NCBI RefSeq assembly: GCF_013376045.1
Contig: NZ_JABMJG010000001.1
Span: 496,001 to 560,000, forward strand
Reading direction: 5' to 3'
Source of the DNA: Variovorax sp. SG517
Lineage (GTDB): Bacteria > Pseudomonadota > Gammaproteobacteria > Burkholderiales > Burkholderiaceae_C
Length of the DNA: 64,000 nucleotides
Shown here one piece after another: positions 1 to 64,000 of the stretch. The position numbers and the translations under genes are program-made. Below the pieces are notes generated by a model. The model saw only the letters and a list, made by a program, of their open reading frames with translations. It ran no database searches and was not told the DNA's origin. The stretch's first letter is position 1, and the number at the start of each line of letters is the position of its first letter.

Positions 1-150
1 CTGCTTCGCGCGGTAGGGCATGCCGTCGGGGCCGGCCACGCTTTCGGCGTTGGCCATGTTGCTCGCGGTCGCGTTCATGCGCTGCGACTGCGCGGTCATG
101 GCCGAGCCGGCCACGTTGAAGATGTTCATGGAGGTGCTGTTGAAGGGCAT
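1..150 (-). CDS. flgC: Flagellar basal-body rod protein FlgC (N-terminal part, cut by window edge)
   Basis: Proximal rod protein of the flagellar basal body, exported by the flagellar type III apparatus. Only the first 50 codons are in the window. They begin [18 protein letters not shown] and include the conserved rod-protein pattern [12 protein letters not shown], the FlgC version of the motif shared by rod, hook and hook-filament junction proteins. The ATG at 150 lies 18 bases after the flgB stop, so the two are clearly one leftward operon. The rest of the gene and probably the remaining flg rod and hook genes lie beyond the left edge. Identification is firm from motif and neighbour. Confidence 0.93.
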
Positions 151-168
151 GGAACGGGCTCCTGCTGC

Positions 169-576
169 TTACTGCTGCACCGCGGAGAGCAGCGACTTGA
201 TCTTCGAATTGATGACTGTGAGGTTCGACTCGTAGCGCAGCGCGTTGTCGGCGAATGCGATGCGCTCGACGTCCATCTCGACGGTGTTGCCGTCGAGGCT
301 GGACTGGTTGGGCACGCGGTAGAGCAGGTCCTTGTCGGAGACCGCCTGCGCCTGTCCCGCGAGATGGCGCGACGAAGTGGTGGCCAGCGACATCGACTGC
401 GATGCGCGCCCGCGCTCCACGGCTTCGCTCAGGCGCGCGCCGAAGTCGAAGTCGCGCGCCTTGTAGTTGGGCGTGTCCGCATGGGCGATGTTGGCCGCCA
501 GCACCTCCTGGCGCTCCGCGCGGAGGTTGAGGGCTTCGCGATTGAAGCGAAGCGCCGCATCCAGCTTGTCGATCAT
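169..576 (-). CDS. flgB: Flagellar basal-body rod protein FlgB
   Basis: Proximal rod subunit of the flagellar basal body. The 135-residue product has the usual FlgB length and carries the N-terminal signature LAANIAHADTPNYKARDFDF (about residues 27-46), the rod-protein motif used in export and polymerisation. It is the first gene of a leftward operon continuing into flgC. It is divergent from flgA, with a 231-base interval (577-807) between them that must hold both promoters. I found no sigma-28 or well-spaced sigma-54 site in that interval, so class II control by a master regulator such as FlhDC is likely but not shown. Confidence 0.95.
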   Translation of the reverse strand: MIDKLDAALRFNREALNLRAERQEVLAANIAHADTPNYKARDFDFGARLSEAVERGRASQSMSLATTSSRHLAGQAQAVSDKDLLYRVPNQSSLDGNTVEMDVERIAFADNALRYESNLTVINSKIKSLLSAVQQ

Positions 577-807
577 GTCTTTTCCATCCGTTGAGGCATC
601 GCAGGCGCACGAAGGCGCAGCGACAGATGGAAAGCGAGTCTATGCACGAGCCGCTTTTGCAATCGTCCGAACAAAGGGGGTTTTCGCCTGCTGCTCGCAA
701 CTTCGATCGGCCCGCGGATTTCTAGAATTTCCGTGCGGCGCCGTGCCTTCTTCCCGCGTGGCGCACCGCGATCCAGGCCCTCTCATCCATACATATCCGA
801 CGACCCG

Positions 808-1539
808 ATGACCTCTTCCGAGCTTCGCGATCACGCCCTGCGCGCCGTTGTGCCGGTGCTCGCGGCCATGGCGTGCACGGCATCCGCGTTCGCGTTCGCC
901 GCCGGCATCGCCAACTCCACCGGCACCGCCGACGCCGCCGCCGCGGTCATCGAGAAATACCTGCAGGTGCAGACGGCCGGCATGCCGGGCAAGGTGACGA
1001 TCAGCATCGAGGGACGCGGCACCGCCGCGCTGCCCGCGTGCGAAGCGCCCGAGGCCTTCCTGCCGCCGGGCGCGAAGCCGTGGGGCCGCGTCTCGGTGGG
1101 CGTGCGCTGCCAGGCGGAGCGGCCGTGGACGCGCTTCGTGCAGGCGCACGTGGCGGTGGAAGGCAGCTATTTCGTGGCGGCGCGCGCGATCGACGCGGGC
1201 CGGCCGCTGGGCGCGGGCGACGTCGCCGAGCGCACCGGCGACCTCACGCGGCTGCCGCGCTCGGTCATCACCAGCGCCACGGAGCTGGCCGGCGTGGTCA
1301 CGGTCAACCGCGTGGCACCCGGCGCGCCGCTGCGCAAGGAGCTGGTGCGCGGCGTCACAGTGATCCAGCAGGGGCAGGCGGTGAAGGTCGTGGCCCAGGG
1401 CCAGGGCTTCGTCGTCAGCACCGAGGCCAAGGCCATGACCGGGGCGGCCGTGGGGGCCGTCGTGCAGGCCAGAACCCGCGACGGGCGGCTGGTCAGCGGC
1501 GTGGCTGACGAAGAGGGGCAGATCCAGCTGGCGCAGTGA
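808..1539 (+). CDS. flgA: Flagellar basal-body P-ring formation chaperone FlgA
   Basis: Periplasmic chaperone needed for P-ring assembly around the flagellar rod. I chose the ATG at 808 because it puts a hydrophobic signal peptide at the very start (AVVPVLAAMACTASAFAFAAG). The open frame extends 25 codons further upstream, but that stretch is basic and not signal-like. The 243-residue product has a FlgA N domain followed by an SAF domain (about residues 125-190: YFVAARAIDAGRPLGAGDV) and a C-terminal beta clip (GQAVKVVAQGQGFVVSTEAKA), in the expected order. It is divergent from flgB. flgM follows 89 bases later, behind its own sigma-28 promoter. Confidence 0.95.
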   Translation: MTSSELRDHALRAVVPVLAAMACTASAFAFAAGIANSTGTADAAAAVIEKYLQVQTAGMPGKVTISIEGRGTAALPACEAPEAFLPPGAKPWGRVSVGVRCQAERPWTRFVQAHVAVEGSYFVAARAIDAGRPLGAGDVAERTGDLTRLPRSVITSATELAGVVTVNRVAPGAPLRKELVRGVTVIQQGQAVKVVAQGQGFVVSTEAKAMTGAAVGAVVQARTRDGRLVSGVADEEGQIQLAQ

Positions 1540-1576
1540 AGCCAGGCACCCGCGCATGCCCGACATTCGTTCTTCC

Positions 1577-1603
1577 TAAAGTTCTTGCGCCGGCTGCCGA
1601 TAT
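1577..1603 (+). promoter_or_regulatory. Sigma-28 (FliA) class III flagellar promoter driving flgMN
   Basis: TAAA at 1577-1580, exactly 15 bases of spacer, then GCCGATAT at 1596-1603. This matches the FliA consensus TAAA-N15-GCCGATAA at every position except the last. It sits 26 bases upstream of the flgM start. A FliA-dependent flgM promoter is the known arrangement: anti-sigma factor production is boosted by the sigma factor it inhibits. Confidence 0.9.
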
Positions 1604-1628
1604 ACGGGTCAGCCCCTGAGGAATCAAC

Positions 1629-1973
1629 TTGAAAATCGATCCCACCGCCCCTTCGGCCAAGCCCATTACCCGAACGCCCGCGGCCAACGCGGCCCAGGTG
1701 AGCGGTGCCGACGCCGCCCAGCGCGCCAGGCAAGCTGCGCCGGCCTCCGCGCAGGTCCGTTCGCTGCCCGGCGCCACCGGCGCCGCCGCGGCGGACTTCG
1801 ACGCGGCCCGGGTGGCGGCCATTCGCGAGGACATCCGCGCCGGGCGCTACCAGGTCCGCCCCGAGCGCATCGCCGACGGCCTGCTGGCTAGCGTGCGCGA
1901 CCTGCTCAGCCCGAATGTCCAGGACGCCGCGAACGCCCCGAACACCCCGAAACGCGAGGGCGGCAACGAATGA
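1629..1973 (+). CDS. flgM: Negative regulator of flagellin synthesis FlgM (anti-sigma-28), TTG start
   Basis: Anti-sigma factor that binds FliA until the hook is finished and is then secreted. The 114-residue product has the expected disordered Ala/Pro-rich N-terminus and a C-terminal FlgM domain (VAAIREDIRAGRYQVRPERI, about residues 60-80, then an amphipathic helix ending VRDLL). The only sensible start is the TTG at 1629, preceded by a GAGG ribosome-binding site at 1618-1621, so translation is probably moderate. A sigma-28 promoter lies directly upstream. The stop overlaps the flgN start (ATGA), indicating translational coupling. Confidence 0.92.
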   Translation: MKIDPTAPSAKPITRTPAANAAQVSGADAAQRARQAAPASAQVRSLPGATGAAAADFDAARVAAIREDIRAGRYQVRPERIADGLLASVRDLLSPNVQDAANAPNTPKREGGNE

Positions 1974-2428
1974 AACCGAGCCTGCTGGGCCACCTGCGCA
2001 CCGAAACCGCCTGCATCGAGGAATTTCTGTCGGTGCTGGACCAGGAGGCGCTGGCCATGTCGGACCGCACCTTCGCCGACCTGGCCTCCATTGCCGCGCG
2101 AAAAACCGTGCTGCTGGAGCGCATGGCCGAGCTGGACGCCCAGCGCGAGGCCCTGCAGGCGACGCTGGGCTTCGGCCCCGGCCGCGCGGGGGCCGATGCG
2201 GCGGCCGCGGCAGGCGGCGCGGACGCGGAACGGGCCTGGAAAGCACTGTTGCAGGTCGCCGGTCAGGCACGGGACCACAACCTGCGCAACGGCTCGATGG
2301 TCTACGCGCACCTCGATTTCACTCAACAGGCGCTGCATTTCCTGCAGGCCAGCGCGCAGCTGTTCTACGGACCGGACGGCGTGCGCAAGACACAGGCGGG
2401 CTCGGGCAACCGCCTCGCGGCGGGCTGA
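1970..2428 (+). CDS. flgN: Flagellar export chaperone FlgN
   Basis: Cytoplasmic chaperone for the hook-filament junction proteins FlgK and FlgL. The 152-residue product is predominantly helical, beginning LLGHLRTETACIEEFLSVLD and continuing with the heptad-like ALAMSDRTFADLASIAARKTV, the usual FlgN layout. It starts in a four-base ATGA overlap with flgM, the classic flgMN pair. FlgN proteins are weakly conserved, so the call rests on both helix pattern and position. Confidence 0.9.
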   Translation: MKPSLLGHLRTETACIEEFLSVLDQEALAMSDRTFADLASIAARKTVLLERMAELDAQREALQATLGFGPGRAGADAAAAAGGADAERAWKALLQVAGQARDHNLRNGSMVYAHLDFTQQALHFLQASAQLFYGPDGVRKTQAGSGNRLAAG

Positions 2429-2432
2429 TCGC

Positions 2433-2858
2433 GTGCGCGCCGGGCTGCTGGTCGCGCTGTGGCTGTGCGCCACCACCCTGCACGGCGTGGCGGAAGCGGC
2501 CGAGGGCGTGCTGGTCACCAATGTGGCGCCGGGCGCGCTGCCCGGCGATGCGATCAACCTCGGGCAGCTCGACCAGGCCGGCGCCGCGCTGCGCGACGTG
2601 GAGCGCATCGCGTACTCGGGCACGGCGATGGCCGCGGCCATGACGGCCGCATACGTGCCGGCGCTGCAGCCGGGCGAGAAGGCCATCGGCCTGGCAATGG
2701 GCAGCTACAAGGGCTACGCCGCGACGAGCCTGGGCTTCAGGGCCATGTCGGACGACGGACGGATGGCCTGGGGCATGACCGTCGCCAACGCGGGGCGGGA
2801 CTGGGGCTTCAACGCCGGCATCGGCTGGAAGCTCCCGCGCTCCGCGCACGAGCGCTGA
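2433..2858 (+). CDS. Stand-alone YadA-type membrane anchor protein (minimal trimeric autotransporter-like)
   Basis: A 141-residue secreted protein. The GTG at 2433 lies five bases after the flgN stop and gives an N-terminal signal peptide (LLVALWLCATTLHGVAEAAEG). It is followed by a YadA neck/stalk-like stretch, VLVTNVAPGALPGDAINLGQ, and then a complete YadA C-terminal anchor domain (about residues 60-137: GTAMAAAMTAAYVPALQPGE, then LGFRAMSDDGRMAWGMTVAN and the final beta strand). In known trimeric autotransporters this anchor forms the 12-stranded outer-membrane barrel and carries a long passenger. Here there is essentially no passenger. It could be a tiny trimeric surface protein or a decayed adhesin. 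Placement behind flgMN suggests shared expression with motility (inference). Confidence 0.8.
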   Translation: MRAGLLVALWLCATTLHGVAEAAEGVLVTNVAPGALPGDAINLGQLDQAGAALRDVERIAYSGTAMAAAMTAAYVPALQPGEKAIGLAMGSYKGYAATSLGFRAMSDDGRMAWGMTVANAGRDWGFNAGIGWKLPRSAHER

Positions 2859-2899
2859 GGCAGCCGCCGGAATCGCAAACACCATCACGATCACCACAC

Positions 2900-3733
2900 A
2901 TGGAAGCTCCCGACATGGACAACGATGCTCACGGCGAATCGCGGCAGGTGGCCATGGTGGGCTGCGACGAGGCCCAGGGACGGGCATGGGGCCAGAAGCT
3001 GCGGCTGATGGGCTGCACGCCGGTCTGCTTCGACAGCAGCGCCGACTTCCTGCGGGCCGCGACGCGGGGCAGCCACTTCGACCTGCTGCTGGCGGTGCTG
3101 AAGGACGAAGGCGCGTGGCCGTTGCTCACGGCCATGTGCAAGGCACTGCGCCTGCCGATCTTCCTGATCGCCAACGCCATGCAGCGCGACCTGCTGGCCG
3201 AGGTGCTGTCGACCACCGACCCCGAGTCGCGGGGTGCCGGCGTCGATTTCGCGGTGCTGCCTGTCGACGATTTCGAGGTGGGCCTGCGCGTGCGCGAGGC
3301 GCTGCGGCGCAACGAGGCCGTGCTCAACACGCAGGCGGTGAGCGCGGCCTTCGGCGACTACCGCTTCATCGGCAGCCGCAAGGTGGTGGCGTGCAAGGGC
3401 CAGGAAGTGCGCCTGAAGCCGCGCGAGTTCGAGCTGGCGCTGCTGCTGTTCCGCAATGCCGACCGGCTGCTGGAGCGCGAATGGCTGCTGGGCTCGCTGT
3501 GGACGGATTCGCGCATCGAGCGCAAGAGCCGCGTGCTCGACTGCTGCGTGGCGAACGTGCGCCGCAAGCTGTCGCTGCACAAGGGAAGTGAATTCGTCCT
3601 GCACTCGGTGTACGGGCGCGGCTACGAGCTTCGCCACGTGACGGCCGCGGCGCAGGCGGGATCGGTGGACGATTCGGGCTTTCCGGACACGTCGAACGAG
3701 CCGCTCTGGCTGGGGGAAGCGGCCCGCGCATGA
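2900..3733 (+). CDS. OmpR/PhoB-type winged-helix regulator with degenerate receiver domain
   Basis: DNA-binding regulator of 277 residues. A receiver-like domain (about residues 15-135) is followed by a typical Trans_reg_C winged helix (about 150-255: VRLKPREFELALLLFRNADR ... SRVLDCCVANVRRKL ... VYGRGYEL). The receiver lacks the usual catalytic set. Where DLLLxD is expected it reads FDLLLAVLKDE, with Ala/Val at residues 65-66 instead of the phospho-acceptor Asp. The beta-4 Thr/Ser is Ala (IANAMQ) and the beta-5 Lys-Pro is Leu-Pro (AVLPVDDFE). It is therefore unlikely to be a phosphorylation switch. A second ATG at 2915 is an equally possible start. No histidine kinase is adjacent; the flagellar context suggests a motility-linked role (inference). 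Confidence 0.85.
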   Translation: MEAPDMDNDAHGESRQVAMVGCDEAQGRAWGQKLRLMGCTPVCFDSSADFLRAATRGSHFDLLLAVLKDEGAWPLLTAMCKALRLPIFLIANAMQRDLLAEVLSTTDPESRGAGVDFAVLPVDDFEVGLRVREALRRNEAVLNTQAVSAAFGDYRFIGSRKVVACKGQEVRLKPREFELALLLFRNADRLLEREWLLGSLWTDSRIERKSRVLDCCVANVRRKLSLHKGSEFVLHSVYGRGYELRHVTAAAQAGSVDDSGFPDTSNEPLWLGEAARA

Positions 3734-3913
3734 CTCCGGATGCGGGGCCCGGGAAGAAACGTGACGATCGCCGGCCTCGAGGAACCGCCAACATCGAAGG
3801 GGCGGGACCTGATCCAGGCCACCTCTACCAACGCCGGCTGACCGTCCCCTGCAGTATCGGCGGCCAAACTTAAGCCGGGCTGAATGCGGCCGGGGCAGGC
3901 CAGAATCCGGGGC

Positions 3914-4702
3914 ATGCAATTGCAGATCGACCCGCAGCAGGTGCATCTCTGGCACCTGTACGTTCCGGAACAGGACGACGCCGCCTGCGAGGAGGCCACC
4001 ATGGCCCTGATGACGCCCGAGGAACGCGCGAAGCACGGGCGCTTTCACTTCGCCCGGGACCGTCGCAGGTACCTGATGACGCGGGGCTTGATCCGCACGC
4101 TTCTCTCGCGCTACGCGCCCATCGCGCCGCGGGACTGGGAATTCGAGAGCAACGCCTACGGACGCCCCGCAATCGCCAATGCGCTGCCGCAGGCGCGGCG
4201 CCTGCGCTTCAACATCTCGCACAGCGCCTCGCTGATGGTGGCGGCACTGACAGTGGAGCGCGAGGTGGGCGTGGATGTCGAGCACACGGCAAGGAACGCG
4301 CCGCTGGAGATCGCCGAGCATTTCTTCTCCGCGAAGGAGGCGCGGGCGCTGGGGCAACTGCCCGCTGGGCTGCAGCCGGCGCGCTTCTGGGACCTGTGGA
4401 CGCTCAAGGAAAGCTACATCAAGGCGCGCGGCATGGGCCTGTCGATTCCGCTGGACCGCTTCTCCTTCGGCCTCGATGAGGGCGGAGGCACCGCCATCGC
4501 CTTCGGGCACGACCTGGCTGACGATGCCCCCCAGCGCTGGCGGTTCTGGCGCATGCAGCCGGACGACGCGCACGCCGTGGCCCTGTGCATCGAGCGAAAG
4601 ACGGCCGAAGACGTGCAGATCGCCTGCTTCAAGGCGACGCCGCTGCTTGCGTCGGTCGAGGAGTTCCAGGGCACCGTGACGCGGCAGTCACCGGGCAGCT
4701 GA
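3914..4702 (+). CDS. Sfp-type 4'-phosphopantetheinyl transferase
   Basis: Transfers the phosphopantetheine arm of CoA to a serine of acyl- or peptidyl-carrier proteins. The 262-residue size fits the Sfp/AcpT class rather than short AcpS. Visible motifs are RFNISHSASLMV (about residues 98-109), the Mg-binding GVDVE (119-123), FFSAKEARAL (137-146) and WTLKESYIKA (162-171), containing the catalytic WxxKE. I start at the ATG at 3914; the frame is open ten codons earlier but that segment has no features. No NRPS or PKS is in the window, so its carrier-protein client is encoded elsewhere. Confidence 0.93.
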   Translation: MQLQIDPQQVHLWHLYVPEQDDAACEEATMALMTPEERAKHGRFHFARDRRRYLMTRGLIRTLLSRYAPIAPRDWEFESNAYGRPAIANALPQARRLRFNISHSASLMVAALTVEREVGVDVEHTARNAPLEIAEHFFSAKEARALGQLPAGLQPARFWDLWTLKESYIKARGMGLSIPLDRFSFGLDEGGGTAIAFGHDLADDAPQRWRFWRMQPDDAHAVALCIERKTAEDVQIACFKATPLLASVEEFQGTVTRQSPGS

Positions 4703-4716
4703 CGAGCGCCCGCGGC

Positions 4717-5535
4717 TCAGCGCTCGTCGCGATGCGCCTCGAATTCGGCGCGATTCCACAAATCGAAATACAGCACATCCGACCACTGAAGACCCAGCGG
4801 GTGCTTCGTGGCGCCGTTGCGGGTGCTGTCGCAGTCGTCGTCGAGACGGAGGCCGAAGAAGGCATCGAGCGGGGCCGGGCCTTTCTGCGCAATCGCCTTT
4901 TTGAGCAGACGGCCAGCTTCGGCAGTGTCGGCCGGCAGGGCGTCGAGGGCGGCACCCGCATGGAGGCATCGGGCGATCTCCTGCTCCACGCAGGCACGCA
5001 GCGCGTCTTCCGTTTCCTCGGACATGGTGTCGAGCTCGACCGTCTCCAGCAGCAGGTAGCGGTCGCGGTGGGCTTCGAGGAACGCGATCGTCTCGTCCAG
5101 CCAGATCGGGAGCCGGACCGGGGCGGATGGCGGCGCGGCCCGCACTGGCGCGTTCCTGCCGGGCGAGATCAACTCCTTGAAGCGCCCCAGCAGCGATTGC
5201 GGCGACTGCGGCTGCGCCTCGGCGGCGGACTGCGGGTCGGTCTCCGGAGCCGCCAGAAGCAGCGGCCGGACGATGTCGATGAAGCGCCGCACACGCTCGA
5301 AGCCGGGATCGAAGGAACTGCTGATCGCATGGAGCCTGGTCTTGCTCCCCGGCTCGTCGCCGTCGAAGCCATCGGACACCAGCGAAGCGCACAGTTGGGG
5401 ATCGCCCGACATGAGCAGCCGGAACATGAACGGCACGTCGTACGGCCACTCGGACAGGCCCGAGATGGTTTCCGGGCGGTCGGCATAGGCAACGGGCCTG
5501 TTGCCGAGGCTGTAGAGGTAGGAACGGTTGGCCAA
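4717..5535 (-). CDS. Uncharacterised MANRSYLYS-type protein (DUF7822-like), TTG start
   Basis: A soluble 272-residue protein of unknown function. The N-terminus LANRSYLYSLGNRPVAYADR, then ISGLSEWPYDVPFMFRLLMS, resembles a family I recall as DUF7822, whose members begin MANRSYLYS. For this reason I start it at the TTG at 5535, which has a strong purine-rich site (AAGGGGAG) just upstream, rather than at the ATG at 5625. The C-terminal half is acidic and helical (LDAFFGLRLDDDCDST, VLYFDLWNRAEFEAH). No signal peptide or membrane segment. Such proteins often sit as isolated accessory genes; nothing nearby defines a role. Confidence 0.75.
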   Translation of the reverse strand: MANRSYLYSLGNRPVAYADRPETISGLSEWPYDVPFMFRLLMSGDPQLCASLVSDGFDGDEPGSKTRLHAISSSFDPGFERVRRFIDIVRPLLLAAPETDPQSAAEAQPQSPQSLLGRFKELISPGRNAPVRAAPPSAPVRLPIWLDETIAFLEAHRDRYLLLETVELDTMSEETEDALRACVEQEIARCLHAGAALDALPADTAEAGRLLKKAIAQKGPAPLDAFFGLRLDDDCDSTRNGATKHPLGLQWSDVLYFDLWNRAEFEAHRDER

Positions 5536-5897
5536 CTGGAACTCCCCTTCTTGCAGGCCCGCCCTTGATCGGGAGGACGCGGGGCATTCTAGGAGGGGGC
5601 TGGCGGCCTCCGGTTGGGAGTCCACTCCATCACACGTACCCGGCCAGTTGGACAGACCAGATAGTCACTTCTTGTCAGTGCTCACCTCAGTCATATGGGT
5701 CTGAAAAACTCTGGATTCAGATTCGTTTCCTCGAAATCGGGAAATGAGCACCACTACCCAGAGCCAAAGCCCGAGATTTCCCTCAACACACCTTGCCGGC
5801 ACGGCTAACTGCCCTTGGTCGCGAGCAGACCCGCTCAGCACGGGGCCGCGATCACCGAGCCACCATCCGTCCGTCACGCTTGCGCCGCGCGAACTTC
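5536..5897. other. Intergenic interval with no recognisable gene
   Basis: This 362-base stretch lies upstream of the TTG-started gene and downstream of the BTAD regulator; both are read leftward. The part at about 5640-5780 is clearly more AT-rich than its surroundings, which fits a promoter for the leftward gene, but I cannot assign convincing -35 and -10 boxes. GGGAAAT (5739-5745) and ATTTCCC (5776-5782) form a perfect 7-base inverted repeat with a 30-base spacer. No tRNA, terminator or coding pattern was seen. Confidence 0.5.
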
Positions 5898-8800
5898 CTA
5901 GCCGGCCAACTCCCGGCAGCGTGCGGCGTCCAGCGCATGGCCGCAGGCGTGGAACTCCCGCGCCGCCGCGGCGAAGCCTTCGCGCGCGGCAGCGACACGG
6001 CCCGAGGCCCGTTCGATGTGCGCCTGCGCCTCGTGCAGCGACGCGTACCAGGCCGGCAGCTTCATCACCACGTTGGCCAAGTATTCGGACTGCTGTTGGT
6101 GGCTGGCCGCCAGGTCCAGTTCGTGCGCCCTCGCGGCCGCGATGGTGGCCGGAATGGCGAAGGTGATGCGGCAGCCGGGGCAACTTTCCAGCGGGCCGCG
6201 CACGTTGGCCTCGGCCTCCTCCAGCACGCCCAGCGCGGCGTCGGGCTGCGTGGCCATCGCGATGCGGGTGCCATAGATGCGGTCCAGCAGGTGGAAGCCG
6301 ACGTCGGACTGGCGCGCGACGTCGAGCGCTTCGTCGAGCAGGCCGCGCGCCCGGTCCATCTGCCCACGGTAGATCGCCAGCTCGGAGCGGCGCTGCAGCG
6401 ACAGCGCTTCGCCCGTCGCACCGCCGATCGCGCGGTGCATGCGCCCGCCGGCCACCAGGTCCTGCTCGGCGGCGTCGAGCTGGCCGCTGAGCAGCCAAGC
6501 CTCGCCGCGCAGCGTGACCGCGAACGCATGCCCGCGCGCCGCGCCCAGCCGCTGCGCCTCTGTGGCCAGCGCATCGGCGAACGCGATGACCTCGGCGTAC
6601 GGCCTCGAGCCGTACAAAAAGCGCTGCGTGATGCACAGGTGACCGTCGAACACGCGCACCGCCAGCTGCGGCAGGTGGCTCGTCTCCTTCAGGTCGGCCC
6701 ATACGCTGCCGTGCAGGTCGCCGCGCGCGTGCGCCGCCGCGGCTTGCGACCAGGAGGCGATCACGAGCGTGCCTTCATCGCCGGTCTCCAAGGCGATCCG
6801 GCGCACTTCGGCCGACCGGCGCGTGCCTTCGGCGGGGTCCCCGAAGCCCAGGGCCGCCGCGCCGCTGTAGGCCAGCGCTTCGGCAAGGCGCCCCGCCACC
6901 GTGGTGGGATGCACATCCTTCAGGTACTGCAGGGCTCCGGGCGGGTCGCTCATCTTCACTTGGGCCAGGGCCCGCTTGGCGCGCAGTTCGTGGGACAGCG
7001 CCTCCGGCGCGACGGCGGCCGCCGCATCGTAGGCGGCCAACGTGCCGGGCCGGCCCAGCGCGTCCAGGGACTCGGCACGCAGCGCCAGGGCTTCCGGCTG
7101 CGCCGCCCGGTGCGCGAGCAGCGGCTCGACATGACGCAACACGTCCTCGTAAGCGCCGAGGCGAAAGGCCTGGCGCGCAGCCGCCAGCGCACACGGCATC
7201 GCCTGCTCGGCGTCGCCCGCGGCGAGCCAGTGATGGCCCACCAGGCCCGGTGCCGCACCGCCTTGCGCGAGCCGCGCCGCCACGTCGCGATGCCACAGCA
7301 CACGCCGGTGCGGCGGGATGCCTTCGGCCAGCGCGTCCTGCACGAGGGCGTGGCGGAAGCGGTAGCGGCCATCGGCCACCACCAGCACGCCTGCGGCCAG
7401 CGCCTGGTCGAGCCGCGCCAACGGGTCGTGGCCTTCGTCGGCGGCCAGCGCCACGGCCGTGGCCACGTCGAAATCTTCGGCCGACAGCGCCAACCGGCGC
7501 AGGGCCTCCGTCGTGCCGGGGTCCAGGTCGCACAGGCGTTCGGCCAGGGCCGACGACAGGCTGCGGGACATCACCGCCGTGGCGCCGTCCGACGTGGCGG
7601 CACCGCGCGCGAGCTCGACCACGGCAAACGGCAGGCCTTCGGCACGACGGGCGATGGCGGTCGCGGCCTCGGCCGTCATCGGTGCGTCGGCCGAGCGGGC
7701 TGCGAGCAGCGCGGCTTCTTCCTCGGACAGCGGCCCCAGTTCAAGGGCTTCCAGCTGGCCGGCACGCTGCAGGCGCGAGGTGTTCCGGTCCAGCAGCGGC
7801 GGCAGCGCGTGCCGGCATGCGAGCAGCACGAACACCGGGGGGCCGCTCGCCGCCAGCTGCGTCAGCGCCTGGCCGCTCGCGTCGTCCGCCGCGTGCGCAT
7901 CGTCGACGATGAGCAGCACTGGCTTGTGCGCGGCCGTGGCCAGCAGCAGCCGGCGCACCGCGCCCACCATCTGGTGGCGCCCGAGCGGCAGGGCCAGCGG
8001 TTTCACGTCGCCCGAGGCGGTCATCTGCGACAGCACGGCCTGGGCGTGCGCACCGATGGCCTGTGCCGCGTCGGGCAGTTCGCCGAGCAAGGGCTCCACC
8101 AGGTCGGCCGCGATGCCGTAGGGCCGGGTCCAGTCGCCGGCCTGCAAAGAGCGCACCTGCCAGCCCAGGCCCCGCGCTTCTTCGGCGACGCGGCGGCAGA
8201 ACGCGGTCTTGCCCATTCCCGCCGGGGCGCGCACCACCGCGCCCCCCGGCCGGCCGGCGAGGCTGGCGCGCAGCCACCCCAGGACACGCACCAGCTCCAT
8301 GGCACGGCCGACGAAACGCGGCGCGGCGCCCTCCAGGCCCGCCACGCATTCGCGGTACAGCGCTTCGGCCGACGGGCCGGGGCGCAGGTCGAGGGTCTGC
8401 TGCAGATGGTCGCGCAGGTGGCCGTACCAGCGCAGCGCCGAAGAGCGTCGCCCGGCCGCCAGTTCCTCGCGCATCAGCTGGACATGGGCCGCCTCGTCGG
8501 TGGGGTCTTCGCGCACCAGCCGTTCCAGGTCGCCGGTCTGGCGCAGCAGCCGCAGGAACTTGTCGCGCAACCGCTGGCGCGGCGCCTCGGTCCAGGCTTC
8601 GTAGCGGGCGTCCGGCAGGAGGTCGCCACCGTAGAGTTGCGCGGCCGCCTTGCAGGCCTGCGGATCGCCGCTGTGCAGGGCCTCGTCCGCTGCGCGCTCG
8701 AACTGCTCAGCGTCGCACGCCACAGCATGGTCGGGCAGCAGGAAAACGCGGCCGCCTCGCAGCACCAGGGCGTCGGGCTGGCCGATGAACTGGCGCGCAT

Positions 8801-9047
8801 GGTGCGCGGCCTTGCGCAGGTTGGCGCTGCCCGCGTCGGGGTCCAGGTGCGGCCACAGGGCCTCCACCACCTGCTCGTTCGCCAGGCTGCGTCCGGGCTG
8901 CAACGCCAGCAGCTGCAGCAGCTCGGCGGCGCGCCGGGTCAGCGGCACTGGTGGAATCTGCGGGTCATCGCCGGCCACGCTCAGGTGGAACGGGCCCAGC
9001 AGCCGGATGGACACGGCTTCGGACGGCGGAGTCGGTGGGGGCGACAT
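5898..9047 (-). CDS. BTAD/SARP-type regulator with AAA ATPase and TPR domains
   Basis: A 1049-residue signal-transducing regulator. Residues about 10-95 form an OmpR-like winged helix (IRLLGPFHLSVAGDD ... LTRRAAELLQLLALQPGRSL ... ALWPHLDPDAGSANLRKA). About 100-250 is the helical bacterial transcriptional activation domain (BTAD). A STAND/AAA_16 ATPase follows with Walker A APAGMGKT near residue 275 and Walker B VLLIVDDAHAADD near 375. The remaining ~550 residues are Ala-rich TPR-like helices. There is no C-terminal LuxR helix-turn-helix, so DNA binding must come from the N-terminal domain. It is divergent from the cupin/methyltransferase pair, its probable target. The effector sensed is unknown. 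Confidence 0.88.
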   Translation of the reverse strand: MSPPPTPPSEAVSIRLLGPFHLSVAGDDPQIPPVPLTRRAAELLQLLALQPGRSLANEQVVEALWPHLDPDAGSANLRKAAHHARQFIGQPDALVLRGGRVFLLPDHAVACDAEQFERAADEALHSGDPQACKAAAQLYGGDLLPDARYEAWTEAPRQRLRDKFLRLLRQTGDLERLVREDPTDEAAHVQLMREELAAGRRSSALRWYGHLRDHLQQTLDLRPGPSAEALYRECVAGLEGAAPRFVGRAMELVRVLGWLRASLAGRPGGAVVRAPAGMGKTAFCRRVAEEARGLGWQVRSLQAGDWTRPYGIAADLVEPLLGELPDAAQAIGAHAQAVLSQMTASGDVKPLALPLGRHQMVGAVRRLLLATAAHKPVLLIVDDAHAADDASGQALTQLAASGPPVFVLLACRHALPPLLDRNTSRLQRAGQLEALELGPLSEEEAALLAARSADAPMTAEAATAIARRAEGLPFAVVELARGAATSDGATAVMSRSLSSALAERLCDLDPGTTEALRRLALSAEDFDVATAVALAADEGHDPLARLDQALAAGVLVVADGRYRFRHALVQDALAEGIPPHRRVLWHRDVAARLAQGGAAPGLVGHHWLAAGDAEQAMPCALAAARQAFRLGAYEDVLRHVEPLLAHRAAQPEALALRAESLDALGRPGTLAAYDAAAAVAPEALSHELRAKRALAQVKMSDPPGALQYLKDVHPTTVAGRLAEALAYSGAAALGFGDPAEGTRRSAEVRRIALETGDEGTLVIASWSQAAAAHARGDLHGSVWADLKETSHLPQLAVRVFDGHLCITQRFLYGSRPYAEVIAFADALATEAQRLGAARGHAFAVTLRGEAWLLSGQLDAAEQDLVAGGRMHRAIGGATGEALSLQRRSELAIYRGQMDRARGLLDEALDVARQSDVGFHLLDRIYGTRIAMATQPDAALGVLEEAEANVRGPLESCPGCRITFAIPATIAAARAHELDLAASHQQQSEYLANVVMKLPAWYASLHEAQAHIERASGRVAAAREGFAAAAREFHACGHALDAARCRELAG

Positions 9048-9115
9048 CGCGATTCCTTTCCCCCGGCACGGGCCGGGAACGTTTCAGGAACGCCAAGCGT
9101 GGAGCATCAGTATGC

Positions 9116-9150
9116 CGTCTATCGAATCTTGCGGGTGCAACGAATAGACG
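9116..9150. promoter_or_regulatory. Inverted repeat between the divergent regulator and cupin gene (candidate operator)
   Basis: CGTCTAT at 9116-9122 and its exact reverse complement ATAGACG at 9144-9150 flank a 21-base spacer. The similarity continues inward with CG on both sides (one base offset). It lies 69 bases from the regulator start and 39 bases before the cupin start, within the only shared control region. Its function as an operator is inferred from position and symmetry only. Confidence 0.35.
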
Positions 9151-9188
9151 CACCACCCTCGCGCCCGCGGACCCTCAAGGAGTACCTC

Positions 9189-9578
9189 ATGCATATCGCA
9201 AAAGACGCCGTCGACGTGAAGATGGAAATTCCCGGTGCCCTGATCCGGCAGCGCCTGAATTTCGGCGACGCGACCGGCTACAGCAAGATCAGCGGCGAGT
9301 ACTTCACGCTGTCGGCGGGCGTCGACACGACGCCGCTGTTCCAGGGCCTGAACAACCACAACTCCTGCCAGTGCCCGCACTGGGGGTTCGTGATCAAAGG
9401 CCAGATCACCACCACCGACGACGCCGGGGAGCAGGAGACCGTCCAGACCAATGACCTGTTCTATTGGCCGCCCGGCCACAACGTCAAGGTCGACGCCGAC
9501 GCGGAGATCGTGATGTTCAGCCCGCAACACGAGCACACGCACGTGATCGACCACATGATCGAGAAAGTGAAGTCATGA
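9189..9578 (+). CDS. Small cupin-fold protein
   Basis: A single-domain cupin-like protein of 129 residues. Conserved-looking elements are SCQCPHWGFVIKGQITTT (His within the first cupin motif, about residues 59-76), TNDLFYWPPGHNVKVDADA (second motif, with PPGH) and the C-terminal FSPQHEHTHVIDHMI. The several His residues could bind a metal. The ATG at 9189 has an excellent AAGGAG site. Its stop overlaps the start of the methyltransferase by four bases, so the two are translated together. Specific function unknown; a small-molecule sensor or isomerase role is possible. Confidence 0.82.
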   Translation: MHIAKDAVDVKMEIPGALIRQRLNFGDATGYSKISGEYFTLSAGVDTTPLFQGLNNHNSCQCPHWGFVIKGQITTTDDAGEQETVQTNDLFYWPPGHNVKVDADAEIVMFSPQHEHTHVIDHMIEKVKS

Positions 9579-10390
9579 ACCCGAACAAGGCCCTCTGGGA
9601 AAAAGGCGACTTCACCCGCATCGCCGAGAGCATGCGCGAGAGCGGCGAAGACGTCGTGCGCCACGCGCACATCACGCCCGGCATGAAGGTGCTGGACCTC
9701 GGCTGCGGCGACGGCAACACCGCCATTCCGGCCGCCAAGCTCGGCGCGCAGGTGCTGGGCGTCGACATCGCCGCCAACCTGGTAGCCGCGGGCAACCGGC
9801 GGGCGGCCCAGGCCGGGCTGTCGGCCAGCTGCCGGTTCGAGGAAGGGGACGCCTGCGAGCTGCGGCTGGAGAACAAGTCCTTCGACCTCGTCATCAGCAT
9901 GTTCGGCGCCATGTTCGCGCCCAAGCCCTTCGACGTGGCACGGGAGATGGTGCGTGTCACGCGTCCGGGCGGCCGCATCCTCATGGGCAACTGGATTCCG
10001 AACGACCCCACGTTGGTGGCGCAGATCCTGAAGATCAGCTCGTCGTATGCGCCCCCGCCGCCCGAGGGTTTCGTGAGCCCGATGGGCTGGGGCTCGACTC
10101 CGAACATCATCGAGCGCTTTGGCGCGGCGGGCGTCGCTTCGGAGGCCATTAGCTGGGAACGCGACAGCTACATCTTCGACTTCAAAGGCTCGGCAGCGGA
10201 ATTCGTCGACACCTTCCGGCAGTTCTACGGCCCGACCATGCACGCATTCGACGCCGCAGCCCAGGCGGGGCGCACCGACGAACTGCGCACGGAACTGGTG
10301 ACGCTGTTCCAGAGCCAGAACCAGAGCCAGTACCCCAACACCTGCCTGATCGCCGCGACGTTCCTGCGGGTGACGGTGGAGGTAGGTTGA
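9575..10390 (+). CDS. Class I SAM-dependent methyltransferase
   Basis: A 271-residue Rossmann-fold methyltransferase. Motif I is VLDLGCGDGNTAIPAAKLG (about residues 37-55), with an acidic end to beta-2 (VLGVDIAANLV). Motif II/III is FDLVISMFGAMFAPKPFD, followed by RVTRPGGRILMGNW. The order and spacing fit the UbiE/small-molecule branch (Methyltransf_11/25). The start is taken in the ATGA overlap with the cupin gene; the frame is open further upstream only because it overlaps that gene. Substrate not deducible; co-expression with a cupin under a BTAD regulator suggests a specialised metabolite or stress compound (inference). Confidence 0.88.
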   Translation: MNPNKALWEKGDFTRIAESMRESGEDVVRHAHITPGMKVLDLGCGDGNTAIPAAKLGAQVLGVDIAANLVAAGNRRAAQAGLSASCRFEEGDACELRLENKSFDLVISMFGAMFAPKPFDVAREMVRVTRPGGRILMGNWIPNDPTLVAQILKISSSYAPPPPEGFVSPMGWGSTPNIIERFGAAGVASEAISWERDSYIFDFKGSAAEFVDTFRQFYGPTMHAFDAAAQAGRTDELRTELVTLFQSQNQSQYPNTCLIAATFLRVTVEVG

Positions 10391-10470
10391 TCAGCGGTCG
10401 TCAAGCAACAGAGAGAGAGAGAGAGGCAAAACCAATTCTCCGAAGGTTGCGGCGACGCGCCGCATGCCCA

Positions 10471-10491
10471 AATTCGACCATCGGTCGAATT
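10471..10491. repeat. Perfect 9-base inverted repeat downstream of the methyltransferase
   Basis: AATTCGACC (10471-10479), ATC, GGTCGAATT (10483-10491): a perfect hairpin-forming palindrome 80 bases past the methyltransferase stop. There is no T-tract after it, so it is not a standard intrinsic terminator. It could be a processing or operator site. An (AG)8 simple repeat lies just upstream at 10410-10425. Confidence 0.5.
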
Positions 10492-10519
10492 GGCAGGAAC
10501 GATGGTGCAAGAAATAAAA

Positions 10520-10539
10520 AAGCGCCCCGAAAGGCGCTT
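10520..10539 (-). terminator. Rho-independent terminator of tRNA-Ser
   Basis: Stem AAGCGCC / GGCGCTT with a six-base loop, read leftward, is followed by a run of six T on the minus strand (the A-run 10516-10521 in the given strand). It begins 15 bases after the 3' end of the leftward tRNA-Ser, exactly where its terminator should be. Confidence 0.85.
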
Positions 10540-10553
10540 GTTTATTGACTTCT

Positions 10554-10643
10554 TGGAGGAGAGGGAGGGATTCGAACCCTCGGTACTATCGCTAGTACGC
10601 CTGATTTCGAGTCAGGTACATTCGACCACTCTGCCACCTCTCC
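10554..10643 (-). tRNA. tRNA-Ser, anticodon CGA
   Basis: Read leftward, the sequence folds into a class II tRNA. The acceptor stem is GGAGAGG / CCTCTCC, the anticodon stem-loop is CCTGA-CTCGAAA-TCAGG with anticodon CGA (reads UCG codons), a long variable arm (GTACTAGCGATAGTAC) is typical of serine, and the T arm is GAGGG-TTCGAAT-CCCTC. The CCA end is encoded (10556-10554). The base before CCA (discriminator) is U rather than the G usual for bacterial tRNA-Ser. serS lies next to it in the same direction. Confidence 0.95.
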
Positions 10644-10702
10644 GGTGCTGTCGAGCCTGCGATTCTAGCAGACAAAAAGCCTGATTTTGAAGCCCCTGCC
10701 AA

Positions 10703-12043
<1,341 letters not shown>

Positions 12044-12140
12044 TTAGGTGGGCGTGCGCTGGCCGAAGGCGGCAGGCTGACGATGCCCGCCGACAGGGTC
12101 GACGTGGCCTGGAGGGTGAACTGCGAGAAGCAGGAAGCCG

Positions 12141-13106
12141 TCAGGCAACCGTCGCGGGATCGACGTTCGCCCCACAGACGATCAGGCAGACCTTCTCGCC
12201 CGCGCGCGGCTTGTAGGCACCTGTCTGCAGCGCCGCCAGCGGCAGCGCGGCGGCCGGTTCCACGGCCAGCTTCAGCTCCTTCCAGAGCCACTGCTGGGCC
12301 GCGCGGATGGATTCGTCGGACAGCAGCAGCGCGTCCTGCACGTGCTGTCGGGTGATCTCCCAGGCGATGGCACCGATGCGGCGCGCGCCCAGCGAATCGG
12401 CGGCGATGCCGCCCACTTCCACGTCGACCGGCTCGCCGGCCTCGCGGGCGCGGAACAGCGTCGGGGCCTTCTCGGGTTCGAGCGCGACCACGCGGGAGCG
12501 CTTCTCGAACCAGCCGGCCAGGCCGCCGATCAGGCCGCCGCCGCCCACGCTCACGAGCACCGCGTCGGGCAGGCCGCCCTGCTGTTCGATCTCGCGGCCC
12601 AGCGTGCCGGCGCCGGCCACCACTTCAGGCTGGTCGTAGGCGTGGGTGAGCAAGGCGCCCGATTCCTTCTGGCGCGTCAGGCAGGCGGCCAGCGCATCGG
12701 GATACAGCTCGCCGACCACGACCACCTCGGCGCCCAGCGCACGCAGCCGCGCGCGCTTGGCTTCGGGCGACACGCCCGGCAGGAACACCTGGCAGGGCAC
12801 GCCCAGCGCGCGCGCCGCGGCCGCGGTGGCGATGCCCGCATTGCCGCCCGAGGCGACGATCACGCCGCTTTGCGGAATGTCGTTGGCCAGGAGCCGGTTC
12901 ATCATGCCGCGCGCCTTGAAGCTGCCGCTGACCTGCATGTGCTCCAGCTTGAGCCAGATCTCCGCGCCGCTCGCGTCGATGCCGAAGGCCGAAGCCGGCA
13001 GCTTCCACAGCGGGGTCTGGCGCAGGAAGTGGCCGGCGCGTTCGGCCAGCCGTTGCGATGCGCTATCTATTTCGGAGCGCCAGCCGGCGGTCTGGGTGGT
13101 GTTCAA
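12141..13106 (-). CDS. PLP-dependent threonine/serine dehydratase-like protein, TTG start
   Basis: A 321-residue fold-type II PLP enzyme that probably deaminates serine or threonine. The PLP lysine lies in SGSFKARG (about residues 61-68), and the phosphate-binding loop in [20 protein letters not shown]. The Gly-rich [14 protein letters not shown] is also present. It is shorter than biosynthetic IlvA and lacks the ACT domain, so it is a catabolic or generic dehydratase. No ATG exists before the PLP lysine region. The start is the TTG at 13106, whose last bases overlap the ispH stop codon (TTGA), so expression depends on ispH translation. Confidence 0.87.
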
Positions 13107-14071
13107 GAGATGTGTCCAGGGGGAGGAATGTCGTCGAGCTTAAGGCCCTTGGGCAGCGGGAACTTGATGGTTTCCTCGATGCCGTCCATCTTGCGCACCG
13201 ACACCGCGCCGAACGCGCGCACCTGGTCGATCACGTCGCGCACCAGCACCTCGGGCGCCGAGGCGCCGGCGGTGATGCCGATGCGCGCCTTGCCCTCGAA
13301 CCACTCTGGCTTGAGTTCGGCGGCCGAATCGACCATGTAGCTCTCGGTGCCCAGCCGCTGCGCAAGCTCGCGCAGGCGGTTGCTGTTGGAGCTGGTGGGG
13401 CTGCCCACCACGATCACGAGGTCTACCTGCGGGCTCATGATCTTCACCGCGTCCTGGCGGTTCTGCGTGGCGTAGCAGATGTCCTGCTGCTTGGGCTCGC
13501 GCACCTTGGGAAAGCGCGCGCGCACGGCGGCGGCGATGTCGGCGGCGTCGTCCACGCTCAGCGTGGTCTGCGTGACCACGGCGAGTTTGTCGGTCTGCCC
13601 CGGGGCGACCCTGGCCACGTCTTCCACGTCTTCCACCAGGTGGATGCCGCTGGAAAGCTGGCCCATCGTGCCCTCGACCTCGGGGTGCCCCTTGTGGCCG
13701 ATCATGATGAACTCGTAGCCTTCCTTCGCGAGCTTGGCGACCTCGACGTGCACCTTGGTCACCAGCGGGCAGGTCGCGTCGAAGATCGAGAAGCCGCGGT
13801 CGCGCGCCTCCTGCTCCACCGCCTTGCTCACGCCGTGCGCGCTGAACACCAGCGTGGCGCCGGGCGGCACGTCGGAGAGCTCCTCGATGAAGATCGCGCC
13901 CTTGGCCTTGAGCTCGTTCACCACGTAGGTGTTGTGCACGATCTCGTGGCGCACGTAGATCGGCGCGCCGAACTTCGCGATGGCGCGCTCGACGATCTCG
14001 ATGGCGCGGTCCACGCCCGCGCAGAAACCGCGCGGCTCGGCCAGGATGACTTCGGAGATTCCGGGGTTCAT
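13103..14071 (-). CDS. ispH: 4-hydroxy-3-methylbut-2-enyl diphosphate reductase
   Basis: The last enzyme of the MEP isoprenoid pathway, a [4Fe-4S] reductase making IPP and DMAPP. The 322-residue product has three cluster cysteines: Cys17 in [12 protein letters not shown], one in [12 protein letters not shown] and one in [11 protein letters not shown]. The catalytic TQTTLS and the substrate-binding [10 protein letters not shown] are also present. The ATG at 14071 overlaps the fkpB stop by four bases, the same fkpB-ispH pairing seen in E. coli. The unusually long open frame before it belongs to the overlapping gene. Confidence 0.98.
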
Positions 14072-14511
14072 AGCACGCCGATGAGCTTCACTTCGAAGGT
14101 CACGGGCTGGCCCGCGAGCGGGTGGTTGAAGTCGAAGCGCACCGCGGTGTCGTTCGACTCGATGACCGCGCCTGCGTAGCTGCCCGTGCCGTCGGGCGTG
14201 GGGAACTGCACCACGTCGCCCACGGCGTACTGCTCGTCGGGGTCGCCCATCTGCGCAAGCAGCTTTCGGGCCACCCACTGCTGCATGTCGGGATTGCGCT
14301 CGCCGAAGGCCTCGCCCGCGGGCAGCTCGAAGGTGGCATGCGTGCCCTCCTCCAGGCCCATCAGGCGCTGCTCCATGGCGGGAGAAAGCTCGCCGGTGCC
14401 GAGCGACAGGGTCGCGGGCTTGTCGGCGAAAGTGTTGATGATGTCGCCCGCCGGACCGGCCAGCCGGTAGTGCAGGGTGAGAAAGGAGCCGGAATTCACG
14501 ACTTGGGACAT
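14068..14511 (-). CDS. fkpB: FKBP-type peptidyl-prolyl cis-trans isomerase (SlpA-like)
   Basis: Cytoplasmic prolyl isomerase/chaperone of the SlpA-SlyD type, 147 residues. It begins with the FKBP half [19 protein letters not shown], then has [20 protein letters not shown]. An inserted-in-flap domain follows (about residues 70-120), and then [18 protein letters not shown], the strand that returns to the FKBP fold. There is no His-rich tail, which distinguishes it from SlyD. It is translationally coupled to ispH, matching the conserved slpA/fkpB-ispH order. Confidence 0.93.
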
Positions 14512-14617
14512 GGAGCAGCTGATGTGTGCGAAGACGGGGAGGTGTCCCGATAAACTGGCCTCATTTTAAGGACCGGGGCTTCCACCCGGCTCCGCCAAGG
14601 TTTCACCCCGGGGTTTC

Positions 14618-15295
14618 ATGTCTTTCAAGGATCTCCCTCTCGACGCCCGCCCGCGCGAAAAGCTCATCTCGCGCGGCGCTTCCGCGCTGGCAGACGCCGA
14701 GCTGCTGGCCCTGCTGCTGCGCACCGGCGTGGCGGGAAAGAACGTGCTGCAGCTGGCGCAGCAGCTGCTCGAGCGCTTCGGCGGCCTTTCGGGGCTGCTG
14801 CACACGGGCCCCGAAGACCTCAAGTCGGTCAAGGGCATGGGCGGCAGCGCCAAGCGCTCCGAGCTCATCGCCGTGCTCGAACTGGCGCGCCGCGCCATGG
14901 GCGAGAAGCTGCGCGAGCGCACGGTGTTCGACTCGCCCGATGCGGTGAAGCAATATCTGCAGCTGCACATCGGCACGCGCCCCCACGAGGTGTTCGCGGT
15001 GGTCTTCCTCGACGTGCAGCACCGCATGCTCGCGCTGGAGGAAATGTTCCGCGGCACGCTCACGCAGACCAGCGTCTACCCGCGCGAGGTGGTCACGCGC
15101 GCCATCCACCACCATGCCGCGGCGGTGGTGCTCGCGCACAACCACCCCAGCGGCAGCATCGAGCCCTCGCGCGCCGACGAGTCGCTCACGCAGACGCTGC
15201 GCGCCGCGCTGGCGCTGGTGGACGTGCGCGTGCTCGACCACATCATCGTGGGCCCCGGGCAGAGCTTGTCGATGGCCGAGAAGGGGCTGCTCTGA
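14618..15295 (+). CDS. radC: RadC family protein (JAB/MPN domain)
   Basis: A 225-residue member of the RadC family, historically called DNA repair protein, with a UPF0758 helix-hairpin-helix N-terminus ([20 protein letters not shown]) and a JAB1/MPN metalloprotease-like domain. The metal site is visible as [17 protein letters not shown] and [17 protein letters not shown] (H-x-H-P-x-G). The biochemical role of RadC is not settled. Its stop overlaps the Smr gene start by one base (TGATG), so the two form an operon. Confidence 0.95.
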
Positions 15296-15951
15296 TGGCC
15301 GCGCGCGCTCCGTCGATCAAGAACCTCGCCGACCTCAAGCAGGTGCAGCGCGTGCTCGCCGAGACCCGCGCGCGCGAAGCCGCCGAGGCGGCGGCCAAGG
15401 CGCTGGCCGAGCGCAAGCGCGCGGCCGAGAAAGACCTGTTCGCCCGCGCCATCGGCGCCACCGAGCCGCTGCGCCGCAAGGCCGTGGTGCCGCTTGCGCC
15501 GGAGCCGCCCGCGCCCATCCCGGTGCAGCACCAGCTCGACGAGCAGCGCGTGCTGCGCGAATCGCTCTCCGACGAGTTCGACGTGACCACGCTGCTCGAC
15601 GTGGACGACGCCATGAGCTTCCGCCGCCCCGGCATCGGCACCGACGTCACCGCGCGGCTGCGCAAGGGCGACTGGGCCATCCAAGCGCAGGTCGACCTGC
15701 ACGGGCTGCGCAGCGACGAGGCGCGCGAGACCCTGGGCGGCTTCATCCGCAACGCCTACAAGCAGGGCCTGCGCTGCGTGCGCGTGGTGCACGGCAAGGG
15801 CCTGGGCTCGCCGGGCAAGCAGCCGGTGCTCAAGACCAAGACGCAGCGCTGGCTGATCCAGAAGAACGAGGTGATCGCCTTCGTGCAGGCCAAGCCGGCC
15901 GAAGGCGGGGCCGGGGCGCTGGTGGTGCTGCTGGCGCCTTCGCGGCGCTGA
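15295..15951 (+). CDS. Smr/MutS2 family protein
   Basis: A 218-residue protein with a charged, Ala-rich helical N-terminus (AEAAAKALAERKRAAEK) and a C-terminal Smr domain (about residues 135-215). The hallmark motifs are DLHGLRSDEA and VRVVHGKGLGS. Smr domains act as nucleases that nick DNA or, in the SmrB group, cleave mRNA on collided ribosomes. It is translationally linked to radC. CTGAGC (15948-15953) and GCTCAG (15964-15969) flank a T-run between this gene and the convergent reductase and could form a short two-way terminator. Confidence 0.92.
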   Translation: MAARAPSIKNLADLKQVQRVLAETRAREAAEAAAKALAERKRAAEKDLFARAIGATEPLRRKAVVPLAPEPPAPIPVQHQLDEQRVLRESLSDEFDVTTLLDVDDAMSFRRPGIGTDVTARLRKGDWAIQAQVDLHGLRSDEARETLGGFIRNAYKQGLRCVRVVHGKGLGSPGKQPVLKTKTQRWLIQKNEVIAFVQAKPAEGGAGALVVLLAPSRR

Positions 15952-15965
15952 GCACCTTTTTCGGC

Positions 15966-17189
15966 TCAGGCCAGCAGGTTCTTCAGCGGCACAGAGGCAT
16001 CCGCCACCGCCGCCGCGTCGGGATTGCGCCCCGCTTCGAGCAGCTTGCGGCTCATCATGTGGTCGACCGGCGCGTTCACCGATTCCACGCACACGAGCTG
16101 GCCATCGACATAGTGGAACAGCGAGAACGCGTCGGGCTTCGGGCCCGCGCGGCGCACGCTGCTCAGGCCCGGCGTGCCTTCGGCGGGCATCAGGCCCACC
16201 ATCTGCAGGCGCATGCCGCCCTGGTCGGACCAGAACCATGCGACCGCGTCGTGCGCGCGCGCCTCGCCGGCGAGCGTGGCGACCGCGGTGCGCGCCTGGT
16301 CGTTGGCGTTCTGCACCGATTCGAGCCGCAGCGCACGGCCCGCGCGGCGATCGGGAAAGCGCGTGCAGTCGCCCACCGCGAGCACGTCGGCCGCACTGGT
16401 GCGCATGTGCTCGTCGACCACGATGCCGTCCGCGCACTCGATGCCGGCCGCCTGCGCGAGCGCGGTCTCGGGCACAGCACCGATGCCCAGCAGCAGCAGG
16501 TCGACCGGCTGCTTCGCGCCGTTGACCTGCAGCGACACCAGCCGGTCGCCCTCGACCTCGAAGGCGCCGGTCTGCGCACCGAGCACGATCTCGATGCCCG
16601 ACGCGCGATGCGTGGCCAGCACGTGCGCCGACAGCTCGGGCGACACGGCGCGGCCCAGCAGGCGCGGCGCGCTCTCGATGACCTGCACCGTCTTGCCGAG
16701 CGCCTTGGCAGTGGCCGCCACTTCGAGCCCGATGAAGCCGCCGCCGAGCACCGTCACCTTCTCTGCCGCCGCGAGCCGCGTGCGAAGGCGATGCGCCTCG
16801 TCGGCCGCGCGCAGGCTGGCGACGTTCTCCAGGCCCGGCTTCAGGTCGGGCATCTGGCGTGCGCGCGTGCCGGTGGCCAGCACCAGCTGCTGCCACGGCA
16901 GGATCGCGCCCGAGCGCAGCGTGACGGTGTGCGCCTCGCGGTCGATGGCCACGGCCGCATCGCCCAGGTGCAGCGTGATGCCGGCTTCGCGGTACCAGTC
17001 GGCGGCCTTGTGCGGCTGCGTGGTCTCTTCGGCGCTCTTCAAAAAGGCCTTGGACAGCGGCGGGCGGTGATACGGCTCGCAGGCCTCCTCGCAGACCAGG
17101 TGCACGCGCGCGCCCTGCCCGGCTTCGGCAAGCCCCGCACAGAGCTGGGCCGCGGCGTGGCCGCCGCCGATGATGACGATGGAATTCAT
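15966..17189 (-). CDS. FAD-dependent NAD(P)/ferredoxin reductase (rhodocoxin reductase-like)
   Basis: A 407-residue pyridine-nucleotide disulphide oxidoreductase-fold protein lacking redox cysteines, as in ferredoxin/rubredoxin reductases of oxygenase systems. The FAD-binding GxGxxG is IVIIGGGHAAAQLC at the start, the NAD-binding one is VTVLGGGFIGLEVA (about residues 150-163), and the second FAD motif is ADVLAVGDCTRF. A C-terminal reductase domain follows. I chose the ATG at 17189 because the GxGxxG strand then begins at residue 3. It follows the truncated globin by 50 bases, so the two probably work together, the reductase supplying electrons to the globin haem (inference). Confidence 0.9.
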   Translation of the reverse strand: MNSIVIIGGGHAAAQLCAGLAEAGQGARVHLVCEEACEPYHRPPLSKAFLKSAEETTQPHKAADWYREAGITLHLGDAAVAIDREAHTVTLRSGAILPWQQLVLATGTRARQMPDLKPGLENVASLRAADEAHRLRTRLAAAEKVTVLGGGFIGLEVAATAKALGKTVQVIESAPRLLGRAVSPELSAHVLATHRASGIEIVLGAQTGAFEVEGDRLVSLQVNGAKQPVDLLLLGIGAVPETALAQAAGIECADGIVVDEHMRTSAADVLAVGDCTRFPDRRAGRALRLESVQNANDQARTAVATLAGEARAHDAVAWFWSDQGGMRLQMVGLMPAEGTPGLSSVRRAGPKPDAFSLFHYVDGQLVCVESVNAPVDHMMSRKLLEAGRNPDAAAVADASVPLKNLLA

Positions 17190-17239
17190 GATGGAAGAAG
17201 CGTCTTTCGGAAATCGTTGCTCGTGTGTCTGGCCGGCGA

Positions 17240-17659
17240 TCATTCGCCTCTATTGCGCATCCAGTCAGCGGTCTTGAAGAATGAGTCGCGAAGCCTTGCG
17301 CGCAAGTCCTCGGGCACGCCCGTCTCGCCCATCGCCTGGTCCATGCAGGCCAGCCACTGGTCGCGCTCCTTGATGCCGATGGTGTGGCCGCCGATGCTCT
17401 GCGGCAGGTGGCGCGCGCGCAGCATCGGGTGGCCGAAGCGGTCGGTGTAGTACTGCGGGCCGCCCAGCCAGCCGCAGAGGAACCAGAACAGGCGCTGGCG
17501 CGCGTTGTCGAGGCTGGTGCCGTGCACGGCGCGCAGCTGCGCGTAGGCGGGCTCGAGGTCCATCAGGTCGTAGAAGCGCTCGACCAGCGCCTCCACCTTC
17601 GCCTCGCCGCCGATCCAGTCGAAGGGCGTGCCGGCGGGCGGCTTTTCTTGTATCTGCAT
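17240..17659 (-). CDS. Group II truncated haemoglobin
   Basis: A small haem protein of 139 residues. The pattern LCGWLGGPQYYTDRFGHPML is typical of trHbII, with the proximal F8 His in LRARHLP and the conserved Trp G8 in RDQWLACMDQAM. TrHbII proteins are linked to oxygen, peroxide or nitric-oxide chemistry. It lies between fabV and a ferredoxin-type reductase, all leftward, with 27- and 50-base gaps, so a three-gene operon is plausible. Confidence 0.95.
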   Translation of the reverse strand: MQIQEKPPAGTPFDWIGGEAKVEALVERFYDLMDLEPAYAQLRAVHGTSLDNARQRLFWFLCGWLGGPQYYTDRFGHPMLRARHLPQSIGGHTIGIKERDQWLACMDQAMGETGVPEDLRARLRDSFFKTADWMRNRGE

Positions 17660-17686
17660 GGGCGGGAGTATCCCCTCAAGGGCCTG

Positions 17687-18883
17687 CTAGAGCTGCACGA
17701 GGCCCGGAATGCCCACATCGGGGTTCACGTCGGCCTCGTAGTCCACGCCCTCCACCGCGAAGCCGAAGAGCCGCAGGAACTCGGTCTTGTAGCCGGCGAA
17801 ATCGGTGAGCTCGCCGAGGTTGGCGTCGTTCACCTGCGGCCAGAGGGCCAGCACGCGCGACTGCACCTGCGGCGCCAGCTCCTTGTAGTCGGCGCGCAGG
17901 CGGCCTTCATCGTCGATGTGCGGCGTGGCGCCGTAGAGGCTGTCGGCGTAGAGACCGTGCACCTGCTCGATGCAGCCCTCGTGCGTGCCCTCTTCCTTCA
18001 TCACCTTGAACAGCAGCGACAGGTACAGCGGCATCATCGGAATGGCCGAGCTGGCCTGCGTGACCACCGCCTTCAGCACCGACACGCGCGCGTCGCCGCC
18101 CTTGGCCGCGAGCTGCGCGCGGATGCCCAGCACCTTCTGGTCGAGGTCCTTCTTGGCCGCGCCGATGGAGCCGTTCCAGTAGATGTCGTGCGTGATTTTT
18201 TCGCCCAGGTAGGTGAAGGCCGTGGTCTTGGCGCCATCGGCCAGCACGCCGGCCTGCTGCAGCGCGTCGATCCACATCTGCCAGTCCTCGCCGCCCATCA
18301 CGGCCACGGTGTTGTCGATCTCCTCCTGCGTGGCGGGCTCGAGTACCGATTCCTTCACGGTCCCGCTGTCGGTGTCGAGGCCGCGCAAGGTCACCGCTTG
18401 GCCCACGGGCTTGAGCACCGAGTTGAAGACCTGGCCGGTCTTCGGATGCGTGCGCCGCGGCGCGGCCAGGCTGTAGACGACGAGGTCGACCTGCCCCAGG
18501 TCGGCGCGGATGGTGTCGATGACCTGCTGCTTCATCGCGTCGGAAAAGCCGTCGCCGTTGATGCTCTTCGCATAGAGGCCCTCGGCGTGCGCGGCGCGCT
18601 CGAAGGCGGCGGTGTTGTACCAGCCGGGCGAACCGGGCCTGGTCTCGCTGCCCGGGCGTTCGAAGAAGACACCCAGCGTGCCGGCGCCGCACCCGAAGGC
18701 GGCGGTGATGCGTGCTGCGAGGCCGTAGCCGGTCGATGCGCCGATCACCAGCACCTTCTTCGGGCCGCCCTCTATGGCGGGCCTTGCCTTGACGTATTCG
18801 ATCTGCTGGCGGACGTTGGCTTCGCAGCCGGCAGGATGGGTGGTGACGCAGATGAAGCCGCGCACGCGGGGTTTGATGATCAT
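17687..18883 (-). CDS. fabV: Enoyl-ACP/trans-2-enoyl-CoA reductase FabV
   Basis: NADH-dependent enoyl-ACP reductase closing the fatty-acid elongation cycle. FabV is the FabI replacement that is naturally insensitive to triclosan. The 398-residue length is exact for the family. It starts [17 protein letters not shown], has the SDR-like cofactor loop [16 protein letters not shown], and shows the FabV catalytic pair as Tyr235 and Lys244 (Y-x8-K in [13 protein letters not shown]). The start at 18883 needs no adjustment. It is the first gene of a leftward group with the globin and reductase. Confidence 0.98.
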
Positions 18884-19006
18884 GAGGATCTCGCTCGAAG
18901 AGATGCTGAGGGAGGCAGGAGGAAGGCGCCGGAAGCGCGTTTTTGCGCCGCGAATTTAACCCAGCCCGAAAAAGCGGCCTTCAGCTTGACCATATGCATA
19001 TGTCGA

Positions 19007-19035
19007 TTGACGATTTAATAATCAGCGGTTTTATT
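19007..19035 (+). promoter_or_regulatory. Candidate sigma-70 promoter of the amino-acid ABC operon
   Basis: TTGACG (19007-19012), 17 bases, then TTTATT (19030-19035), 42 bases before the binding-protein ATG. It lies in the only AT-rich patch of the 193-base divergent interval with fabV. A perfect 12-base palindrome CATATGCATATG (18991-19002) lies directly upstream of the -35 box and is a possible regulator site. Prediction only. Confidence 0.4.
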
Positions 19036-19076
19036 GATATGGTCCCGCCCCTCTGCTTTCCATCAAGGAGAAGAAC

Positions 19077-19907
19077 ATGCGCATGAAACTGATTGCAGCC
19101 GCGGCCCTCGCCGCCTCCACTTTCCTGCTCGGCACCGCCGCACACGCGGACCAGCTGGCCGACATCAAGAAGAAGGGCGAACTGGTCGTCGGCGTGCTCG
19201 GCACGGACGAGCCCGCGACCTTCGTCGACCCGAAGACGCGCCAGATCGTCGGCTACGAGGTGGACCTGGTGAACGCCATCGCGAAGAAGATCGGCGTGAA
19301 GCCGGTGCTCAAGCAGATCGCCGTGGCCGCGCGCATTCCCGAGCTGCAGCAGGGCCACGTCGACCTGGTGGCCGCCGGCCTCACGCACAACAAGGAGCGC
19401 GAGGCGCAGATCGACTTCTCGCTCACCACCTTCGTCACCGGCCAGAAGGCCATCGTGAAGAAGGACAGCGGCATCACCGAGGTGCCGCAACTCGCCGGCA
19501 AGAAGGTGCTGACCATCCGCGGCGGCACGCAGGAGCCGAACATCCGCAAGGCCGTGCCCAACGTCGAGGTCGTGACCTTCGACACGAGCCAGCAGGCCTT
19601 CCAGGCCCTGCAGCAGGGCAAGGGCGTGGGCTACGTGGACGACGAGGCCGCGCTGCTGCGCAGCTACGCCAAGCTGGGTCCGCAGAAGGCGCAGTACGTG
19701 GTGCTCAAGCAGAACCTGAGCACCGAGGCGCTGGCCATCGGCATCAAGAAGGGCGAGAGCGGGCTGAAGGCCGTGGTGGACGACACACTGCGCGAGCTCG
19801 AGAAGTCGGGCGACGCCGAGAAGATCTTCGTCAAGTGGTACGGCCCGAACACGGCATCGGGCTTCCAGTCGCGCGACTTCAAGCTCGACTCCGACAAGAT
19901 CGACTGA
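19077..19907 (+). CDS. Polar amino-acid ABC transporter, periplasmic substrate-binding protein
   Basis: A type II periplasmic binding protein (SBP_bac_3) of 276 residues with a cleavable signal peptide (LIAAAALAASTFLLGTAAHA-DQ). The family opening VVGVLGTDEPATFVDPKTRQ is followed by GYEVDLVNAIAKKIGVKP and then IRGGTQEPNIRKAVPNVEVV. The start ATG has a strong AAGGAG site eight bases upstream; a second ATG two codons on is possible. It heads an operon of two permeases, an ATPase and an oxygenase. The ligand (a polar amino acid or derivative) cannot be fixed from sequence. Confidence 0.93.
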   Translation: MRMKLIAAAALAASTFLLGTAAHADQLADIKKKGELVVGVLGTDEPATFVDPKTRQIVGYEVDLVNAIAKKIGVKPVLKQIAVAARIPELQQGHVDLVAAGLTHNKEREAQIDFSLTTFVTGQKAIVKKDSGITEVPQLAGKKVLTIRGGTQEPNIRKAVPNVEVVTFDTSQQAFQALQQGKGVGYVDDEAALLRSYAKLGPQKAQYVVLKQNLSTEALAIGIKKGESGLKAVVDDTLRELEKSGDAEKIFVKWYGPNTASGFQSRDFKLDSDKID

Positions 19908-19927
19908 GCCCGGCCTCAGGTCTTTCT

Positions 19928-20038
19928 CCTTCCCCCGCTGGGGGAAGGCCGGGATGGGGCAAGCGGCCTTCACATGAGCACCGCGTCTTTCCAGACGCCG
20001 CCGTGCCCCACCCCAACCCTCCCCCAGCGGGGGAGGAA
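19928..20038. repeat. REP-like palindromic pair between binding protein and permease genes
   Basis: Two GC-rich hairpins (around CCCCCGCTGGGGG near 19933 and CCCCCAGCGGGGG near 20020) are themselves inverted relative to each other. The flanks GGAAGGCCGGGATGGGG and CCCCACCCCAACCCTCC are imperfect complements, so the whole interval can fold into one large structure or two small ones. The arrangement recalls the REP elements of the malE-malF interval, where a hairpin protects the upstream binding-protein mRNA. That role is inferred here. Confidence 0.7.
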
Positions 20039-20075
20039 GCCACCTCCCCTCGCGGCGGTGATACTGTCGCCCCCC

Positions 20076-20771
20076 ATGCCCCTGTTCGACTATTCCTTGC
20101 TGCTGACCGGCAAGTACCACGACATGCTCGTCGCGGGCCTGCTGCTGTCGCTGCAGCTGCTCGCGGCCTCTCTGGTGCTGGCGCTGCCCATCGCGCTGGT
20201 GGTGGCGCTGCTGCGGCTGTCGCCCTTCGCGCCGCTGCGCTGGCTCGGCTTCGCGTACGTGGAGTCGATCCGCAACATTCCGCTGCTCGCGCACATGCTC
20301 TTCTGGTACTTCGGCGCGCCCGAACTGCTGCCGGAAGACATCAAGCAGTGGCTCTACGCAGGACACATCGAGGCCTACAGCGCCATCATCGCGCTCGCGC
20401 TGTACACGGCCGCCTTCATGGCTGAGGACATCCGAAGCGGCATCCGCGCGATTCCGACGGTGCAGTTCGAGGCCGGCCGGGCAATGGGCTTCAGCTACCT
20501 GGCCACCATGCGCCGCGTGGTGCTGCCGCAGGCGCTTCGCGTGACCATCCCGCCGCTCATCTCGCAGACGCTGAGCCTGTGGAAGAACACATCCATCGCC
20601 ACCGTGATCGGCGTGGCCGAGCTGATGTACCAGGCCGGCCAGGTCGAGAGCGCAACCTTCCGCAGCTTCGAGTCCTTCGCGTTCGCGAGCGCGGCGTACC
20701 TGACGGTGTCGCTGGCGATCACGGGACTTGCCACCTGGTACCACCACCGTTACCCGGTGCGGACGATCTGA
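20076..20771 (+). CDS. Amino-acid ABC transporter permease 1
   Basis: Inner-membrane permease of the HisM/GlnP type, 231 residues with about five membrane helices (for example GLLLSLQLLAASLVLALPIA). The permease EAA loop reads QFEAGRAMGFSYLATMRRVV, followed by LPQALRVTIPPLISQ. I start at the ATG at 20076, since the upstream part of the frame is inside the palindromic repeat. It pairs with the next gene to make a heterodimeric channel. Confidence 0.93.
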   Translation: MPLFDYSLLLTGKYHDMLVAGLLLSLQLLAASLVLALPIALVVALLRLSPFAPLRWLGFAYVESIRNIPLLAHMLFWYFGAPELLPEDIKQWLYAGHIEAYSAIIALALYTAAFMAEDIRSGIRAIPTVQFEAGRAMGFSYLATMRRVVLPQALRVTIPPLISQTLSLWKNTSIATVIGVAELMYQAGQVESATFRSFESFAFASAAYLTVSLAITGLATWYHHRYPVRTI

Positions 20772-20787
20772 GGAAGGCGACGGCGCG

Positions 20788-21494
20788 ATGCTTCAGATCA
20801 TAAACGACTACTGGGTCTACTTCCTCATCGGCCAGTATCCGAACGGTCCGCTCGGCGGGCTGGTGCTCACGCTGATCCTCGCCTCCTGCGGTCTGGTGCT
20901 GGCGCTGCCGCTGGGCATCGTGCTCGGGCTGGCGCGCGTGAGCCCGTGGCGCTGGCTGCGCTGGCCCGTCACTGGCTTCGTGTACGTGGTGCGCGGTCTG
21001 CCTCTGCTGATGGTGATCTTCTGGGCCTACTTTTTCCTGCCCAGCGTCACCGGCGTGAAGACCGACCAGTTCACCACCATGCTGATCGCACTGGTGGTGT
21101 TCGACGCCGCCTACCTCGCCGAGATCGTGCGCGCCGGCATCCAGGGCTTGCCGCGCGGACAGATGGAAACCGCCCGGGCGCTGGGCCTGGGCTACGGCGC
21201 TGCGATGCGCCTCGTGGTACTGCCGCAGGCGCTGCGCAGCATGCTGCCTTCGCTGGTGAACCAGTTCGTCTCGACCATCAAGGAGACCTCGCTGGGCTAC
21301 ATCATCGGGCTGGCCGAAGTGTCGTTCATCGCGACGCAGATCAACACGCAGGTGTTCACCAAGCCCGCGCAGATCTACCTGATCCTGGGCGGCACGTACT
21401 TCATTTTGTGCTTCGGCCTCTCGCGCTTCGCCTACTGGCTCGAACGCCGGCTCGCACGCCGCGGCATCTCCACCGCAGCCACCAAGGTGTCCGC

Positions 21495-21498
<4 letters not shown>
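20788..21498 (+). CDS. Amino-acid ABC transporter permease 2
   Basis: The second permease of the polar amino-acid transporter, 236 residues. The His/Glu/Gln/Arg/opine family signature is [20 protein letters not shown], then [16 protein letters not shown], with several hydrophobic helices. The ATG at 20788 follows the first permease by 16 bases. Its stop overlaps the ATPase start (ATGA). Confidence 0.93.
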
Positions 21499-22234
<736 letters not shown>

Positions 22235-22238
<4 letters not shown>

Positions 22239-23245
22239 CCAAGATGCAAGACAACGCCCTACCCCTCATCGACGTGTCCGCGCTCGTCGCGGGCGCCGCC
22301 GCACGCGATGCCGTCGCGGCGCAGATCGGCGCCGCCTGCCGCGCCCACGGCTTCTTCTACGTGACCGGCCACGGCGTCGACCCGGCGCTGGTGAAGCGGC
22401 TCGAAGACCTGAGCCACCGCTTCTTCGACCTGCCCGAGGAAACCAAGATGCAGTGGCGCATGGCCCTCGGCGGTCGCGCCTGGCGCGGCTACTTTCCGCT
22501 CGGCGGCGAGCTGACCTCGGGCCGGCCTGACTGGAAGGAAGGCCTCTACCTGGGCACCGAGCTGCCCGCCACGCATCCGCTGGTGCAGGCGAAGACGCCG
22601 GTGCACGGGCCAAACCTGTTCCCCGGCGTGGCGGGCTTTCGCGAGACCATCCTCGATTACATGGCCGCCGTCACGCAGTTGGGCCACCGGCTGATGGAAG
22701 GCATCGCGCTGAGCCTGGGCCTCGAGGCCGGCTACTTCGCGAAGCGCTACACGGCCGACCCGCTGATCCTGTTCCGCCTCTTCAACTACCCCTCGCAGCC
22801 GGTGCCCGAGGGCCTGGACGTGCAATGGGGCGTGGGCGAGCACACCGACTACGGGCTGCTGACGATCCTCCACCAGGACCACATCGGCGGGCTTGCGGTG
22901 CACACGCCGGGCGGCTGGATCGACGCGCCGCCGGTTGCGGGCTCCTTCGTCTGCAACATCGGCGACATGCTCGACCGCATGACCGGCGGGCTCTACAAGT
23001 CGACGCCGCACCGCGTGAAGCGCAACACCTCGGGGCACGACCGGCTGTCGTTTCCCCTCTTCTTCGATCCGAACTTCGAGGCGCGCGTGCAGCGCATCGA
23101 GGGCCTCGCGGGCGCGGAGGCCCGCGACGACAGCGCCGAGCGCTGGGACCGCGCCAACGTGCACGCCTTCAACGGGCGCTACGGCGACTACCTGCTCGCG
23201 AAGGTGTCGAAGGTCTTTCCGCAGCTGCGCGACGAAGTGCTCTGA
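22235..23245 (+). CDS. 2-oxoglutarate/Fe(II)-dependent oxygenase (isopenicillin N synthase family)
   Basis: A 336-residue non-haem iron dioxygenase. The N-terminal DIOX_N segment ([11 protein letters not shown] ... [19 protein letters not shown]) is followed by the catalytic 2OG-Fe(II) domain. Iron ligands are His and Asp in [16 protein letters not shown] and the distal His in KSTPHRVKR; the 2OG-binding Arg is in [13 protein letters not shown]. It is translationally coupled (ATGA) to the amino-acid transporter ATPase, so it probably hydroxylates or otherwise modifies the imported compound. Its last 58 bases overlap a leftward gene on the other strand. Confidence 0.9.
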
Positions 23246-23529
23246 GGCGCAGGAGCCGGCGCCGGCAGGAGACCGGGCTCTTCGAGGAACGCGTCTTCCC
23301 AGTGCTCGACGCGGGCGTCGGGGTCGGAAATGGGCACGAGCTTGTCGCTGCGGCAGTAGAAGGTCCAGCCCTCGAACAGCACGTCGTAGTAGGTGCCGGG
23401 CAGGTAGCGCTCGCTCGGCGCTTCATAGGGCGCGGACACCACCTCCACGATCCGCCCCACCGCACGCTCTGTGAAGGGCGACGCCAGGCAGCTGTCGACC
23501 ACATGGCAGAGCGTGCCGATCTTGATCAT
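23188..23529 (-). CDS. Conserved-looking hypothetical protein
   Basis: A 113-residue soluble protein that I do not recognise. It begins [20 protein letters not shown] and contains [15 protein letters not shown] and [18 protein letters not shown], suggesting a small beta-rich (SH3-like) domain, and ends in a Pro/Ala-rich tail. It starts four bases after the HAD phosphatase stop, so they are probably co-transcribed. The tail overlaps the 3' end of the oxygenase gene antisense by 58 bases, so the last ~19 residues may be under little constraint. Confidence 0.7.
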
Positions 23530-23533
23530 GCCG

Positions 23534-24217
23534 TCACACCTTCTGCATGACCTGTTGGGGAAACCAGCGCGGCAGGTGCGCCAGTGCGTCGTTCAGCGAA
23601 TCGAGCACGTGGAAGGCCCGCTCGACGATCGATGCGGGCGGATGCTTGAGGTCGGGAACCACCACCACCCGCAGGCCCGCCGCCAGCGCCGCCTTGGCGC
23701 CGTTCTCGCTGTCCTCGAAGGCGATGCATTCGGCGGGGTCCACGCCCAGGCGCTCGGCCGCAAGCAGGTAGAGCGCCGGATCGGGCTTGGCGCGCTGCAC
23801 CTCGTCGCCGCCCGCGAAGGCCGAGAAATGGTGCAGCACATCGAGGCTGCCCAGGCAGGCCTGGATCTGCACACTGGTCGACGAAGAGGCGACGGCGCAG
23901 CGCGTGCCACGCTCGCGCAGCGCCGCCAGGAATTCGGCGGCACCAGGTTTGATGGGAAAGAGCGGCGTGCCATCGGAGCGCTCCAGCTGCAGGCGCTGGC
24001 GCACGAGGCCCACCGCGTGGGTGTAGGCGGCCGGTCCGCCAAGCAGCGAGGCGAGGACGATCTGGGACTCCGCCGTGGACAGCCCCACCACCTGCATGTA
24101 CTGGCTGTGCGAAAGCTCGATACCGAGCGTGCGGGCGACATCGATCCAGGCAGCCATGATGGGGCGCTCCGAGTCGATCAGCAGCCCGTCCATGTCGAAG
24201 ATTGCCGCGGCGAACAT
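23534..24217 (-). CDS. HAD-superfamily phosphatase (beta-phosphoglucomutase/phosphatase type)
   Basis: A 227-residue haloacid dehalogenase-like hydrolase, subfamily IA. The nucleophile motif is FDMDGLLIDSE at residues 7-17. Motif II lies in CAVASSSTS, the motif III Lys in RAKPDPALYL, and motif IV in CIAFEDSENGAKAALAAGL. The cap domain sits between motifs I and II, as in sugar-phosphate phosphatases and mutases. Whether it is a mutase or a simple phosphatase cannot be told. It is separated from the upstream MFS gene by a strong terminator. Confidence 0.93.
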   Translation of the reverse strand: MFAAAIFDMDGLLIDSERPIMAAWIDVARTLGIELSHSQYMQVVGLSTAESQIVLASLLGGPAAYTHAVGLVRQRLQLERSDGTPLFPIKPGAAEFLAALRERGTRCAVASSSTSVQIQACLGSLDVLHHFSAFAGGDEVQRAKPDPALYLLAAERLGVDPAECIAFEDSENGAKAALAAGLRVVVVPDLKHPPASIVERAFHVLDSLNDALAHLPRWFPQQVMQKV

Positions 24218-24237
24218 CGGGGCATCGTAATGAAAAA

Positions 24238-24268
24238 CGAAAAAGGGACCTCGAAGGTCCCTTTTTCG
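24238..24268 (-). terminator. Rho-independent terminator after the MFS transporter gene
   Basis: A 14-base-pair perfect stem (core GGGACCT / AGGTCCC flanked by A5/T5 and CG) with a three-base loop, followed on the minus strand by a T-rich run. It begins 19 bases after the MFS stop and lies before the HAD gene start, so it separates the two leftward genes. Confidence 0.88.
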
Positions 24269-24286
24269 TGGTTGCGCGGAAAAGAC

Positions 24287-25627
24287 TCAGTCCCGTGCCA
24301 GCGCCCGGTTGAGCCCCAGTGCCGCCAGCGTGGCGATGGCACCCGAGAGCAGGTAAACGCTCACGTAGGCCAGGCCGAAGTGGGCCGAGAGGCCCAGGGC
24401 GACCACCGGAGCGAAGGCCGCGCCGATCAGCCAGGCCACGTCGGCCGTGAGCGCGGCACCGACGTAGCGGTACTTGGGCGCGAAGTTGGAGGTCACCGCG
24501 CCGGCCGCCTGGCCGTACGACAGGCCCAGGATCACGAAGCCCAGCAGGATGAAGATGTCCTGGCCGATGCGGCCGCCGTCGAGCAGCGTGGGGGCGAAAC
24601 CGCTGAACGCGGCGATCACCGCGGCGAGGCCGCCCAGCGTGAAGCGGCGGCCGATGCGGTCGGCCAGCAGGCCCGAGGCCACGATGCCGGCGGCGCCGAA
24701 CACCGCGCCGACCATCTGGATCACAAGGAACTCGGTGACCGACTGGTCGGAATACAGCGTGATCCACGACAGCGGGAACACCGTGATCAGGTGGAACAGC
24801 GCATAGCTGGCCAGCGCGGCGAAGGCGCCGATCAGGATGTTGCTGCCCTGCGAGCTGACGAGCTCGGTGATGCTGGTGGGCTCCAGTTCGCGCTCTTCGA
24901 GAAGGCGCGAGTATTCGTCGGTGGCCACCAGGCGCAGGCGGGCGAAGAGCGCCACCACGTTGATCGCGAAGGCCACGTAGAAGGAATAGCGCCAGCCCCA
25001 GTCGAGGAAGTCTTCCGAGGGCAGGCTGGAATACAGGTAGGCGAACAGCGCGCTGGCGATGAAGAAGCCGATGGGGGCGCCGAGCTGGCCCAGCATGGCG
25101 TACCAGCCGCGGCGGTTGGCGGGCGCGTTCAGCGCCAGAAGCGAGGGCAGGCCGTCCCACGAACCGCCCAGCGCCAGGCCCTGGCCGAATCGGAAAACCG
25201 ACAGCAGCACGATGGCGGTGAATCCCAGGCTCGCATAGCCCGGCAGGAAGGCGATGCCGGCGGTGGAGGTGCCGAGCACGAAGAGCGCCAGCGTGAGCTT
25301 GGCTTCCCGTCCGAAACGTCGCTGGATCATCATCGAGATGACGGTTCCGAACGGACGCGCGATGAAGGCGAAGGAGAAGACCAGGAACGAATAGAGGACG
25401 CCCTCGAGGTGCTGCTCGAACGGGAAGAAGACCGCCGGGAACACCAGCACCGAGGCGATGCCGTAGACGAAGAAGTCGAAATATTCGGAGGCGCGGCCGA
25501 TGACCACACCCACCGCGATCTCGCCGGGCGAGATGTGCGAGTGGTCGTCGCCCGGCCGGGCGCCGCCGTGATCGGCCGGGTTCGGCATCGGCTGTGCGCC
25601 TTGCGAAATGATGCTGGACGTCGTCAT
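24287..25627 (-). CDS. MFS transporter, metabolite:H+ symporter (MHS) type
   Basis: A 446-residue inner-membrane carrier with about 12 helices. MHS-like features are an N-terminal helix with GRASEYFDFFVYGIASVLVF, the loop RPFGTVISMMIQRRFGREAK, and FGQGLALGGSWDGLPSLLAL in helix 5. The start at 25627 (MTTSSIIS) gives a plausible short hydrophilic N-terminus containing DDHSHISPGE; the longer open frame upstream is the shared promoter region with cyoA. Substrate unknown; relatives move carboxylates or betaines. Confidence 0.9.
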   Translation of the reverse strand: MTTSSIISQGAQPMPNPADHGGARPGDDHSHISPGEIAVGVVIGRASEYFDFFVYGIASVLVFPAVFFPFEQHLEGVLYSFLVFSFAFIARPFGTVISMMIQRRFGREAKLTLALFVLGTSTAGIAFLPGYASLGFTAIVLLSVFRFGQGLALGGSWDGLPSLLALNAPANRRGWYAMLGQLGAPIGFFIASALFAYLYSSLPSEDFLDWGWRYSFYVAFAINVVALFARLRLVATDEYSRLLEERELEPTSITELVSSQGSNILIGAFAALASYALFHLITVFPLSWITLYSDQSVTEFLVIQMVGAVFGAAGIVASGLLADRIGRRFTLGGLAAVIAAFSGFAPTLLDGGRIGQDIFILLGFVILGLSYGQAAGAVTSNFAPKYRYVGAALTADVAWLIGAAFAPVVALGLSAHFGLAYVSVYLLSGAIATLAALGLNRALARD

Positions 25628-25665
25628 TGCTTGCTGTAATTCAGATGTAACGCCGCGGCGAGACA

Positions 25666-25724
25666 CCATAGGACCATGGGAGACCCCAGAGCGTCGCACC
25701 GAATCACGTTTACCGCCATAGGAC
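25666..25724. promoter_or_regulatory. Direct repeats in the cyoA/MFS divergent control region
   Basis: The 9-mer CCATAGGAC occurs at 25666-25674 and again at 25716-25724, exactly 50 bases apart (about five helical turns). A diverged copy (CCAATAGG) lies just downstream at 25732-25739. The 188-base interval must hold the promoters of both the MFS gene and the cyo operon. A binding site for a dimeric regulator such as RegA is possible but only inferred from geometry. Confidence 0.35.
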
Positions 25725-25815
25725 AAAACGTCCAATAGGCGAAACCCGTCTTCAGGCGTAGATTGTGGGGTCTTTTTGCGTCGCCCCCTGCGTCCCTGCA
25801 TCTCTTTTCCCCGGC

Positions 25816-26841
25816 ATGCACATCCTCAAGAACCTTCGCCGAGCACTCCTGCTGCTCCCCGCCATGCTCCTGGCGGGCTGCAACACGGTGCTGATGAACC
25901 CCTCCGGCGACATCGCCCATCAGCAGGGACGCCTGATCGTCGTCTCCACCGTGCTGATGCTGATCATCATCATTCCGGTGATCGCCCTGACCATCTTCTT
26001 TGCCTGGCGCTATCGCCAGTCGAACAAGGAGGCCACCTACAGCCCCGACTGGGACCACTCCACCCAGCTCGAGCTGGCGATCTGGGCGGCGCCGCTGCTC
26101 ATCATCATCGCGCTGGGCGCCGTCACCTGGATCAGCACCCACACGCTCGACCCCTACCAGCCGCTGCGCCGTCTCGACGCCCAGCGCGCAATTCCGGCCG
26201 AAACCAAGCCGCTGACGGTGGAAGTGGTCGCCCTCGACTGGAAGTGGCTCTTCATCTACCCCGAGCAGGGCATCGCCACGATCAACGAGCTGGCCGCCCC
26301 GGTGGACCGTCCGATCAGCTTCAAGATCACGGCCTCCTCGGTCATGAACTCCTTCTTCATCCCCGCGCTGGCTGGCCAGATCTACGCCATGCCTGGCATG
26401 GAGACCAAGCTGCACGCGGTCATCAACAAGCCGGGCGAGTTCGAAGGCTTCTCCGCCAACTACAGCGGCGCCGGCTTCTCGGGCATGCGCTTCAAGTTCC
26501 ACGGCCTGAGCAACGAAGGCTTCGACCAGTGGGTGCAGAAGGTCAAGACGGGCAAGGACGGCGAACTCTCGCGCGACCTCTACAAGAAGCTCGAAGTGCC
26601 GAGCGAGCGCGAACCCGTGCGCCACTACCCCACCGTTGCATCCGACCTGTACGACGCGATCCTCAACCAGTGCGTGGACCGCAACAAGATGTGCATGAAG
26701 GAAATGATGGCCATCGACTCCAGCGGCGGCATGGGCAAGCCCGGCGCCTTCAACGTTGCCACCAAGCTGGCATGGGACGTCGAATCCCTCGATACGCCCA
26801 AGCGCAAGTACGTCACCGCGATGTGCACCACTGAAGAATAA
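25816..26841 (+). CDS. cyoA: Cytochrome bo-type ubiquinol oxidase subunit II
   Basis: Subunit II of a haem-copper quinol oxidase, 341 residues. It has a lipoprotein signal with LLAGC placing the lipidated Cys at residue 22, two membrane helices, and a periplasmic cupredoxin domain ([18 protein letters not shown] ... [20 protein letters not shown] ... [15 protein letters not shown]). The CuA-binding cysteine motif of cytochrome-c oxidases is absent, which identifies a quinol oxidase. The ATG at 25816 was preferred over an upstream one because it starts the lipoprotein signal directly. It is the first gene of cyoABCD. Confidence 0.96.
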
Positions 26842-26842
26842 G

Positions 26843-28846
26843 ATGTTGCAGAACCTAGACCTGACGAAGCTCGTCTTCGGCCGCCTCTCCTGGGAGGCGA
26901 TTCCCCTACACGAGCCGATCCTGCTCGTGACCTTCGCCGGCGTGATCCTGGGCGGCCTGGCCGTGCTGGGTGCACTGACCTACTTCAAGCTGTGGGGCAT
27001 GCTGTGGCGCGACTGGATCACCAGCATCGACCACAAGAAGATCGGCATCATGTACATCATCCTGGGCTTGGTGATGCTGCTTCGCGGCTTCGCCGACGCG
27101 CTCATGATGCGCGCCCAGCAGGCCATCGCCTTCGGCGACAACGCGGGCTTCCTGCCGCCGCACCACTACGACCAGATCTTCACCGCCCACGGCGTGATCA
27201 TGATCTTCTTCGTGGCGATGCCGCTGGTCACGGGCCTCATGAACTTCGTGGTGCCGCTGCAGATCGGCGCGCGCGACGTGGCCTTCCCGTTCCTGAACAA
27301 CTTCAGCTTCTGGATGACCACCTTCGGCGCCGGCCTGGTGATGGCGTCGCTGTTCGTCGGCGAATTCGCCAAGACCGGCTGGCTGGCCTATCCGCCGCTG
27401 TCGGGCATCCTCTTCAGCCCCGACGTGGGGGTCGACTACTACATATGGTCGTTGCAGATAGCGGGGGTGGGCACGCTGCTGTCCGGCGTGAACCTGCTGG
27501 CCACCATCGTGAAGATGCGCGCGCCCGGCATGACCATGATGAAGATGCCCGTCTTCACCTGGACCGCCCTGTGCACCAACGTGCTGATCGTCGCCGCCTT
27601 CCCGGTGCTGACCGCCGTGCTGGCCCTGCTGTCGCTCGACCGCTACGCAGGCACCAACTTCTTCACGAACGACCTCGGCGGCAACGCCATGATGTACGTG
27701 AACCTGATCTGGATCTGGGGCCACCCCGAGGTGTACATCCTGATCCTGCCGGCCTTCGGCATCTTCTCCGAAGTGGTCTCCACCTTCTCCGGCAAGCGCC
27801 TCTTCGGCTACGCCTCGATGGTGTACGCCACGGTCGTGATCACCATCCTGTCGTACCTCGTCTGGCTGCACCACTTCTTCACCATGGGCTCCGGCGCCAG
27901 CGTGAACTCGTTCTTCGGCATCACGACGATGATCATCTCGATCCCGACAGGGGCGAAGATCTTCAACTGGCTGTTCACCATGTACCGCGGCCGCATCCGC
28001 TTCGAGCTGCCCATGATGTGGACCATCGGCTTCATGATCACCTTCGTGATCGGCGGCATGACCGGCGTGCTGCTGGCCGTTCCCCCGGCCGACTTCGTGC
28101 TGCACAACAGCCTGTTCCTGATCGCCCACTTCCACAACGTGATCATCGGCGGCGTGCTGTTCGGCATGCTGGCGGGCATCACCTACTGGTTCCCGAAGGC
28201 CTTCGGCTACAAGCTCGACCCGTTCTGGGGCAAGTGCTCGTTCTGGTTCTGGATCGTCGGCTTCTGGTTCGCCTTCATGCCGCTGTACATCCTGGGCCTG
28301 ATGGGCGTCACCCGCCGCATGAACCACTTCCAGGACATGTCGCTGCAGATCTGGTTCCAGATCGCCGCCTTCGGCGCCGTGCTGATCGCGCTGGGCATCG
28401 CCTCGTTCCTGATCCAGCTGGTGGTGAGCTTCATCCGCCGCGACCAGCTGCGCGACACCACCGGCGACCCGTGGAACGGCCGTACGCTGGAATGGGCGAC
28501 CTCGTCGCCGCCGCCGGCCTACAACTTCGCGTTCACGCCGCGCGTGCATGACAACGACGCCTGGTCCGACATGAAGGCCCGCGGCTACCAGCGTCCGCTG
28601 GAAGGCTTCAGCCCGATCCACATGCCCAAGAACACGGCCGCCGGCTTCATCATCGCGGCGCTGAGCGCGGTGTGCGGCTTCGCCCTGATCTGGCAGATGT
28701 GGCTGCTGGCCGGCATCGGCTTCGTCGCCATGCTCGCCGCCGTGATCATCCACACCTTCAACTACAAGCGCGACTACTACATCCCCACGGAAGAAGTCGT
28801 CCGTACCGAAGAAGCGCGCACGCGCCTGCTGGCTGCCAATGTCTAA
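26843..28846 (+). CDS. cyoB: Cytochrome bo-type ubiquinol oxidase subunit I
   Basis: Catalytic subunit carrying haem b, haem o and CuB; proton-pumping quinol oxidase, 667 residues with 14-15 helices. Ligand motifs: [16 protein letters not shown] (low-spin haem His), [17 protein letters not shown] (CuB His and cross-linked Tyr), [10 protein letters not shown] (CuB His pair) and [16 protein letters not shown] (haem ligands). The start at 26843 leaves one base after the cyoA stop. The C-terminal extension is typical of CyoB rather than CtaD. Confidence 0.98.
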
Positions 28847-29501
28847 CAGTACCGTCCTCAATTCCAGCCACACGAACACCGTGGGCAACGCCGCGAGCGT
28901 GCCCACCTTCGAGGTGTTCAACGTCCGCAACGAAGACCACCACCCCGAGAACGGCACGCTGCTGGGGTTCTGGCTCTACCTGATGAGCGACTGCCTCATC
29001 TTCGCCTGCCTGTTCGCGGTGTACGGCGTGCTGGGTCGCAGCTATGCGGCCGGCCCCTCGGGCGCCGACCTGTTCGACCTGCCGCTGGTGGCGATCAACA
29101 CCTCGCTGCTGCTGCTGTCGTCCATCACCTATGGCTTCGCCGTGCTCGAGATGCAGAAGCGCCGCATGCGTGGCATGCTGGTCTGGCTGGCCATCACCGG
29201 CCTGCTGGGCGCGGGCTTCATCGGCCTGGAGCTCTACGAGTTCGCGCACCTGATCCACGAAGGCGCGGGCCCGCAGCGCAGCGCCTTCCTGTCGTCGTTC
29301 TTCGCGCTGGTGGGCACCCACGGCCTGCACGTGACCTTCGGCATCGTCTGGCTCATCGTGCTGATGATCCAGCTGCCCAAGCACGGCTTCACCGCCGCCA
29401 ACCGCCGCCGCCTGATGTGCCTGTCGATGTTCTGGCACTTTCTGGACGTGGTCTGGATCGGCGTTTTCACCTTCGTGTATCTGATGGGATCGCTGCAATG
29501 A
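28839..29501 (+). CDS. cyoC: Cytochrome bo-type ubiquinol oxidase subunit III
   Basis: Subunit III, 220 residues, five membrane helices, with conserved [20 protein letters not shown] near the N-terminus and [17 protein letters not shown] and [20 protein letters not shown] towards the end. Its ATG lies inside the end of cyoB (eight-base overlap) and its stop overlaps cyoD, so the operon is tightly coupled. Confidence 0.97.
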
Positions 29502-29908
29502 GCGCGCACACCGAAACCGCCGGCCACGGCGCACATGGCCATGGCCACGACGACCACGGGCACGATGACGGCCCGGTGAGCCACAGCACCTTCAAGGGCT
29601 ACATGACCGGCTTCGTGCTGGCCGTGATCCTCACCGCCATTCCGTTCTGGCTGGTGATGGGCAAGGTCTTCGACAAGCCGAGCACCACCGCGCTCGTCAT
29701 CCTGGCCTTCGCCGTGGTGCAGATCGTGGTGCACATGGTGTACTTCCTGCACATGGACGCCAAGTCCGAAGGCGGCTGGAACATGCTGGCGCTGATCTTC
29801 ACGCTCGTGCTCGTGGTCATCACGCTGGCCGGTTCGCTGTGGGTCATGTACCACATGAACACCAACATGATGCCGCACTCGGTGCACGACATGAAGAACA
29901 TGCCCTGA
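29498..29908 (+). CDS. cyoD: Cytochrome bo-type ubiquinol oxidase subunit IV, His-rich N-terminus
   Basis: Small membrane subunit IV, 136 residues and three helices (for example [20 protein letters not shown] and [20 protein letters not shown]). The conserved [10 protein letters not shown] marks it as CyoD/CtaF-like. Unusually, the first 30 residues hold a His/Asp run ([13 protein letters not shown]) that could bind copper or another metal. The start ATG overlaps the cyoC stop by four bases. No cyoE (haem O synthase) follows; it must be encoded elsewhere. Confidence 0.95.
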
Positions 29909-30708
29909 TGGCGCAGCAGGCCGTCCGCCGGCGCTCCACCGCCGCACGGGTGGCGCTGGCGGTCTGCGCCGTCCTCGCCTTCGCCGGCTTCGTCGCGCTC
30001 GGCACCTGGCAGGTCGAGCGCAGGGCCTGGAAGCTGGATCTCATCGCACGCGTCGACCAGCGCGTGCACGCCCCGGCCACCGCGGCCCCCGGGCGGACCG
30101 AATGGCCCACGGTCAACGCGGCCAACGACGAATACCGGCATGTCCGCCTTGCCGGCACCTTCCTCCACGACAAAGAGACGCTGGTGCAGGCCAGCACGAA
30201 GCTCGGCGCCGGCTTCTGGGTGCTGACCCCGCTGCGCAGCAGCGCCGACGGCAGCGTCGTGCTCGTCAACCGGGGATTCGTGCCTCCTGAAGCGCAGAAA
30301 CGCGAGGCGCGCACTGCGACCGAACCGCAGGGCGAGACCACCGTGGCAGGCCTGCTGCGCCTGACCGAGCCCAAGGGCGGCTTCCTGCGCAAGAACGATC
30401 CGGCCGGCGACCGCTGGTTCTCGCGCGACGTGCAGGCCATCGCCGCCGCGCGCGGCCTGAGCGATGTGGCGCCCTACTTCGTCGATGCCGAGGCCGCGCA
30501 AGCCCCTTCGTCAGCCGCCGACACCCCCGCCTGGCCCGCAGCCGGCCTGACGGTCATTTCCTTTCCCAACAGCCACCTCGTCTACGCCCTGACCTGGTAT
30601 GGCCTGGCCCTGATGGTGCTGATCGCGGCCTGGTTCGTGCGGCGCAGCGAAAATGCGGCCCATGCCGACGCCCGCCCCGCCGACCAAGATGCCCGCCGCG
30701 ACGGCTGA
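29908..30708 (+). CDS. SURF1 family haem-copper oxidase assembly protein
   Basis: Assembly factor for haem-copper oxidases, probably delivering haem to subunit I. 266 residues, with an N-terminal helix (VALAVCAVLAFAGFVALGTW followed by QVERRAWK, the conserved SURF1 opening), a large periplasmic domain (DEYRHVRLAGTFLHD ... FWVLTPLRSSADGSVVLVNR) and a C-terminal helix (LTWYGLALMVLIAAWFV). Its ATG overlaps the cyoD stop by one base. The 3' end overlaps the start of the RegB gene. Confidence 0.93.
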   Translation: MAQQAVRRRSTAARVALAVCAVLAFAGFVALGTWQVERRAWKLDLIARVDQRVHAPATAAPGRTEWPTVNAANDEYRHVRLAGTFLHDKETLVQASTKLGAGFWVLTPLRSSADGSVVLVNRGFVPPEAQKREARTATEPQGETTVAGLLRLTEPKGGFLRKNDPAGDRWFSRDVQAIAAARGLSDVAPYFVDAEAAQAPSSAADTPAWPAAGLTVISFPNSHLVYALTWYGLALMVLIAAWFVRRSENAAHADARPADQDARRDG

Positions 30709-32119
30709 GTCCGCCGCAGTCGCGGGCGAGCTGCAGCCTCCCCGCGCCGGCGTCGCGAGCCTCGACAACGCCATCGGCCACCAGAACATGCAGCAGCTGA
30801 TACAGCTGCGCTGGTTCGCGGTGGTCGGACAGGTCGCCACCATCCTGGTGGTGCACTACGGCTTCGAGATCCGGCTGCCGCTGGACCACATGCTGCAGGT
30901 GCTGGCCTGCCTCGCCCTCTTCAACATGGTGAGCCTGCTGCGCTCGCGCAGCCACCGGCGCGTGACCAACGGCGAGCTGTTCGTCGCGCTGCTGGTCGAC
31001 GTGGCCACCCTCACCGCGCAGCTCTACCTGAGCGGCGGCGCGACCAACCCCTTCGTGTTTCTCTTCCTGCTGCAGGTGACGCTGGGCGCGGTGCTGCTGA
31101 AGGCCTGGTCGACCTGGACCATGGTGGTCATCACCAGCATCTGCTTCGCCGGACTCGCGCTGTTCTCGCGCCCGCTCGCGCTGCCGCTGGACCACGACCG
31201 CGGCCTGTGGAGCCCCTACATCCAGGGCATGCTGGTGTGCTTCGCGCTCAATGCGGCGCTGCTCGTGATCTTCATCACCCGCATCAGCCGCAACCTGCGC
31301 GCGCGCGACGCGCGGCTGGCCGACCTGCGGCAGCGCGCCTCGGAAGAAGAGCACATCGTGCGCATGGGCCTGCTGGCTTCGGGCGCAGCGCACGAGCTGG
31401 GCACGCCGCTTGCCACGCTCGCGGTGATCCTCGGCGACTGGCGCCGACTGCCGCATTTCAGCTCCGACCCCGAGCTGCTCACCGAGGTGGCCGAGATGGA
31501 ACTGCAGATCCAGCGCTGCAAGAGCATCGTGAGCGGCATCCTGCTGTCGGCCGGCGAGGCGCGTGGCGAGTCTTCGGAGGAAACCACCGTCAGCACCTTC
31601 CTCGACGACCTCGTCGAGGAGTGGCGCACCACCCGCCCCGTGGAAGACTTCGAGTACGACAACCGCTTCGGCCGCGACCTGCCCATGGTTTCCGACTCGG
31701 CCCTCAAGCAGATGATCTGCAACGTGCTCGACAATGCGCTGGAGGCGTCGCCGCACTGGCTGCGCCTCGAGGCGGCGCACGACGCCGACGCGCTGACGAT
31801 CACCGTCACCGACGCAGGCCCCGGCTTCCTGCCGGCCATCCTCAAGGAGTTCGGCAAGCCCTACCAGTCGAGCAAGGGCCGCGCGGGCGGCGGGCTGGGG
31901 CTGTTCCTGGTGGTGAACGTGGCGCGCACCGTGGGTGGACGCGTCGTGGCGGCCAACCGACCCGAGGGCGGCGCCGTCGTGAAGATCACGCTGCCGCTCG
32001 CGGCCATCGTGCTCGAGGAAGAAGAGACGGAAGTGGACGACGACGCGGACGACGAAGAAGCCCTCGCGGCCGCCGGCAGGACCATCGGAATGGAAGGCAA
32101 TGAGCGAAACAGAAGCTGA
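30653..32119 (+). CDS. regB: Redox-sensing histidine kinase RegB/PrrB type
   Basis: Membrane sensor kinase of the RegB/PrrB/ActS family, 488 residues from the first ATG (others at 30662 and 30689 are possible). Six hydrophobic segments contain the quinone-binding signature GGATNPF (residues 128-134; family motif GGxxNPF). The phospho-acceptor is His247 in GAAHELGTPLATLAVIL. A Cys at about residue 289 (IQRCKSIVSGI) occupies the place of the redox-active RegB cysteine. The ATPase lobe shows NVLDNALEASP, TDAGPGFLP and GGGLGLFLVVN. It overlaps the SURF1 gene and overlaps regA by 20 bases, so oxidase genes and redox sensor are linked. Confidence 0.93.
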   Translation: MRPMPTPAPPTKMPAATAESAAVAGELQPPRAGVASLDNAIGHQNMQQLIQLRWFAVVGQVATILVVHYGFEIRLPLDHMLQVLACLALFNMVSLLRSRSHRRVTNGELFVALLVDVATLTAQLYLSGGATNPFVFLFLLQVTLGAVLLKAWSTWTMVVITSICFAGLALFSRPLALPLDHDRGLWSPYIQGMLVCFALNAALLVIFITRISRNLRARDARLADLRQRASEEEHIVRMGLLASGAAHELGTPLATLAVILGDWRRLPHFSSDPELLTEVAEMELQIQRCKSIVSGILLSAGEARGESSEETTVSTFLDDLVEEWRTTRPVEDFEYDNRFGRDLPMVSDSALKQMICNVLDNALEASPHWLRLEAAHDADALTITVTDAGPGFLPAILKEFGKPYQSSKGRAGGGLGLFLVVNVARTVGGRVVAANRPEGGAVVKITLPLAAIVLEEEETEVDDDADDEEALAAAGRTIGMEGNERNRS

Positions 32120-32651
32120 AGCGCAGCGCCAGTTGCTGATCGTCGAGGACGACGGCGCCTTCGCGCGCGCGCTCGGCCGCTCGTTCGAGCGCCGTGGCTA
32201 TGCGGTGGCGCACGCGAGCAATCTCGCGGAAGTGGAAGCCCTGCTGGCTGGCGGCACGCCCGGCTACGCGGTGGTCGACCTCAAGCTCAACGGCGAGGCC
32301 TCGGGCCTGGCCTGCGTGCAGATGCTGCACCGGCACAACCCGAAGATGCTGATCGTGGTGCTCACGGGCTTCGCGAGCATCGCCACCGCGGTGGAAGCCA
32401 TCAAGCTCGGCGCCTGCCACTACCTGGCCAAGCCCTCGAACACCGACGACATCGAGGCCGCCTTCGGCCGCGCCACCGGCACCACCGAGGTGGAGCTGAC
32501 CAACCGCTCCACCTCGATCAAGACGCTCGAATGGGAGCGCATCCACGAGACGCTGGCCGAGACCGGCTTCAACATCTCCGAGACCGCGCGCAGGCTCGGC
32601 ATGCACCGGCGGACGCTGGCACGCAAGCTGGGCAAGCAGCAGGTCAAGTAG
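32100..32651 (+). CDS. regA: Redox response regulator RegA/PrrA/ActR type
   Basis: Response regulator of 183 residues. The receiver has acidic pocket Glu16-Asp17-Asp18 (LLIVEDDGAFARAL), phospho-acceptor Asp60 in VVDLKLNGEASG and Lys in LAKPSN. A short linker leads to the Fis-type helix-turn-helix NISETARRLGMHRRTLARKL, the highly conserved RegA DNA-binding sequence type. It is encoded in a 20-base overlap with regB. In relatives it controls respiration, carbon and nitrogen fixation according to quinone-pool redox state; here the adjacent cyo operon is the obvious target (inference). Confidence 0.95.
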   Translation: MSETEAEAQRQLLIVEDDGAFARALGRSFERRGYAVAHASNLAEVEALLAGGTPGYAVVDLKLNGEASGLACVQMLHRHNPKMLIVVLTGFASIATAVEAIKLGACHYLAKPSNTDDIEAAFGRATGTTEVELTNRSTSIKTLEWERIHETLAETGFNISETARRLGMHRRTLARKLGKQQVK

Positions 32652-32703
32652 GCAAGCCCTCTCGGCTTCCAACCCGACACACTTCATTGCGAACGGACAG
32701 ACG

Positions 32704-33399
32704 ATGACCTTTTCACCGCCCTCTCCCTCATCCCCGCAACGCAGCAAAACCGCCGTCCTCGCCGCGCGCGACCAGACGGCGATGGAGGAGCTCTTCAACG
32801 CCCTGAGCCACGGCCTGGGCCTTGCGCTGGCGATTGCCTCGCTGCCGATCCTGGTCTACAGCGCCGCACAGAAGGGCCAGGCCGCGGCCGTGGTCGGCGC
32901 CAGCCTGTTCGCGGGCACGGCCATCGTGCTGTACCTGATCTCCACGCTCTACCACGCGCTGCCCATCGGCCGCGCCAAGGCCTGGTTCAACCGGCTGGAC
33001 CACGCGGCCATCTACCTCTTCATCGCGGGCAGCTACATGCCCTTCCTGTTCGGCGTGCTGCGCGGCCCGCTGGGCTGGACGCTGTTCGGCGCCATCTGCG
33101 CGGCCGCGGCGCTGGGCGTGGGCGCCAAGCTGTTCAACCGGCTGAAGCATCCGCTGTGGTCCACTGGCCTGTACGTGGCGATGGGCTGGATGGCGCTGAT
33201 GGCCGCCGTGCCGCTGTACGAGCGCATGTCGGCAGCGGGCCTTGGCTGGCTGGTGGCCGGCGGGCTGTTCTATACGGCCGGTGCGGTGGTGTTCCTGTTT
33301 GACAACAAGGTGCGCTTTGCCCACTCCGTGTGGCACCTCTTCGTGCTCGCCGGCAGCACCTGCCACTTCTTCGCCGTGCTCTGGCATGCGCATGGGTAA
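32704..33399 (+). CDS. Haemolysin III / PAQR-family membrane protein
   Basis: A seven-helix membrane protein of 231 residues. It has the PAQR signature: Ser/His in NALSHGLGLALAIASL and LYLISTLYHAL, Asp/His in NRLDHAAIYLFIAGSY, and the C-terminal His pair in HSVWHLFVLAGSTCHFFAVL. These residues form a putative zinc-dependent hydrolase site. The bacterial function is uncertain despite the haemolysin name. The frame has an ATG at 32704, with another at 32782 (MEELFNALSHG), which may be the true start since the first 26 residues are Ser/Pro-rich. Confidence 0.93.
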   Translation: MTFSPPSPSSPQRSKTAVLAARDQTAMEELFNALSHGLGLALAIASLPILVYSAAQKGQAAAVVGASLFAGTAIVLYLISTLYHALPIGRAKAWFNRLDHAAIYLFIAGSYMPFLFGVLRGPLGWTLFGAICAAAALGVGAKLFNRLKHPLWSTGLYVAMGWMALMAAVPLYERMSAAGLGWLVAGGLFYTAGAVVFLFDNKVRFAHSVWHLFVLAGSTCHFFAVLWHAHG

Positions 33400-33406
33400 C
33401 TCCCCC

Positions 33407-33497
33407 AGGCTTCGCGCACTTCGTGTCGCTTCGCCAACCCCCTCGCCGGGGGCAGCACCGGCGGCCCGGCAAAGCCGGTTCCGCGGTGCTCCGCGAA
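33407..33497. repeat. Dispersed GC-rich intergenic repeat, copy A
   Basis: About 90 bases between the haemolysin-III gene and slyX. It shares ordered blocks with copy B at 48001-48083: GGCTTCGCGCA at the left end, CGGGGGC in the middle, GCGGCCCGGC, then a CCGCGGT block and terminal CCGCGAA. The part GGCCCGGCAAAGCCGG can fold into a small hairpin. Such short palindromic intergenic units are common in Comamonadaceae genomes (recalled, not searched). Confidence 0.6.
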
Positions 33498-33507
33498 AGA
33501 GCCTCTA

Positions 33508-33735
33508 CTAATAGTGCGGTGGGAGCTCGTCGCGCGGGTTGCGCGGCGCGCCATCCGGGCCTGTGCTCTGCATCTGTTCCTTCAGCTGCGTGACCTGCAG
33601 GATCAGCCGGTCGATTTGCTGCTGTTGGCGGTAGATCGTCATGTTCAGCTGGTCGAGCAGGTCTTCGGCGTAGCTAGCCTTGATCTCGAGCTCGGTCACG
33701 CGTTCGGCAATGAGGTCGTGGGACGGGTTTTCCAT
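33508..33735 (-). CDS. slyX: SlyX family protein
   Basis: A 75-residue coiled-coil protein of unknown molecular function. It is typical SlyX: MENPSHDLIAERVTELEIKA, then a continuous helix EDLLDQLNMTIYRQQQQIDR and a C-terminal DELPPHY (family PPHY end). Length and ends match the family exactly. Confidence 0.96.
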   Translation of the reverse strand: MENPSHDLIAERVTELEIKASYAEDLLDQLNMTIYRQQQQIDRLILQVTQLKEQMQSTGPDGAPRNPRDELPPHY

Positions 33736-33843
33736 GCCGCTATTGGACAGGAAGACCGCCTCGCTCTTTGTGACGCCTTGCTTAGCGACGCACCTTCGCC
33801 TCCAGCAGGTCGGCCATGCCGATGCGCTTCGTGTCCGATGGAC

Positions 33844-34587
33844 TCAAGCCAGGCCGCCATTGGCACGCAGGATCTGGCCATTGACCCAGCCCGCGTCGGG
33901 CCCGGCGAGGAAGGACACCACCGATGCGATGTCCTCGGGCTGGCCCAGGCGCTGCAGCGGCGGCATCTTTGCGAAGGCCTGGACCTGCTCCTCGGTCTTG
34001 CCGTCGAGGAACAGCGAGGTGGCGATCGGGCCCGGCGCCACGGCGTTCACCGTGATGCTGCGGCCGCGCAGCTCCTTGGCGAAAACGTGCGTGAAGGCCT
34101 CGACCGCCGCCTTGGTGGCGTTGTAGATCGCGTAGCCGGGCATGTTCAGCGCGAGCGTGGTGCTGGAGAAGTTGACGATGCGCCCGCCCTCGTTGAGCCG
34201 TGCGGCGGCTTCGCGCAGCGTGTTGAAGGTGCCTCGCACGTTGATGTCGAAGGTCTGGTCGTAGTGCGCGTCGCTGTGCTCGGCCAGCGGCAGGGTATTG
34301 AGCACGCCGGCGTTGTTGACCAGCACGTCGACCTTGCCGAGCTGCGCCTCGACGGCGTCGAACATCGCGCGCACTTCGTCGGCGCTGGCCACGTCGGCCT
34401 TGATGGCGACGGCCTTGCCGCCGGCGGCCTTCAGCTCGGCGACGAGGGCCTCGGCCTGGGCAGGGCTCGACGCGTAGTTGACGGCGACGGCGAAGCCGTC
34501 ACGGGCGAGGCGCTGGGCGACGGCGGCACCGATGCCGCGCGATGCGCCGGTGACGATGGCGACCTTGGGGTTGGAAGAGGGGGTCAT
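33844..34587 (-). CDS. SDR-family NAD(P)-dependent oxidoreductase
   Basis: Classical short-chain dehydrogenase/reductase of 247 residues. The cofactor loop is VTGASRGIGAAVA (about residues 12-24), with NNAG at about 92-95, the catalytic Ser in NFSSTTLALN and Tyr/Lys in YAIYNATKAAVEAF (Y-x3-K). It belongs to the FabG-like 3-oxoacyl/alcohol reductase group; the substrate is unknown. It is divergently transcribed from a LysR gene that most probably regulates it. Confidence 0.93.
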   Translation of the reverse strand: MTPSSNPKVAIVTGASRGIGAAVAQRLARDGFAVAVNYASSPAQAEALVAELKAAGGKAVAIKADVASADEVRAMFDAVEAQLGKVDVLVNNAGVLNTLPLAEHSDAHYDQTFDINVRGTFNTLREAAARLNEGGRIVNFSSTTLALNMPGYAIYNATKAAVEAFTHVFAKELRGRSITVNAVAPGPIATSLFLDGKTEEQVQAFAKMPPLQRLGQPEDIASVVSFLAGPDAGWVNGQILRANGGLA

Positions 34588-34681
34588 GGCGGGTGTCCTT
34601 TGGTGGAAGTTCGTTGGTGAGGCGAATCTTCGATCGTTCCACTCAAAAGATAATCAGCGCCATATCGCCATTACCATTCCA

Positions 34682-34698
34682 TTTATTTCAACAATAAA
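34682..34698. promoter_or_regulatory. Inverted repeat in the SDR/LysR divergent region (candidate LysR box)
   Basis: TTTATT (34682-34687), five bases, AATAAA (34693-34698): a perfect 6-base inverted repeat of the T-N11-A type in an AT-rich patch, 15 bases before the LysR start. LysR-type proteins commonly bind such sites near their own promoter. Positional inference only. Confidence 0.4.
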
Positions 34699-34712
34699 CC
34701 GGTGAATCGCCC

Positions 34713-35609
34713 ATGGACCGCTTCCAGGAAATGCAGGCCTTCGTGCGCATCGCCGAGCGCCAGAGCTTCACGCAGGCCTCCGAAGACCTGCAGATTCCCC
34801 GCGCGACCGTCACCAACCTGATCAAGCGCGTGGAGCAGCGCCTCGGCACCCGGCTGCTGGAGCGCACCACCCGCACCGTGCGCCTCACGCAGGACGGCGA
34901 GGCCTACTACCGCCGCTGCGTGCGGCTGCTAGCCGACGTGGAGGAAGCCGAGGGCCTGTTCCGCGACGCGGCGCCCAAGGGCCTGCTGCGCGTGAACCTG
35001 CAGGGCACGCTGGCGCGGCATTTCGTGGTGCCGGCGCTGCCTGGCTTCCTGGCGCACCATCCGGAGCTGGAGCTGCACATCGGCGAGGACGACCGCCTCG
35101 TCGACCTGGTGCGCGAGGGCGTCGATTGCGTGCTGCGCGCGGGCACGCTGCAGGACTCGTCGATGGTCGGGCGGCGCGTGGCGCTGCTGCCGCAGGTCAC
35201 GGTCGCGAGCCCCGCCTACCTGGCGGCGCACGGCGAGCCCCGCAGCCCGGATGAGCTGGCCTCGCACCGCGCCATCCACTACGTCTCCAGCGCCACGGGC
35301 AAGGCCCTGCCGCTCGAATTCACGGTCGACGGGCGGGTGACGAGCGTGCAGCTCGGCGGCATCGTCTCGGTGACCGGTGCTGACCTCTACACCGGCTCGG
35401 CCGTCGCGGGACTGGGGCTGGTGCAGGTGCCGCGCTACCGCGTGGCCAGTGAACTGGCGGACGGGCGGCTGAAGGTTCTGCTGGCGGAGTTCGCGCCGCC
35501 GCCGATGCCCGTCTCGGTGCTCTATGCGCAGAACCGGCAGCTGTCGTCGCGCGTGCGCGTGTTCACGCAGTGGCTGCGCGACATCTTCGAGGCCGCCGAG
35601 GCATCCTGA
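34713..35609 (+). CDS. LysR-family transcriptional regulator
   Basis: A 298-residue LTTR. The N-terminal winged helix is MDRFQEMQAFVRIAERQSFT, then QASEDLQIPRATVTNLIKRV and RLGTRLLERTTRTVRLTQDG. A type II periplasmic-binding-like effector domain follows (about residues 90-295, with VDCVLRAGTLQDSSMV). It is the CrgA/DsdC-like group often seen with oxidoreductases in Burkholderiales. Divergent from the SDR gene; convergent with the MFS gene, with one base between their stops. Confidence 0.95.
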   Translation: MDRFQEMQAFVRIAERQSFTQASEDLQIPRATVTNLIKRVEQRLGTRLLERTTRTVRLTQDGEAYYRRCVRLLADVEEAEGLFRDAAPKGLLRVNLQGTLARHFVVPALPGFLAHHPELELHIGEDDRLVDLVREGVDCVLRAGTLQDSSMVGRRVALLPQVTVASPAYLAAHGEPRSPDELASHRAIHYVSSATGKALPLEFTVDGRVTSVQLGGIVSVTGADLYTGSAVAGLGLVQVPRYRVASELADGRLKVLLAEFAPPPMPVSVLYAQNRQLSSRVRVFTQWLRDIFEAAEAS

Positions 35610-35610
35610 A

Positions 35611-37119
35611 TCAGCAGGCCGTCGACTCCAGCGCCACCGCGCCGGCCTCGGCATGCGTCTGGCCGCGCAGGAAGGAGAACACGACGAACGCCGTCAGCAC
35701 CGTCACCCCCGCCAGCACGCACAGCAGCGTGCCGAACGCCGCGCCATAGGCATGCAGCAGCCCCGCGCGGTCCATGCCGGGCAGCAAGGCCAGCGCCTGC
35801 GAGAGGTTGCCGGTGGTCACGCGCTGCGCCGCCTGCGATGCGCCGGCGACTTGCCCCAGATGCGCCGTCACCAGCGCAGTCAGGCCCGCTCCGACGAGCG
35901 CCAGCGCGATGCCCTCACCCGCCACCCGCACTGTGTTGAAGATGCCCGACGCCATGCCCGCGCGCTCGCGCGGCACCACGCTCACGGCCAGCCCGTCCAT
36001 CAGGCCCCAGGGCAGCCCGATGCCCGCGCCGATCAGCAGCAGCGGCCACGCCATCCCGGCAAGCGGCGTGCCCGGCGCGCAGCGGCTGAGCCAGAAAAGG
36101 CCCGCCGCGCACACCAGCAGCCCCACGGCCGAGATCGCGCCGGCCGAGAACCGGTGCGCCAGCGACGCCGCCAGCGTCGGCACCACGAGGATCGGCCCCG
36201 AGAGCGCGAACATGAAGGCGCCCGCCTCGATGGCACTGCGCCCTTCGAGCCCGATGAAGCGGATCGGCAGCAGCACCAGCAGCACGACGAAGCCGTAGGC
36301 TGGCGCAGCCGCCAGCAGTTGCACGCCCACGAAGCGCGGGAAGCGGAACAGCGACAGGTCGAGCATCGGATGCGCCACCCGCCTTTCGATGGCGACGAAG
36401 ACTGCGCCCATCGCCGCCGCGCCCATGAGCGCACCAAGCACCCACGGGCTGCCCCAGCCGCTGTCGGGCGCCTGCAGCACGCCCAGCGTCAGCAGGCTCA
36501 GCGCGGCGGTGAAGCTCAGCGTGCCCGGCACGTCGAGCCCCATCGCCTGCGAGTTGCGCGACTCGCGCATCGCCAGCGAAGCGATGCACAGCGCCGCGAG
36601 GCTCACCGCGCCCGGGCTCAGCATCACGGCCTGCCAGCCGAAGCGCTCCGCGAGCCAGCCCGAGACGATGGCGCCGCAGGACAGCCCCACGCCGAACGAG
36701 GTGCCGATCAGGCTGAAGGCCCGCGTGCGCGCCGCGCCGTCGAACACCTGGGCCAGCGCGGCCGTGCCAGCCGCGAAGGCCGCCGCCGAACCCAGCCCCT
36801 GCAGCGCGCGCGCCAGGTCGAAGGCCAGGATGCCTGGCGCCAGCGTCAGCAGCGAACCGCTGAACGCCACCACCGCGAGCCCCAGCAGGAAGACGCGCTT
36901 GCGCCCGTACGCATCGGCCAGCGCGCCGGCCGCCATCAGCGTGGCGCCGAAGCTCAGCATGAAGGCGTTGGTCACCCAGTTGAGCTGCACCGGGCTGCCG
37001 CCCAGCGCGTCGCGCACGGCGGGCAGCACCACCGCCGGGCCGGTGAAGCTCAGCGGCATGCCCAGCGCCGCGAGGCAGACCGCGGCCAGGAGCCAGTTTC
37101 TGGAGGAAGAGGCGGACAT
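35611..37119 (-). CDS. MFS transporter, DHA2 (14-helix drug:H+ antiporter) type
   Basis: A 502-residue multidrug-type exporter. It begins WLLAAVCLAALGMPLSFTGP, and the DHA signature reads LNWVTNAFMLSFGATLMAAG followed by ALADAYGRKRVFLLG. The long length and number of hydrophobic segments fit the 14-helix DHA2/EmrB group. I start at the ATG at 37119 (MSASSSRN); upstream the frame runs through the divergent promoter region. The LysR gene on the other side of that region is the likely regulator. Confidence 0.92.
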   Translation of the reverse strand: MSASSSRNWLLAAVCLAALGMPLSFTGPAVVLPAVRDALGGSPVQLNWVTNAFMLSFGATLMAAGALADAYGRKRVFLLGLAVVAFSGSLLTLAPGILAFDLARALQGLGSAAAFAAGTAALAQVFDGAARTRAFSLIGTSFGVGLSCGAIVSGWLAERFGWQAVMLSPGAVSLAALCIASLAMRESRNSQAMGLDVPGTLSFTAALSLLTLGVLQAPDSGWGSPWVLGALMGAAAMGAVFVAIERRVAHPMLDLSLFRFPRFVGVQLLAAAPAYGFVVLLVLLPIRFIGLEGRSAIEAGAFMFALSGPILVVPTLAASLAHRFSAGAISAVGLLVCAAGLFWLSRCAPGTPLAGMAWPLLLIGAGIGLPWGLMDGLAVSVVPRERAGMASGIFNTVRVAGEGIALALVGAGLTALVTAHLGQVAGASQAAQRVTTGNLSQALALLPGMDRAGLLHAYGAAFGTLLCVLAGVTVLTAFVVFSFLRGQTHAEAGAVALESTAC

Positions 37120-37231
37120 CAGAAACGTGCTTTCGCGGAAGGTGAAAAGGAAGGCACGAAGATAGAAAGGAATCAATGCGCTGAGAATCGCCCCATTGCT
37201 CCACACACTCCCAGCCAAAGGTTGCCAATCC

Positions 37232-38125
37232 ATGGACAGCTTCAGCGGACTCGAATCCTTCGTGCGGGCGGCCGACCTGTCGAGCTTTGCCAAGGCCGGC
37301 CGGCTCCTGGGCATCTCGGCCTCGGCCGTGGGCAAGAACGTCGCGCGGCTCGAAGAGCAGCTAGGCGTGCGCCTCTTCAACCGCACCACGCGGCACATGC
37401 GGCTCACGCAGGAAGGCGCCCTCTTCCATGAGCGCTGCCGCCGCATCCTCGACGAGCTGGACGACGCGCGGGCCATGATGCAGGACGCCATCGCCGCGCC
37501 GCGCGGCCGGCTGCGCGTGAGCCTGCCGACCATCGGCTACCGATTCCTGCTGCCGATGCTGCCGGCCTTCAGGGAGCGCTACCCCGAGATCGAGCTCGAC
37601 CTCGACTTCAACGACCGGCTTGTCGACGTGATCGCCGAGGGCGTCGACGTGGCGATCCGCAGCGGCGAGCTGGTCGACTCGCAACTGGTGGCGCGCCGGC
37701 TCGGCCCGTTCCACTTCGTGCTCGTCGCCTCGCCGGCCTACCTCGAGCGCCACGGCGTGCCGCAGACCCCGGCCGACCTCGCGCGGCACACCTGCCTGCG
37801 CTACAAGTTCGCCACCGGCGGAAAGATCGAGGACTGGGTCCTGCCCGGCCTGCCCGCGCAGCTGCCGCCCGGCCTGCTGTGCAACAACATGGAAGCCATG
37901 CTCGGCGCAGCGGTCGCCGGCCTCGGCGTGGCCTACATGCCCGACTTCCTCGCGCGCGACTCGCTGTGCCGCGGCGAACTGCAGCGCGTCCTGGCCACGC
38001 ACCTCGTGCGCCAGGGCCAATTCACGGCGCTATGGCCGTCGAGCCGGCAGCTGTCGCCGAAGGTGCGGGCGTTCGTGGACTTTGCGGGGGAGCACATGTT
38101 CAGGGAGGAAGCGATGGCGCCATGA
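37232..38125 (+). CDS. LysR-family transcriptional regulator
   Basis: A 297-residue LTTR starting MDSFSGLESFVRAADLSSFA, with recognition helix LLGISASAVGKNVARLEEQL and the conserved RLFNRTTRHMRLTQEG. The effector domain includes LDFNDRLVDVIAEGVDVAIR and GLGVAYMPDFLARD. The ATG at 37232 is preferred to one twelve codons earlier, since family members start at this methionine. Divergent from the DHA2 exporter, probably its activator or repressor. Confidence 0.95.
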   Translation: MDSFSGLESFVRAADLSSFAKAGRLLGISASAVGKNVARLEEQLGVRLFNRTTRHMRLTQEGALFHERCRRILDELDDARAMMQDAIAAPRGRLRVSLPTIGYRFLLPMLPAFRERYPEIELDLDFNDRLVDVIAEGVDVAIRSGELVDSQLVARRLGPFHFVLVASPAYLERHGVPQTPADLARHTCLRYKFATGGKIEDWVLPGLPAQLPPGLLCNNMEAMLGAAVAGLGVAYMPDFLARDSLCRGELQRVLATHLVRQGQFTALWPSSRQLSPKVRAFVDFAGEHMFREEAMAP

Positions 38126-38188
38126 ACCGAGGAAGGACCTGCGCACGCGGCTCATGGTCGGCGCCGCATGAGTTGAAAGGCCCGCCCG

Positions 38189-40057
38189 TCAGGCGACTTC
38201 TGCCGGCTGCTCTGCTTGCTGACCGATGGCGGCAACCGGCTCCTCGACGCTTTGCGTCACGGGAGTCTCCGCGGGCATGGCAGCCACGGCGACCGGCGCC
38301 GCCGCGACAGGCTCGACTGGCTTGGTGCTCTCGGCGATCAGCGGCTTTCCCGATTCGGGCATCGCAGCCGTAACGACGGGCTCTACCGCTTCGGGCTTGG
38401 CTGCATCGGTCTTCGCGGGAGCGGCAGCCTTCGCCGCCTCGGGCATCGCGGGCGCGGGCGCGGCCACTGCGACAGGTACCGCTTCCACCGGTTTGGCACT
38501 TTCCACGACCACGGGCTTCGCGAGTTCTGGCTTCACAGGCTCCGGCTTGGGCGTCTCGGCGGACTTTGCCGATTTCACAGCCTTGACGGGCGCGGGCTTC
38601 ACCGGTTCCTGTATCGCCGCCACCGGCTTCGCAGCCTCCTGCTTCACCGGCTCGCTCGCCATCCGGCTCAGCGCCAGCGCGGCCTTCAGCGGGAACAGCG
38701 TGCGCTCGTCGCCCTCCGCGGCATTGCTCACCGTGGTGCCCGCCGTCTCGCTCAGGCTCGCGGTACGCACGGCGTCGAGGCGGTGCGTGGGCACCATGAA
38801 CGGCGAATGCGTGGTGTAGATGACCTGGTTGCCGGCGAAGTCCTTTTCGAGGTGGGCCAGCAGGTCGGCCTGCGAATGGGGGTGCAGGTGCAGGCCGGGT
38901 TCGTCGAGCAGCAGCACGGCGTCTTCGGCCTGGCCGCCCTGGGTGTCGGCGAAGAAGGCGACGTAGAACGAGAAGAACCACTGGAAGCCGCGGCTGCGCT
39001 CCTCCAGGTTCACCTCGACCTCGTAGGCGGCGTTCGGGTCGGACACCAGCGTGTCGAGGTACTGGCCGTCGAGGTTGAAGCGCACCTTCAGCGCGCGGTC
39101 CTTCCAGAGGCGGCGGATCTCGGCCGTCACCACCGAGCCGGCGCGGTTGACGAGCTGGTTGCGCGTGGCCTGGTCGTTCTTCTCGAGCAGGGCCTGCAGC
39201 TGCCGCAGGTCGAGCCCCGCGACCTTGCACAGCCTGCCGAAGCTCTGCTGCTCGGGCGTGAGCTGGCCCCAGCCCTCGCGCCCCAGGTATTCGGCGATGT
39301 TCTGGCGCCCGGGCAGCGCCGGGTATTCGTCGACGTAGACGAAGCGCGGCAGCTTGCCGATCACCCATTCCTGGGCGCGCTCCAGCGCGGGCGCGTCGTT
39401 GGCGATGGAAAGCGCGGTTTCCTCCAGCTCGGCGAGCATCTGGTCCTGCTTGTCGCTGAGCTCGGCGCCCGCCACGGCCAGCGCCTTGCGCAGGGCCTGG
39501 GCCGCCTTGATGGCGCCTGCCGACCACTTGATGTAGTCGGGGCTCATGATCATCGCGGCGTCGAAGACGTCGGCTTCCTGCTCGAGCGCGGCCTTCGCGG
39601 CTTCGTCGGTGACCTTCTCGGCCGCCGCCTTGACGGCCGGCACGATCTTGCGGACCTTGGCCTTGGTGTCGCTCACATCGAGCGACAGGGCGCCGAGTCC
39701 TTCGAACCCGGCCGAGCGGGCGGCGGCATAGCCCCGGCTCGCGGTGACGTGGCGCACGCCGGCCGCGCGCGGCAGGATCGCGGCCAGCTCGGCCTGCTCG
39801 CTCTCGTCGAGGCTCCAGCGCGTGAACACGACCGGTGTTTCGCCCGTGCACTCTTCCAGGCGGCGATGGCGCGGGAAGTCCTTGATGGGGCTGAGTTCGG
39901 CGACGCCTTCCGCCGGGTTCAGGCTGTGCAGCGCGCGCAGCAGGTTCGACTTGCCGCTGTCATTCCGGCCGAGGATCGCCGTGATCTGCGTGGAATCGAT
40001 GGGGCCGCTGTCGTTGATCGAGCGAAAGTTGGTGATCTGGAATGACGCCAGGCGCAT
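38189..40057 (-). CDS. OLD-like AAA ATPase with low-complexity Pro/Ala/Lys tail
   Basis: A 622-residue protein. Residues 1-465 are an SMC/RecF-like ATPase: MRLASFQITNFRSINDSGPI, Walker A GRNDSGKSN (30-38), a helical middle domain (AAEKVTDEAAKAALEQEADV), Walker B VLLLDEPGLHLHPHSQADLL (about 381-400) and YTTHSPFMVP (H-loop), as in the OLD/overcoming-lysogenisation-defect family. The last 157 residues (38192-38662) are a repetitive tail of KPV, EPV and AKP units with no fold. In OLD proteins a TOPRIM nuclease follows this point; here only the linker-like DERTLFPLKAALALSRM remains. A DNA-repair or phage-defence ATPase is possible but, without the nuclease, function is open. Confidence 0.82.
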   Translation of the reverse strand: MRLASFQITNFRSINDSGPIDSTQITAILGRNDSGKSNLLRALHSLNPAEGVAELSPIKDFPRHRRLEECTGETPVVFTRWSLDESEQAELAAILPRAAGVRHVTASRGYAAARSAGFEGLGALSLDVSDTKAKVRKIVPAVKAAAEKVTDEAAKAALEQEADVFDAAMIMSPDYIKWSAGAIKAAQALRKALAVAGAELSDKQDQMLAELEETALSIANDAPALERAQEWVIGKLPRFVYVDEYPALPGRQNIAEYLGREGWGQLTPEQQSFGRLCKVAGLDLRQLQALLEKNDQATRNQLVNRAGSVVTAEIRRLWKDRALKVRFNLDGQYLDTLVSDPNAAYEVEVNLEERSRGFQWFFSFYVAFFADTQGGQAEDAVLLLDEPGLHLHPHSQADLLAHLEKDFAGNQVIYTTHSPFMVPTHRLDAVRTASLSETAGTTVSNAAEGDERTLFPLKAALALSRMASEPVKQEAAKPVAAIQEPVKPAPVKAVKSAKSAETPKPEPVKPELAKPVVVESAKPVEAVPVAVAAPAPAMPEAAKAAAPAKTDAAKPEAVEPVVTAAMPESGKPLIAESTKPVEPVAAAPVAVAAMPAETPVTQSVEEPVAAIGQQAEQPAEVA

Positions 40058-40086
40058 GCGAGGATTTCTCTCTTCTGAAATGGATA

Positions 40087-40120
40087 CGGGGCCGGGGAAT
40101 GTATTGCATCCCCGGCCCCG
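40087..40120 (-). terminator. Strong GC-rich hairpin downstream of the FtsX-like permease
   Basis: A perfect 12-base-pair stem (CGGGGCCGGGGA with its complement) and a 10-base loop in the 88-base gap between two leftward genes. Read leftward it is followed only by a weak T-rich stretch. It is therefore best seen as a terminator or mRNA 3'-end stabiliser rather than a perfect intrinsic terminator. Confidence 0.6.
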
Positions 40121-40145
40121 TCCCGTCTCGACGAAAAGAAAAAAA

Positions 40146-42662
40146 TTACTCGGCCGCGCGCCGCAAGGTGTCGACCACCGGCCGGCGCAGCACTTCGCGC
40201 AGGCCCCACCACCCGGCGCCGAGCGCCAGCACCGCGCCGGCCAGCGCACCGGCGACCGGCACCAGCGGCGAAGCGGTCCAGGTGAAGTCGAACACGTAGC
40301 GTGCGAGCCCCCAGCCGATCAGCGCGGCCACGATGCTCGCGAGGAAGCCCGCGAGCAGGCCCACGCCCGCGAGCTCGGCGCGCTGCACCTGCCGCAGCAG
40401 GCTGGCACGCGCGCCCACCGCGCGCATCACCGCGAACTCGCGCGCGCGTTCCTCGCGGGTGGCGGTCACCGCGGCGAACAGCACCACGAGGCCGGCCGCG
40501 AGCGTGAAGCCGAACAAGAACTCGACCGCGCGGATCACCTGGTCGAGCACGCGCTGCACCTGGTTGATGGTGGCGCTCATGTCGACGTTGGTCACGTTCG
40601 GGTAGCTGCGCACCAGCGCGTTGTCGAAGCCGCGCGTTTCGGGCGCGCGGAAGGCGCCCATGTAGGTGGTGGGCACGTCGGCCAGCGAGGCCACCGTGTA
40701 CATCACGAAGAAGTTCGCGTGCATCGAGCCCCAGTCGACCTTGCGCAGCGAGGTGATGCGCGCGTCGTTCTGCATGCCGCCGATGTCGAAGCGCAGCACG
40801 TCGCCCATCTTCAGGCCCAGCGTCTCGGCCAGGCCCTCTTCCACGCTCACCTCGCCGGCCGCGCCGGGCGTCCACTTGCCGGCGGTGATGCTGTTGTGCG
40901 CGGGCGCGTCCACGCTGTTGCTGAGGTTGAACTCGCGGTCCACCAGGCGCTTGGCGCGGTCTTCGGTGTAGTCGTCGGGCGATACCGGCTTGTCGTTGAT
41001 GGCCACGAGCCGGCCGCGGATCATCGGGTACCAGTCGAACTTGCTCACGCCCGCGTCGCGCAGCGACTTCTGGAAGGCCTCGCTCTGATCGGGCATGACG
41101 TTGATGACGAAACGGTTCGGCGCGTCGGGCGGCGTGGCCTGGCGCCAGCTCGCGACGAGGTCGGTGCGCAGCAGCACCAGCAGCACCAGCGCCAGCAGCC
41201 CCACCGAGAGCGCGCTGACCTGCACCACCGCGTAGGCCGGCCGCGCCGAGATCTGCCGCGTGGCCAGCACCAGCCAGCGCGGTGCGGTCGCTTCGTTGAC
41301 GCTGCGGCGCAGTACCTTCACTGCCAGCCAGCTCAGGAGCGCGAACACCGCCACCGCGCCCGCGAAGCCGCCGACGGCAATGAGCCCCAGCTTGATGTCG
41401 CTGCTCGCCGCCATCAGCAGCGCCGCGAAGCCCGCCACGCCCACGCCCAGCACCGCGAGCGACGCGGGCTTGAGCCCGCCCACGTCGCGCCGGATCACGC
41501 GAAGCGGCGGCACGCGCGCCAGCTGCAGCACGGGAGGCAGGCCGAAGGCGAAGAGCAGCGTGAGCCCCATGCCGAGCCCGAAGGCCACGGGCCACAGCGT
41601 GGCCGCGGGCAGCGCGGTCTCGACCAGCCCCGCCAGCAGCAGCACGAACACGTAGTGCACCGCGAAGCCGATGGCCACGCCCAGCGCGCTGGCCACGATG
41701 CCGATCACCGCGAATTCGAAGGCATAGGCGATGGCGATGGTGCGCTGGCTCTGGCCGAGCACGCGCAGCATCGCGCAGTCGTCGAGGTGGCTGGCCGCGA
41801 AGCCGCGCGCGGCCAGCGCCACCGCCACGGCCGACAGCAGCGCGGCGAGCAGCGCGACCAGGCTCAGGAATTTCTCGGCGCGATCGAGCGTCTGGCGCAT
41901 CTCGGGCCGGCCGCTCTCGAAGGAGTCGAGCCGCACGCCGCGCAGTTCGCCCTTCTTGATCGTGGCGTCGGCCCAGTCGGTGAAGCGCTTGACCGCCGCG
42001 TCGTTGCCCGCCACGGCATAGCGATAGCCGACTCGGCTGGCCGGCTGCACGAGCCCGGTGCGGGCCACGTCGGCCTGGTTGAGCATCACGCGCGGCGAGA
42101 AGCTCATGAAGCCGGCGCCGCGATCGGGCTCCAGCGTGATGACGCGGCCCACGCGCAGGCCGGTGTCGCCCAGCAGCAGCGTGTCGCCGACCTTCAGGCC
42201 CAGCGAGTCGAGCAGCGAGGCATCGACCCAGGTTTCGCCCGGCGGCGGGATGTCGCGCGTGACGACGCCCGCGCCATCGATGGTGGTGGAGGTCTGCAGG
42301 CTGCCCCGCAGCGGATAGCCGGCCGTCACGGCCTTCAGCGCCACCAGCTTGCTGGCGCCGCCCTGCGCGTCCTCGGCGCGGGCCATGGTCGGGAAGCCGT
42401 AGGTGGATGTGCCCTGGAGCCCGAGCGACTTCGCCTGCGCCACGAAGGCCTCGGGCGTGGGGTTGTCACTGACGATCACCGCGTCGCCGCCCAGCAGCTG
42501 TCGCGCGTCGCGCTTGAGCCCGCCCTGCAACCGGTCGGCGAAGAAGCCGACGGCCGTGAGCGCGGCCACGGCCAGCAGCACGGCGACGATCAACAGGCGC
42601 AGCTCGCCGGCGCGCAGGTCGCGCCAGAGCGTGCGCCAACCCAGGCGGAGGGAGGCATTCAT
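40146..42662 (-). CDS. FtsX-like ABC transporter permease (YbbP type)
   Basis: An 838-residue membrane protein with about ten helices in two FtsX-like blocks plus a short N-terminal one. It begins LRLGWRTLWRDLRAGELRLL, and typical MacB/FtsX segments are VALAARGFAASHLDDCAMLR and ATREERAREFAVMRAVGARA. Large periplasmic domains lie between. This is the YbbP/LolE-like class of lipophilic-substrate exporters, which normally partners a separate ATPase (YbbA-like). No such ATPase flanks it here. The ATG at 42662 opens the gene. Confidence 0.93.
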   Translation of the reverse strand: MNASLRLGWRTLWRDLRAGELRLLIVAVLLAVAALTAVGFFADRLQGGLKRDARQLLGGDAVIVSDNPTPEAFVAQAKSLGLQGTSTYGFPTMARAEDAQGGASKLVALKAVTAGYPLRGSLQTSTTIDGAGVVTRDIPPPGETWVDASLLDSLGLKVGDTLLLGDTGLRVGRVITLEPDRGAGFMSFSPRVMLNQADVARTGLVQPASRVGYRYAVAGNDAAVKRFTDWADATIKKGELRGVRLDSFESGRPEMRQTLDRAEKFLSLVALLAALLSAVAVALAARGFAASHLDDCAMLRVLGQSQRTIAIAYAFEFAVIGIVASALGVAIGFAVHYVFVLLLAGLVETALPAATLWPVAFGLGMGLTLLFAFGLPPVLQLARVPPLRVIRRDVGGLKPASLAVLGVGVAGFAALLMAASSDIKLGLIAVGGFAGAVAVFALLSWLAVKVLRRSVNEATAPRWLVLATRQISARPAYAVVQVSALSVGLLALVLLVLLRTDLVASWRQATPPDAPNRFVINVMPDQSEAFQKSLRDAGVSKFDWYPMIRGRLVAINDKPVSPDDYTEDRAKRLVDREFNLSNSVDAPAHNSITAGKWTPGAAGEVSVEEGLAETLGLKMGDVLRFDIGGMQNDARITSLRKVDWGSMHANFFVMYTVASLADVPTTYMGAFRAPETRGFDNALVRSYPNVTNVDMSATINQVQRVLDQVIRAVEFLFGFTLAAGLVVLFAAVTATREERAREFAVMRAVGARASLLRQVQRAELAGVGLLAGFLASIVAALIGWGLARYVFDFTWTASPLVPVAGALAGAVLALGAGWWGLREVLRRPVVDTLRRAAE

Positions 42663-42863
42663 GGCCGCGACGATAGCCCAGCGGGCCCCGCGCGGCCGGA
42701 TTCAAGGGTTATTGCCGGTTTTGGCCTACTTGCCCGAGTCATGGTGCTGCCGCATGATGCGAGAAAACACCCCACTGCGCCGATCAGGCATTTATTGCAG
42801 GCTGCGGCGGGCGAAATAAAAACATTCCACTATCTGGCCGTCCTTTCCCCCGAAGGAGTGTCA

Positions 42864-43190
42864 ATGCTGCGATGTCAGCGTCTGCAAACCCTGGGCCTGT
42901 GTCTGGCCCTCGGCATGCTGTTGAGTGCCTGCGATCCCAAACCCTCGGCCGGTGCCGCTGCGCCGACGTCGCCCACTTCGCCGACCGCGGGTGCTTCGGG
43001 CACCCCGGGGGCGAGCCCGAGCAGCATCAAGCCTGCCGATTCCGGCGACAAGGTCGACGAATCCACCGCCCACAAAGGCCCGTCCGAAGGCGGTGCGGCC
43101 ATCGGCGGCATGAGCGGGCCGAACGGCGGCGGCACATCCGGTGGTGCGGCGCCCGCGCCGAGCGGCGGCGACGGCTCGGCACCCAAGTAG
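42864..43190 (+). CDS. Small Gly/Ala/Ser/Pro-rich putative lipoprotein
   Basis: A 108-residue exported lipoprotein of unknown function. The N-terminus MLRCQRLQTLGLCLALGMLL-SAC is a clear signal-peptidase II site (lipobox LLSAC). Everything after the Cys is low-complexity Ala/Ser/Thr/Pro/Gly with a few charged residues, predicted disordered (SGGAAPAPSGGDGSAPK at the end). A GGAG site lies seven bases before the ATG. It precedes the formate dehydrogenase operon by 108 bases; a functional link is uncertain. Confidence 0.8.
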   Translation: MLRCQRLQTLGLCLALGMLLSACDPKPSAGAAAPTSPTSPTAGASGTPGASPSSIKPADSGDKVDESTAHKGPSEGGAAIGGMSGPNGGGTSGGAAPAPSGGDGSAPK

Positions 43191-43298
43191 CACGGCCGGC
43201 CCCGTACTGTCGATACAGCCCCCACAGATTTCCCACGCAAGGCAAGAAGAAGAGACCCCGATGAAACACCCAACTTCACCGCCGCAGGAGGTTCCGTC

Positions 43299-46200
43299 AT
43301 GGACATGAACCGCCGGCAATTCTTCCGCGTCAGCAGCGCGGGGCTGGTCGGCTCCAGCATCGCCGCGCTCGGCTTCTCGCCGACCGCCGCGCTGGCCGAG
43401 GCCCGCAACTTCAAGCTCGCGCGCACCACCGAGACACGCAACACCTGTCCGTACTGCTCGGTGGGCTGCGGGCTCATCATGTACAGCCTGGGCGACAAGG
43501 CGAAGAACGTGGTGTCCGACATCCTCCACATCGAGGGCGATGCCGACCACCCCGTGAACCGAGGCACGCTGTGCCCGAAGGGCGCCGGCCTGCTCGACTT
43601 CGTGCACAGCCCCATGCGCCTGAAGTACCCCGAGGTGCGCGAACCCGGCGCCACGGAGTGGAAGCGCATCGGCTGGGACGAGGCGCTCGACCGCATCGCC
43701 AAGCTGCTGAAGGCCGACCGCGACGCCAACTTCCAGACCACCAACGCCGACGGCAAGACCGTGAACCGCTGGACCAGCTCCGGCATGCTCTGCGCCTCGG
43801 CCTCGTCCAACGAAACCGGATACATCACGCACAAGGCATTCCGCTCGACCGGGATGCTGGTGTTCGACAACCAGGCACGCGTCTGACACGGACCTACGGT
43901 GGCCAGTCTGGCCCCGACGTTCGGCAGAGGCGCGATGACCAACCACTGGCAGGACATCCAGAACGCGGATGTCGTGCTGATCATGGGCGGCAACGCCGCG
44001 GAGGCGCATCCGTGCGGCTTCAAGTGGGTCATCGAAGCCAAGAAACAGAACAAGGCCCGCCTGGTGGTGGTCGACCCGCGCTTCACGCGCTCGGCCGCCA
44101 TGGCCGACTACTACGCGCCGATCCGCGCGGGGTCGGACATCGCCTTCCTGGGCGGGGTCATCAACTTCCTGCTGACCAACGACAAGATCCAGACCGAGTA
44201 CGTCCGCAACTACACCAACGCGACTTTCATCGTCGGCCCCGACTACAAGTTCGAGGACGGCCTGTTCAGCGGCTACAACGCCGAGAAGCGCAACTACGAC
44301 CCCAAGTCGTGGGGCTACGCGCTCGACGAGCAGGGCATGGCCAAGGTCGACATGAGCATGCAGGACCCGAACTGCGTGCTGCAGGTGATGAAGCGGCACT
44401 ATTCGCGCTACACGCCCGACATGGTGAGCCGCATCACCGGCACGCCGAAGGACAAGTTCCTGAAGGTGTGCGAGTACATCGCGAGCACCAGCACCTCCCA
44501 GCGCACCATGACCATCATGTACGCGCTGGGCTGGACGCAGCACAGCCAGGGCTCGCAGATGATCCGCACCGGCGCCATCGTGCAGCTGCTGCTGGGCAAC
44601 ATCGGCGTGCCCGGCGGCGGCATGAACGCGCTGCGCGGCCACAGCAACATCCAGGGCCTGACCGACCTGGGGCTGCTGTCGAACTCGCTGCCGGGCTACA
44701 TGTCGCTGGCGCGTGACAGCGAGCAGACGCTGGAGGACTACTACAAGACCCGCGCGCTCAAGCCCCTGCGCCCCAACCAGATGAGCTACTGGCAGAACTA
44801 TCCGAAGTTCTTCGTCAGCATGCAGAAGTCGTGGTGGGGCGACGCGGCCACGGCGGAGAACGAGTGGGGCTTCCACTACCTGCCCAAGATCGACAAGCTC
44901 TACGACGTGCTGCAGGCCTTCGAGCTCATGAACCAGGGCAAGCTCAACGGCTACATCTGCCAGGGCTTCAACCCAGTGGGCTCGTTCCCCGACAAGAAGA
45001 AGATCGTCGACGGGCTCTCCAAGCTCAAGTTCCTGGTCACCATCGATCCGCTGCAGACCGAGACCAGCGAGTTCTGGCGCAACTTCGGCGAGTTCAACGA
45101 CGTCAGGACCGCCGACATCCAGACCACGGTGTTCCGCCTGCCTTCCACCTGCTTCGCGGAGGAGGACGGCTCGCTCACCAACTCCAGCCGCTGGCTGCAG
45201 TGGCACTGGAAGGGCGCGGAGCCACCGGGCGAGGCCAAGGGCGACATCGAGATCGTCGCCGGCATCTTCAACCGGCTGCGCACCGCCTACGCAAAGGACG
45301 GCGGCGCCTTCCCCGACCCGATCGTCAAGCTCACCTGGCCCTACAAGATTCCGCACTCGCCTTCCGCGCAGGAACTGGCGATGGAATACAACGGCCGCGC
45401 GCTGGTCGACCTGACCGACCCGAAGGACCCGAGCAAGCCGCCGCTGGCCAAGGCCGGCGAGCAGCTCTCGGGCTTCGGCCTGCTGCGCGACGACGGCAGC
45501 ACCGCCAGCGGCTGCTGGATCTACTCGGGCGCATGGACGCAGGCCGGCAACCAGATGGCGCGGCGCGACAACGCCGACCCGTACGGCATCGGCATGGTGC
45601 AGAACTGGGCGTGGGCCTGGCCGGCGAACCGGCGCATCCTCTACAACGGCGCGTCCACCGACCCCGCCACCGGCAAGCCGTGGATCGCCAGGCGCGGCCT
45701 GATCGCGTGGAACGGCAAGCAGTGGGCAGGTTCGGACATTCCCGACATCCGCCCCGACGCGAACCCGACGGAAGCCGACGCGGTGCGCCCCTTCATCATG
45801 ACCGCCGAGGGCGTAGCGCGCCTGTTCGCGCCCACCGGCATGGCCGAAGGACCGCTGCCCGAGCACTACGAGCCGTTCGAGTCGCCGCTGGTCAACAACC
45901 TGATGCACCCGAACAACGAGAAGGCGCGCGCCAACCCCGCGGCGCGCATCTTCAAGGGCGACCTCGAGAGGCTCGGCGTGCCGAAGGACTTCCCGTACGT
46001 GGCGACCAGCTACCGGCTCACCGAGCACTTCCACTACTGGACCAAGAACGTGCGCACCTCGGCCATCATCCAGCCGCAGCAGTTCGTCGAGATCGGCGAA
46101 GAGCTCGCGAAGGAGAAGGGCATCGGCCACGGCGACATGGTCAAGGTGTCGAGCAAGCGCGGCTACATCAAGGCCGTGGCCGTGGTCACCAAGCGCATCG

Positions 46201-46376
46201 TCGGTCTGCAGGTGGACGGGCGCACGGTCCATACCGTGGGCTTGCCGAACCACTGGGGCTTCATCGGCATCGCGAAGCCCGGCTATCTGGTGAACACGCT
46301 AACGCCCTTCGTGGGCGATGCGAACACGCAGACGCCGGAATACAAGTCCTTCACCGTGAACATCGAGAAGGCCTGA
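43299..46376 (+). CDS. fdnG: Formate dehydrogenase-N/O major subunit, selenocysteine-containing (UGA recoded)
   Basis: Periplasmic molybdopterin catalytic subunit of the membrane formate dehydrogenase: formate to CO2 plus electrons. The 1025-codon frame has an in-frame TGA at 43884-43886 (codon 196) in NQARV-U-HGPTVASL, the position of Sec196 in E. coli FdnG. It is thus selenocysteine, not a stop; the frame continues perfectly to 46376. Other features: twin-arginine signal (NRRQFFRVSSAGLVG), [4Fe-4S] cysteines in CPYCSVGCG and LCPKGAG, and a MoCo-dinucleotide domain. The ATG at 43299 has a GGAGG site. fdnH follows by three bases. Confidence 0.97.
43887..43925 (+). promoter_or_regulatory. Bacterial SECIS element following the fdnG UGA
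   Basis: Directly after the Sec codon the mRNA can form a stem-loop whose tip is GGCC (43901-43904), AGUCU loop (43905-43909), GGCC (43910-43913). The loop carries the GU that SelB recognises, and its distance from the UGA (about 15-25 bases) matches the E. coli fdhF and fdnG elements, whose loops are also GGUCU/AGUCU. It lies inside the coding sequence. Confidence 0.88.
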
Positions 46377-46379
46377 ACG

Positions 46380-47354
46380 ATGTCCTCTCTTCAAACCCTA
46401 GACATCGCCGCCCGCTCGGCCACGACCACGCCGTCGCCCGAGATACGGCATCGGCCGCAGATCCAGCCGGTCGCGAAGCTGATCGACGTGTCGGCCTGCA
46501 TCGGCTGCAAGGCCTGCCAGGTCGCATGCATGCAGTGGAACGACCTGCGCGACGAAGTCGGCACCACGCACGGCACCTACGACAACCCGGTCGACCTCAC
46601 GCCCGCCTCCTGGACGGTGATGAAGTTCTCCGAGGTCGAGCCCGAGGCCGGCAAGCTCGAATGGCTGATCCGCAAGGACGGCTGCATGCACTGCGAGGAC
46701 CCCGGCTGCCTGAAGTCGTGCCCGGCGCCGGGCGCGATCGTCAAGTACGCCAACGGCATCGTCGACTTCATCAGCGAGCATTGCGTGGGCTGCGGCAACT
46801 GCGTCACGGGCTGCCCCTTCGACGTGCCGCGCATCAGCAAGGCCGACAACAAGGCCTACAAGTGCTCGCTGTGCTCCGACCGCGTGGGCGTGGGCCTGGA
46901 GCCGGCCTGCGTGAAGGCCTGCCCCACCGGCGCGCTGCACTTCGGCACCAAGGAAGACATGCACGAGTACGCCTCGGAGCGCATCGTCGACCTGAAGGAG
47001 CGCGGTTTCGCCAACGCCGGCGTGTACGACCCGGCGGGCGTGGGCGGCACGCACGTGATGTACGTGCTGCAGCACGCCGACCGGCCGCAGCTCTACGCCG
47101 ACCTGCCGAAGGACCCGCACATCAGCCCGCTGGTGTCGCTGTGGAAGGGCGTGGCCAAGCCGCTGGCCGTGGTCGCCATGATCGGCGCCGTGGTGGGCAG
47201 CTTCTTCCACTACATGAAGACCGGCCCCATCGAACCCAAGGACGACCACCCCGACGCCGACCGCGACGGCAGGCCCGACGACGTGGCGGTGATCGAGGAG
47301 CCGCCGGCTTCGCCCTCGCCCTCTTCGACGCCGCCCACCGCGCCCCGCGCATGA
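46380..47354 (+). CDS. fdnH: Formate dehydrogenase-N/O iron-sulphur (beta) subunit
   Basis: Electron-transfer subunit passing electrons from FdnG to the membrane cytochrome, 324 residues. Four ferredoxin-like [4Fe-4S] motifs are visible in order: [44 protein letters not shown] and [22 protein letters not shown]-terminal helix ([19 protein letters not shown]) anchors it to the membrane. The last 50 residues are acidic then Pro/Ser-rich, longer than in E. coli. Followed by fdnI. Confidence 0.96.
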
Positions 47355-47367
47355 GGAGAAGAACGCG

Positions 47368-47991
47368 ATGACACGCTACTACCTTCGCCGCTACCGCGAC
47401 GCCACGCGCATGAACCACTGGTTCGTCGCGATCATGTTCTTCGCCGCGGCGCTCTCGGGCCTGGCCTTCTTCCACCCGAGCCTGTTCTTCCTGAGCGCGC
47501 TCTTCGGCGGCGGGCCCTGGACGCGCATCCTGCATCCCTTCATGGGGCTGCTGATGGTACTGGGCTTCGTGTTCCTGTTCTTCACCATGTGGCGCGAGAA
47601 CATCCTCGACAAGGGCGACCGCGAGTGGATCGCCAACGCGCCGAAGATGCTCAAGGGCGACAAGTCGAGCATGCCGCCAGTGGGCAAGTACAACGCCGGC
47701 CAGAAGCTGGTGTTCTGGGCCTTCGGCATCAGCCTGCTGCTGTTGCTGGTGACGGGCTTCATGTTCTGGAGCCCGTGGTTCGTCGGCTTCTTCCCGATCC
47801 TTTTGCGGCGCATCGCGGTGGTGGTCCACGCGGCCTCGGCCGTGGTGCTGATCCTCTCGGTCATCACGCACATCTACGCTGCCATCTGGGTCAAGGGCAC
47901 GCTGCGCGCGATGACGCGCGGCACGGTCACCGAAGGCTGGGCCAAACTCAACCATCCGTTGTGGCACCGCAAGATGACCCGGGGGGAATGA
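47368..47991 (+). CDS. fdnI: Formate dehydrogenase-N/O cytochrome b556 (gamma) subunit
   Basis: Membrane dihaem cytochrome b that delivers electrons to quinone, 207 residues and four helices. Likely haem-ligand histidines are His17 in DATRMNHWFVAIMFFAA, the one in TRILHPFMGLLMVLG, and His residues in VVVHAASAVVLILSVITHIY. The gene lies 13 bases after fdnH with a GAGGAG site upstream of the ATG. Last gene of the structural operon before a dispersed repeat. Confidence 0.95.
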   Translation: MTRYYLRRYRDATRMNHWFVAIMFFAAALSGLAFFHPSLFFLSALFGGGPWTRILHPFMGLLMVLGFVFLFFTMWRENILDKGDREWIANAPKMLKGDKSSMPPVGKYNAGQKLVFWAFGISLLLLLVTGFMFWSPWFVGFFPILLRRIAVVVHAASAVVLILSVITHIYAAIWVKGTLRAMTRGTVTEGWAKLNHPLWHRKMTRGE

Positions 47992-48000
47992 ACTCTTCCC

Positions 48001-48083
48001 GGGCTTCGCGCATCGCATATCCCGCCCCATTCCGGGGGCGGTGCCTGCGGCCCGGCCGAGTCGGCTCCGCGGTATCCCGCGAA
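48001..48083. repeat. Dispersed GC-rich intergenic repeat, copy B
   Basis: The second copy of the element at 33407-33497, in the 164-base gap between fdnI and fdhE. Same block order: GGCTTCGCGCA, CGGGGGC, GCGGCCCGGC, CCGCGGT and CCGCGAA. The region just after it (CGATCGCGTATCGCGAATCG) is also quasi-palindromic. It may attenuate transcription between the structural and accessory genes (inference). Confidence 0.6.
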
Positions 48084-48155
48084 CAGGCCCGGCCCCTGCG
48101 GGGACTCGGGCGATCGCGTATCGCGAATCGTGCGAATGGCTGTAGAGTCGTCCGG

Positions 48156-49184
48156 ATGAGCAGTTCCAACGGCAATCCACCGCCGATCCGGACCACCCGC
48201 GTCCTCGAGCCGGAGCAGATCGCCATGCAGGCCGGGCGGCAGATGCCGTTCCTGCGCCTGCCGGTGCGCTCCCTCGCCTTTTCCGACCGCCAGCTTCGCC
48301 TGCGCCAGCTCGCGGCATCGCATCCGATGCGCGAGTACCTGATCTTCATCGCCGACCTCGCGCAGGCGCAGCACCAGGTGCTGCAGGACTACGCCCCGGT
48401 CGAGCTGCCCGAGGCCGAAGCGCTCGAAGCCGCCGCGAGGGTGCTCAAGCCCCCGATGCCCGCCTTCGGCTGGACGCGCGATGCGGTGTGGCTGAAGGAA
48501 TTGCGCCGGCTGCTCGCGTTATTTCGCGCAAGACTGCCCGAAGGCTCCGCGCGCGACACGCTCGACCGCGTGGCGGCCGCCGACGACGCATGGATCGACG
48601 CGCAGGCCGACCGGCTCTCGCGCCGCATCATGTTCGGGCTCGACCTCGCGGCCGCGCCGCTGATCGCCGCCGGGCTGCAGGCCTACTGGACGCACTTGGT
48701 GCTGCAGGTGGCCGAGCGCGCAGGCGAGAACATCTACGGCCGCACCGATCCCGGCAACGAATGCCCCTGCTGCGGCAGCGCGCCCACCGCGAGCATCACA
48801 CGCATCGGCGCCGACGAGGCAGGCTTCCGCTACCTGCACTGCTCGCTGTGCGGCACAGAGTGGCACTACGTGCGCATCAAGTGCACGCATTGCGAGAGCA
48901 CCAAGGGCATCCATTTCGAATCGCTGTCGCCGCAGCCCGGCGTGGAAGTGCCTGCCACCGGCGCGCGCGAGGGCGCGGTGAAGGCCGAGTGCTGCGACAG
49001 CTGCGGCCACTACCTCAAGCAGGTCGTGATGGAGAAAGATCCCGAGGTCGAACCCGTAGCAGACGACCTGGCGAGCGTCACGCTCGATCTGCTCGTCTCC
49101 GAAGCCGGGCATCAACGCAGCGGCCACAACCTGATGCTCCTTTTCGGCGAACCCGAAGTTCCCGACGACGGCGGAGGCGGCTGA
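48156..49184 (+). CDS. fdhE: Formate dehydrogenase accessory protein FdhE
   Basis: Cytoplasmic maturation factor for the respiratory formate dehydrogenase before Tat export, 342 residues. The C-terminal half carries four Cys pairs: ECPCCGSAP, LHCSLCGTEWHY, IKCTHCEST and CCDSCGHYLKQV, the FdhE rubredoxin-like metal sites. The ATG at 48156 gives the usual length; the longer open frame before it overlaps fdnI. The stop overlaps the selA start by one base. Confidence 0.95.
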   Translation: MSSSNGNPPPIRTTRVLEPEQIAMQAGRQMPFLRLPVRSLAFSDRQLRLRQLAASHPMREYLIFIADLAQAQHQVLQDYAPVELPEAEALEAAARVLKPPMPAFGWTRDAVWLKELRRLLALFRARLPEGSARDTLDRVAAADDAWIDAQADRLSRRIMFGLDLAAAPLIAAGLQAYWTHLVLQVAERAGENIYGRTDPGNECPCCGSAPTASITRIGADEAGFRYLHCSLCGTEWHYVRIKCTHCESTKGIHFESLSPQPGVEVPATGAREGAVKAECCDSCGHYLKQVVMEKDPEVEPVADDLASVTLDLLVSEAGHQRSGHNLMLLFGEPEVPDDGGGG

Positions 49185-50632
49185 TGGCGATGCCCGAAGA
49201 GTCCGTGGTCCACGGCTCGACGGCAAGGCCCCAGGATCTGCCTTCTGTCGATCAATTGTTGCGCCTCGCCGTGCCGGGCGCATTGCTGGCCGAGCATGGC
49301 CACACGCTCGTGGTGAAAGAGGCGCGTGCGCTGCTCGACAGCCTGCGCGCGAAAGCCGTCGTGGGCAAACTCGCTGCTGCAGAGGTGCAGCCTGATGCAC
49401 TGGGCGACGCACTCGCTGCGCGCATACAGTCGCGCCTCGCGCCGCGCATGAAGGCGGTGCTGAACCTCACGGGCACCGTCATCCACACCAACCTGGGCCG
49501 CGCGCTGCTGGCCGACGCGGCGCTGCAGCGGCTGCTGGCGGTGATGACATCGCCCAACAACCTCGAGTACGACCTCGCCACCGGCAGCCGCGGCGACCGC
49601 GACTCGCTGGTCGAAGAGCTTCTGTGCGCCATCACCGGCGCCGAGGCCGCCACGGTGGTCAACAACAACGCCGCCGCCGTGCTGCTCACCATCGCGGCGC
49701 TGGCGCGCGAGCGCGAGGTGATCGTCTCGCGCGGCGAGCTGGTGGAGATCGGCGGCGCCTTCCGCATGCCCGACGTGATGGCCAGCGCGGGCGCGCGCAT
49801 GGTCGAGGTCGGCACCACCAACCGCACGCATCCGCAGGACTACGAGCGCGCCATCAACGAGCGCACTGCCCTCGTGATGAAGGTGCACACCAGCAACTAC
49901 GCGGTGCAGGGCTTCACCTCGGCCGTCGACGAGGCCACGCTCGCCGGCATCGCGCATGCGCGCGGCGTGCCGCTGGCCACTGACCTGGGCAGTGGCTCGC
50001 TGATCGACCTCGCGCGCTACGGCCTGCCGCGCGAGCCGCTGCCGCAGGAGATGCTCGCGGCCGGCTGCGACGTGGTCACCTTCTCGGGCGACAAGCTGCT
50101 GGGCGGCCCGCAGGCCGGCCTCATCGTGGGCAGCAAGGAGGCCGTGGGCCGCATCCGCAAGTTCCCGATGAAGCGCGCGCTGCGCATGAGCAAGCTGCCG
50201 CTGGCCGCGCTCGAAGCCACGCTGTCGCTCTACCTGCGGCCCGAGCGCCTTGCGCAGGACCTGCCGACGCTGCGGCTGCTCACGCGCCCCGCCGATGCGA
50301 TCCGCGAGATGGCCGAGGCGCTGCGCGAGCCGGTGCAGGCGGCCGTGGCGCCGCGCTTCGACGTCGAGGTGGTGCCGCTGCTCGGGCAGATCGGCTCGGG
50401 CTCTTTGCCGGTGGAGCGCCTGCCCTCTGCAGGCCTTGCGATAGCACCGGCCGGCACCTCGAAGAAGGGCATCGGCACCGCGCTCGATGCCCTTGCCACC
50501 GCGCTACGCGGCCTGCCGCTGCCGGTGGTCGGGCGCATCGCTGAAGACCGGCTGCTGCTCGACCTGCGCTGCCTGGAAGACAGCGCGCCCTTCACGGGCC
50601 AGCTTGCCCTGCTGCACGAGCGGCTGCAATGA
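49184..50632 (+). CDS. selA: L-seryl-tRNA(Sec) selenium transferase
   Basis: PLP enzyme converting seryl-tRNA(Sec) to selenocysteyl-tRNA(Sec) with selenophosphate. 482 residues, normal for SelA. Motifs: LNLTGTVIHTNLGRALLADA, VNNNAAAVLLTIAALA, SRGELVEIGGAFRMPDVM and TFSGDKLLGGPQAGLIVGSK, containing the PLP lysine. The start ATG overlaps the fdhE stop by one base, and the stop overlaps selB, so fdhE-selA-selB are one coupled unit. Confidence 0.97.
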   Translation: MAMPEESVVHGSTARPQDLPSVDQLLRLAVPGALLAEHGHTLVVKEARALLDSLRAKAVVGKLAAAEVQPDALGDALAARIQSRLAPRMKAVLNLTGTVIHTNLGRALLADAALQRLLAVMTSPNNLEYDLATGSRGDRDSLVEELLCAITGAEAATVVNNNAAAVLLTIAALAREREVIVSRGELVEIGGAFRMPDVMASAGARMVEVGTTNRTHPQDYERAINERTALVMKVHTSNYAVQGFTSAVDEATLAGIAHARGVPLATDLGSGSLIDLARYGLPREPLPQEMLAAGCDVVTFSGDKLLGGPQAGLIVGSKEAVGRIRKFPMKRALRMSKLPLAALEATLSLYLRPERLAQDLPTLRLLTRPADAIREMAEALREPVQAAVAPRFDVEVVPLLGQIGSGSLPVERLPSAGLAIAPAGTSKKGIGTALDALATALRGLPLPVVGRIAEDRLLLDLRCLEDSAPFTGQLALLHERLQ

Positions 50633-52536
50633 TCATCGGCACCGCAGGCCACATCGACCACGGCAAGACCACGCTGGTGCGCGCCCTCACCGGCGTCGAC
50701 ACCGACCGGCTGCCCGAGGAGAAGCGGCGCGGCATTTCCATCGAGCTCGGCTATGCGTACCTGCATGCGCCCGACGGCGTGTCGCTGGGCTTCGTCGACG
50801 TGCCGGGCCACGAGCGCCTGCTGCACACCATGCTGGCCGGCGCGACCGGCATCGACCACGCGCTGCTGGTGGTGGCGGCGGACGACGGCGTGATGCCGCA
50901 GACGCGCGAGCACTTCGCGGTGGTGGCGCTGCTGGGCGTGCGCGAGGCGACGGTGGCCATCACCAAGATCGACCGCATCGATGCAGGCGTGCGCGAGGCG
51001 CGGCTGGCCGAAGTGCGAGCCGGCATCGCCGCCCTGCTCGCGCCCACGCCGCTGGCCGGTGCGCCGATGCTGGCGGTATCTGCAACGACGGGCGAAGGCA
51101 TCGACGCGCTGCGCGAGCGGCTGCTCGGCGTGGCGCGGCAGGAGCGCGCGCGAGAAGACGACCTGGCCTTCCGGCTCGCGGTGGACCGGTCGTTCAGCCT
51201 CTCGGGCGTGGGCACGGTCGTCACCGGCACGGTCTTCAGCGGCACGGTGCGCATCGGCGACGAGCTGCGCATCGCGCCGGGCAGCCGCACGGTGCGCGTG
51301 CGCGGCATCCATGCGCAGAACCAGCAGGCAGAGTCAGCGCATGCGGGGCAGCGCTGCGCGCTCGCGCTGGCCGGTGTCGGCAAGGACGAGGTGCATCGCG
51401 GCGAGTGGGTCTGCACGCCCTCGGTTGCGCTCGCCTCGGCGCGCATCGACGTGCTGCTCACGCTGTGGCCCGACGAAGCGAATCCGCTGCGCTCGGGCGC
51501 GACGGTGCATGCGCACCTGGGCGCGAGCGACGTGATGGCGTCGGTCGCGCTGCTCGACCGCGATGCCCTCGCGCCCGGAGAGACCGCCCTTGCGCAGCTG
51601 GTGCTGCGCGAGCCCGTGGCCGCATGGCATGGTGACCGCGGCGTGCTGCGCGATGCCTCGGCCACGCGCACGGTGGCGGGCGTGCGCGTGCTCGACCCCT
51701 TCGCGCCGGTGCGCTATCGCCGCACGCCCGAGCGGTTGCGCACGCTGGCGGCCTGGGCCATCGACGACCGCGCTGCTCGCGTGGCCGCGCTGCTGCACAA
51801 CGCGCCGCTGGGCATCGACACCGCGCAGGCTGCGCGTGCGCTCTCGCTGGCCGACGAAGAGGCACTGCCGCTGCCGAACGGCGCGGTGCGCATCGGCCAT
51901 ACGGCGATCGCTCGGCCGCACCTGGGCGCGCTCGAGGAGCAGATCGCCGAGCGCCTCGCGGATTTCCATCGCACCGCGCCGGACGAGGTCGGCCCCGACG
52001 CACGGCGTCTCAAGCGCCTGGCCGGGCCGCGCACCGACGACGCGCTCTGGCGCCATGCGCTCGACGAGCTGGTCGCGCGCGGCACGCTGGTGCGCAGCGG
52101 CACATGGCTGCATCTGCCGGACCATGCCGCACGCCTCAACGAGGCCGAGCAGAAGCTCGCGCAGAAGCTGCTGCCCAGGCTGACCGACGGCGGCTTCGAT
52201 CCGCCCTGGGTGCGCGACCTGGCCAAGGACTGCGCGGCGAGCGAGGCGATGGTGCGGCAGACGCTCGCGAGCCTCGCGCGGCGCGGCGAGACCTTCCAGG
52301 TGGTGAAGGACCTGTACTATCCCCTGGCGACCGTGGAGCGCCTTGCGGCGATCGCGCGCGATTGCCTCGACCGGCCGGCGGGCCTGGAGGCCGCGAGCTT
52401 CAGGGACGCGACCAGGCTGGGACGCAAGCGTGCGATCCAGCTGCTGGAATTCTTCGATCGTGTGGGCTACACGCGGCGCGTGAAGGACACGCACCTGCTG
52501 CGGCCCTACACGTCGTTGTTCGGGGCGAGGCCGTGA
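50629..52536 (+). CDS. selB: Selenocysteine-specific translation elongation factor
   Basis: EF-Tu-like GTPase that delivers Sec-tRNA(Sec) to UGA codons followed by a SECIS. 635 residues. G1 is [19 protein letters not shown] at residues 3-21, G3 is [10 protein letters not shown]4 is AITKIDRID, and switch I contains [16 protein letters not shown]. The C-terminal ~200 residues form tandem winged helices that bind the SECIS RNA (ending [19 protein letters not shown]). Starts in a four-base overlap with selA. tRNA-Sec is encoded 20 bases downstream. Confidence 0.97.
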
Positions 52537-52556
52537 ACGACAACGAAAGCGATCAT

Positions 52557-52649
52557 GGGAGGGGATCGTCCCTGGTGGGGCGGCCGGGCTTCAAACCCGG
52601 TTGGTGGCGCCAGCCGTCGCCGGGAAGGTTCGACTCCTTCCCCCTTCCG
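52557..52649 (+). tRNA. selC: tRNA-Sec, anticodon TCA
   Basis: Folds as the unusual selenocysteine tRNA. It has an 8-base-pair acceptor stem GGGAGGGG / CCCCTTCC (one G-U pair), anticodon stem-loop CCGGG-CTTCAAA-CCCGG with UCA at 52591-52593, a long variable arm, and T arm GAAGG-TTCGACT-CCTTC. The discriminator is G at 52649 followed by CC in the genome, so the terminal A must be added. It lies between selB and selD, so all Sec-specific factors are in one place. Confidence 0.93.
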
Positions 52650-52652
52650 CCG

Positions 52653-52773
52653 TCGAGCGGGCATTCGCCTGCTGCGCGATCCGATCTTGCACCTGCGATG
52701 CTCGACGTACCCATGTACGTCTGCGCTTCTCGGCGCAAGCTCGGACCGCTCGCGACGGCGACTGCCCACTCGA
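52653..52773. repeat. Long imperfect palindrome between tRNA-Sec and selD
   Basis: An element of about 120 bases whose halves are imperfect reverse complements. The centre is GACGTAC-CCAT-GTACGTC (52704-52721, perfect). Outer matching blocks are GGGCATTCGCC against GGCGACTGCCC and GATCCGATCTTGC against GCAAGCTCGGACC. It can fold into one long hairpin and separates the rightward tRNA-Sec from the convergent selD, so it may end transcription both ways. The length and design suggest a dispersed repeat unit rather than a dedicated terminator. Confidence 0.7.
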
Positions 52774-52796
52774 CGAGTCGGCGTAGAACCGCTGCT

Positions 52797-53864
52797 TCAG
52801 GGCACCACGTGCAGCGACGACTCACCAGCTTCCACACGGCCGATGACGGCCGCGCGCGCGAAGCCTTCGTCGCGGAAGACCTTCAGCACTGCATCGACCG
52901 CATCGGGCGCGCAGCTCACGAGCAGGCCGCCCGAGGTCTGCGGATCGCTCAGCAGGTTCTGCGTGGTGGCATGCAGGCCGGGCGCGAGGCTCACCTCGGC
53001 GCCGTAGCCGGCCCAGTTGCGGCCCGAGGCGCCGGTGACGAAGCCTTCGGCGGCCATGGCCAGCACGTTCTCGAGCAGCGGCACCTTCGACCACTCGACG
53101 ACGGCCCTGAGCTTCGCGCCGCGCGCCAGTTCGAGCGCGTGGCCGGCGAGGCCGAAGCCGGTGACGTCGGTCAGGGCGTGCACGCCGTCGAGGGCCGACA
53201 GCGCGATGCCGGGCGTGTTGAGCTTGGTCGTGCTTTCGATGAGCTGGCGGTAGCCGGTCTCGGAGAGCTGTTCCTTCTTGAGCGCGGCGGAGAGCACGCC
53301 CACGCCCAGCGGCTTGCCCAGCACGAGCACGTCGCCGGCCTTCGCGTCGGCGTTGCGGCGCACGCGATCGGGGTGCACCAGGCCCATGGCGACGAAGCCG
53401 TAGATCGGCTCGACCGAATCGATGGTGTGGCCGCCCGCAATCGGGATGCCGGCCGCGCGGCACACGTCCTGCCCGCCGCGCACGATCTCGGCAATGACTT
53501 CCACCGGCAGCTGGTTGATGGGCATGGCGACGAGCGCCAGCGCCATGATCGGGCGCCCGCCCATCGCGTACACGTCGCTGATCGCGTTGGTCGCGGCGAT
53601 GCGGCCGAACTCGTACGGGTCGTCGACGATGGGCATGAAGAAGTCGGTGGTCGCGATCAGCGCCTGCTCGTCGTTGAGCCGGTAGACAGCCGCGTCGTCG
53701 GCGGTCTCGATGCCCACCATGAGCTCGGGCGGGATCAGCCCGCCGCCCTGGTTCTTCAGGATCTGCGACAACACGCCGGGCGCGATCTTGCAGCCGCAGC
53801 CGCCGCCATGCGAAAAACTCGTGAGGCGCAGCGGCGCGAGCGGGTTCATGAGAGTCGGGTTCAT
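52797..53864 (-). CDS. selD: Selenide, water dikinase (selenophosphate synthetase)
   Basis: Makes selenophosphate from selenide and ATP, the selenium donor for SelA and for MnmH. 355 residues from the ATG at 53864; another at 53849 is possible. The active-site loop is SHGGGCGCKIAPGVL (Cys, not Sec, at the catalytic position). ATP/metal features are VGIETADDAAVYRLN, TTDFFMPIVDDPYEFGRIAA, GGHTIDSVEPIYGFVAMG and SDPQTSGGLLVS. It is leftward, convergent with tRNA-Sec, and divergent from the importer operon at 53939. Confidence 0.97.
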   Translation of the reverse strand: MNPTLMNPLAPLRLTSFSHGGGCGCKIAPGVLSQILKNQGGGLIPPELMVGIETADDAAVYRLNDEQALIATTDFFMPIVDDPYEFGRIAATNAISDVYAMGGRPIMALALVAMPINQLPVEVIAEIVRGGQDVCRAAGIPIAGGHTIDSVEPIYGFVAMGLVHPDRVRRNADAKAGDVLVLGKPLGVGVLSAALKKEQLSETGYRQLIESTTKLNTPGIALSALDGVHALTDVTGFGLAGHALELARGAKLRAVVEWSKVPLLENVLAMAAEGFVTGASGRNWAGYGAEVSLAPGLHATTQNLLSDPQTSGGLLVSCAPDAVDAVLKVFRDEGFARAAVIGRVEAGESSLHVVP

Positions 53865-53938
53865 GGCGCGATTATCGAATCGGGCCCGCTTTCTACAATC
53901 CCGTCCCTTCCTATCCCGCACGTCCCAGAGGCGCATCC

Positions 53939-54796
53939 ATGAAAAAGACTCTCACCCGACTGGCCCTTGGCCTGACCTTCTCCGCCGCGAGCCTCGGCGC
54001 CTTCGCGCAGGGCGTGCTGCGCGTCTCGGCCATTCCCGACGAGGCGCCCACCGAGCTGCAGCGCAAGTTCACGCCGCTGGGCGACTACCTGAAGAAGGAA
54101 ACCGGCATGGACGTGCAGTTCACGCCCGTGACCGACTACGCCGCCGTGGTCGAGGGCCTGGCCACCAACAAGATCGACCTGGCCTGGCTCGGCGGCTTCA
54201 CCTACGTGCAGGCGCGCATCCGCACCAACGGCGGCGCGGTGCCCATCGTGCAGCGCGCGGAGGACGAGGTGTTCACCAGCAAGTTCATCGTGCCGGTCGA
54301 CAGCACCGCGAAGACGCTGGCCGACCTGAAGGGCAAGACCTTCGCCTTCGGCGCGCCCTCCTCCACCTCGGGCAGCCTGATGCCGCGCTACTTCCTGCTG
54401 CAGGCGGGCATCAACCCCGAGAAGGACTTCAAGACCGTCGCGTTCTCGGGCGCGCACGACGCCACCGTGGCCTTCGTGGCCGCCTCGCGCGCCGAGGCCG
54501 GCGTGCTCAACGCCTCGGTGTGGGACAAGCTGGTGGAGGCCAAGAACCCCAACGCCGCCAAGGTGCGCGTGCTGGCCACCACGCCGACCTACTACGACTA
54601 CAACTGGACCGTGCGCCCCGGCCTCGATCCCGCGGTCACGAAGAAGCTGACCGACGCCTTCCTCAAGCTCGACCCGGCCAACCCAGCGCACAAGGAAATC
54701 ATGGCGCTGCAGCGCGCGAGCAAGTTCATTCCGACCAAGTCGTCGAACTACGACGGGATCGAGACGGCGGGCAAGTCGGCTGGTCTGATCAAGTGA
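53939..54796 (+). CDS. PhnD-like ABC substrate-binding protein, putative selenium-oxyanion importer
   Basis: Periplasmic binding protein of 285 residues with signal peptide ([18 protein letters not shown]). Residues 30-270 show the PhnD/phosphonate-binding fold: [60 protein letters not shown] and [20 protein letters not shown]. Phosphonate, phosphite and selenium-oxyanion binders share this fold. It lies between selD and mnmH, and no phosphonate-degradation gene is present. I recall a PhnD-like family named as a putative selenate transporter, so a selenium ligand is the best inference. Phosphonate or phosphite remain alternatives. Confidence 0.85.
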
Positions 54797-54839
54797 TTCG
54801 TCCGGAGGCGGGGGCACCAGCGTCCGAAAGCCCCTCCGC

Positions 54840-55670
54840 ATGAGCTTCTCCCTCGAAGCCGTCGGCGTGATCCATCCCAACGGCCAGCGCGCGCTGGCCG
54901 CTGTGACGCTGTCCGCGCGCGACGGCGAACGCATCGCCGTCATCGGCCCCTCGGGCGCGGGCAAGACCACGCTGCTGCGCGTGCTCGGCGCGGCGCTGCG
55001 GCCCACCGAAGGCGAGGTGCAGGCGCTCGGCGCCAGGCCGTGGCAGCTACCCGCGCCGGCGCTGAAGAAGCTGCGCGCACGCATCGGCACCGTGCACCAG
55101 TCACCACCCATCGCGCCGAGGCTGCGCGTGGTCACTGCCGTGCTCGCGGGGCGTCTCGGCGAATGGTCGATGCTGCGCGCGCTGGGCTCGCTGCTGCATC
55201 CCTCGGACATTGCGGGCGCGCACGAGGCGCTCTCACGCCTGGCGCTGGAAGACCGCCTGTTCGAGCGCTGCGACCGGCTCTCCGGCGGCCAGCTCCAGCG
55301 CGTGGGCATCGCGCGCGTGCTCTACCAGCGCCCTGCCCTGCTGCTGGCCGACGAGCCGGTGTCGGCGCTCGACCCCACGCTGGCCGACGCGGCCATCGGC
55401 CAGCTCGTGGCGCAGAGCGAATCGACGGGCGCGACGCTGATGGCCTCGCTGCACGCGGTGGACCTCGCGCTGCGCTGGTTTCCGCGCATCGTCGGCATGC
55501 GCGGCGGTGCGGTGATGTTCGACCTGCCGGCATCGCAGGTCACGCCCGAGATGCTCGATGCGCTCTACGCGAGCGAAGGCGGTGTTGCGACGCAGCGGCC
55601 GCTGCCGCCGGGTGCGACGACAGCTGCTGCGGCGGTGGAGGCGGCCTTCCAGCGGCCCGACTGCCCTTGA
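54840..55670 (+). CDS. PhnC-like ABC transporter ATP-binding protein (selenium-linked)
   Basis: ATPase of the importer, 276 residues. Walker A is GPSGAGKTT (about residues 37-45), the Q-loop [20 protein letters not shown], signature [15 protein letters not shown], Walker [18 protein letters not shown] and switch His in [12 protein letters not shown]. The LHAVDLAL pattern is typical of PhnC. It follows the binding protein by 43 bases. The C-terminal Ala-rich 25 residues overlap the possible TTG start of the next permease. Confidence 0.92.
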
Positions 55671-55693
55671 GCACGAACCTCGCCTCCCCGGCC

Positions 55694-56503
55694 ATGCGCG
55701 ACCCGCACGCCGCGCGCCGGCTGGCCGCTTGCGCCGCCGCGCTCGTCGTCGCGTGGCCGATGCTGGCGCTTTCCGAATTCAGGCCCTGGGCGCTGTTCGA
55801 CGGCGGCAATCTCGCGGTCATCGGCGGCTTCCTGGCGGGCTTCTTTCCGCCTGATGGCTCGCCGGCATTTCTCGCCCTGCTCTTCAAGGCCACGCTGGAG
55901 ACGCTGGCCATGGCCACGGCAGGCACCGCGCTCGCGTTGCTGATCGGCGCGCCGCTGGGCTTCGTGACGACGCGCGCGCTGTCCATCTCGCGCATCGGGC
56001 CGGGGCCGGGCCGCGTGCAGGCTGGCATCGTTCGGCAGGCCGCGCGCTGGCTGCTGATGGTGCTGCGGGCGATTCCGGAGATCGTCTGGGCGCTGCTCTT
56101 CGTGCGCGCGCTCGGGCTCGGTCCGGCCTCGGGCGTGCTGGCGCTGGCCATCACCTACGGCGGCATGCTGGGCAAGGTCTACGCCGAGATCCTGGAATCG
56201 GCCGACACACGGCCTGCGCGCGCGCTGCTCGAGGGCGGCAGCGGCCGGCTCGCGGCGCTGTGCTACGGCCTGCTGCCGAACACGGCTCAGGAGCTGGCGT
56301 CGTACACCGTCTACCGCTGGGAGTGCGCGGTGCGCGCCTCGGTGGTGATGGGCTTCGTCGGCGCAGGCGGGCTGGGGCAACTGATGGACCAGTCGATGAA
56401 GATGCTCAACGGCGGCGAAGCCAGCAGCATCCTGCTGGTGTTCCTGGCGCTGGTGCTGCTGGCCGACCTGCTGAGCAGCGCGCTGCGGAGGCTGCTGGCA
56501 TGA
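55694..56503 (+). CDS. PhnE-like ABC transporter permease 1 (selenium-linked)
   Basis: Inner-membrane permease of 269 residues with about six helices. The region AIPEIVWALLFVRALGLGPA and the loop GMLGKVYAEILESADTRPAR are typical of PhnE. I use the ATG at 55694. A TTG at 55667 overlapping the ATPase stop would add nine residues and is also possible. Coupled to a second permease by a four-base overlap. Confidence 0.9.
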   Translation: MRDPHAARRLAACAAALVVAWPMLALSEFRPWALFDGGNLAVIGGFLAGFFPPDGSPAFLALLFKATLETLAMATAGTALALLIGAPLGFVTTRALSISRIGPGPGRVQAGIVRQAARWLLMVLRAIPEIVWALLFVRALGLGPASGVLALAITYGGMLGKVYAEILESADTRPARALLEGGSGRLAALCYGLLPNTAQELASYTVYRWECAVRASVVMGFVGAGGLGQLMDQSMKMLNGGEASSILLVFLALVLLADLLSSALRRLLA

Positions 56504-57303
56504 CGGCGAAGACGCTGCCTCCGCGACCGCCACCGTGCTGGCGCTGCCGCATCGCGCTGCTGCTGATCGGCGCGGCCGTCGTGGCGAGCTTCGTGTACCT
56601 GGGCATCGACTACCGGGCCCTGGGCTCGGCGGAATCGCTCAGGCTCATGGGCAAGTTCGTCGCCGAGTTCTTCCCGCCCGACATGTCGCCGGACTTCCTC
56701 GCCAAGGCCGGCCACGGGGCCTTGCAGACGCTGGCGGTGTCGGCGCTGGGCACCGTGCTTGCAGCCCTTGCAGGCGCGGTACTGGCCTTGCCGGCTTCGG
56801 GGCGCGCCGGATGGATGCCGCGCCACGTGGCGCGCTTCGCGCTCAACTTCCTGCGCAGCGTGCCCGAACTGGTCTGGGCCGCGCTGATGGTGCTGGCCGC
56901 CGGCATCGGGCCGTTCGCGGGCGCGCTGGCGCTGTCGCTGCACACCACGGGCGTTCTGGGGCGCCTGTTCGCCGAGGCGCTGGAGAACGCGCCGCGCGAG
57001 CCCGAACACGCGCTCACGCTTTCGGGCGCGAATGCAGTCACCGCCTTCAGCTACGCCAGCCTGCCCATCGTGCTGCCGCAATGGGTGGCCTACACGCTCT
57101 ACCGCTGGGAAATGAACATCCGCATGGCGGCCGTGCTGGGCTTCGTGGGCGGCGGCGGGCTGGGGCAGCTGCTGTACTTCCACCTGTCGATCTTCCAGCA
57201 GCAGCAGGCGATGACGGTGCTGATCGCGATGTTCGTGCTGGTCACGCTGGTGGACTGTGCAAGCGCTCGCTTGCGTAGAGGACTTGGGCCAGCCTACGCC
57301 TGA
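56500..57303 (+). CDS. PhnE-like ABC transporter permease 2 (selenium-linked)
   Basis: A second, paralogous permease of 267 residues: IALLLIGAAVVASFVYLGID near the start, then ALNFLRSVPELVWAALMVLA and GVLGRLFAEALENAPREPEH, the same pattern as its neighbour. Two PhnE-like permeases with one binding protein and one ATPase make a complete importer. It ends 44 bases before mnmH on the same strand, so the importer and the tRNA selenation enzyme may be co-transcribed. Confidence 0.9.
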   Translation: MTAKTLPPRPPPCWRCRIALLLIGAAVVASFVYLGIDYRALGSAESLRLMGKFVAEFFPPDMSPDFLAKAGHGALQTLAVSALGTVLAALAGAVLALPASGRAGWMPRHVARFALNFLRSVPELVWAALMVLAAGIGPFAGALALSLHTTGVLGRLFAEALENAPREPEHALTLSGANAVTAFSYASLPIVLPQWVAYTLYRWEMNIRMAAVLGFVGGGGLGQLLYFHLSIFQQQQAMTVLIAMFVLVTLVDCASARLRRGLGPAYA

Positions 57304-57347
57304 GCGCCCCTGTCGCCGACAATCGGGGGCATGAGGTTCCTTCTGCC

Positions 57348-58424
57348 ATGAGTCACCGCCAGCCCGTGCGGGTGGCCGACCGCCACGCCTTCGACACGCT
57401 GATCGACGCCCGCTCGCCCGCCGAGTTCGCGCTCGACCACATTCCCGGCGCCATCAACTGCCCGGTGCTGAACGACGAGGAGCGCCATATCGTCGGCACC
57501 GTCTACGTGCAGACCGGCGCCTTCGAGGCCCGCCGCATCGGCGGTGCGATGGTGGCTGCCAACATCGCGCGGCACCTGCGCGAGACGCTGGCCGACCGGC
57601 CCGAGAACTGGAAGCCGCTGGTGTATTGCTGGCGCGGCGGCATGCGCAGCGGCTCGATGGTGACGTGGCTGCGCCTCGTCGGCTGGGACGCGCAGCAGCT
57701 CGCGGGCGGCTACAAGAGCTTCCGCCGGCACGTGATCTCGCAGATCGACACGCTGACGCCGAAGCTCGACCTGCGCGTGATCTGCGGCGCCACCGGCAGC
57801 GCCAAGACGCGCGTGCTGCACGCACTGGCTGCGCGCGGCGCGCAGGTGCTCGACCTGGAAGATTTCGCCCGCCACAAGGGATCGCTGCTCGGTTCGCTGC
57901 CGGGCGTGGCGCAGCCTTCGCAAAAGCACTTCGAGACCCTGATCGCGGCGGTGCTTGAAACGGTAGATCTTTCGCGACCGCTGTACGTGGAGGGCGAGAG
58001 CATCCGCATCGGGCGCTTGTCCTTGCCCTTGTCGCTGGTGGCTCGGATGCGGGCGGCGCCGTGCATCGAGGTGTGCGCCACGCCAGAAGCGCGGCTCGCC
58101 TATCTGCTGCGCGACTACGCCTACCTTGGCGACGACCGCGACGCGCTGGCCGACAGGCTCGGCGCGCTCAAGGAATTGCAGGGCAAGGAGACCGTCTCGC
58201 GCTGGCAGCAGTGGGCGCACGAGGCTGACCTGCCGCATCTGTTCTCGGAGCTGATGTCGCTGCACTACGACCCGCATTACCAGAAGTCGCAGGAACTGCA
58301 TTTCCGCGCCTGGGCGCAGCGGCAGCGCGTGGCGGCCGGCGATCTTTCGGATCAGGGCATCGAGGCCGTGGCCGATGCGGTGCTGGCGCTCGAAAGAGCC
58401 GCGCCGCCGAGCCCGTCGGCATAG
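57348..58424 (+). CDS. mnmH: tRNA 2-selenouridine synthase
   Basis: Replaces sulphur by selenium (through geranylated 2-thiouridine) in the wobble base of certain tRNAs, using selenophosphate from SelD. 358 residues. An N-terminal rhodanese domain has the catalytic Cys94 in YCWRGGMRSGSMVTWL, followed by a P-loop domain with GATGSAKT (about residues 142-149). Family hallmarks DARSPAEFALDHIPGAIN and GTVYVQTGAFEARRIG are present. The gene is convergent with fdhD, the two 3' ends overlapping by 73 bases. Confidence 0.96.
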   Translation: MSHRQPVRVADRHAFDTLIDARSPAEFALDHIPGAINCPVLNDEERHIVGTVYVQTGAFEARRIGGAMVAANIARHLRETLADRPENWKPLVYCWRGGMRSGSMVTWLRLVGWDAQQLAGGYKSFRRHVISQIDTLTPKLDLRVICGATGSAKTRVLHALAARGAQVLDLEDFARHKGSLLGSLPGVAQPSQKHFETLIAAVLETVDLSRPLYVEGESIRIGRLSLPLSLVARMRAAPCIEVCATPEARLAYLLRDYAYLGDDRDALADRLGALKELQGKETVSRWQQWAHEADLPHLFSELMSLHYDPHYQKSQELHFRAWAQRQRVAAGDLSDQGIEAVADAVLALERAAPPSPSA

Positions 58425-59275
58425 AGCACGCCCCGCGGCGCGCGGCACAGCCCCCAGAACCGCAGGCCGCACAACTCGGCCATGCGCACGCCCATGGCGG
58501 TGGGCGCGGAGATGGTCGCCATCGCCGCGATACCCACGCGCGCGCACTTGCGCACGAGTTCATGGCTGCCGCGGCTGGACATCAGCACGAAGCCCGGCTC
58601 CTGCAGGCGGCCCGCTTGCGCGAGGCTGCCGATGAGCTTGTCGAGCGCGTTGTGGCGGCCCACGTCTTCCATCAAGTCGGTGAGTTCACCGTCGACGCTG
58701 GCCCATGCGGCTGCATGGATCGCACCCGCCTTGGCATTGAAGACCTGGCGCGGCGGCATGGCGGCGAAGGCGCGCAGCACGGTCGCGAGGTCGATGCGCT
58801 CGATCCAGTCGCACCGGGGCACCGGCTGCGGAGAGAGGTCGAGCCCCGCGAAGCTCTCGACGCCACACACGCCACAGCCGGTGCGGCCGGCGAGGCTGCG
58901 GCGGCGGTCCTTCAGACGCTCGAAGCTGCGCGTGGAAATCTCGAGCTGTACCTCGATGCCTGGCATGCCGGCGGGCAGGCCGGCTTCGGAGGCATCGACG
59001 GTGCGCACGTCGATGCCGCGGCAGTCGGCGGCGGTGTCGAGGATGCCCTCGCTCAGCGCGAAGCCGAGGGCGAAGGCTTCCATGTCCTGCGGGGTGGCCA
59101 TCATCACCGCGTGCGAGACGCCGTTGAACACGAGCGCCACCGGCACCTCGGCCGCGAGCGTGTCGTCGCGCAGTTCGCCTTCGGGCGCGACGCCGCGTTC
59201 GCCGAACACGCGCACGGCGTGCCGCGACAGCGGCGGCAGGGTGTCTTCGGAATCGTCGTGATCTGGCTTCGACAT
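58352..59275 (-). CDS. fdhD: Formate dehydrogenase accessory sulphurtransferase FdhD
   Basis: Sulphurtransferase that moves sulphur from IscS to the molybdenum cofactor before insertion into formate dehydrogenases. 307 residues, with the conserved pair CxxC in RTGCGVCGVESFAGLD and the conserved block HAAAWASVDGELTDLMEDVG followed by RHNALDKLIGSLA. The ATG at 59275 has a GGAG site; another ATG eight codons earlier (59299) is weaker. It ends within the convergent mnmH (73-base overlap). Third gene of the leftward YdeP-small protein-fdhD operon. Confidence 0.95.
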   Translation of the reverse strand: MSKPDHDDSEDTLPPLSRHAVRVFGERGVAPEGELRDDTLAAEVPVALVFNGVSHAVMMATPQDMEAFALGFALSEGILDTAADCRGIDVRTVDASEAGLPAGMPGIEVQLEISTRSFERLKDRRRSLAGRTGCGVCGVESFAGLDLSPQPVPRCDWIERIDLATVLRAFAAMPPRQVFNAKAGAIHAAAWASVDGELTDLMEDVGRHNALDKLIGSLAQAGRLQEPGFVLMSSRGSHELVRKCARVGIAAMATISAPTAMGVRMAELCGLRFWGLCRAPRGVLYADGLGGAALSSASTASATASMP

Positions 59276-59306
59276 GTGGGCTCCGGCTGGGCGAGCCATT
59301 GTCGGC

Positions 59307-59597
59307 TCAGTCGCGGTTTTCGTCTTCGTCGGGAGGAAGTGTTCCCACCTGCGCCCGCCCGGCTTCGAGCAGGTGCGCGACCCAGCGGTCGTCGTGCTGC
59401 ACCACGCGCACCCAGCCCGGGCCGCGCACGCCGCCGATGGCGGCATCGCCCATCATCGTGAGCCGGCGCATCAGCACGCTGGCGCCCTGGCCGAGCCGCT
59501 TGCCCAGGCGCGGCAGCGAGACGCCGCTGCCGTCCGGCTCCTGCGCGAGCATGCGCAGGATGGCGACGGACAGGCTGTCCTGCAGCAAGGCACTCAT
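59307..59597 (-). CDS. Small winged-helix-like protein of the formate dehydrogenase operon
   Basis: A 96-residue protein. The order of predicted elements (LSVAILRMLAQEPDGSGVSL, then PRLGKRLGQGASVLMRRLTM, then a beta hairpin GGVRGPGWVRVVQHDDRWVA) looks like a small winged helix. It starts in an ATGA overlap with the stop of the molybdopterin oxidoreductase and precedes fdhD by 31 bases. I do not recognise a named family; a regulatory or accessory role in the operon is inferred from location. Confidence 0.75.
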   Translation of the reverse strand: MSALLQDSLSVAILRMLAQEPDGSGVSLPRLGKRLGQGASVLMRRLTMMGDAAIGGVRGPGWVRVVQHDDRWVAHLLEAGRAQVGTLPPDEDENRD

Positions 59598-61957
59598 CAG
59601 GCCGCCACCATCCCGTCCGCTTCGTCCTCCGCCAGCTTCTGGATCGGCAGCTCATGCGGCACCAGCACCACGGGAATGGACTTGGAGGTCGGCGTGCCCG
59701 CGTTCTCGGCCACTGCCGACAGCGGCACCAGCGGATTGGTCTCGGGGTAGTAGGCCGCGAGGTTGCCGCGCGGGATGTCGTAGGCCACCAGCTTGAAGCG
59801 GTCGGCGCGGCGCTCCTGGCCGTCGTTCCACACCGTCTGGATGTCGACCCAGTCGCAGTCCTTCATGCCCAGGGCGCGGATGTCTTCCTGGTTGATGAAG
59901 ACCACGCGGCGCTGGCCGAACACGCCGCGGTAGCGGTCGTCCATGCCGTAGATGGTGGTGTTGTACTGGTCGTGCGAGCGCGTGGTCAGCAGCGTGAAGA
60001 CGATGGTGTCGCCTTTCTTCGCGAAAAGCGTGCGGGCGCGGTGCGAGGGCGTGTCCAGCGGCACGGCGTGAGTGAAGAACACGGCCTTCTTCGACGCCGT
60101 GTTCCACACGCGCTCGCTCGCGGTGTTGCGCAGGCGGAAGCCGCCGGGGTGCGCCACGCGGGCGTTGAAGTCCTTGAAGTCGTCGAAGACGGCTTCGATC
60201 TTGTCGCGGATGCGCGAATAGTCCTCGATGAGCCAGAGCCACGGCGTCTTGCTGCGCGCGCCCAGCGTGGCCGCCGCGAGCCGCGCCACGATGGCCGGCT
60301 CGGACAACAGGTGCTCCGACGCGGGCGGGTTGATGCCCATCGAGATGTGCACCATGCTCATCGAGTCTTCCACCGTCACGCCCTGCTGGCCGCCGGCCTG
60401 CATGTCGATCTCGGTGCGGCCCAGGCACGGCAGGATCAGCGCCTCGCGCCCATGGATCACGTGGCTTCGGTTGAGCTTGGTCGTAACGTGCACGGTCAGC
60501 TCGCACTGCTTCAGCGCCTTCCAGGTCTGGTAGGTGTCGGGCGTGGCGGCCGCGAAGTTGCCGCCGAGCGCGAAAAACACCCGGCCCTTGCCGTCGAGCA
60601 TCGACTGGATGGCCTCGACGGTGTCCACGCCGTTGCGGCGCGGCGGCTCGAAGCCGAATACCTGCTGCAGGCGGTCGAGCAGCGCCGCGGGCGGCTTCTC
60701 CCAGATGCCCATGGTGCGGTCGCCCTGCACGTTGCTGTGGCCGCGCACCGGGCAGGCGCCCGCGCCTTCGCGGCCCATGTTGCCGCGCAACATGAGCAGG
60801 TTGCCGATCATCTGGATCGTGGCAACCGAATGCTGGTGCTGAGTGATGCCCATGCCCCAGCAGGCGATGACGCGCTCGGCGCCCAGGTACACGTCGGCCG
60901 CGGCGCGGATCTGTTCCTCGCTCAGGCCCGATTCGCTCACCAGCATGTCCCACTGCTCGGCACGCAGGTCATCCGCCACGGCCTCGAAGCCGGTGGTGTG
61001 CTCGGCGATGAATGCATGGTCGAGCACCGAAGGCTCGCCGCGTGCCACGGCCTCGTCCTCGCGCTCGATGACGTGCTTCATCATCCCCTTGATGGCGGCG
61101 AAGTCGCCTCCCACGCGTAGCTGGAAGTAGTGCGTACTGATGGGCGTGGAGCCCAGGGTCGCCATCTCCAGCTTGTCCTGCGGGTCGGCGAAGCGCTCCA
61201 GGCCGCGCTCGCGCAGCGGGTTGAAGCTCACGATGCGCGCGCCGCGCTTCGATGCCGCGCGCAGCTCGCCGAGCATGCGCGGGTGGTTGGTGCCGGGGTT
61301 CTGGCCGAAGATGAAGATCGCGTCGGCCTTCTCGAAGTCGTCGAGCGTGACCGTGCCCTTGCCCACGCCGAGCTGCGGGCGCATGCCGCTGCCGCTGGGC
61401 TCGTGGCACATGTTCGAGCAGTCGGGAAAATTGTTGGTGCCGTACTCGCGCACGAAGAGCTGGTACAGGAAGGCCGCCTCGTTGCTCGCGCGGCCCGAGG
61501 TGTAGAAGATGGCCTGGTCGGGGTCGGGCAGCGCGTTCAGGTGGCGGGCGATGCGCGCGAAGGCGTCGTCCCACTCGATCGGCACGTACTTGTCGCTCGC
61601 CGCGTCGTAGGCCATGGGGTGGGTGAGCCGGCCCTGGTCCTCGAGCCAGAAGTCGCTCTGCTCGGCCAGTTCGGCCACCGTGTGCTTCGCGAACAGCTCC
61701 GGACCGGCGCGGCGCGCGGTGGCTTCGGCGGCCACGGCCTTGACGCCGTTCTCGCAGAACTCGAAGGTGGAGGCGTGGTTGCGGTCGGGCCAGGCGCAGC
61801 CGGGGCAGTCGAAACCGTCAGGCTGGTTGGCCGAGAGCAGCGTCTTCGCGCCCTTGATGGGAATGTCCTGCCGCAGCAGCGCGTTCGTCACGCTGCGCAA
61901 TGCGCCCCAGCCGCCCGCCGGGCCCTTGTAAAACTCGATCTTCTGCTCGCTGCTCAT
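59597..61957 (-). CDS. FdhF/YdeP-family molybdopterin oxidoreductase (cysteine type)
   Basis: A cytoplasmic molybdopterin enzyme of 786 residues resembling YdeP and FdhF; a formate dehydrogenase-like activity is likely but unproven. The N-terminus has an unusual cysteine set CPGCAWPD ... EFCENGVKA (residues 51, 54, 68) for a possible cluster. The position that is Sec in FdnG/FdhF is Cys184 in NMCHEPSGSG. The MoCo domains include FIFGQNPGTNHPRMLGELRA and CPVRGHSNVQGDRTMG. No Tat signal. It starts the leftward operon with the small protein and fdhD. Confidence 0.93.
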   Translation of the reverse strand: MSSEQKIEFYKGPAGGWGALRSVTNALLRQDIPIKGAKTLLSANQPDGFDCPGCAWPDRNHASTFEFCENGVKAVAAEATARRAGPELFAKHTVAELAEQSDFWLEDQGRLTHPMAYDAASDKYVPIEWDDAFARIARHLNALPDPDQAIFYTSGRASNEAAFLYQLFVREYGTNNFPDCSNMCHEPSGSGMRPQLGVGKGTVTLDDFEKADAIFIFGQNPGTNHPRMLGELRAASKRGARIVSFNPLRERGLERFADPQDKLEMATLGSTPISTHYFQLRVGGDFAAIKGMMKHVIEREDEAVARGEPSVLDHAFIAEHTTGFEAVADDLRAEQWDMLVSESGLSEEQIRAAADVYLGAERVIACWGMGITQHQHSVATIQMIGNLLMLRGNMGREGAGACPVRGHSNVQGDRTMGIWEKPPAALLDRLQQVFGFEPPRRNGVDTVEAIQSMLDGKGRVFFALGGNFAAATPDTYQTWKALKQCELTVHVTTKLNRSHVIHGREALILPCLGRTEIDMQAGGQQGVTVEDSMSMVHISMGINPPASEHLLSEPAIVARLAAATLGARSKTPWLWLIEDYSRIRDKIEAVFDDFKDFNARVAHPGGFRLRNTASERVWNTASKKAVFFTHAVPLDTPSHRARTLFAKKGDTIVFTLLTTRSHDQYNTTIYGMDDRYRGVFGQRRVVFINQEDIRALGMKDCDWVDIQTVWNDGQERRADRFKLVAYDIPRGNLAAYYPETNPLVPLSAVAENAGTPTSKSIPVVLVPHELPIQKLAEDEADGMVAA

Positions 61958-62048
61958 GCGGGCGAGTGTTCGCCGCGGGCCGGCGGAGCGTCAAATTGAA
62001 TCGGGACATGCGGCGATTCAAAAAGGAAATGAACCGGCCGCCGTGTCG

Positions 62049-62363
62049 TCAGTGATAGTCGTCTTCGCGCTGATGCCTGACGGCGGCCACGACGATCAAG
62101 TCGCTTGCTTCTATTTCGAACAGTGCGACATAGCCGCTGGCGCCGAACGGAATCACGAGCTCTCGGATGAAGGGATTTTCGCCCGCCTTACGACAGGTGA
62201 AGGGCGAAAAACCGAGGGTCGCTATGCCGTGCTCGATCGCTTCGAGGGCCCGCTCGGCAAGCGCGAGATCGCCGCCCCTGGCGAGCTCCCGTTCGAGGAC
62301 GAAGTCATACAGCCGCTCCAGGTCTTCGGCCGCCTGACGCGTGAACCGGACCGAGTAGCTCAC
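62049..62363 (-). CDS. RelE/ParE-family toxin
   Basis: A 104-residue type II toxin candidate of the ParE/RelE superfamily: MSYSVRFTRQAAEDLERLYD, a central helix AERALEAIEHGIATLG, RELVIPFGASGYVALFEIEA and the C-terminal VVAAVRHQREDDYH (family pattern VLAVRHxREDDY). ParE members poison DNA gyrase, RelE members cut mRNA; the ending favours the ParE branch. Its start overlaps the antitoxin stop by four bases. Confidence 0.92.
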   Translation of the reverse strand: MSYSVRFTRQAAEDLERLYDFVLERELARGGDLALAERALEAIEHGIATLGFSPFTCRKAGENPFIRELVIPFGASGYVALFEIEASDLIVVAAVRHQREDDYH

Positions 62364-62644
62364 CGGCGAGCTGCGCCTTGCTGTTTCTTCGCCGCCGATT
62401 CGAGCTTGGTCCTGAGGCGCTGCATCATCTCGCCCGCCTCGACATATTCCCCGCTGCGCCGCGCGCTGGTCAGCGACTTCATGCCGCGCGCCACGAACTC
62501 GGCCTGGCTCTTGCGCTGCTGAACGCAGGCGCGGACGGCCGCCTCCACGAACTGGGACAGGGTCTCCCCCTCGCCAAGCACCTGTTCGACTTCATCCCGG
62601 AATTCGGGCTCGACACGCACGGAGGGGATGGTGGCGGTTTTCAT
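62360..62644 (-). CDS. Antitoxin partner (YlcI/YnfO- or ParD-like)
   Basis: A 94-residue protein upstream of the toxin, in the usual antitoxin-first order. It opens MKTATIPSVRVEPEFRDEVE followed by GETLSQFVEAAVRACVQQRK, a ribbon-helix-helix-like DNA-binding segment. A basic helical tail probably wraps the toxin. The ATG at 62644 is chosen; a TTG two codons earlier is possible. Its DNA-binding half suggests it represses its own operon. Confidence 0.85.
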   Translation of the reverse strand: MKTATIPSVRVEPEFRDEVEQVLGEGETLSQFVEAAVRACVQQRKSQAEFVARGMKSLTSARRSGEYVEAGEMMQRLRTKLESAAKKQQGAARR

Positions 62645-62677
62645 CGCCAAAGTGTATCGCTTATGCGATGCAAAGCA

Positions 62678-63466
62678 TCAGCTGCGCACATCCCTCATCA
62701 GCAGCCCCCTAAGCTTTCGCCGCAGCGGCGTGTCTTCCACGACGCGAGCGCCGGCCGCCTCGTGCAGCGCGAACTCGCGGCTCTCGGCGTTGTGCAGGTC
62801 GATCTCGCGCACCACCCGGCCTTCGCTGTAGACGAAGGCCACGTCGGCCAGGGCGAGAACGTCTTCGATGTCGTGCGTGATCATCAGCACCGGAATGCCC
62901 CACTGCCTGCGCACCTGGGCGAGTTCCTCGCGCAGTTCGGCGCGCAGCATGGGGTTGAGGGCGGCGAAGGGCTCGTCGAGCAGCAGCACCTGCGGTTCGC
63001 AGGCCAGGGCGCGGGCGAGCGCCACGCGCTGCCGCTGGCCGCCGGAGAGAGTCTGCGGGCGGCTGTCGGCGAGCGCGGCTAGGCCGAAGCTTTCGAGCAG
63101 TGCGTGGACGCGCTCGGCGTCCTTCGCGGCGGGCTTGCGGCGGTGCCATGCGGTCAGGCCGAAGGCGACGTTCTCGCGCACGCTCAAGTGCGGGAAAAGC
63201 GCGTAGTCCTGGAAGAGATAGCCGATGCGCCGCGCCGGCGCGGGCACGTCGATGCCCTGGGCCGAGTCGTACAGCGTGCGGCCGTCGAGCCGCACGTGCC
63301 CCGAGCTGGGATGCAGCAGGCCGGCAATGGCCTGCAGCGTGAGCGACTTGCCCGCGCCCGACGGGCCGTAGAGCGCGGCGAAGGGCACGTCCGTCGCGAA
63401 ACGCACCGCGAGATCGAAGCGCCGCCGGCCGTCGGCCACCGTGAGCTTCAGATCGACATCGATCAT
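62678..63466 (-). CDS. modC: Molybdate-type ABC transporter ATP-binding protein
   Basis: ATPase of 262 residues like the N-terminal part of ModC. Walker A is GPSGAGKSLTLQAIAG (about residues 34-49), Q-loop IGYLFQDYALFPHLSVREN, signature LSGGQRQRVALARAL, Walker B VLLLDEPFAALNPMLRAE and switch His in MITHDIEDV. It lacks the C-terminal MOP (molybdate-binding) domain of classical ModC. It overlaps the end of modA by four bases. Molybdate uptake fits the two molybdopterin enzymes nearby. Confidence 0.88.
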   Translation of the reverse strand: MIDVDLKLTVADGRRRFDLAVRFATDVPFAALYGPSGAGKSLTLQAIAGLLHPSSGHVRLDGRTLYDSAQGIDVPAPARRIGYLFQDYALFPHLSVRENVAFGLTAWHRRKPAAKDAERVHALLESFGLAALADSRPQTLSGGQRQRVALARALACEPQVLLLDEPFAALNPMLRAELREELAQVRRQWGIPVLMITHDIEDVLALADVAFVYSEGRVVREIDLHNAESREFALHEAAGARVVEDTPLRRKLRGLLMRDVRS

Positions 63467-64000
63467 GGCTTGCCGAATCCGTAGCGCGCGAGCACTTCCT
63501 GCGCGGCGGGCGTCGAGAGGAAGGCGATGAAGTCGCCGGCCAGCGCCTTCTGCCTGCTCTCGGCGACCACCGCGATCGGGTAGGTCACGGGCGTGTGGCC
63601 GGTGGGAGTGAAGGCGATCTTCACCTTGTCGCCGGCGATGGCCGCGTCGGTGCGGTAGACGAAGCCGGCCTCTGCCTCGCCGCGGCTCACGTAGTCGAGC
63701 ACCTGGCGCACGCTGTCGGCCTGCACGAACTTGGGCTCCAGCGCGGTCCAGAGGTTGACGTTATCCAGGACCTGCTTGGTATAGCGGCCGACCGGCACGG
63801 TCGCGACCTTGCCGACGGCGATCTTCCTGACGCCGGCGCCGCTCAGGTCCTGCAGCGACTTCAGGCCCACGCCTTCCCTGGCGGGCTCGATGAGCACCAG
63901 GCTGTTGGTGACGAAGTCCTTGCGCGTGGCGGTGTCGACGAGCTTCTGCTCGGCGCCGCGGTTCATCGTTTCCTGGTCGGCGCTGGCGAACACGTCCACT
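63463..64000 (-). CDS. modA: Molybdate-type ABC transporter substrate-binding protein (partial)
   Basis: The C-terminal ~178 residues of a ModA-like periplasmic binding protein; the N-terminus lies beyond the right edge. Recognisable family stretches are DVFASADQETMNRGAEQ, GVGLKSLQDLSGAGVRKIAV and AGFVYRTDAAIAGDKVKIAF. The ligand could also be tungstate or another oxyanion. It is translationally coupled (ATGA) straight to modC, with no permease gene in between; modB is presumably upstream, outside the window. Confidence 0.9.
   Translation of the reverse strand, partial: VDVFASADQETMNRGAEQKLVDTATRKDFVTNSLVLIEPAREGVGLKSLQDLSGAGVRKIAVGKVATVPVGRYTKQVLDNVNLWTALEPKFVQADSVRQVLDYVSRGEAEAGFVYRTDAAIAGDKVKIAFTPTGHTPVTYPIAVVAESRQKALAGDFIAFLSTPAAQEVLARYGFGKP

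Follow-up and report, generated by a model that had tools for sequence, protein, structure and literature searches.

A compact selenium gene island in Variovorax sp. SG517 with a candidate selenite importer

Why do genes for selenocysteine (Sec) decoding, tRNA selenation and a PhnDCE-type ABC importer lie side by side in the soil bacterium Variovorax sp. SG517, and what does the importer carry? Within the window, i.e. the whole stretch of 64,000 nucleotides that was analysed, 15 kb (43299-58424) hold fdnG, fdnHI, fdhE, selA, selB, tRNA-Sec, selD, the importer and mnmH. A preliminary description of this DNA had claimed a near-complete selenium gene set in one stretch of about 15 kb, and every gene it named was found by family or RNA models. 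Its further statement that every component is seen directly holds for the genes and not for selenium capture by the importer, which we infer.

The first part of the island is a Sec/formate dehydrogenase-N cassette (42717-52796; the limits are those of the stretch absent from V. boronicumulans CC172). All its genes are on the plus strand. The alpha subunit of formate dehydrogenase-N is encoded by fdnG (43299-46376; TIGR01553, 1464 bits), which carries a TGA at 43884-43886. Reading through this TGA makes it residue 196, followed by His, and an Rfam SECIS_3 element lies at 43881-43939 (plus strand; 69.5 bits, gathering score 63). Both the in-frame UGA and the SECIS element of a known selenoprotein are present, and Sec is predicted to be inserted at position 196 of FdnG. 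Downstream are fdnH (46380-47354; iron-sulfur beta subunit; TIGR01582, 442 bits, above the curated cut-off), fdnI (47368-47991; cytochrome b gamma subunit; TIGR01583, 174 bits, cut-off 115.85) and fdhE (48156-49184), a formate dehydrogenase accessory protein gene with three Pfam domains (FdhE_N, central and C). They are followed by selA (49190-50632; selenocysteine synthase; TIGR00474, 573 bits) and selB (50629-52536; Sec-specific elongation factor; TIGR00475, 484 bits), both above the curated cut-offs and overlapping by 4 bases, and by selC (52557-52651), the tRNA-Sec with anticodon TCA (ARAGORN; Rfam RF01852, 77.6 bits). The start codons of fdhE and selA were picked by eye. Together with selD, the Sec-decoding gene set (selA, selB, tRNA-Sec, selD) is complete.

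FdnG had been described as the only visible selenoprotein. Within the scope of our search, which covered 150 of the 3,958 first-look SECIS candidates and the seven PF00384 matches of the genome, this stands: one SECIS_3 match and one TGA-bearing PF00384 enzyme were found. The window contains four in-frame TGA candidates; three of them lie where a predicted gene ends, and the one in fdnG alone does not. Further selenoproteins were found neither among the scored SECIS candidates and the PF00384 matches nor among the TGA candidates of the window.

The second part (52797-58424) begins with selD (52797-53849, minus strand), encoding the Cys form of selenophosphate synthetase (TIGR00476, 433 bits; no internal stop). 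The 89-bp divergent spacer between selD and the importer (53850-53938) contains the core ATTATC, which is conserved in 20 of the 22 spacers aligned, the window counted, and may represent -10 boxes; a consensus promoter scan returned no promoters and one terminator-like site that did not exceed shuffled sequences. On the plus strand follow the periplasmic binding protein (53939-54796; TIGR04553, 368 bits, cut-off 250), a candidate selenite-binding protein with the pocket residues of PhnD1, a PhnC-like ABC ATPase (54840-55670; TIGR02315, 204 bits, below the cut-off of 266), two PhnE-like permeases (55694-56503, TIGR01097, 205 bits, below the cut-off of 216.7; 56500-57303, 239 bits, above it) and mnmH (57348-58424; tRNA 2-selenouridine synthase; NF008752, 515 bits, above the curated cut-off). 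Both genes required for tRNA selenouridine, selD and mnmH, are present. On the minus strand beyond are fdhD (58352-59275; formate dehydrogenase sulfurtransferase; TIGR00129, 187 bits, cut-off 140.9) and, as a neighbour, an FdhF/YdeP-family molybdopterin oxidoreductase gene (59597-61957; TIGR01701, 978 bits; no internal stop). The original gene list is confirmed, with the amendments that selD is on the minus strand, divergent from the importer, and that fdhD adjoins, outside the limits first given.

The boundary between the two parts is seen in V. boronicumulans CC172 (L013). This genome is collinear with the window over 32929-42716 and 52797-63298, with smaller indels, and has 34 bp where the window has about 10 kb (42717-52796). 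No selA was found in that genome, which keeps selD, importer and mnmH. In a core-gene tree L013 groups with the cassette bearers L011, L014 and L015 (FastTree support 0.951), and this placement suggests loss of the Sec/fdn cassette as the simplest reading. The empty site suggests that a single event can remove Sec use, with selenium supply and tRNA selenation retained. It also speaks against the idea that the whole set may be there for one protein: FdnG justifies the Sec cassette only, and the second half of the island can stand on tRNA selenouridine, since CC172 keeps its genes in the absence of the cassette. We consider it probable that the island consists of two adjoining selenium modules, 42717-52796 and 52797-58424, a judgement that covers the explanation as a whole, including the role of the importer.

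Many bacteria had been said to scatter these genes, and for the order the compactness is indeed unusual. selA, selD and mnmH lie within 20 kb in just two of the 59 selA-bearing genomes (own genome counted) among 200 sampled from the order, a lower bound as contigs break loci apart, and because of this rarity we regard the clustering as above chance. Concerning the genus, selA is found in 39 and the importer gene in 89 of 101 genomes. Scattered genes in close relatives had been named as the observation that would speak against the island; synteny revealed this in part, with no link within 20 kb in 11 of the 39 selA genomes and the importer gene within 20 kb of selA on the same strand in the other 28. 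The island is common in the genus, and its uniqueness to this genome was rejected. In relatives, an insert of about 3 kb separates selA from selB or the importer from mnmH; because of these inserts and the opposite strand of selD, the island likely comprises several transcription units. Plasmids gave no evidence for mobility of the island: of 111 matching records, none extended across more than 80% of the query. Among them, the 20 listed were 72-76% identical, mostly in fdn parts; one further record had a 95-99% match and 11 had an 80-90% match.

Among solved structures, those of PhnD1 in complex with phosphite, phosphate or methylphosphonate come closest to the binding protein. It shows 38% overall identity to Prochlorococcus PhnD1, and the nine pocket residues considered are all identical to those of PhnD1. 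Segments of two marine PhnD1 proteins pass the TIGR04553 cut-off of 250 bits (5LQ5, 303 bits; 7S6G, 338 bits), and that of PtxB, with seven of the nine pocket residues shared and two different, scores 166 bits, below it. G168 and G060, above the cut-off, each have three of the nine positions changed. The tyrosine capping the pocket is invariant in 33 aligned sequences. With the nine PhnD1 residues, the locus has the phosphite pocket of a PtxABC-type importer; no ptxD was found beside the importer, whose neighbours are selD and mnmH. PhnD1 has been published as a phosphite/phosphate binder of disputed role. Phosphite is bound at 0.05-0.12 uM by the Prochlorococcus protein and at 0.67-4.3 uM by that of Synechococcus, phosphate more weakly by both. 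Te_PtxB and Prochlorococcus PhnD1 bind phosphate two to four orders of magnitude more weakly than the pyramidal phosphite, partly through the tyrosine cap; in Synechococcus PhnD1 the preference is just about 6- to 52-fold. The PhnD1C1E1 transporter, reported in 97 of 97 sequenced picocyanobacteria in one database, has been described as paradoxical. According to PMC10284923, Synechococcus WH8102 and MITS9220 and Prochlorococcus MIT9313 and MED4 have PhnD1, lack ptxD and do not use phosphite; the main text of that paper never contains the string "selen". Nor did we find the TIGR04553/phnD family tied to selenium in the open-access literature.

Co-occurrence with selD was counted for carriers of TIGR04553, i.e. 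genomes with a binding protein above the curated cut-off of 250 bits. In a sample of 396 Pseudomonadota genomes, selD is present in 43 of 44 carriers versus 113 of 352 others (p = 2e-18); by genus the counts are 25 of 25 versus 75 of 206 (p = 1e-10). selD lies within 10 kb of the TIGR04553 gene in 18 of the 43 carriers that have it. Within the order, 43 of 47 carriers have selD versus 103 of 153 others (p = 0.0007; 200 genomes). Genomes with only weaker PhnD-like matches, however, carry selD at nearly the same rate (63 of 77; p = 0.19 against carriers, not significant), which is higher than the rate in genomes that have no such match (40 of 76; p = 0.0001). Presence and absence are therefore not specific within the order, and this argument for the importer is weakened there. 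In the genus selA and importer occur independently (importer in 35 of 39 selA genomes versus 54 of 62 without selA, p = 0.76). Physical linkage was also seen: selD is in the flank (up to 10 kb) at 46 of 80 named loci, where it occurs in either orientation, and other arrangements that place the Sec/fdn cassette beside the importer are found at L033 and L080 and at L095 and L096. Carriers lacking selD are G168, G138, G002 and G175 in the order and G460 in the phylum. mnmH is present in G002 and G168. G175, which has a single gene without other ABC parts and with a changed pocket, was rejected as a counter-example; G138 and G460 stand as exceptions.

Is the importer, then, a transporter of phosphite, or of phosphate with medium affinity, that came to lie beside selenium genes by accident? 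The phosphorus oxyanions bound by its nearest solved relatives, the identity of the pocket to that of PhnD1 and the selD enrichment of sub-cut-off PhnD-like genomes would fit. We regard this as unlikely in view of its recurring position next to selD, mnmH or the Sec cassette, in various orientations and lineages, the co-occurrence with selD across the phylum, the divergence of PtxB in score and pocket, and the four picocyanobacterial strains that do not use phosphite. Transport of selenate appears more doubtful still. It would agree with the NCBI family name, "putative selenate" ABC transporter; the model, however, is of the kind hypothetical equivalog. Selenate is tetrahedral, like phosphate, and both the weak phosphate binding of Te_PtxB and Prochlorococcus PhnD1 and the invariant capping tyrosine argue against such a ligand, an objection softened by the modest preference of Synechococcus PhnD1.

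Somewhat unlikely, too, is an ordinary neighbourhood of independently useful genes without shared regulation, in which proximity is historical. The opposite strand of selD, the inserts in relatives and the loss of the cassette without the rest of the island accord with it, whereas the linkage retained in most selA genomes of the genus and its recurrence in other gene orders elsewhere do not.

We propose instead that the importer is a selenite importer. Genes, module boundary and recurrent linkage are observed; ligand, transport, expression and co-regulation are what we infer. Judging from the gene families, in the first module SelA would charge tRNA-Sec, SelB would read the SECIS element and insert Sec196 of FdnG, and FdhE would aid maturation of formate dehydrogenase-N; this module may be lost as a unit. 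The second would form the selenium supply and tRNA-selenation core. Its importer would take in a selenium oxyanion, most likely selenite, which would be reduced by the cell to selenide and converted by SelD to selenophosphate, used by MnmH on tRNA and, if the first module is present, also by SelA. Reviews of 2022 and 2026 state that a specific system for high-affinity selenium transport has yet to be identified in prokaryotes. A four-gene importer with a named pocket provides a concrete candidate for a dedicated bacterial selenium importer, and the presence or absence of the Sec cassette among relatives offers a natural contrast. Tentatively, and with rather less than even confidence, we suggest that TIGR04553 PhnDCE systems could be the missing dedicated high-affinity selenite importers of bacteria, that their phosphite affinity could reflect mimicry between two pyramidal oxyanions, and that picocyanobacterial PhnD1C1E1 could take up selenite and not phosphorus, an extension drawn from two scored PhnD1 sequences. 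If this were true for the picocyanobacterial family, it would resolve the published paradox and assign a gene to one step of the ocean selenium cycle.

The first module appears to have the same genes in the same order as the fdnGHI-fdhE-selA-selB(-selC) cluster of Pseudomonas aeruginosa; in the window, selC directly follows selB, and the cluster borders on selD, the importer and mnmH. That the Sec pathway has passed between Pseudomonadales and Betaproteobacteria is described in PMC5029168. PhnD1 of picocyanobacteria was published beside tesA, whereas the importer of the window stands beside selD and mnmH. Coprococcus comes and Slackia belong to other phyla than the host of the window. In these and others, all known Sec-decoding genes lie in one or two small regions, according to PMC5322559, in whose main text "phosphonate" occurs 0 times; unlike the window, those regions carry other accessory genes, e.g. 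YedE/YedF. Operons of selD with ybbB (mnmH) or selB, rarely with both, are reported in PMC2432076. The window resembles the selD-mnmH selenouridine operon, with selD and mnmH within 5 kb in 34 of the 59 selA genomes of the order, and differs from it by the importer between the two genes and by the divergent selD.

The selenium island occupies positions 43299-58424 of the window; its gene set is real and its individual parts are ordinary. All components listed in the preliminary description, from fdnG with its SECIS to mnmH, were found in the window, although the divergent strand of selD had been omitted, and the selenium role of the importer, entered there as seen, is actually inferred. On the plus strand, fdnG starts at 43299 and carries an in-frame TGA at 43884-43886, which stands for residue 196 and directly precedes a His codon; it also holds a SECIS_3 element at 43881-43939 (plus strand). 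It is followed in order, on the same strand, by fdnH, fdnI, fdhE, selA, selB and tRNA-Sec. The selD gene, of the Cys form, lies on the minus strand (53849-52797). After it, genes for a binding protein, an ATPase and two PhnE-like permeases and mnmH extend on the plus strand to 58424. The island is adjoined by fdhD (59275-58352, minus strand), beside which lies a gene for an FdhF/YdeP-type oxidoreductase (59597-61957).

Among 200 genomes sampled from Burkholderiales, selD is present in 146, mnmH in 145 (143 over cut-off), selA in 59 and a TIGR04553 match over cut-off in 47. The unusual togetherness of these genes, as claimed earlier, was borne out: within 20 kb of selA, selD was found in 5 and mnmH in 3 of the 59 selA-bearing genomes, and both in only 2, Variovorax sp. 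SG517 included, all these counts being lower bounds owing to contig breaks. Of 101 Variovorax genomes, 39 carry selA and 89 carry the importer gene. The importer gene lies within 20 kb of selA on the same strand in 28 of the 39 selA genomes, farther on the same contig in 2 and on other contigs in 5; 4 are without it. Relatives of the binding protein gave 521 confirmed loci, of which the best 80 named ones were kept; in 11 of these 80 the genes run fdn/fdhE-selA-selB-selD(minus)-importer-mnmH, to the extent covered by the DNA (L007-L011 and L014-L017 from Variovorax, L024 and L025 from Pseudacidovorax). ARAGORN detected tRNA-Sec in 14 loci, namely these 11 and L012, L023 and L080. The island is therefore a trait common to a Variovorax/Pseudacidovorax group. 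Its compactness is lineage-specific.

A natural empty site shows that the island divides into two modules. In V. boronicumulans CC172 (locus L013), the DNA is collinear with the window up to 42716 and from 52797, apart from smaller indels, and 34 bp replace 10,080 bp of the window, a stretch that contains fdnG to tRNA-Sec. A genome search found no selA, and the FdhF/YdeP-type oxidoreductase is retained where FdnG is absent. In a midpoint-rooted FastTree phylogeny of 30 sequences, based on SelD, the binding protein, the ATPase and the permeases, L013 clusters with the cassette bearers L011, L014 and L015 (support 0.951), so that loss of the Sec/fdn cassette is the simplest reading. The loci L018, L019, L021 and L022 likewise hold selD, importer and mnmH without the cassette, and no selA was found in their genomes; of 36 genomes searched from the importer loci, 18 have selA. 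Uptake, selenophosphate synthesis and tRNA selenation can therefore exist without Sec. The suggestion that one protein may justify the whole set is thus not supported in that form, since FdnG accounts for the first module only.

In 396 Pseudomonadota genomes, selD was found in 43 of 44 TIGR04553 carriers (match at E 1e-70) versus 113 of 352 others (p 2e-18), and, counted by genus, in 25/25 versus 75/206 (p 1e-10). In these 43 carriers selD lies within 10 kb of the importer gene in 18, farther on the same contig in 12 and on another contig in 13. Within Burkholderiales the figures are 43/47 carriers versus 103/153 non-carriers (p 0.0007). However, simple presence is confounded there, because selD is not significantly less frequent in genomes whose PhnD-like matches are all weaker ones (63/77, p 0.19 against carriers). 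No selD was found in four Burkholderiales carriers (G168, G138, G002, G175) and one Pseudomonadota carrier (G460); G002 and G168 have mnmH, and the G138 assembly consists of 680 contigs. The examined flanks of the best 80 named loci, out of 521, hold selD in 46, mnmH in 21 and selA in 14. The arrangement varies by lineage: selD is divergent in Variovorax but precedes the importer on its own strand in L046 or L070, an inverted Sec cassette occurs in L033 and L080, and fdnGHI-fdhE-selA follows the importer about 2 and 5 kb downstream in genomes G060 and G184, respectively.

G175 has a lone TIGR04553-type gene with changed pocket residues (L091, 6206-6988); no ATPase or permease was found near it, and no selD, mnmH or selA in the genome. 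In six genomes (G404, G457, G473, G625, G609, G003), SelD matches lie in open frames of about 760-850 aa, 2-6 kb from the importer gene, and are presumably fusions.

The window binding protein scores 368 bits against TIGR04553 (cut-off 250), a family named 'putative selenate ABC transporter'. Its best solved relatives, found by sequence and by its AlphaFold2 model (mean pLDDT 88), are PhnD1 of Synechococcus MITS9220 (7S6G) and Prochlorococcus MIT9301 (5LQ5, 5LQ8). The 7S6G and 5LQ5 segments themselves exceed the cut-off (338 and 303), whereas that of Pseudomonas PtxB does not (166). At 38% overall identity, the window protein shares with Prochlorococcus PhnD1 every residue described there for phosphite binding and the tyrosine cap (D13, Y46, S126, T127, S128, H158, N176, D205, Y206; PMC5700983). 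Across 33 aligned sequences, window included, eight positions are invariant, and only one sequence departs from N191. Another 15 carriers were compared: 11 show the full set of nine residues, three have N for D220 and one S for N191. Counter to this uniformity, G168 and G060, both over cut-off, show E, D and N at positions 34, 191 and 220.

Selenite and phosphite are both pyramidal, and selenate is not. Te_PtxB and Prochlorococcus PhnD1 are reported to favour phosphite, which is pyramidal, by 2-4 orders over phosphate, which is tetrahedral, partly by virtue of a pocket-closing tyrosine (PMC5700983); for Synechococcus PhnD1 the reported preference is only about 6- to 52-fold (PMC10284923). The solved structure of the related AioX holds arsenite. 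Because of this phosphite preference, the shape of selenite and the arsenite in AioX, we favour selenite, rather than the selenate of the family name, as candidate ligand. Marine PhnD1 is reported in 97/97 picocyanobacterial strains and as not induced by phosphorus starvation; the ptxD-less MIT9313, MED4, WH8102 and MITS9220 are described as not using phosphite, while MIT9301, with a second transporter and ptxD, does. The study that reports this (PMC10284923) describes the situation as 'paradoxical' and suggests that the system is a constitutive phosphate transporter; 'selen' is absent from its main text. Reviews of 2022 and 2026 describe a specific high-affinity selenium transport system as not known in prokaryotes. 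In cyanobacteria, a fusion of SelD to an NADH oxidoreductase has been reported. The notable outcome of this analysis is the importer, which is well linked to selenium genes and a candidate system for the dedicated uptake of selenite.

The proposed genome-wide hunt for further SECIS/UGA genes covers the PF00384 family and 150 of 3,958 candidates: within this scope, Variovorax sp. SG517 yields a single SECIS_3 match, and one of seven PF00384 matches bears a TGA. Among the 146 selD-bearing Burkholderiales genomes, 13 (e.g. G005, G011, G044, G083) have a selD gene with a single in-frame TGA, so SelD is probably itself a selenoprotein there.

In five relatives (L007, at 3535-6683, L008, L011, L014 and L015), selA and selB are separated by three additional genes that are about 85-95% alike: an acyl-CoA dehydrogenase-like gene (nearest Rv1679 family, 413 bits, cut-off 600), a PhnD-like gene (nearest Rv1680 family, 228 bits, cut-off 400) and a weakly AurF-like gene (37.8 bits). 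Neither the acyl-CoA dehydrogenase-like gene nor the AurF-like gene has a copy in the window. As a guess, the three possibly act on organic sulfur or selenium compounds. In the spacer between selD and the importer (53850-53938), an ATTATC core is conserved: it occurs in 20 of the 22 spacers that were aligned, with that of the window among the 22 (a 23rd was left out for length), and some also keep TTCTACAATC. These motifs may represent a divergent pair of -10 boxes or else an operator.
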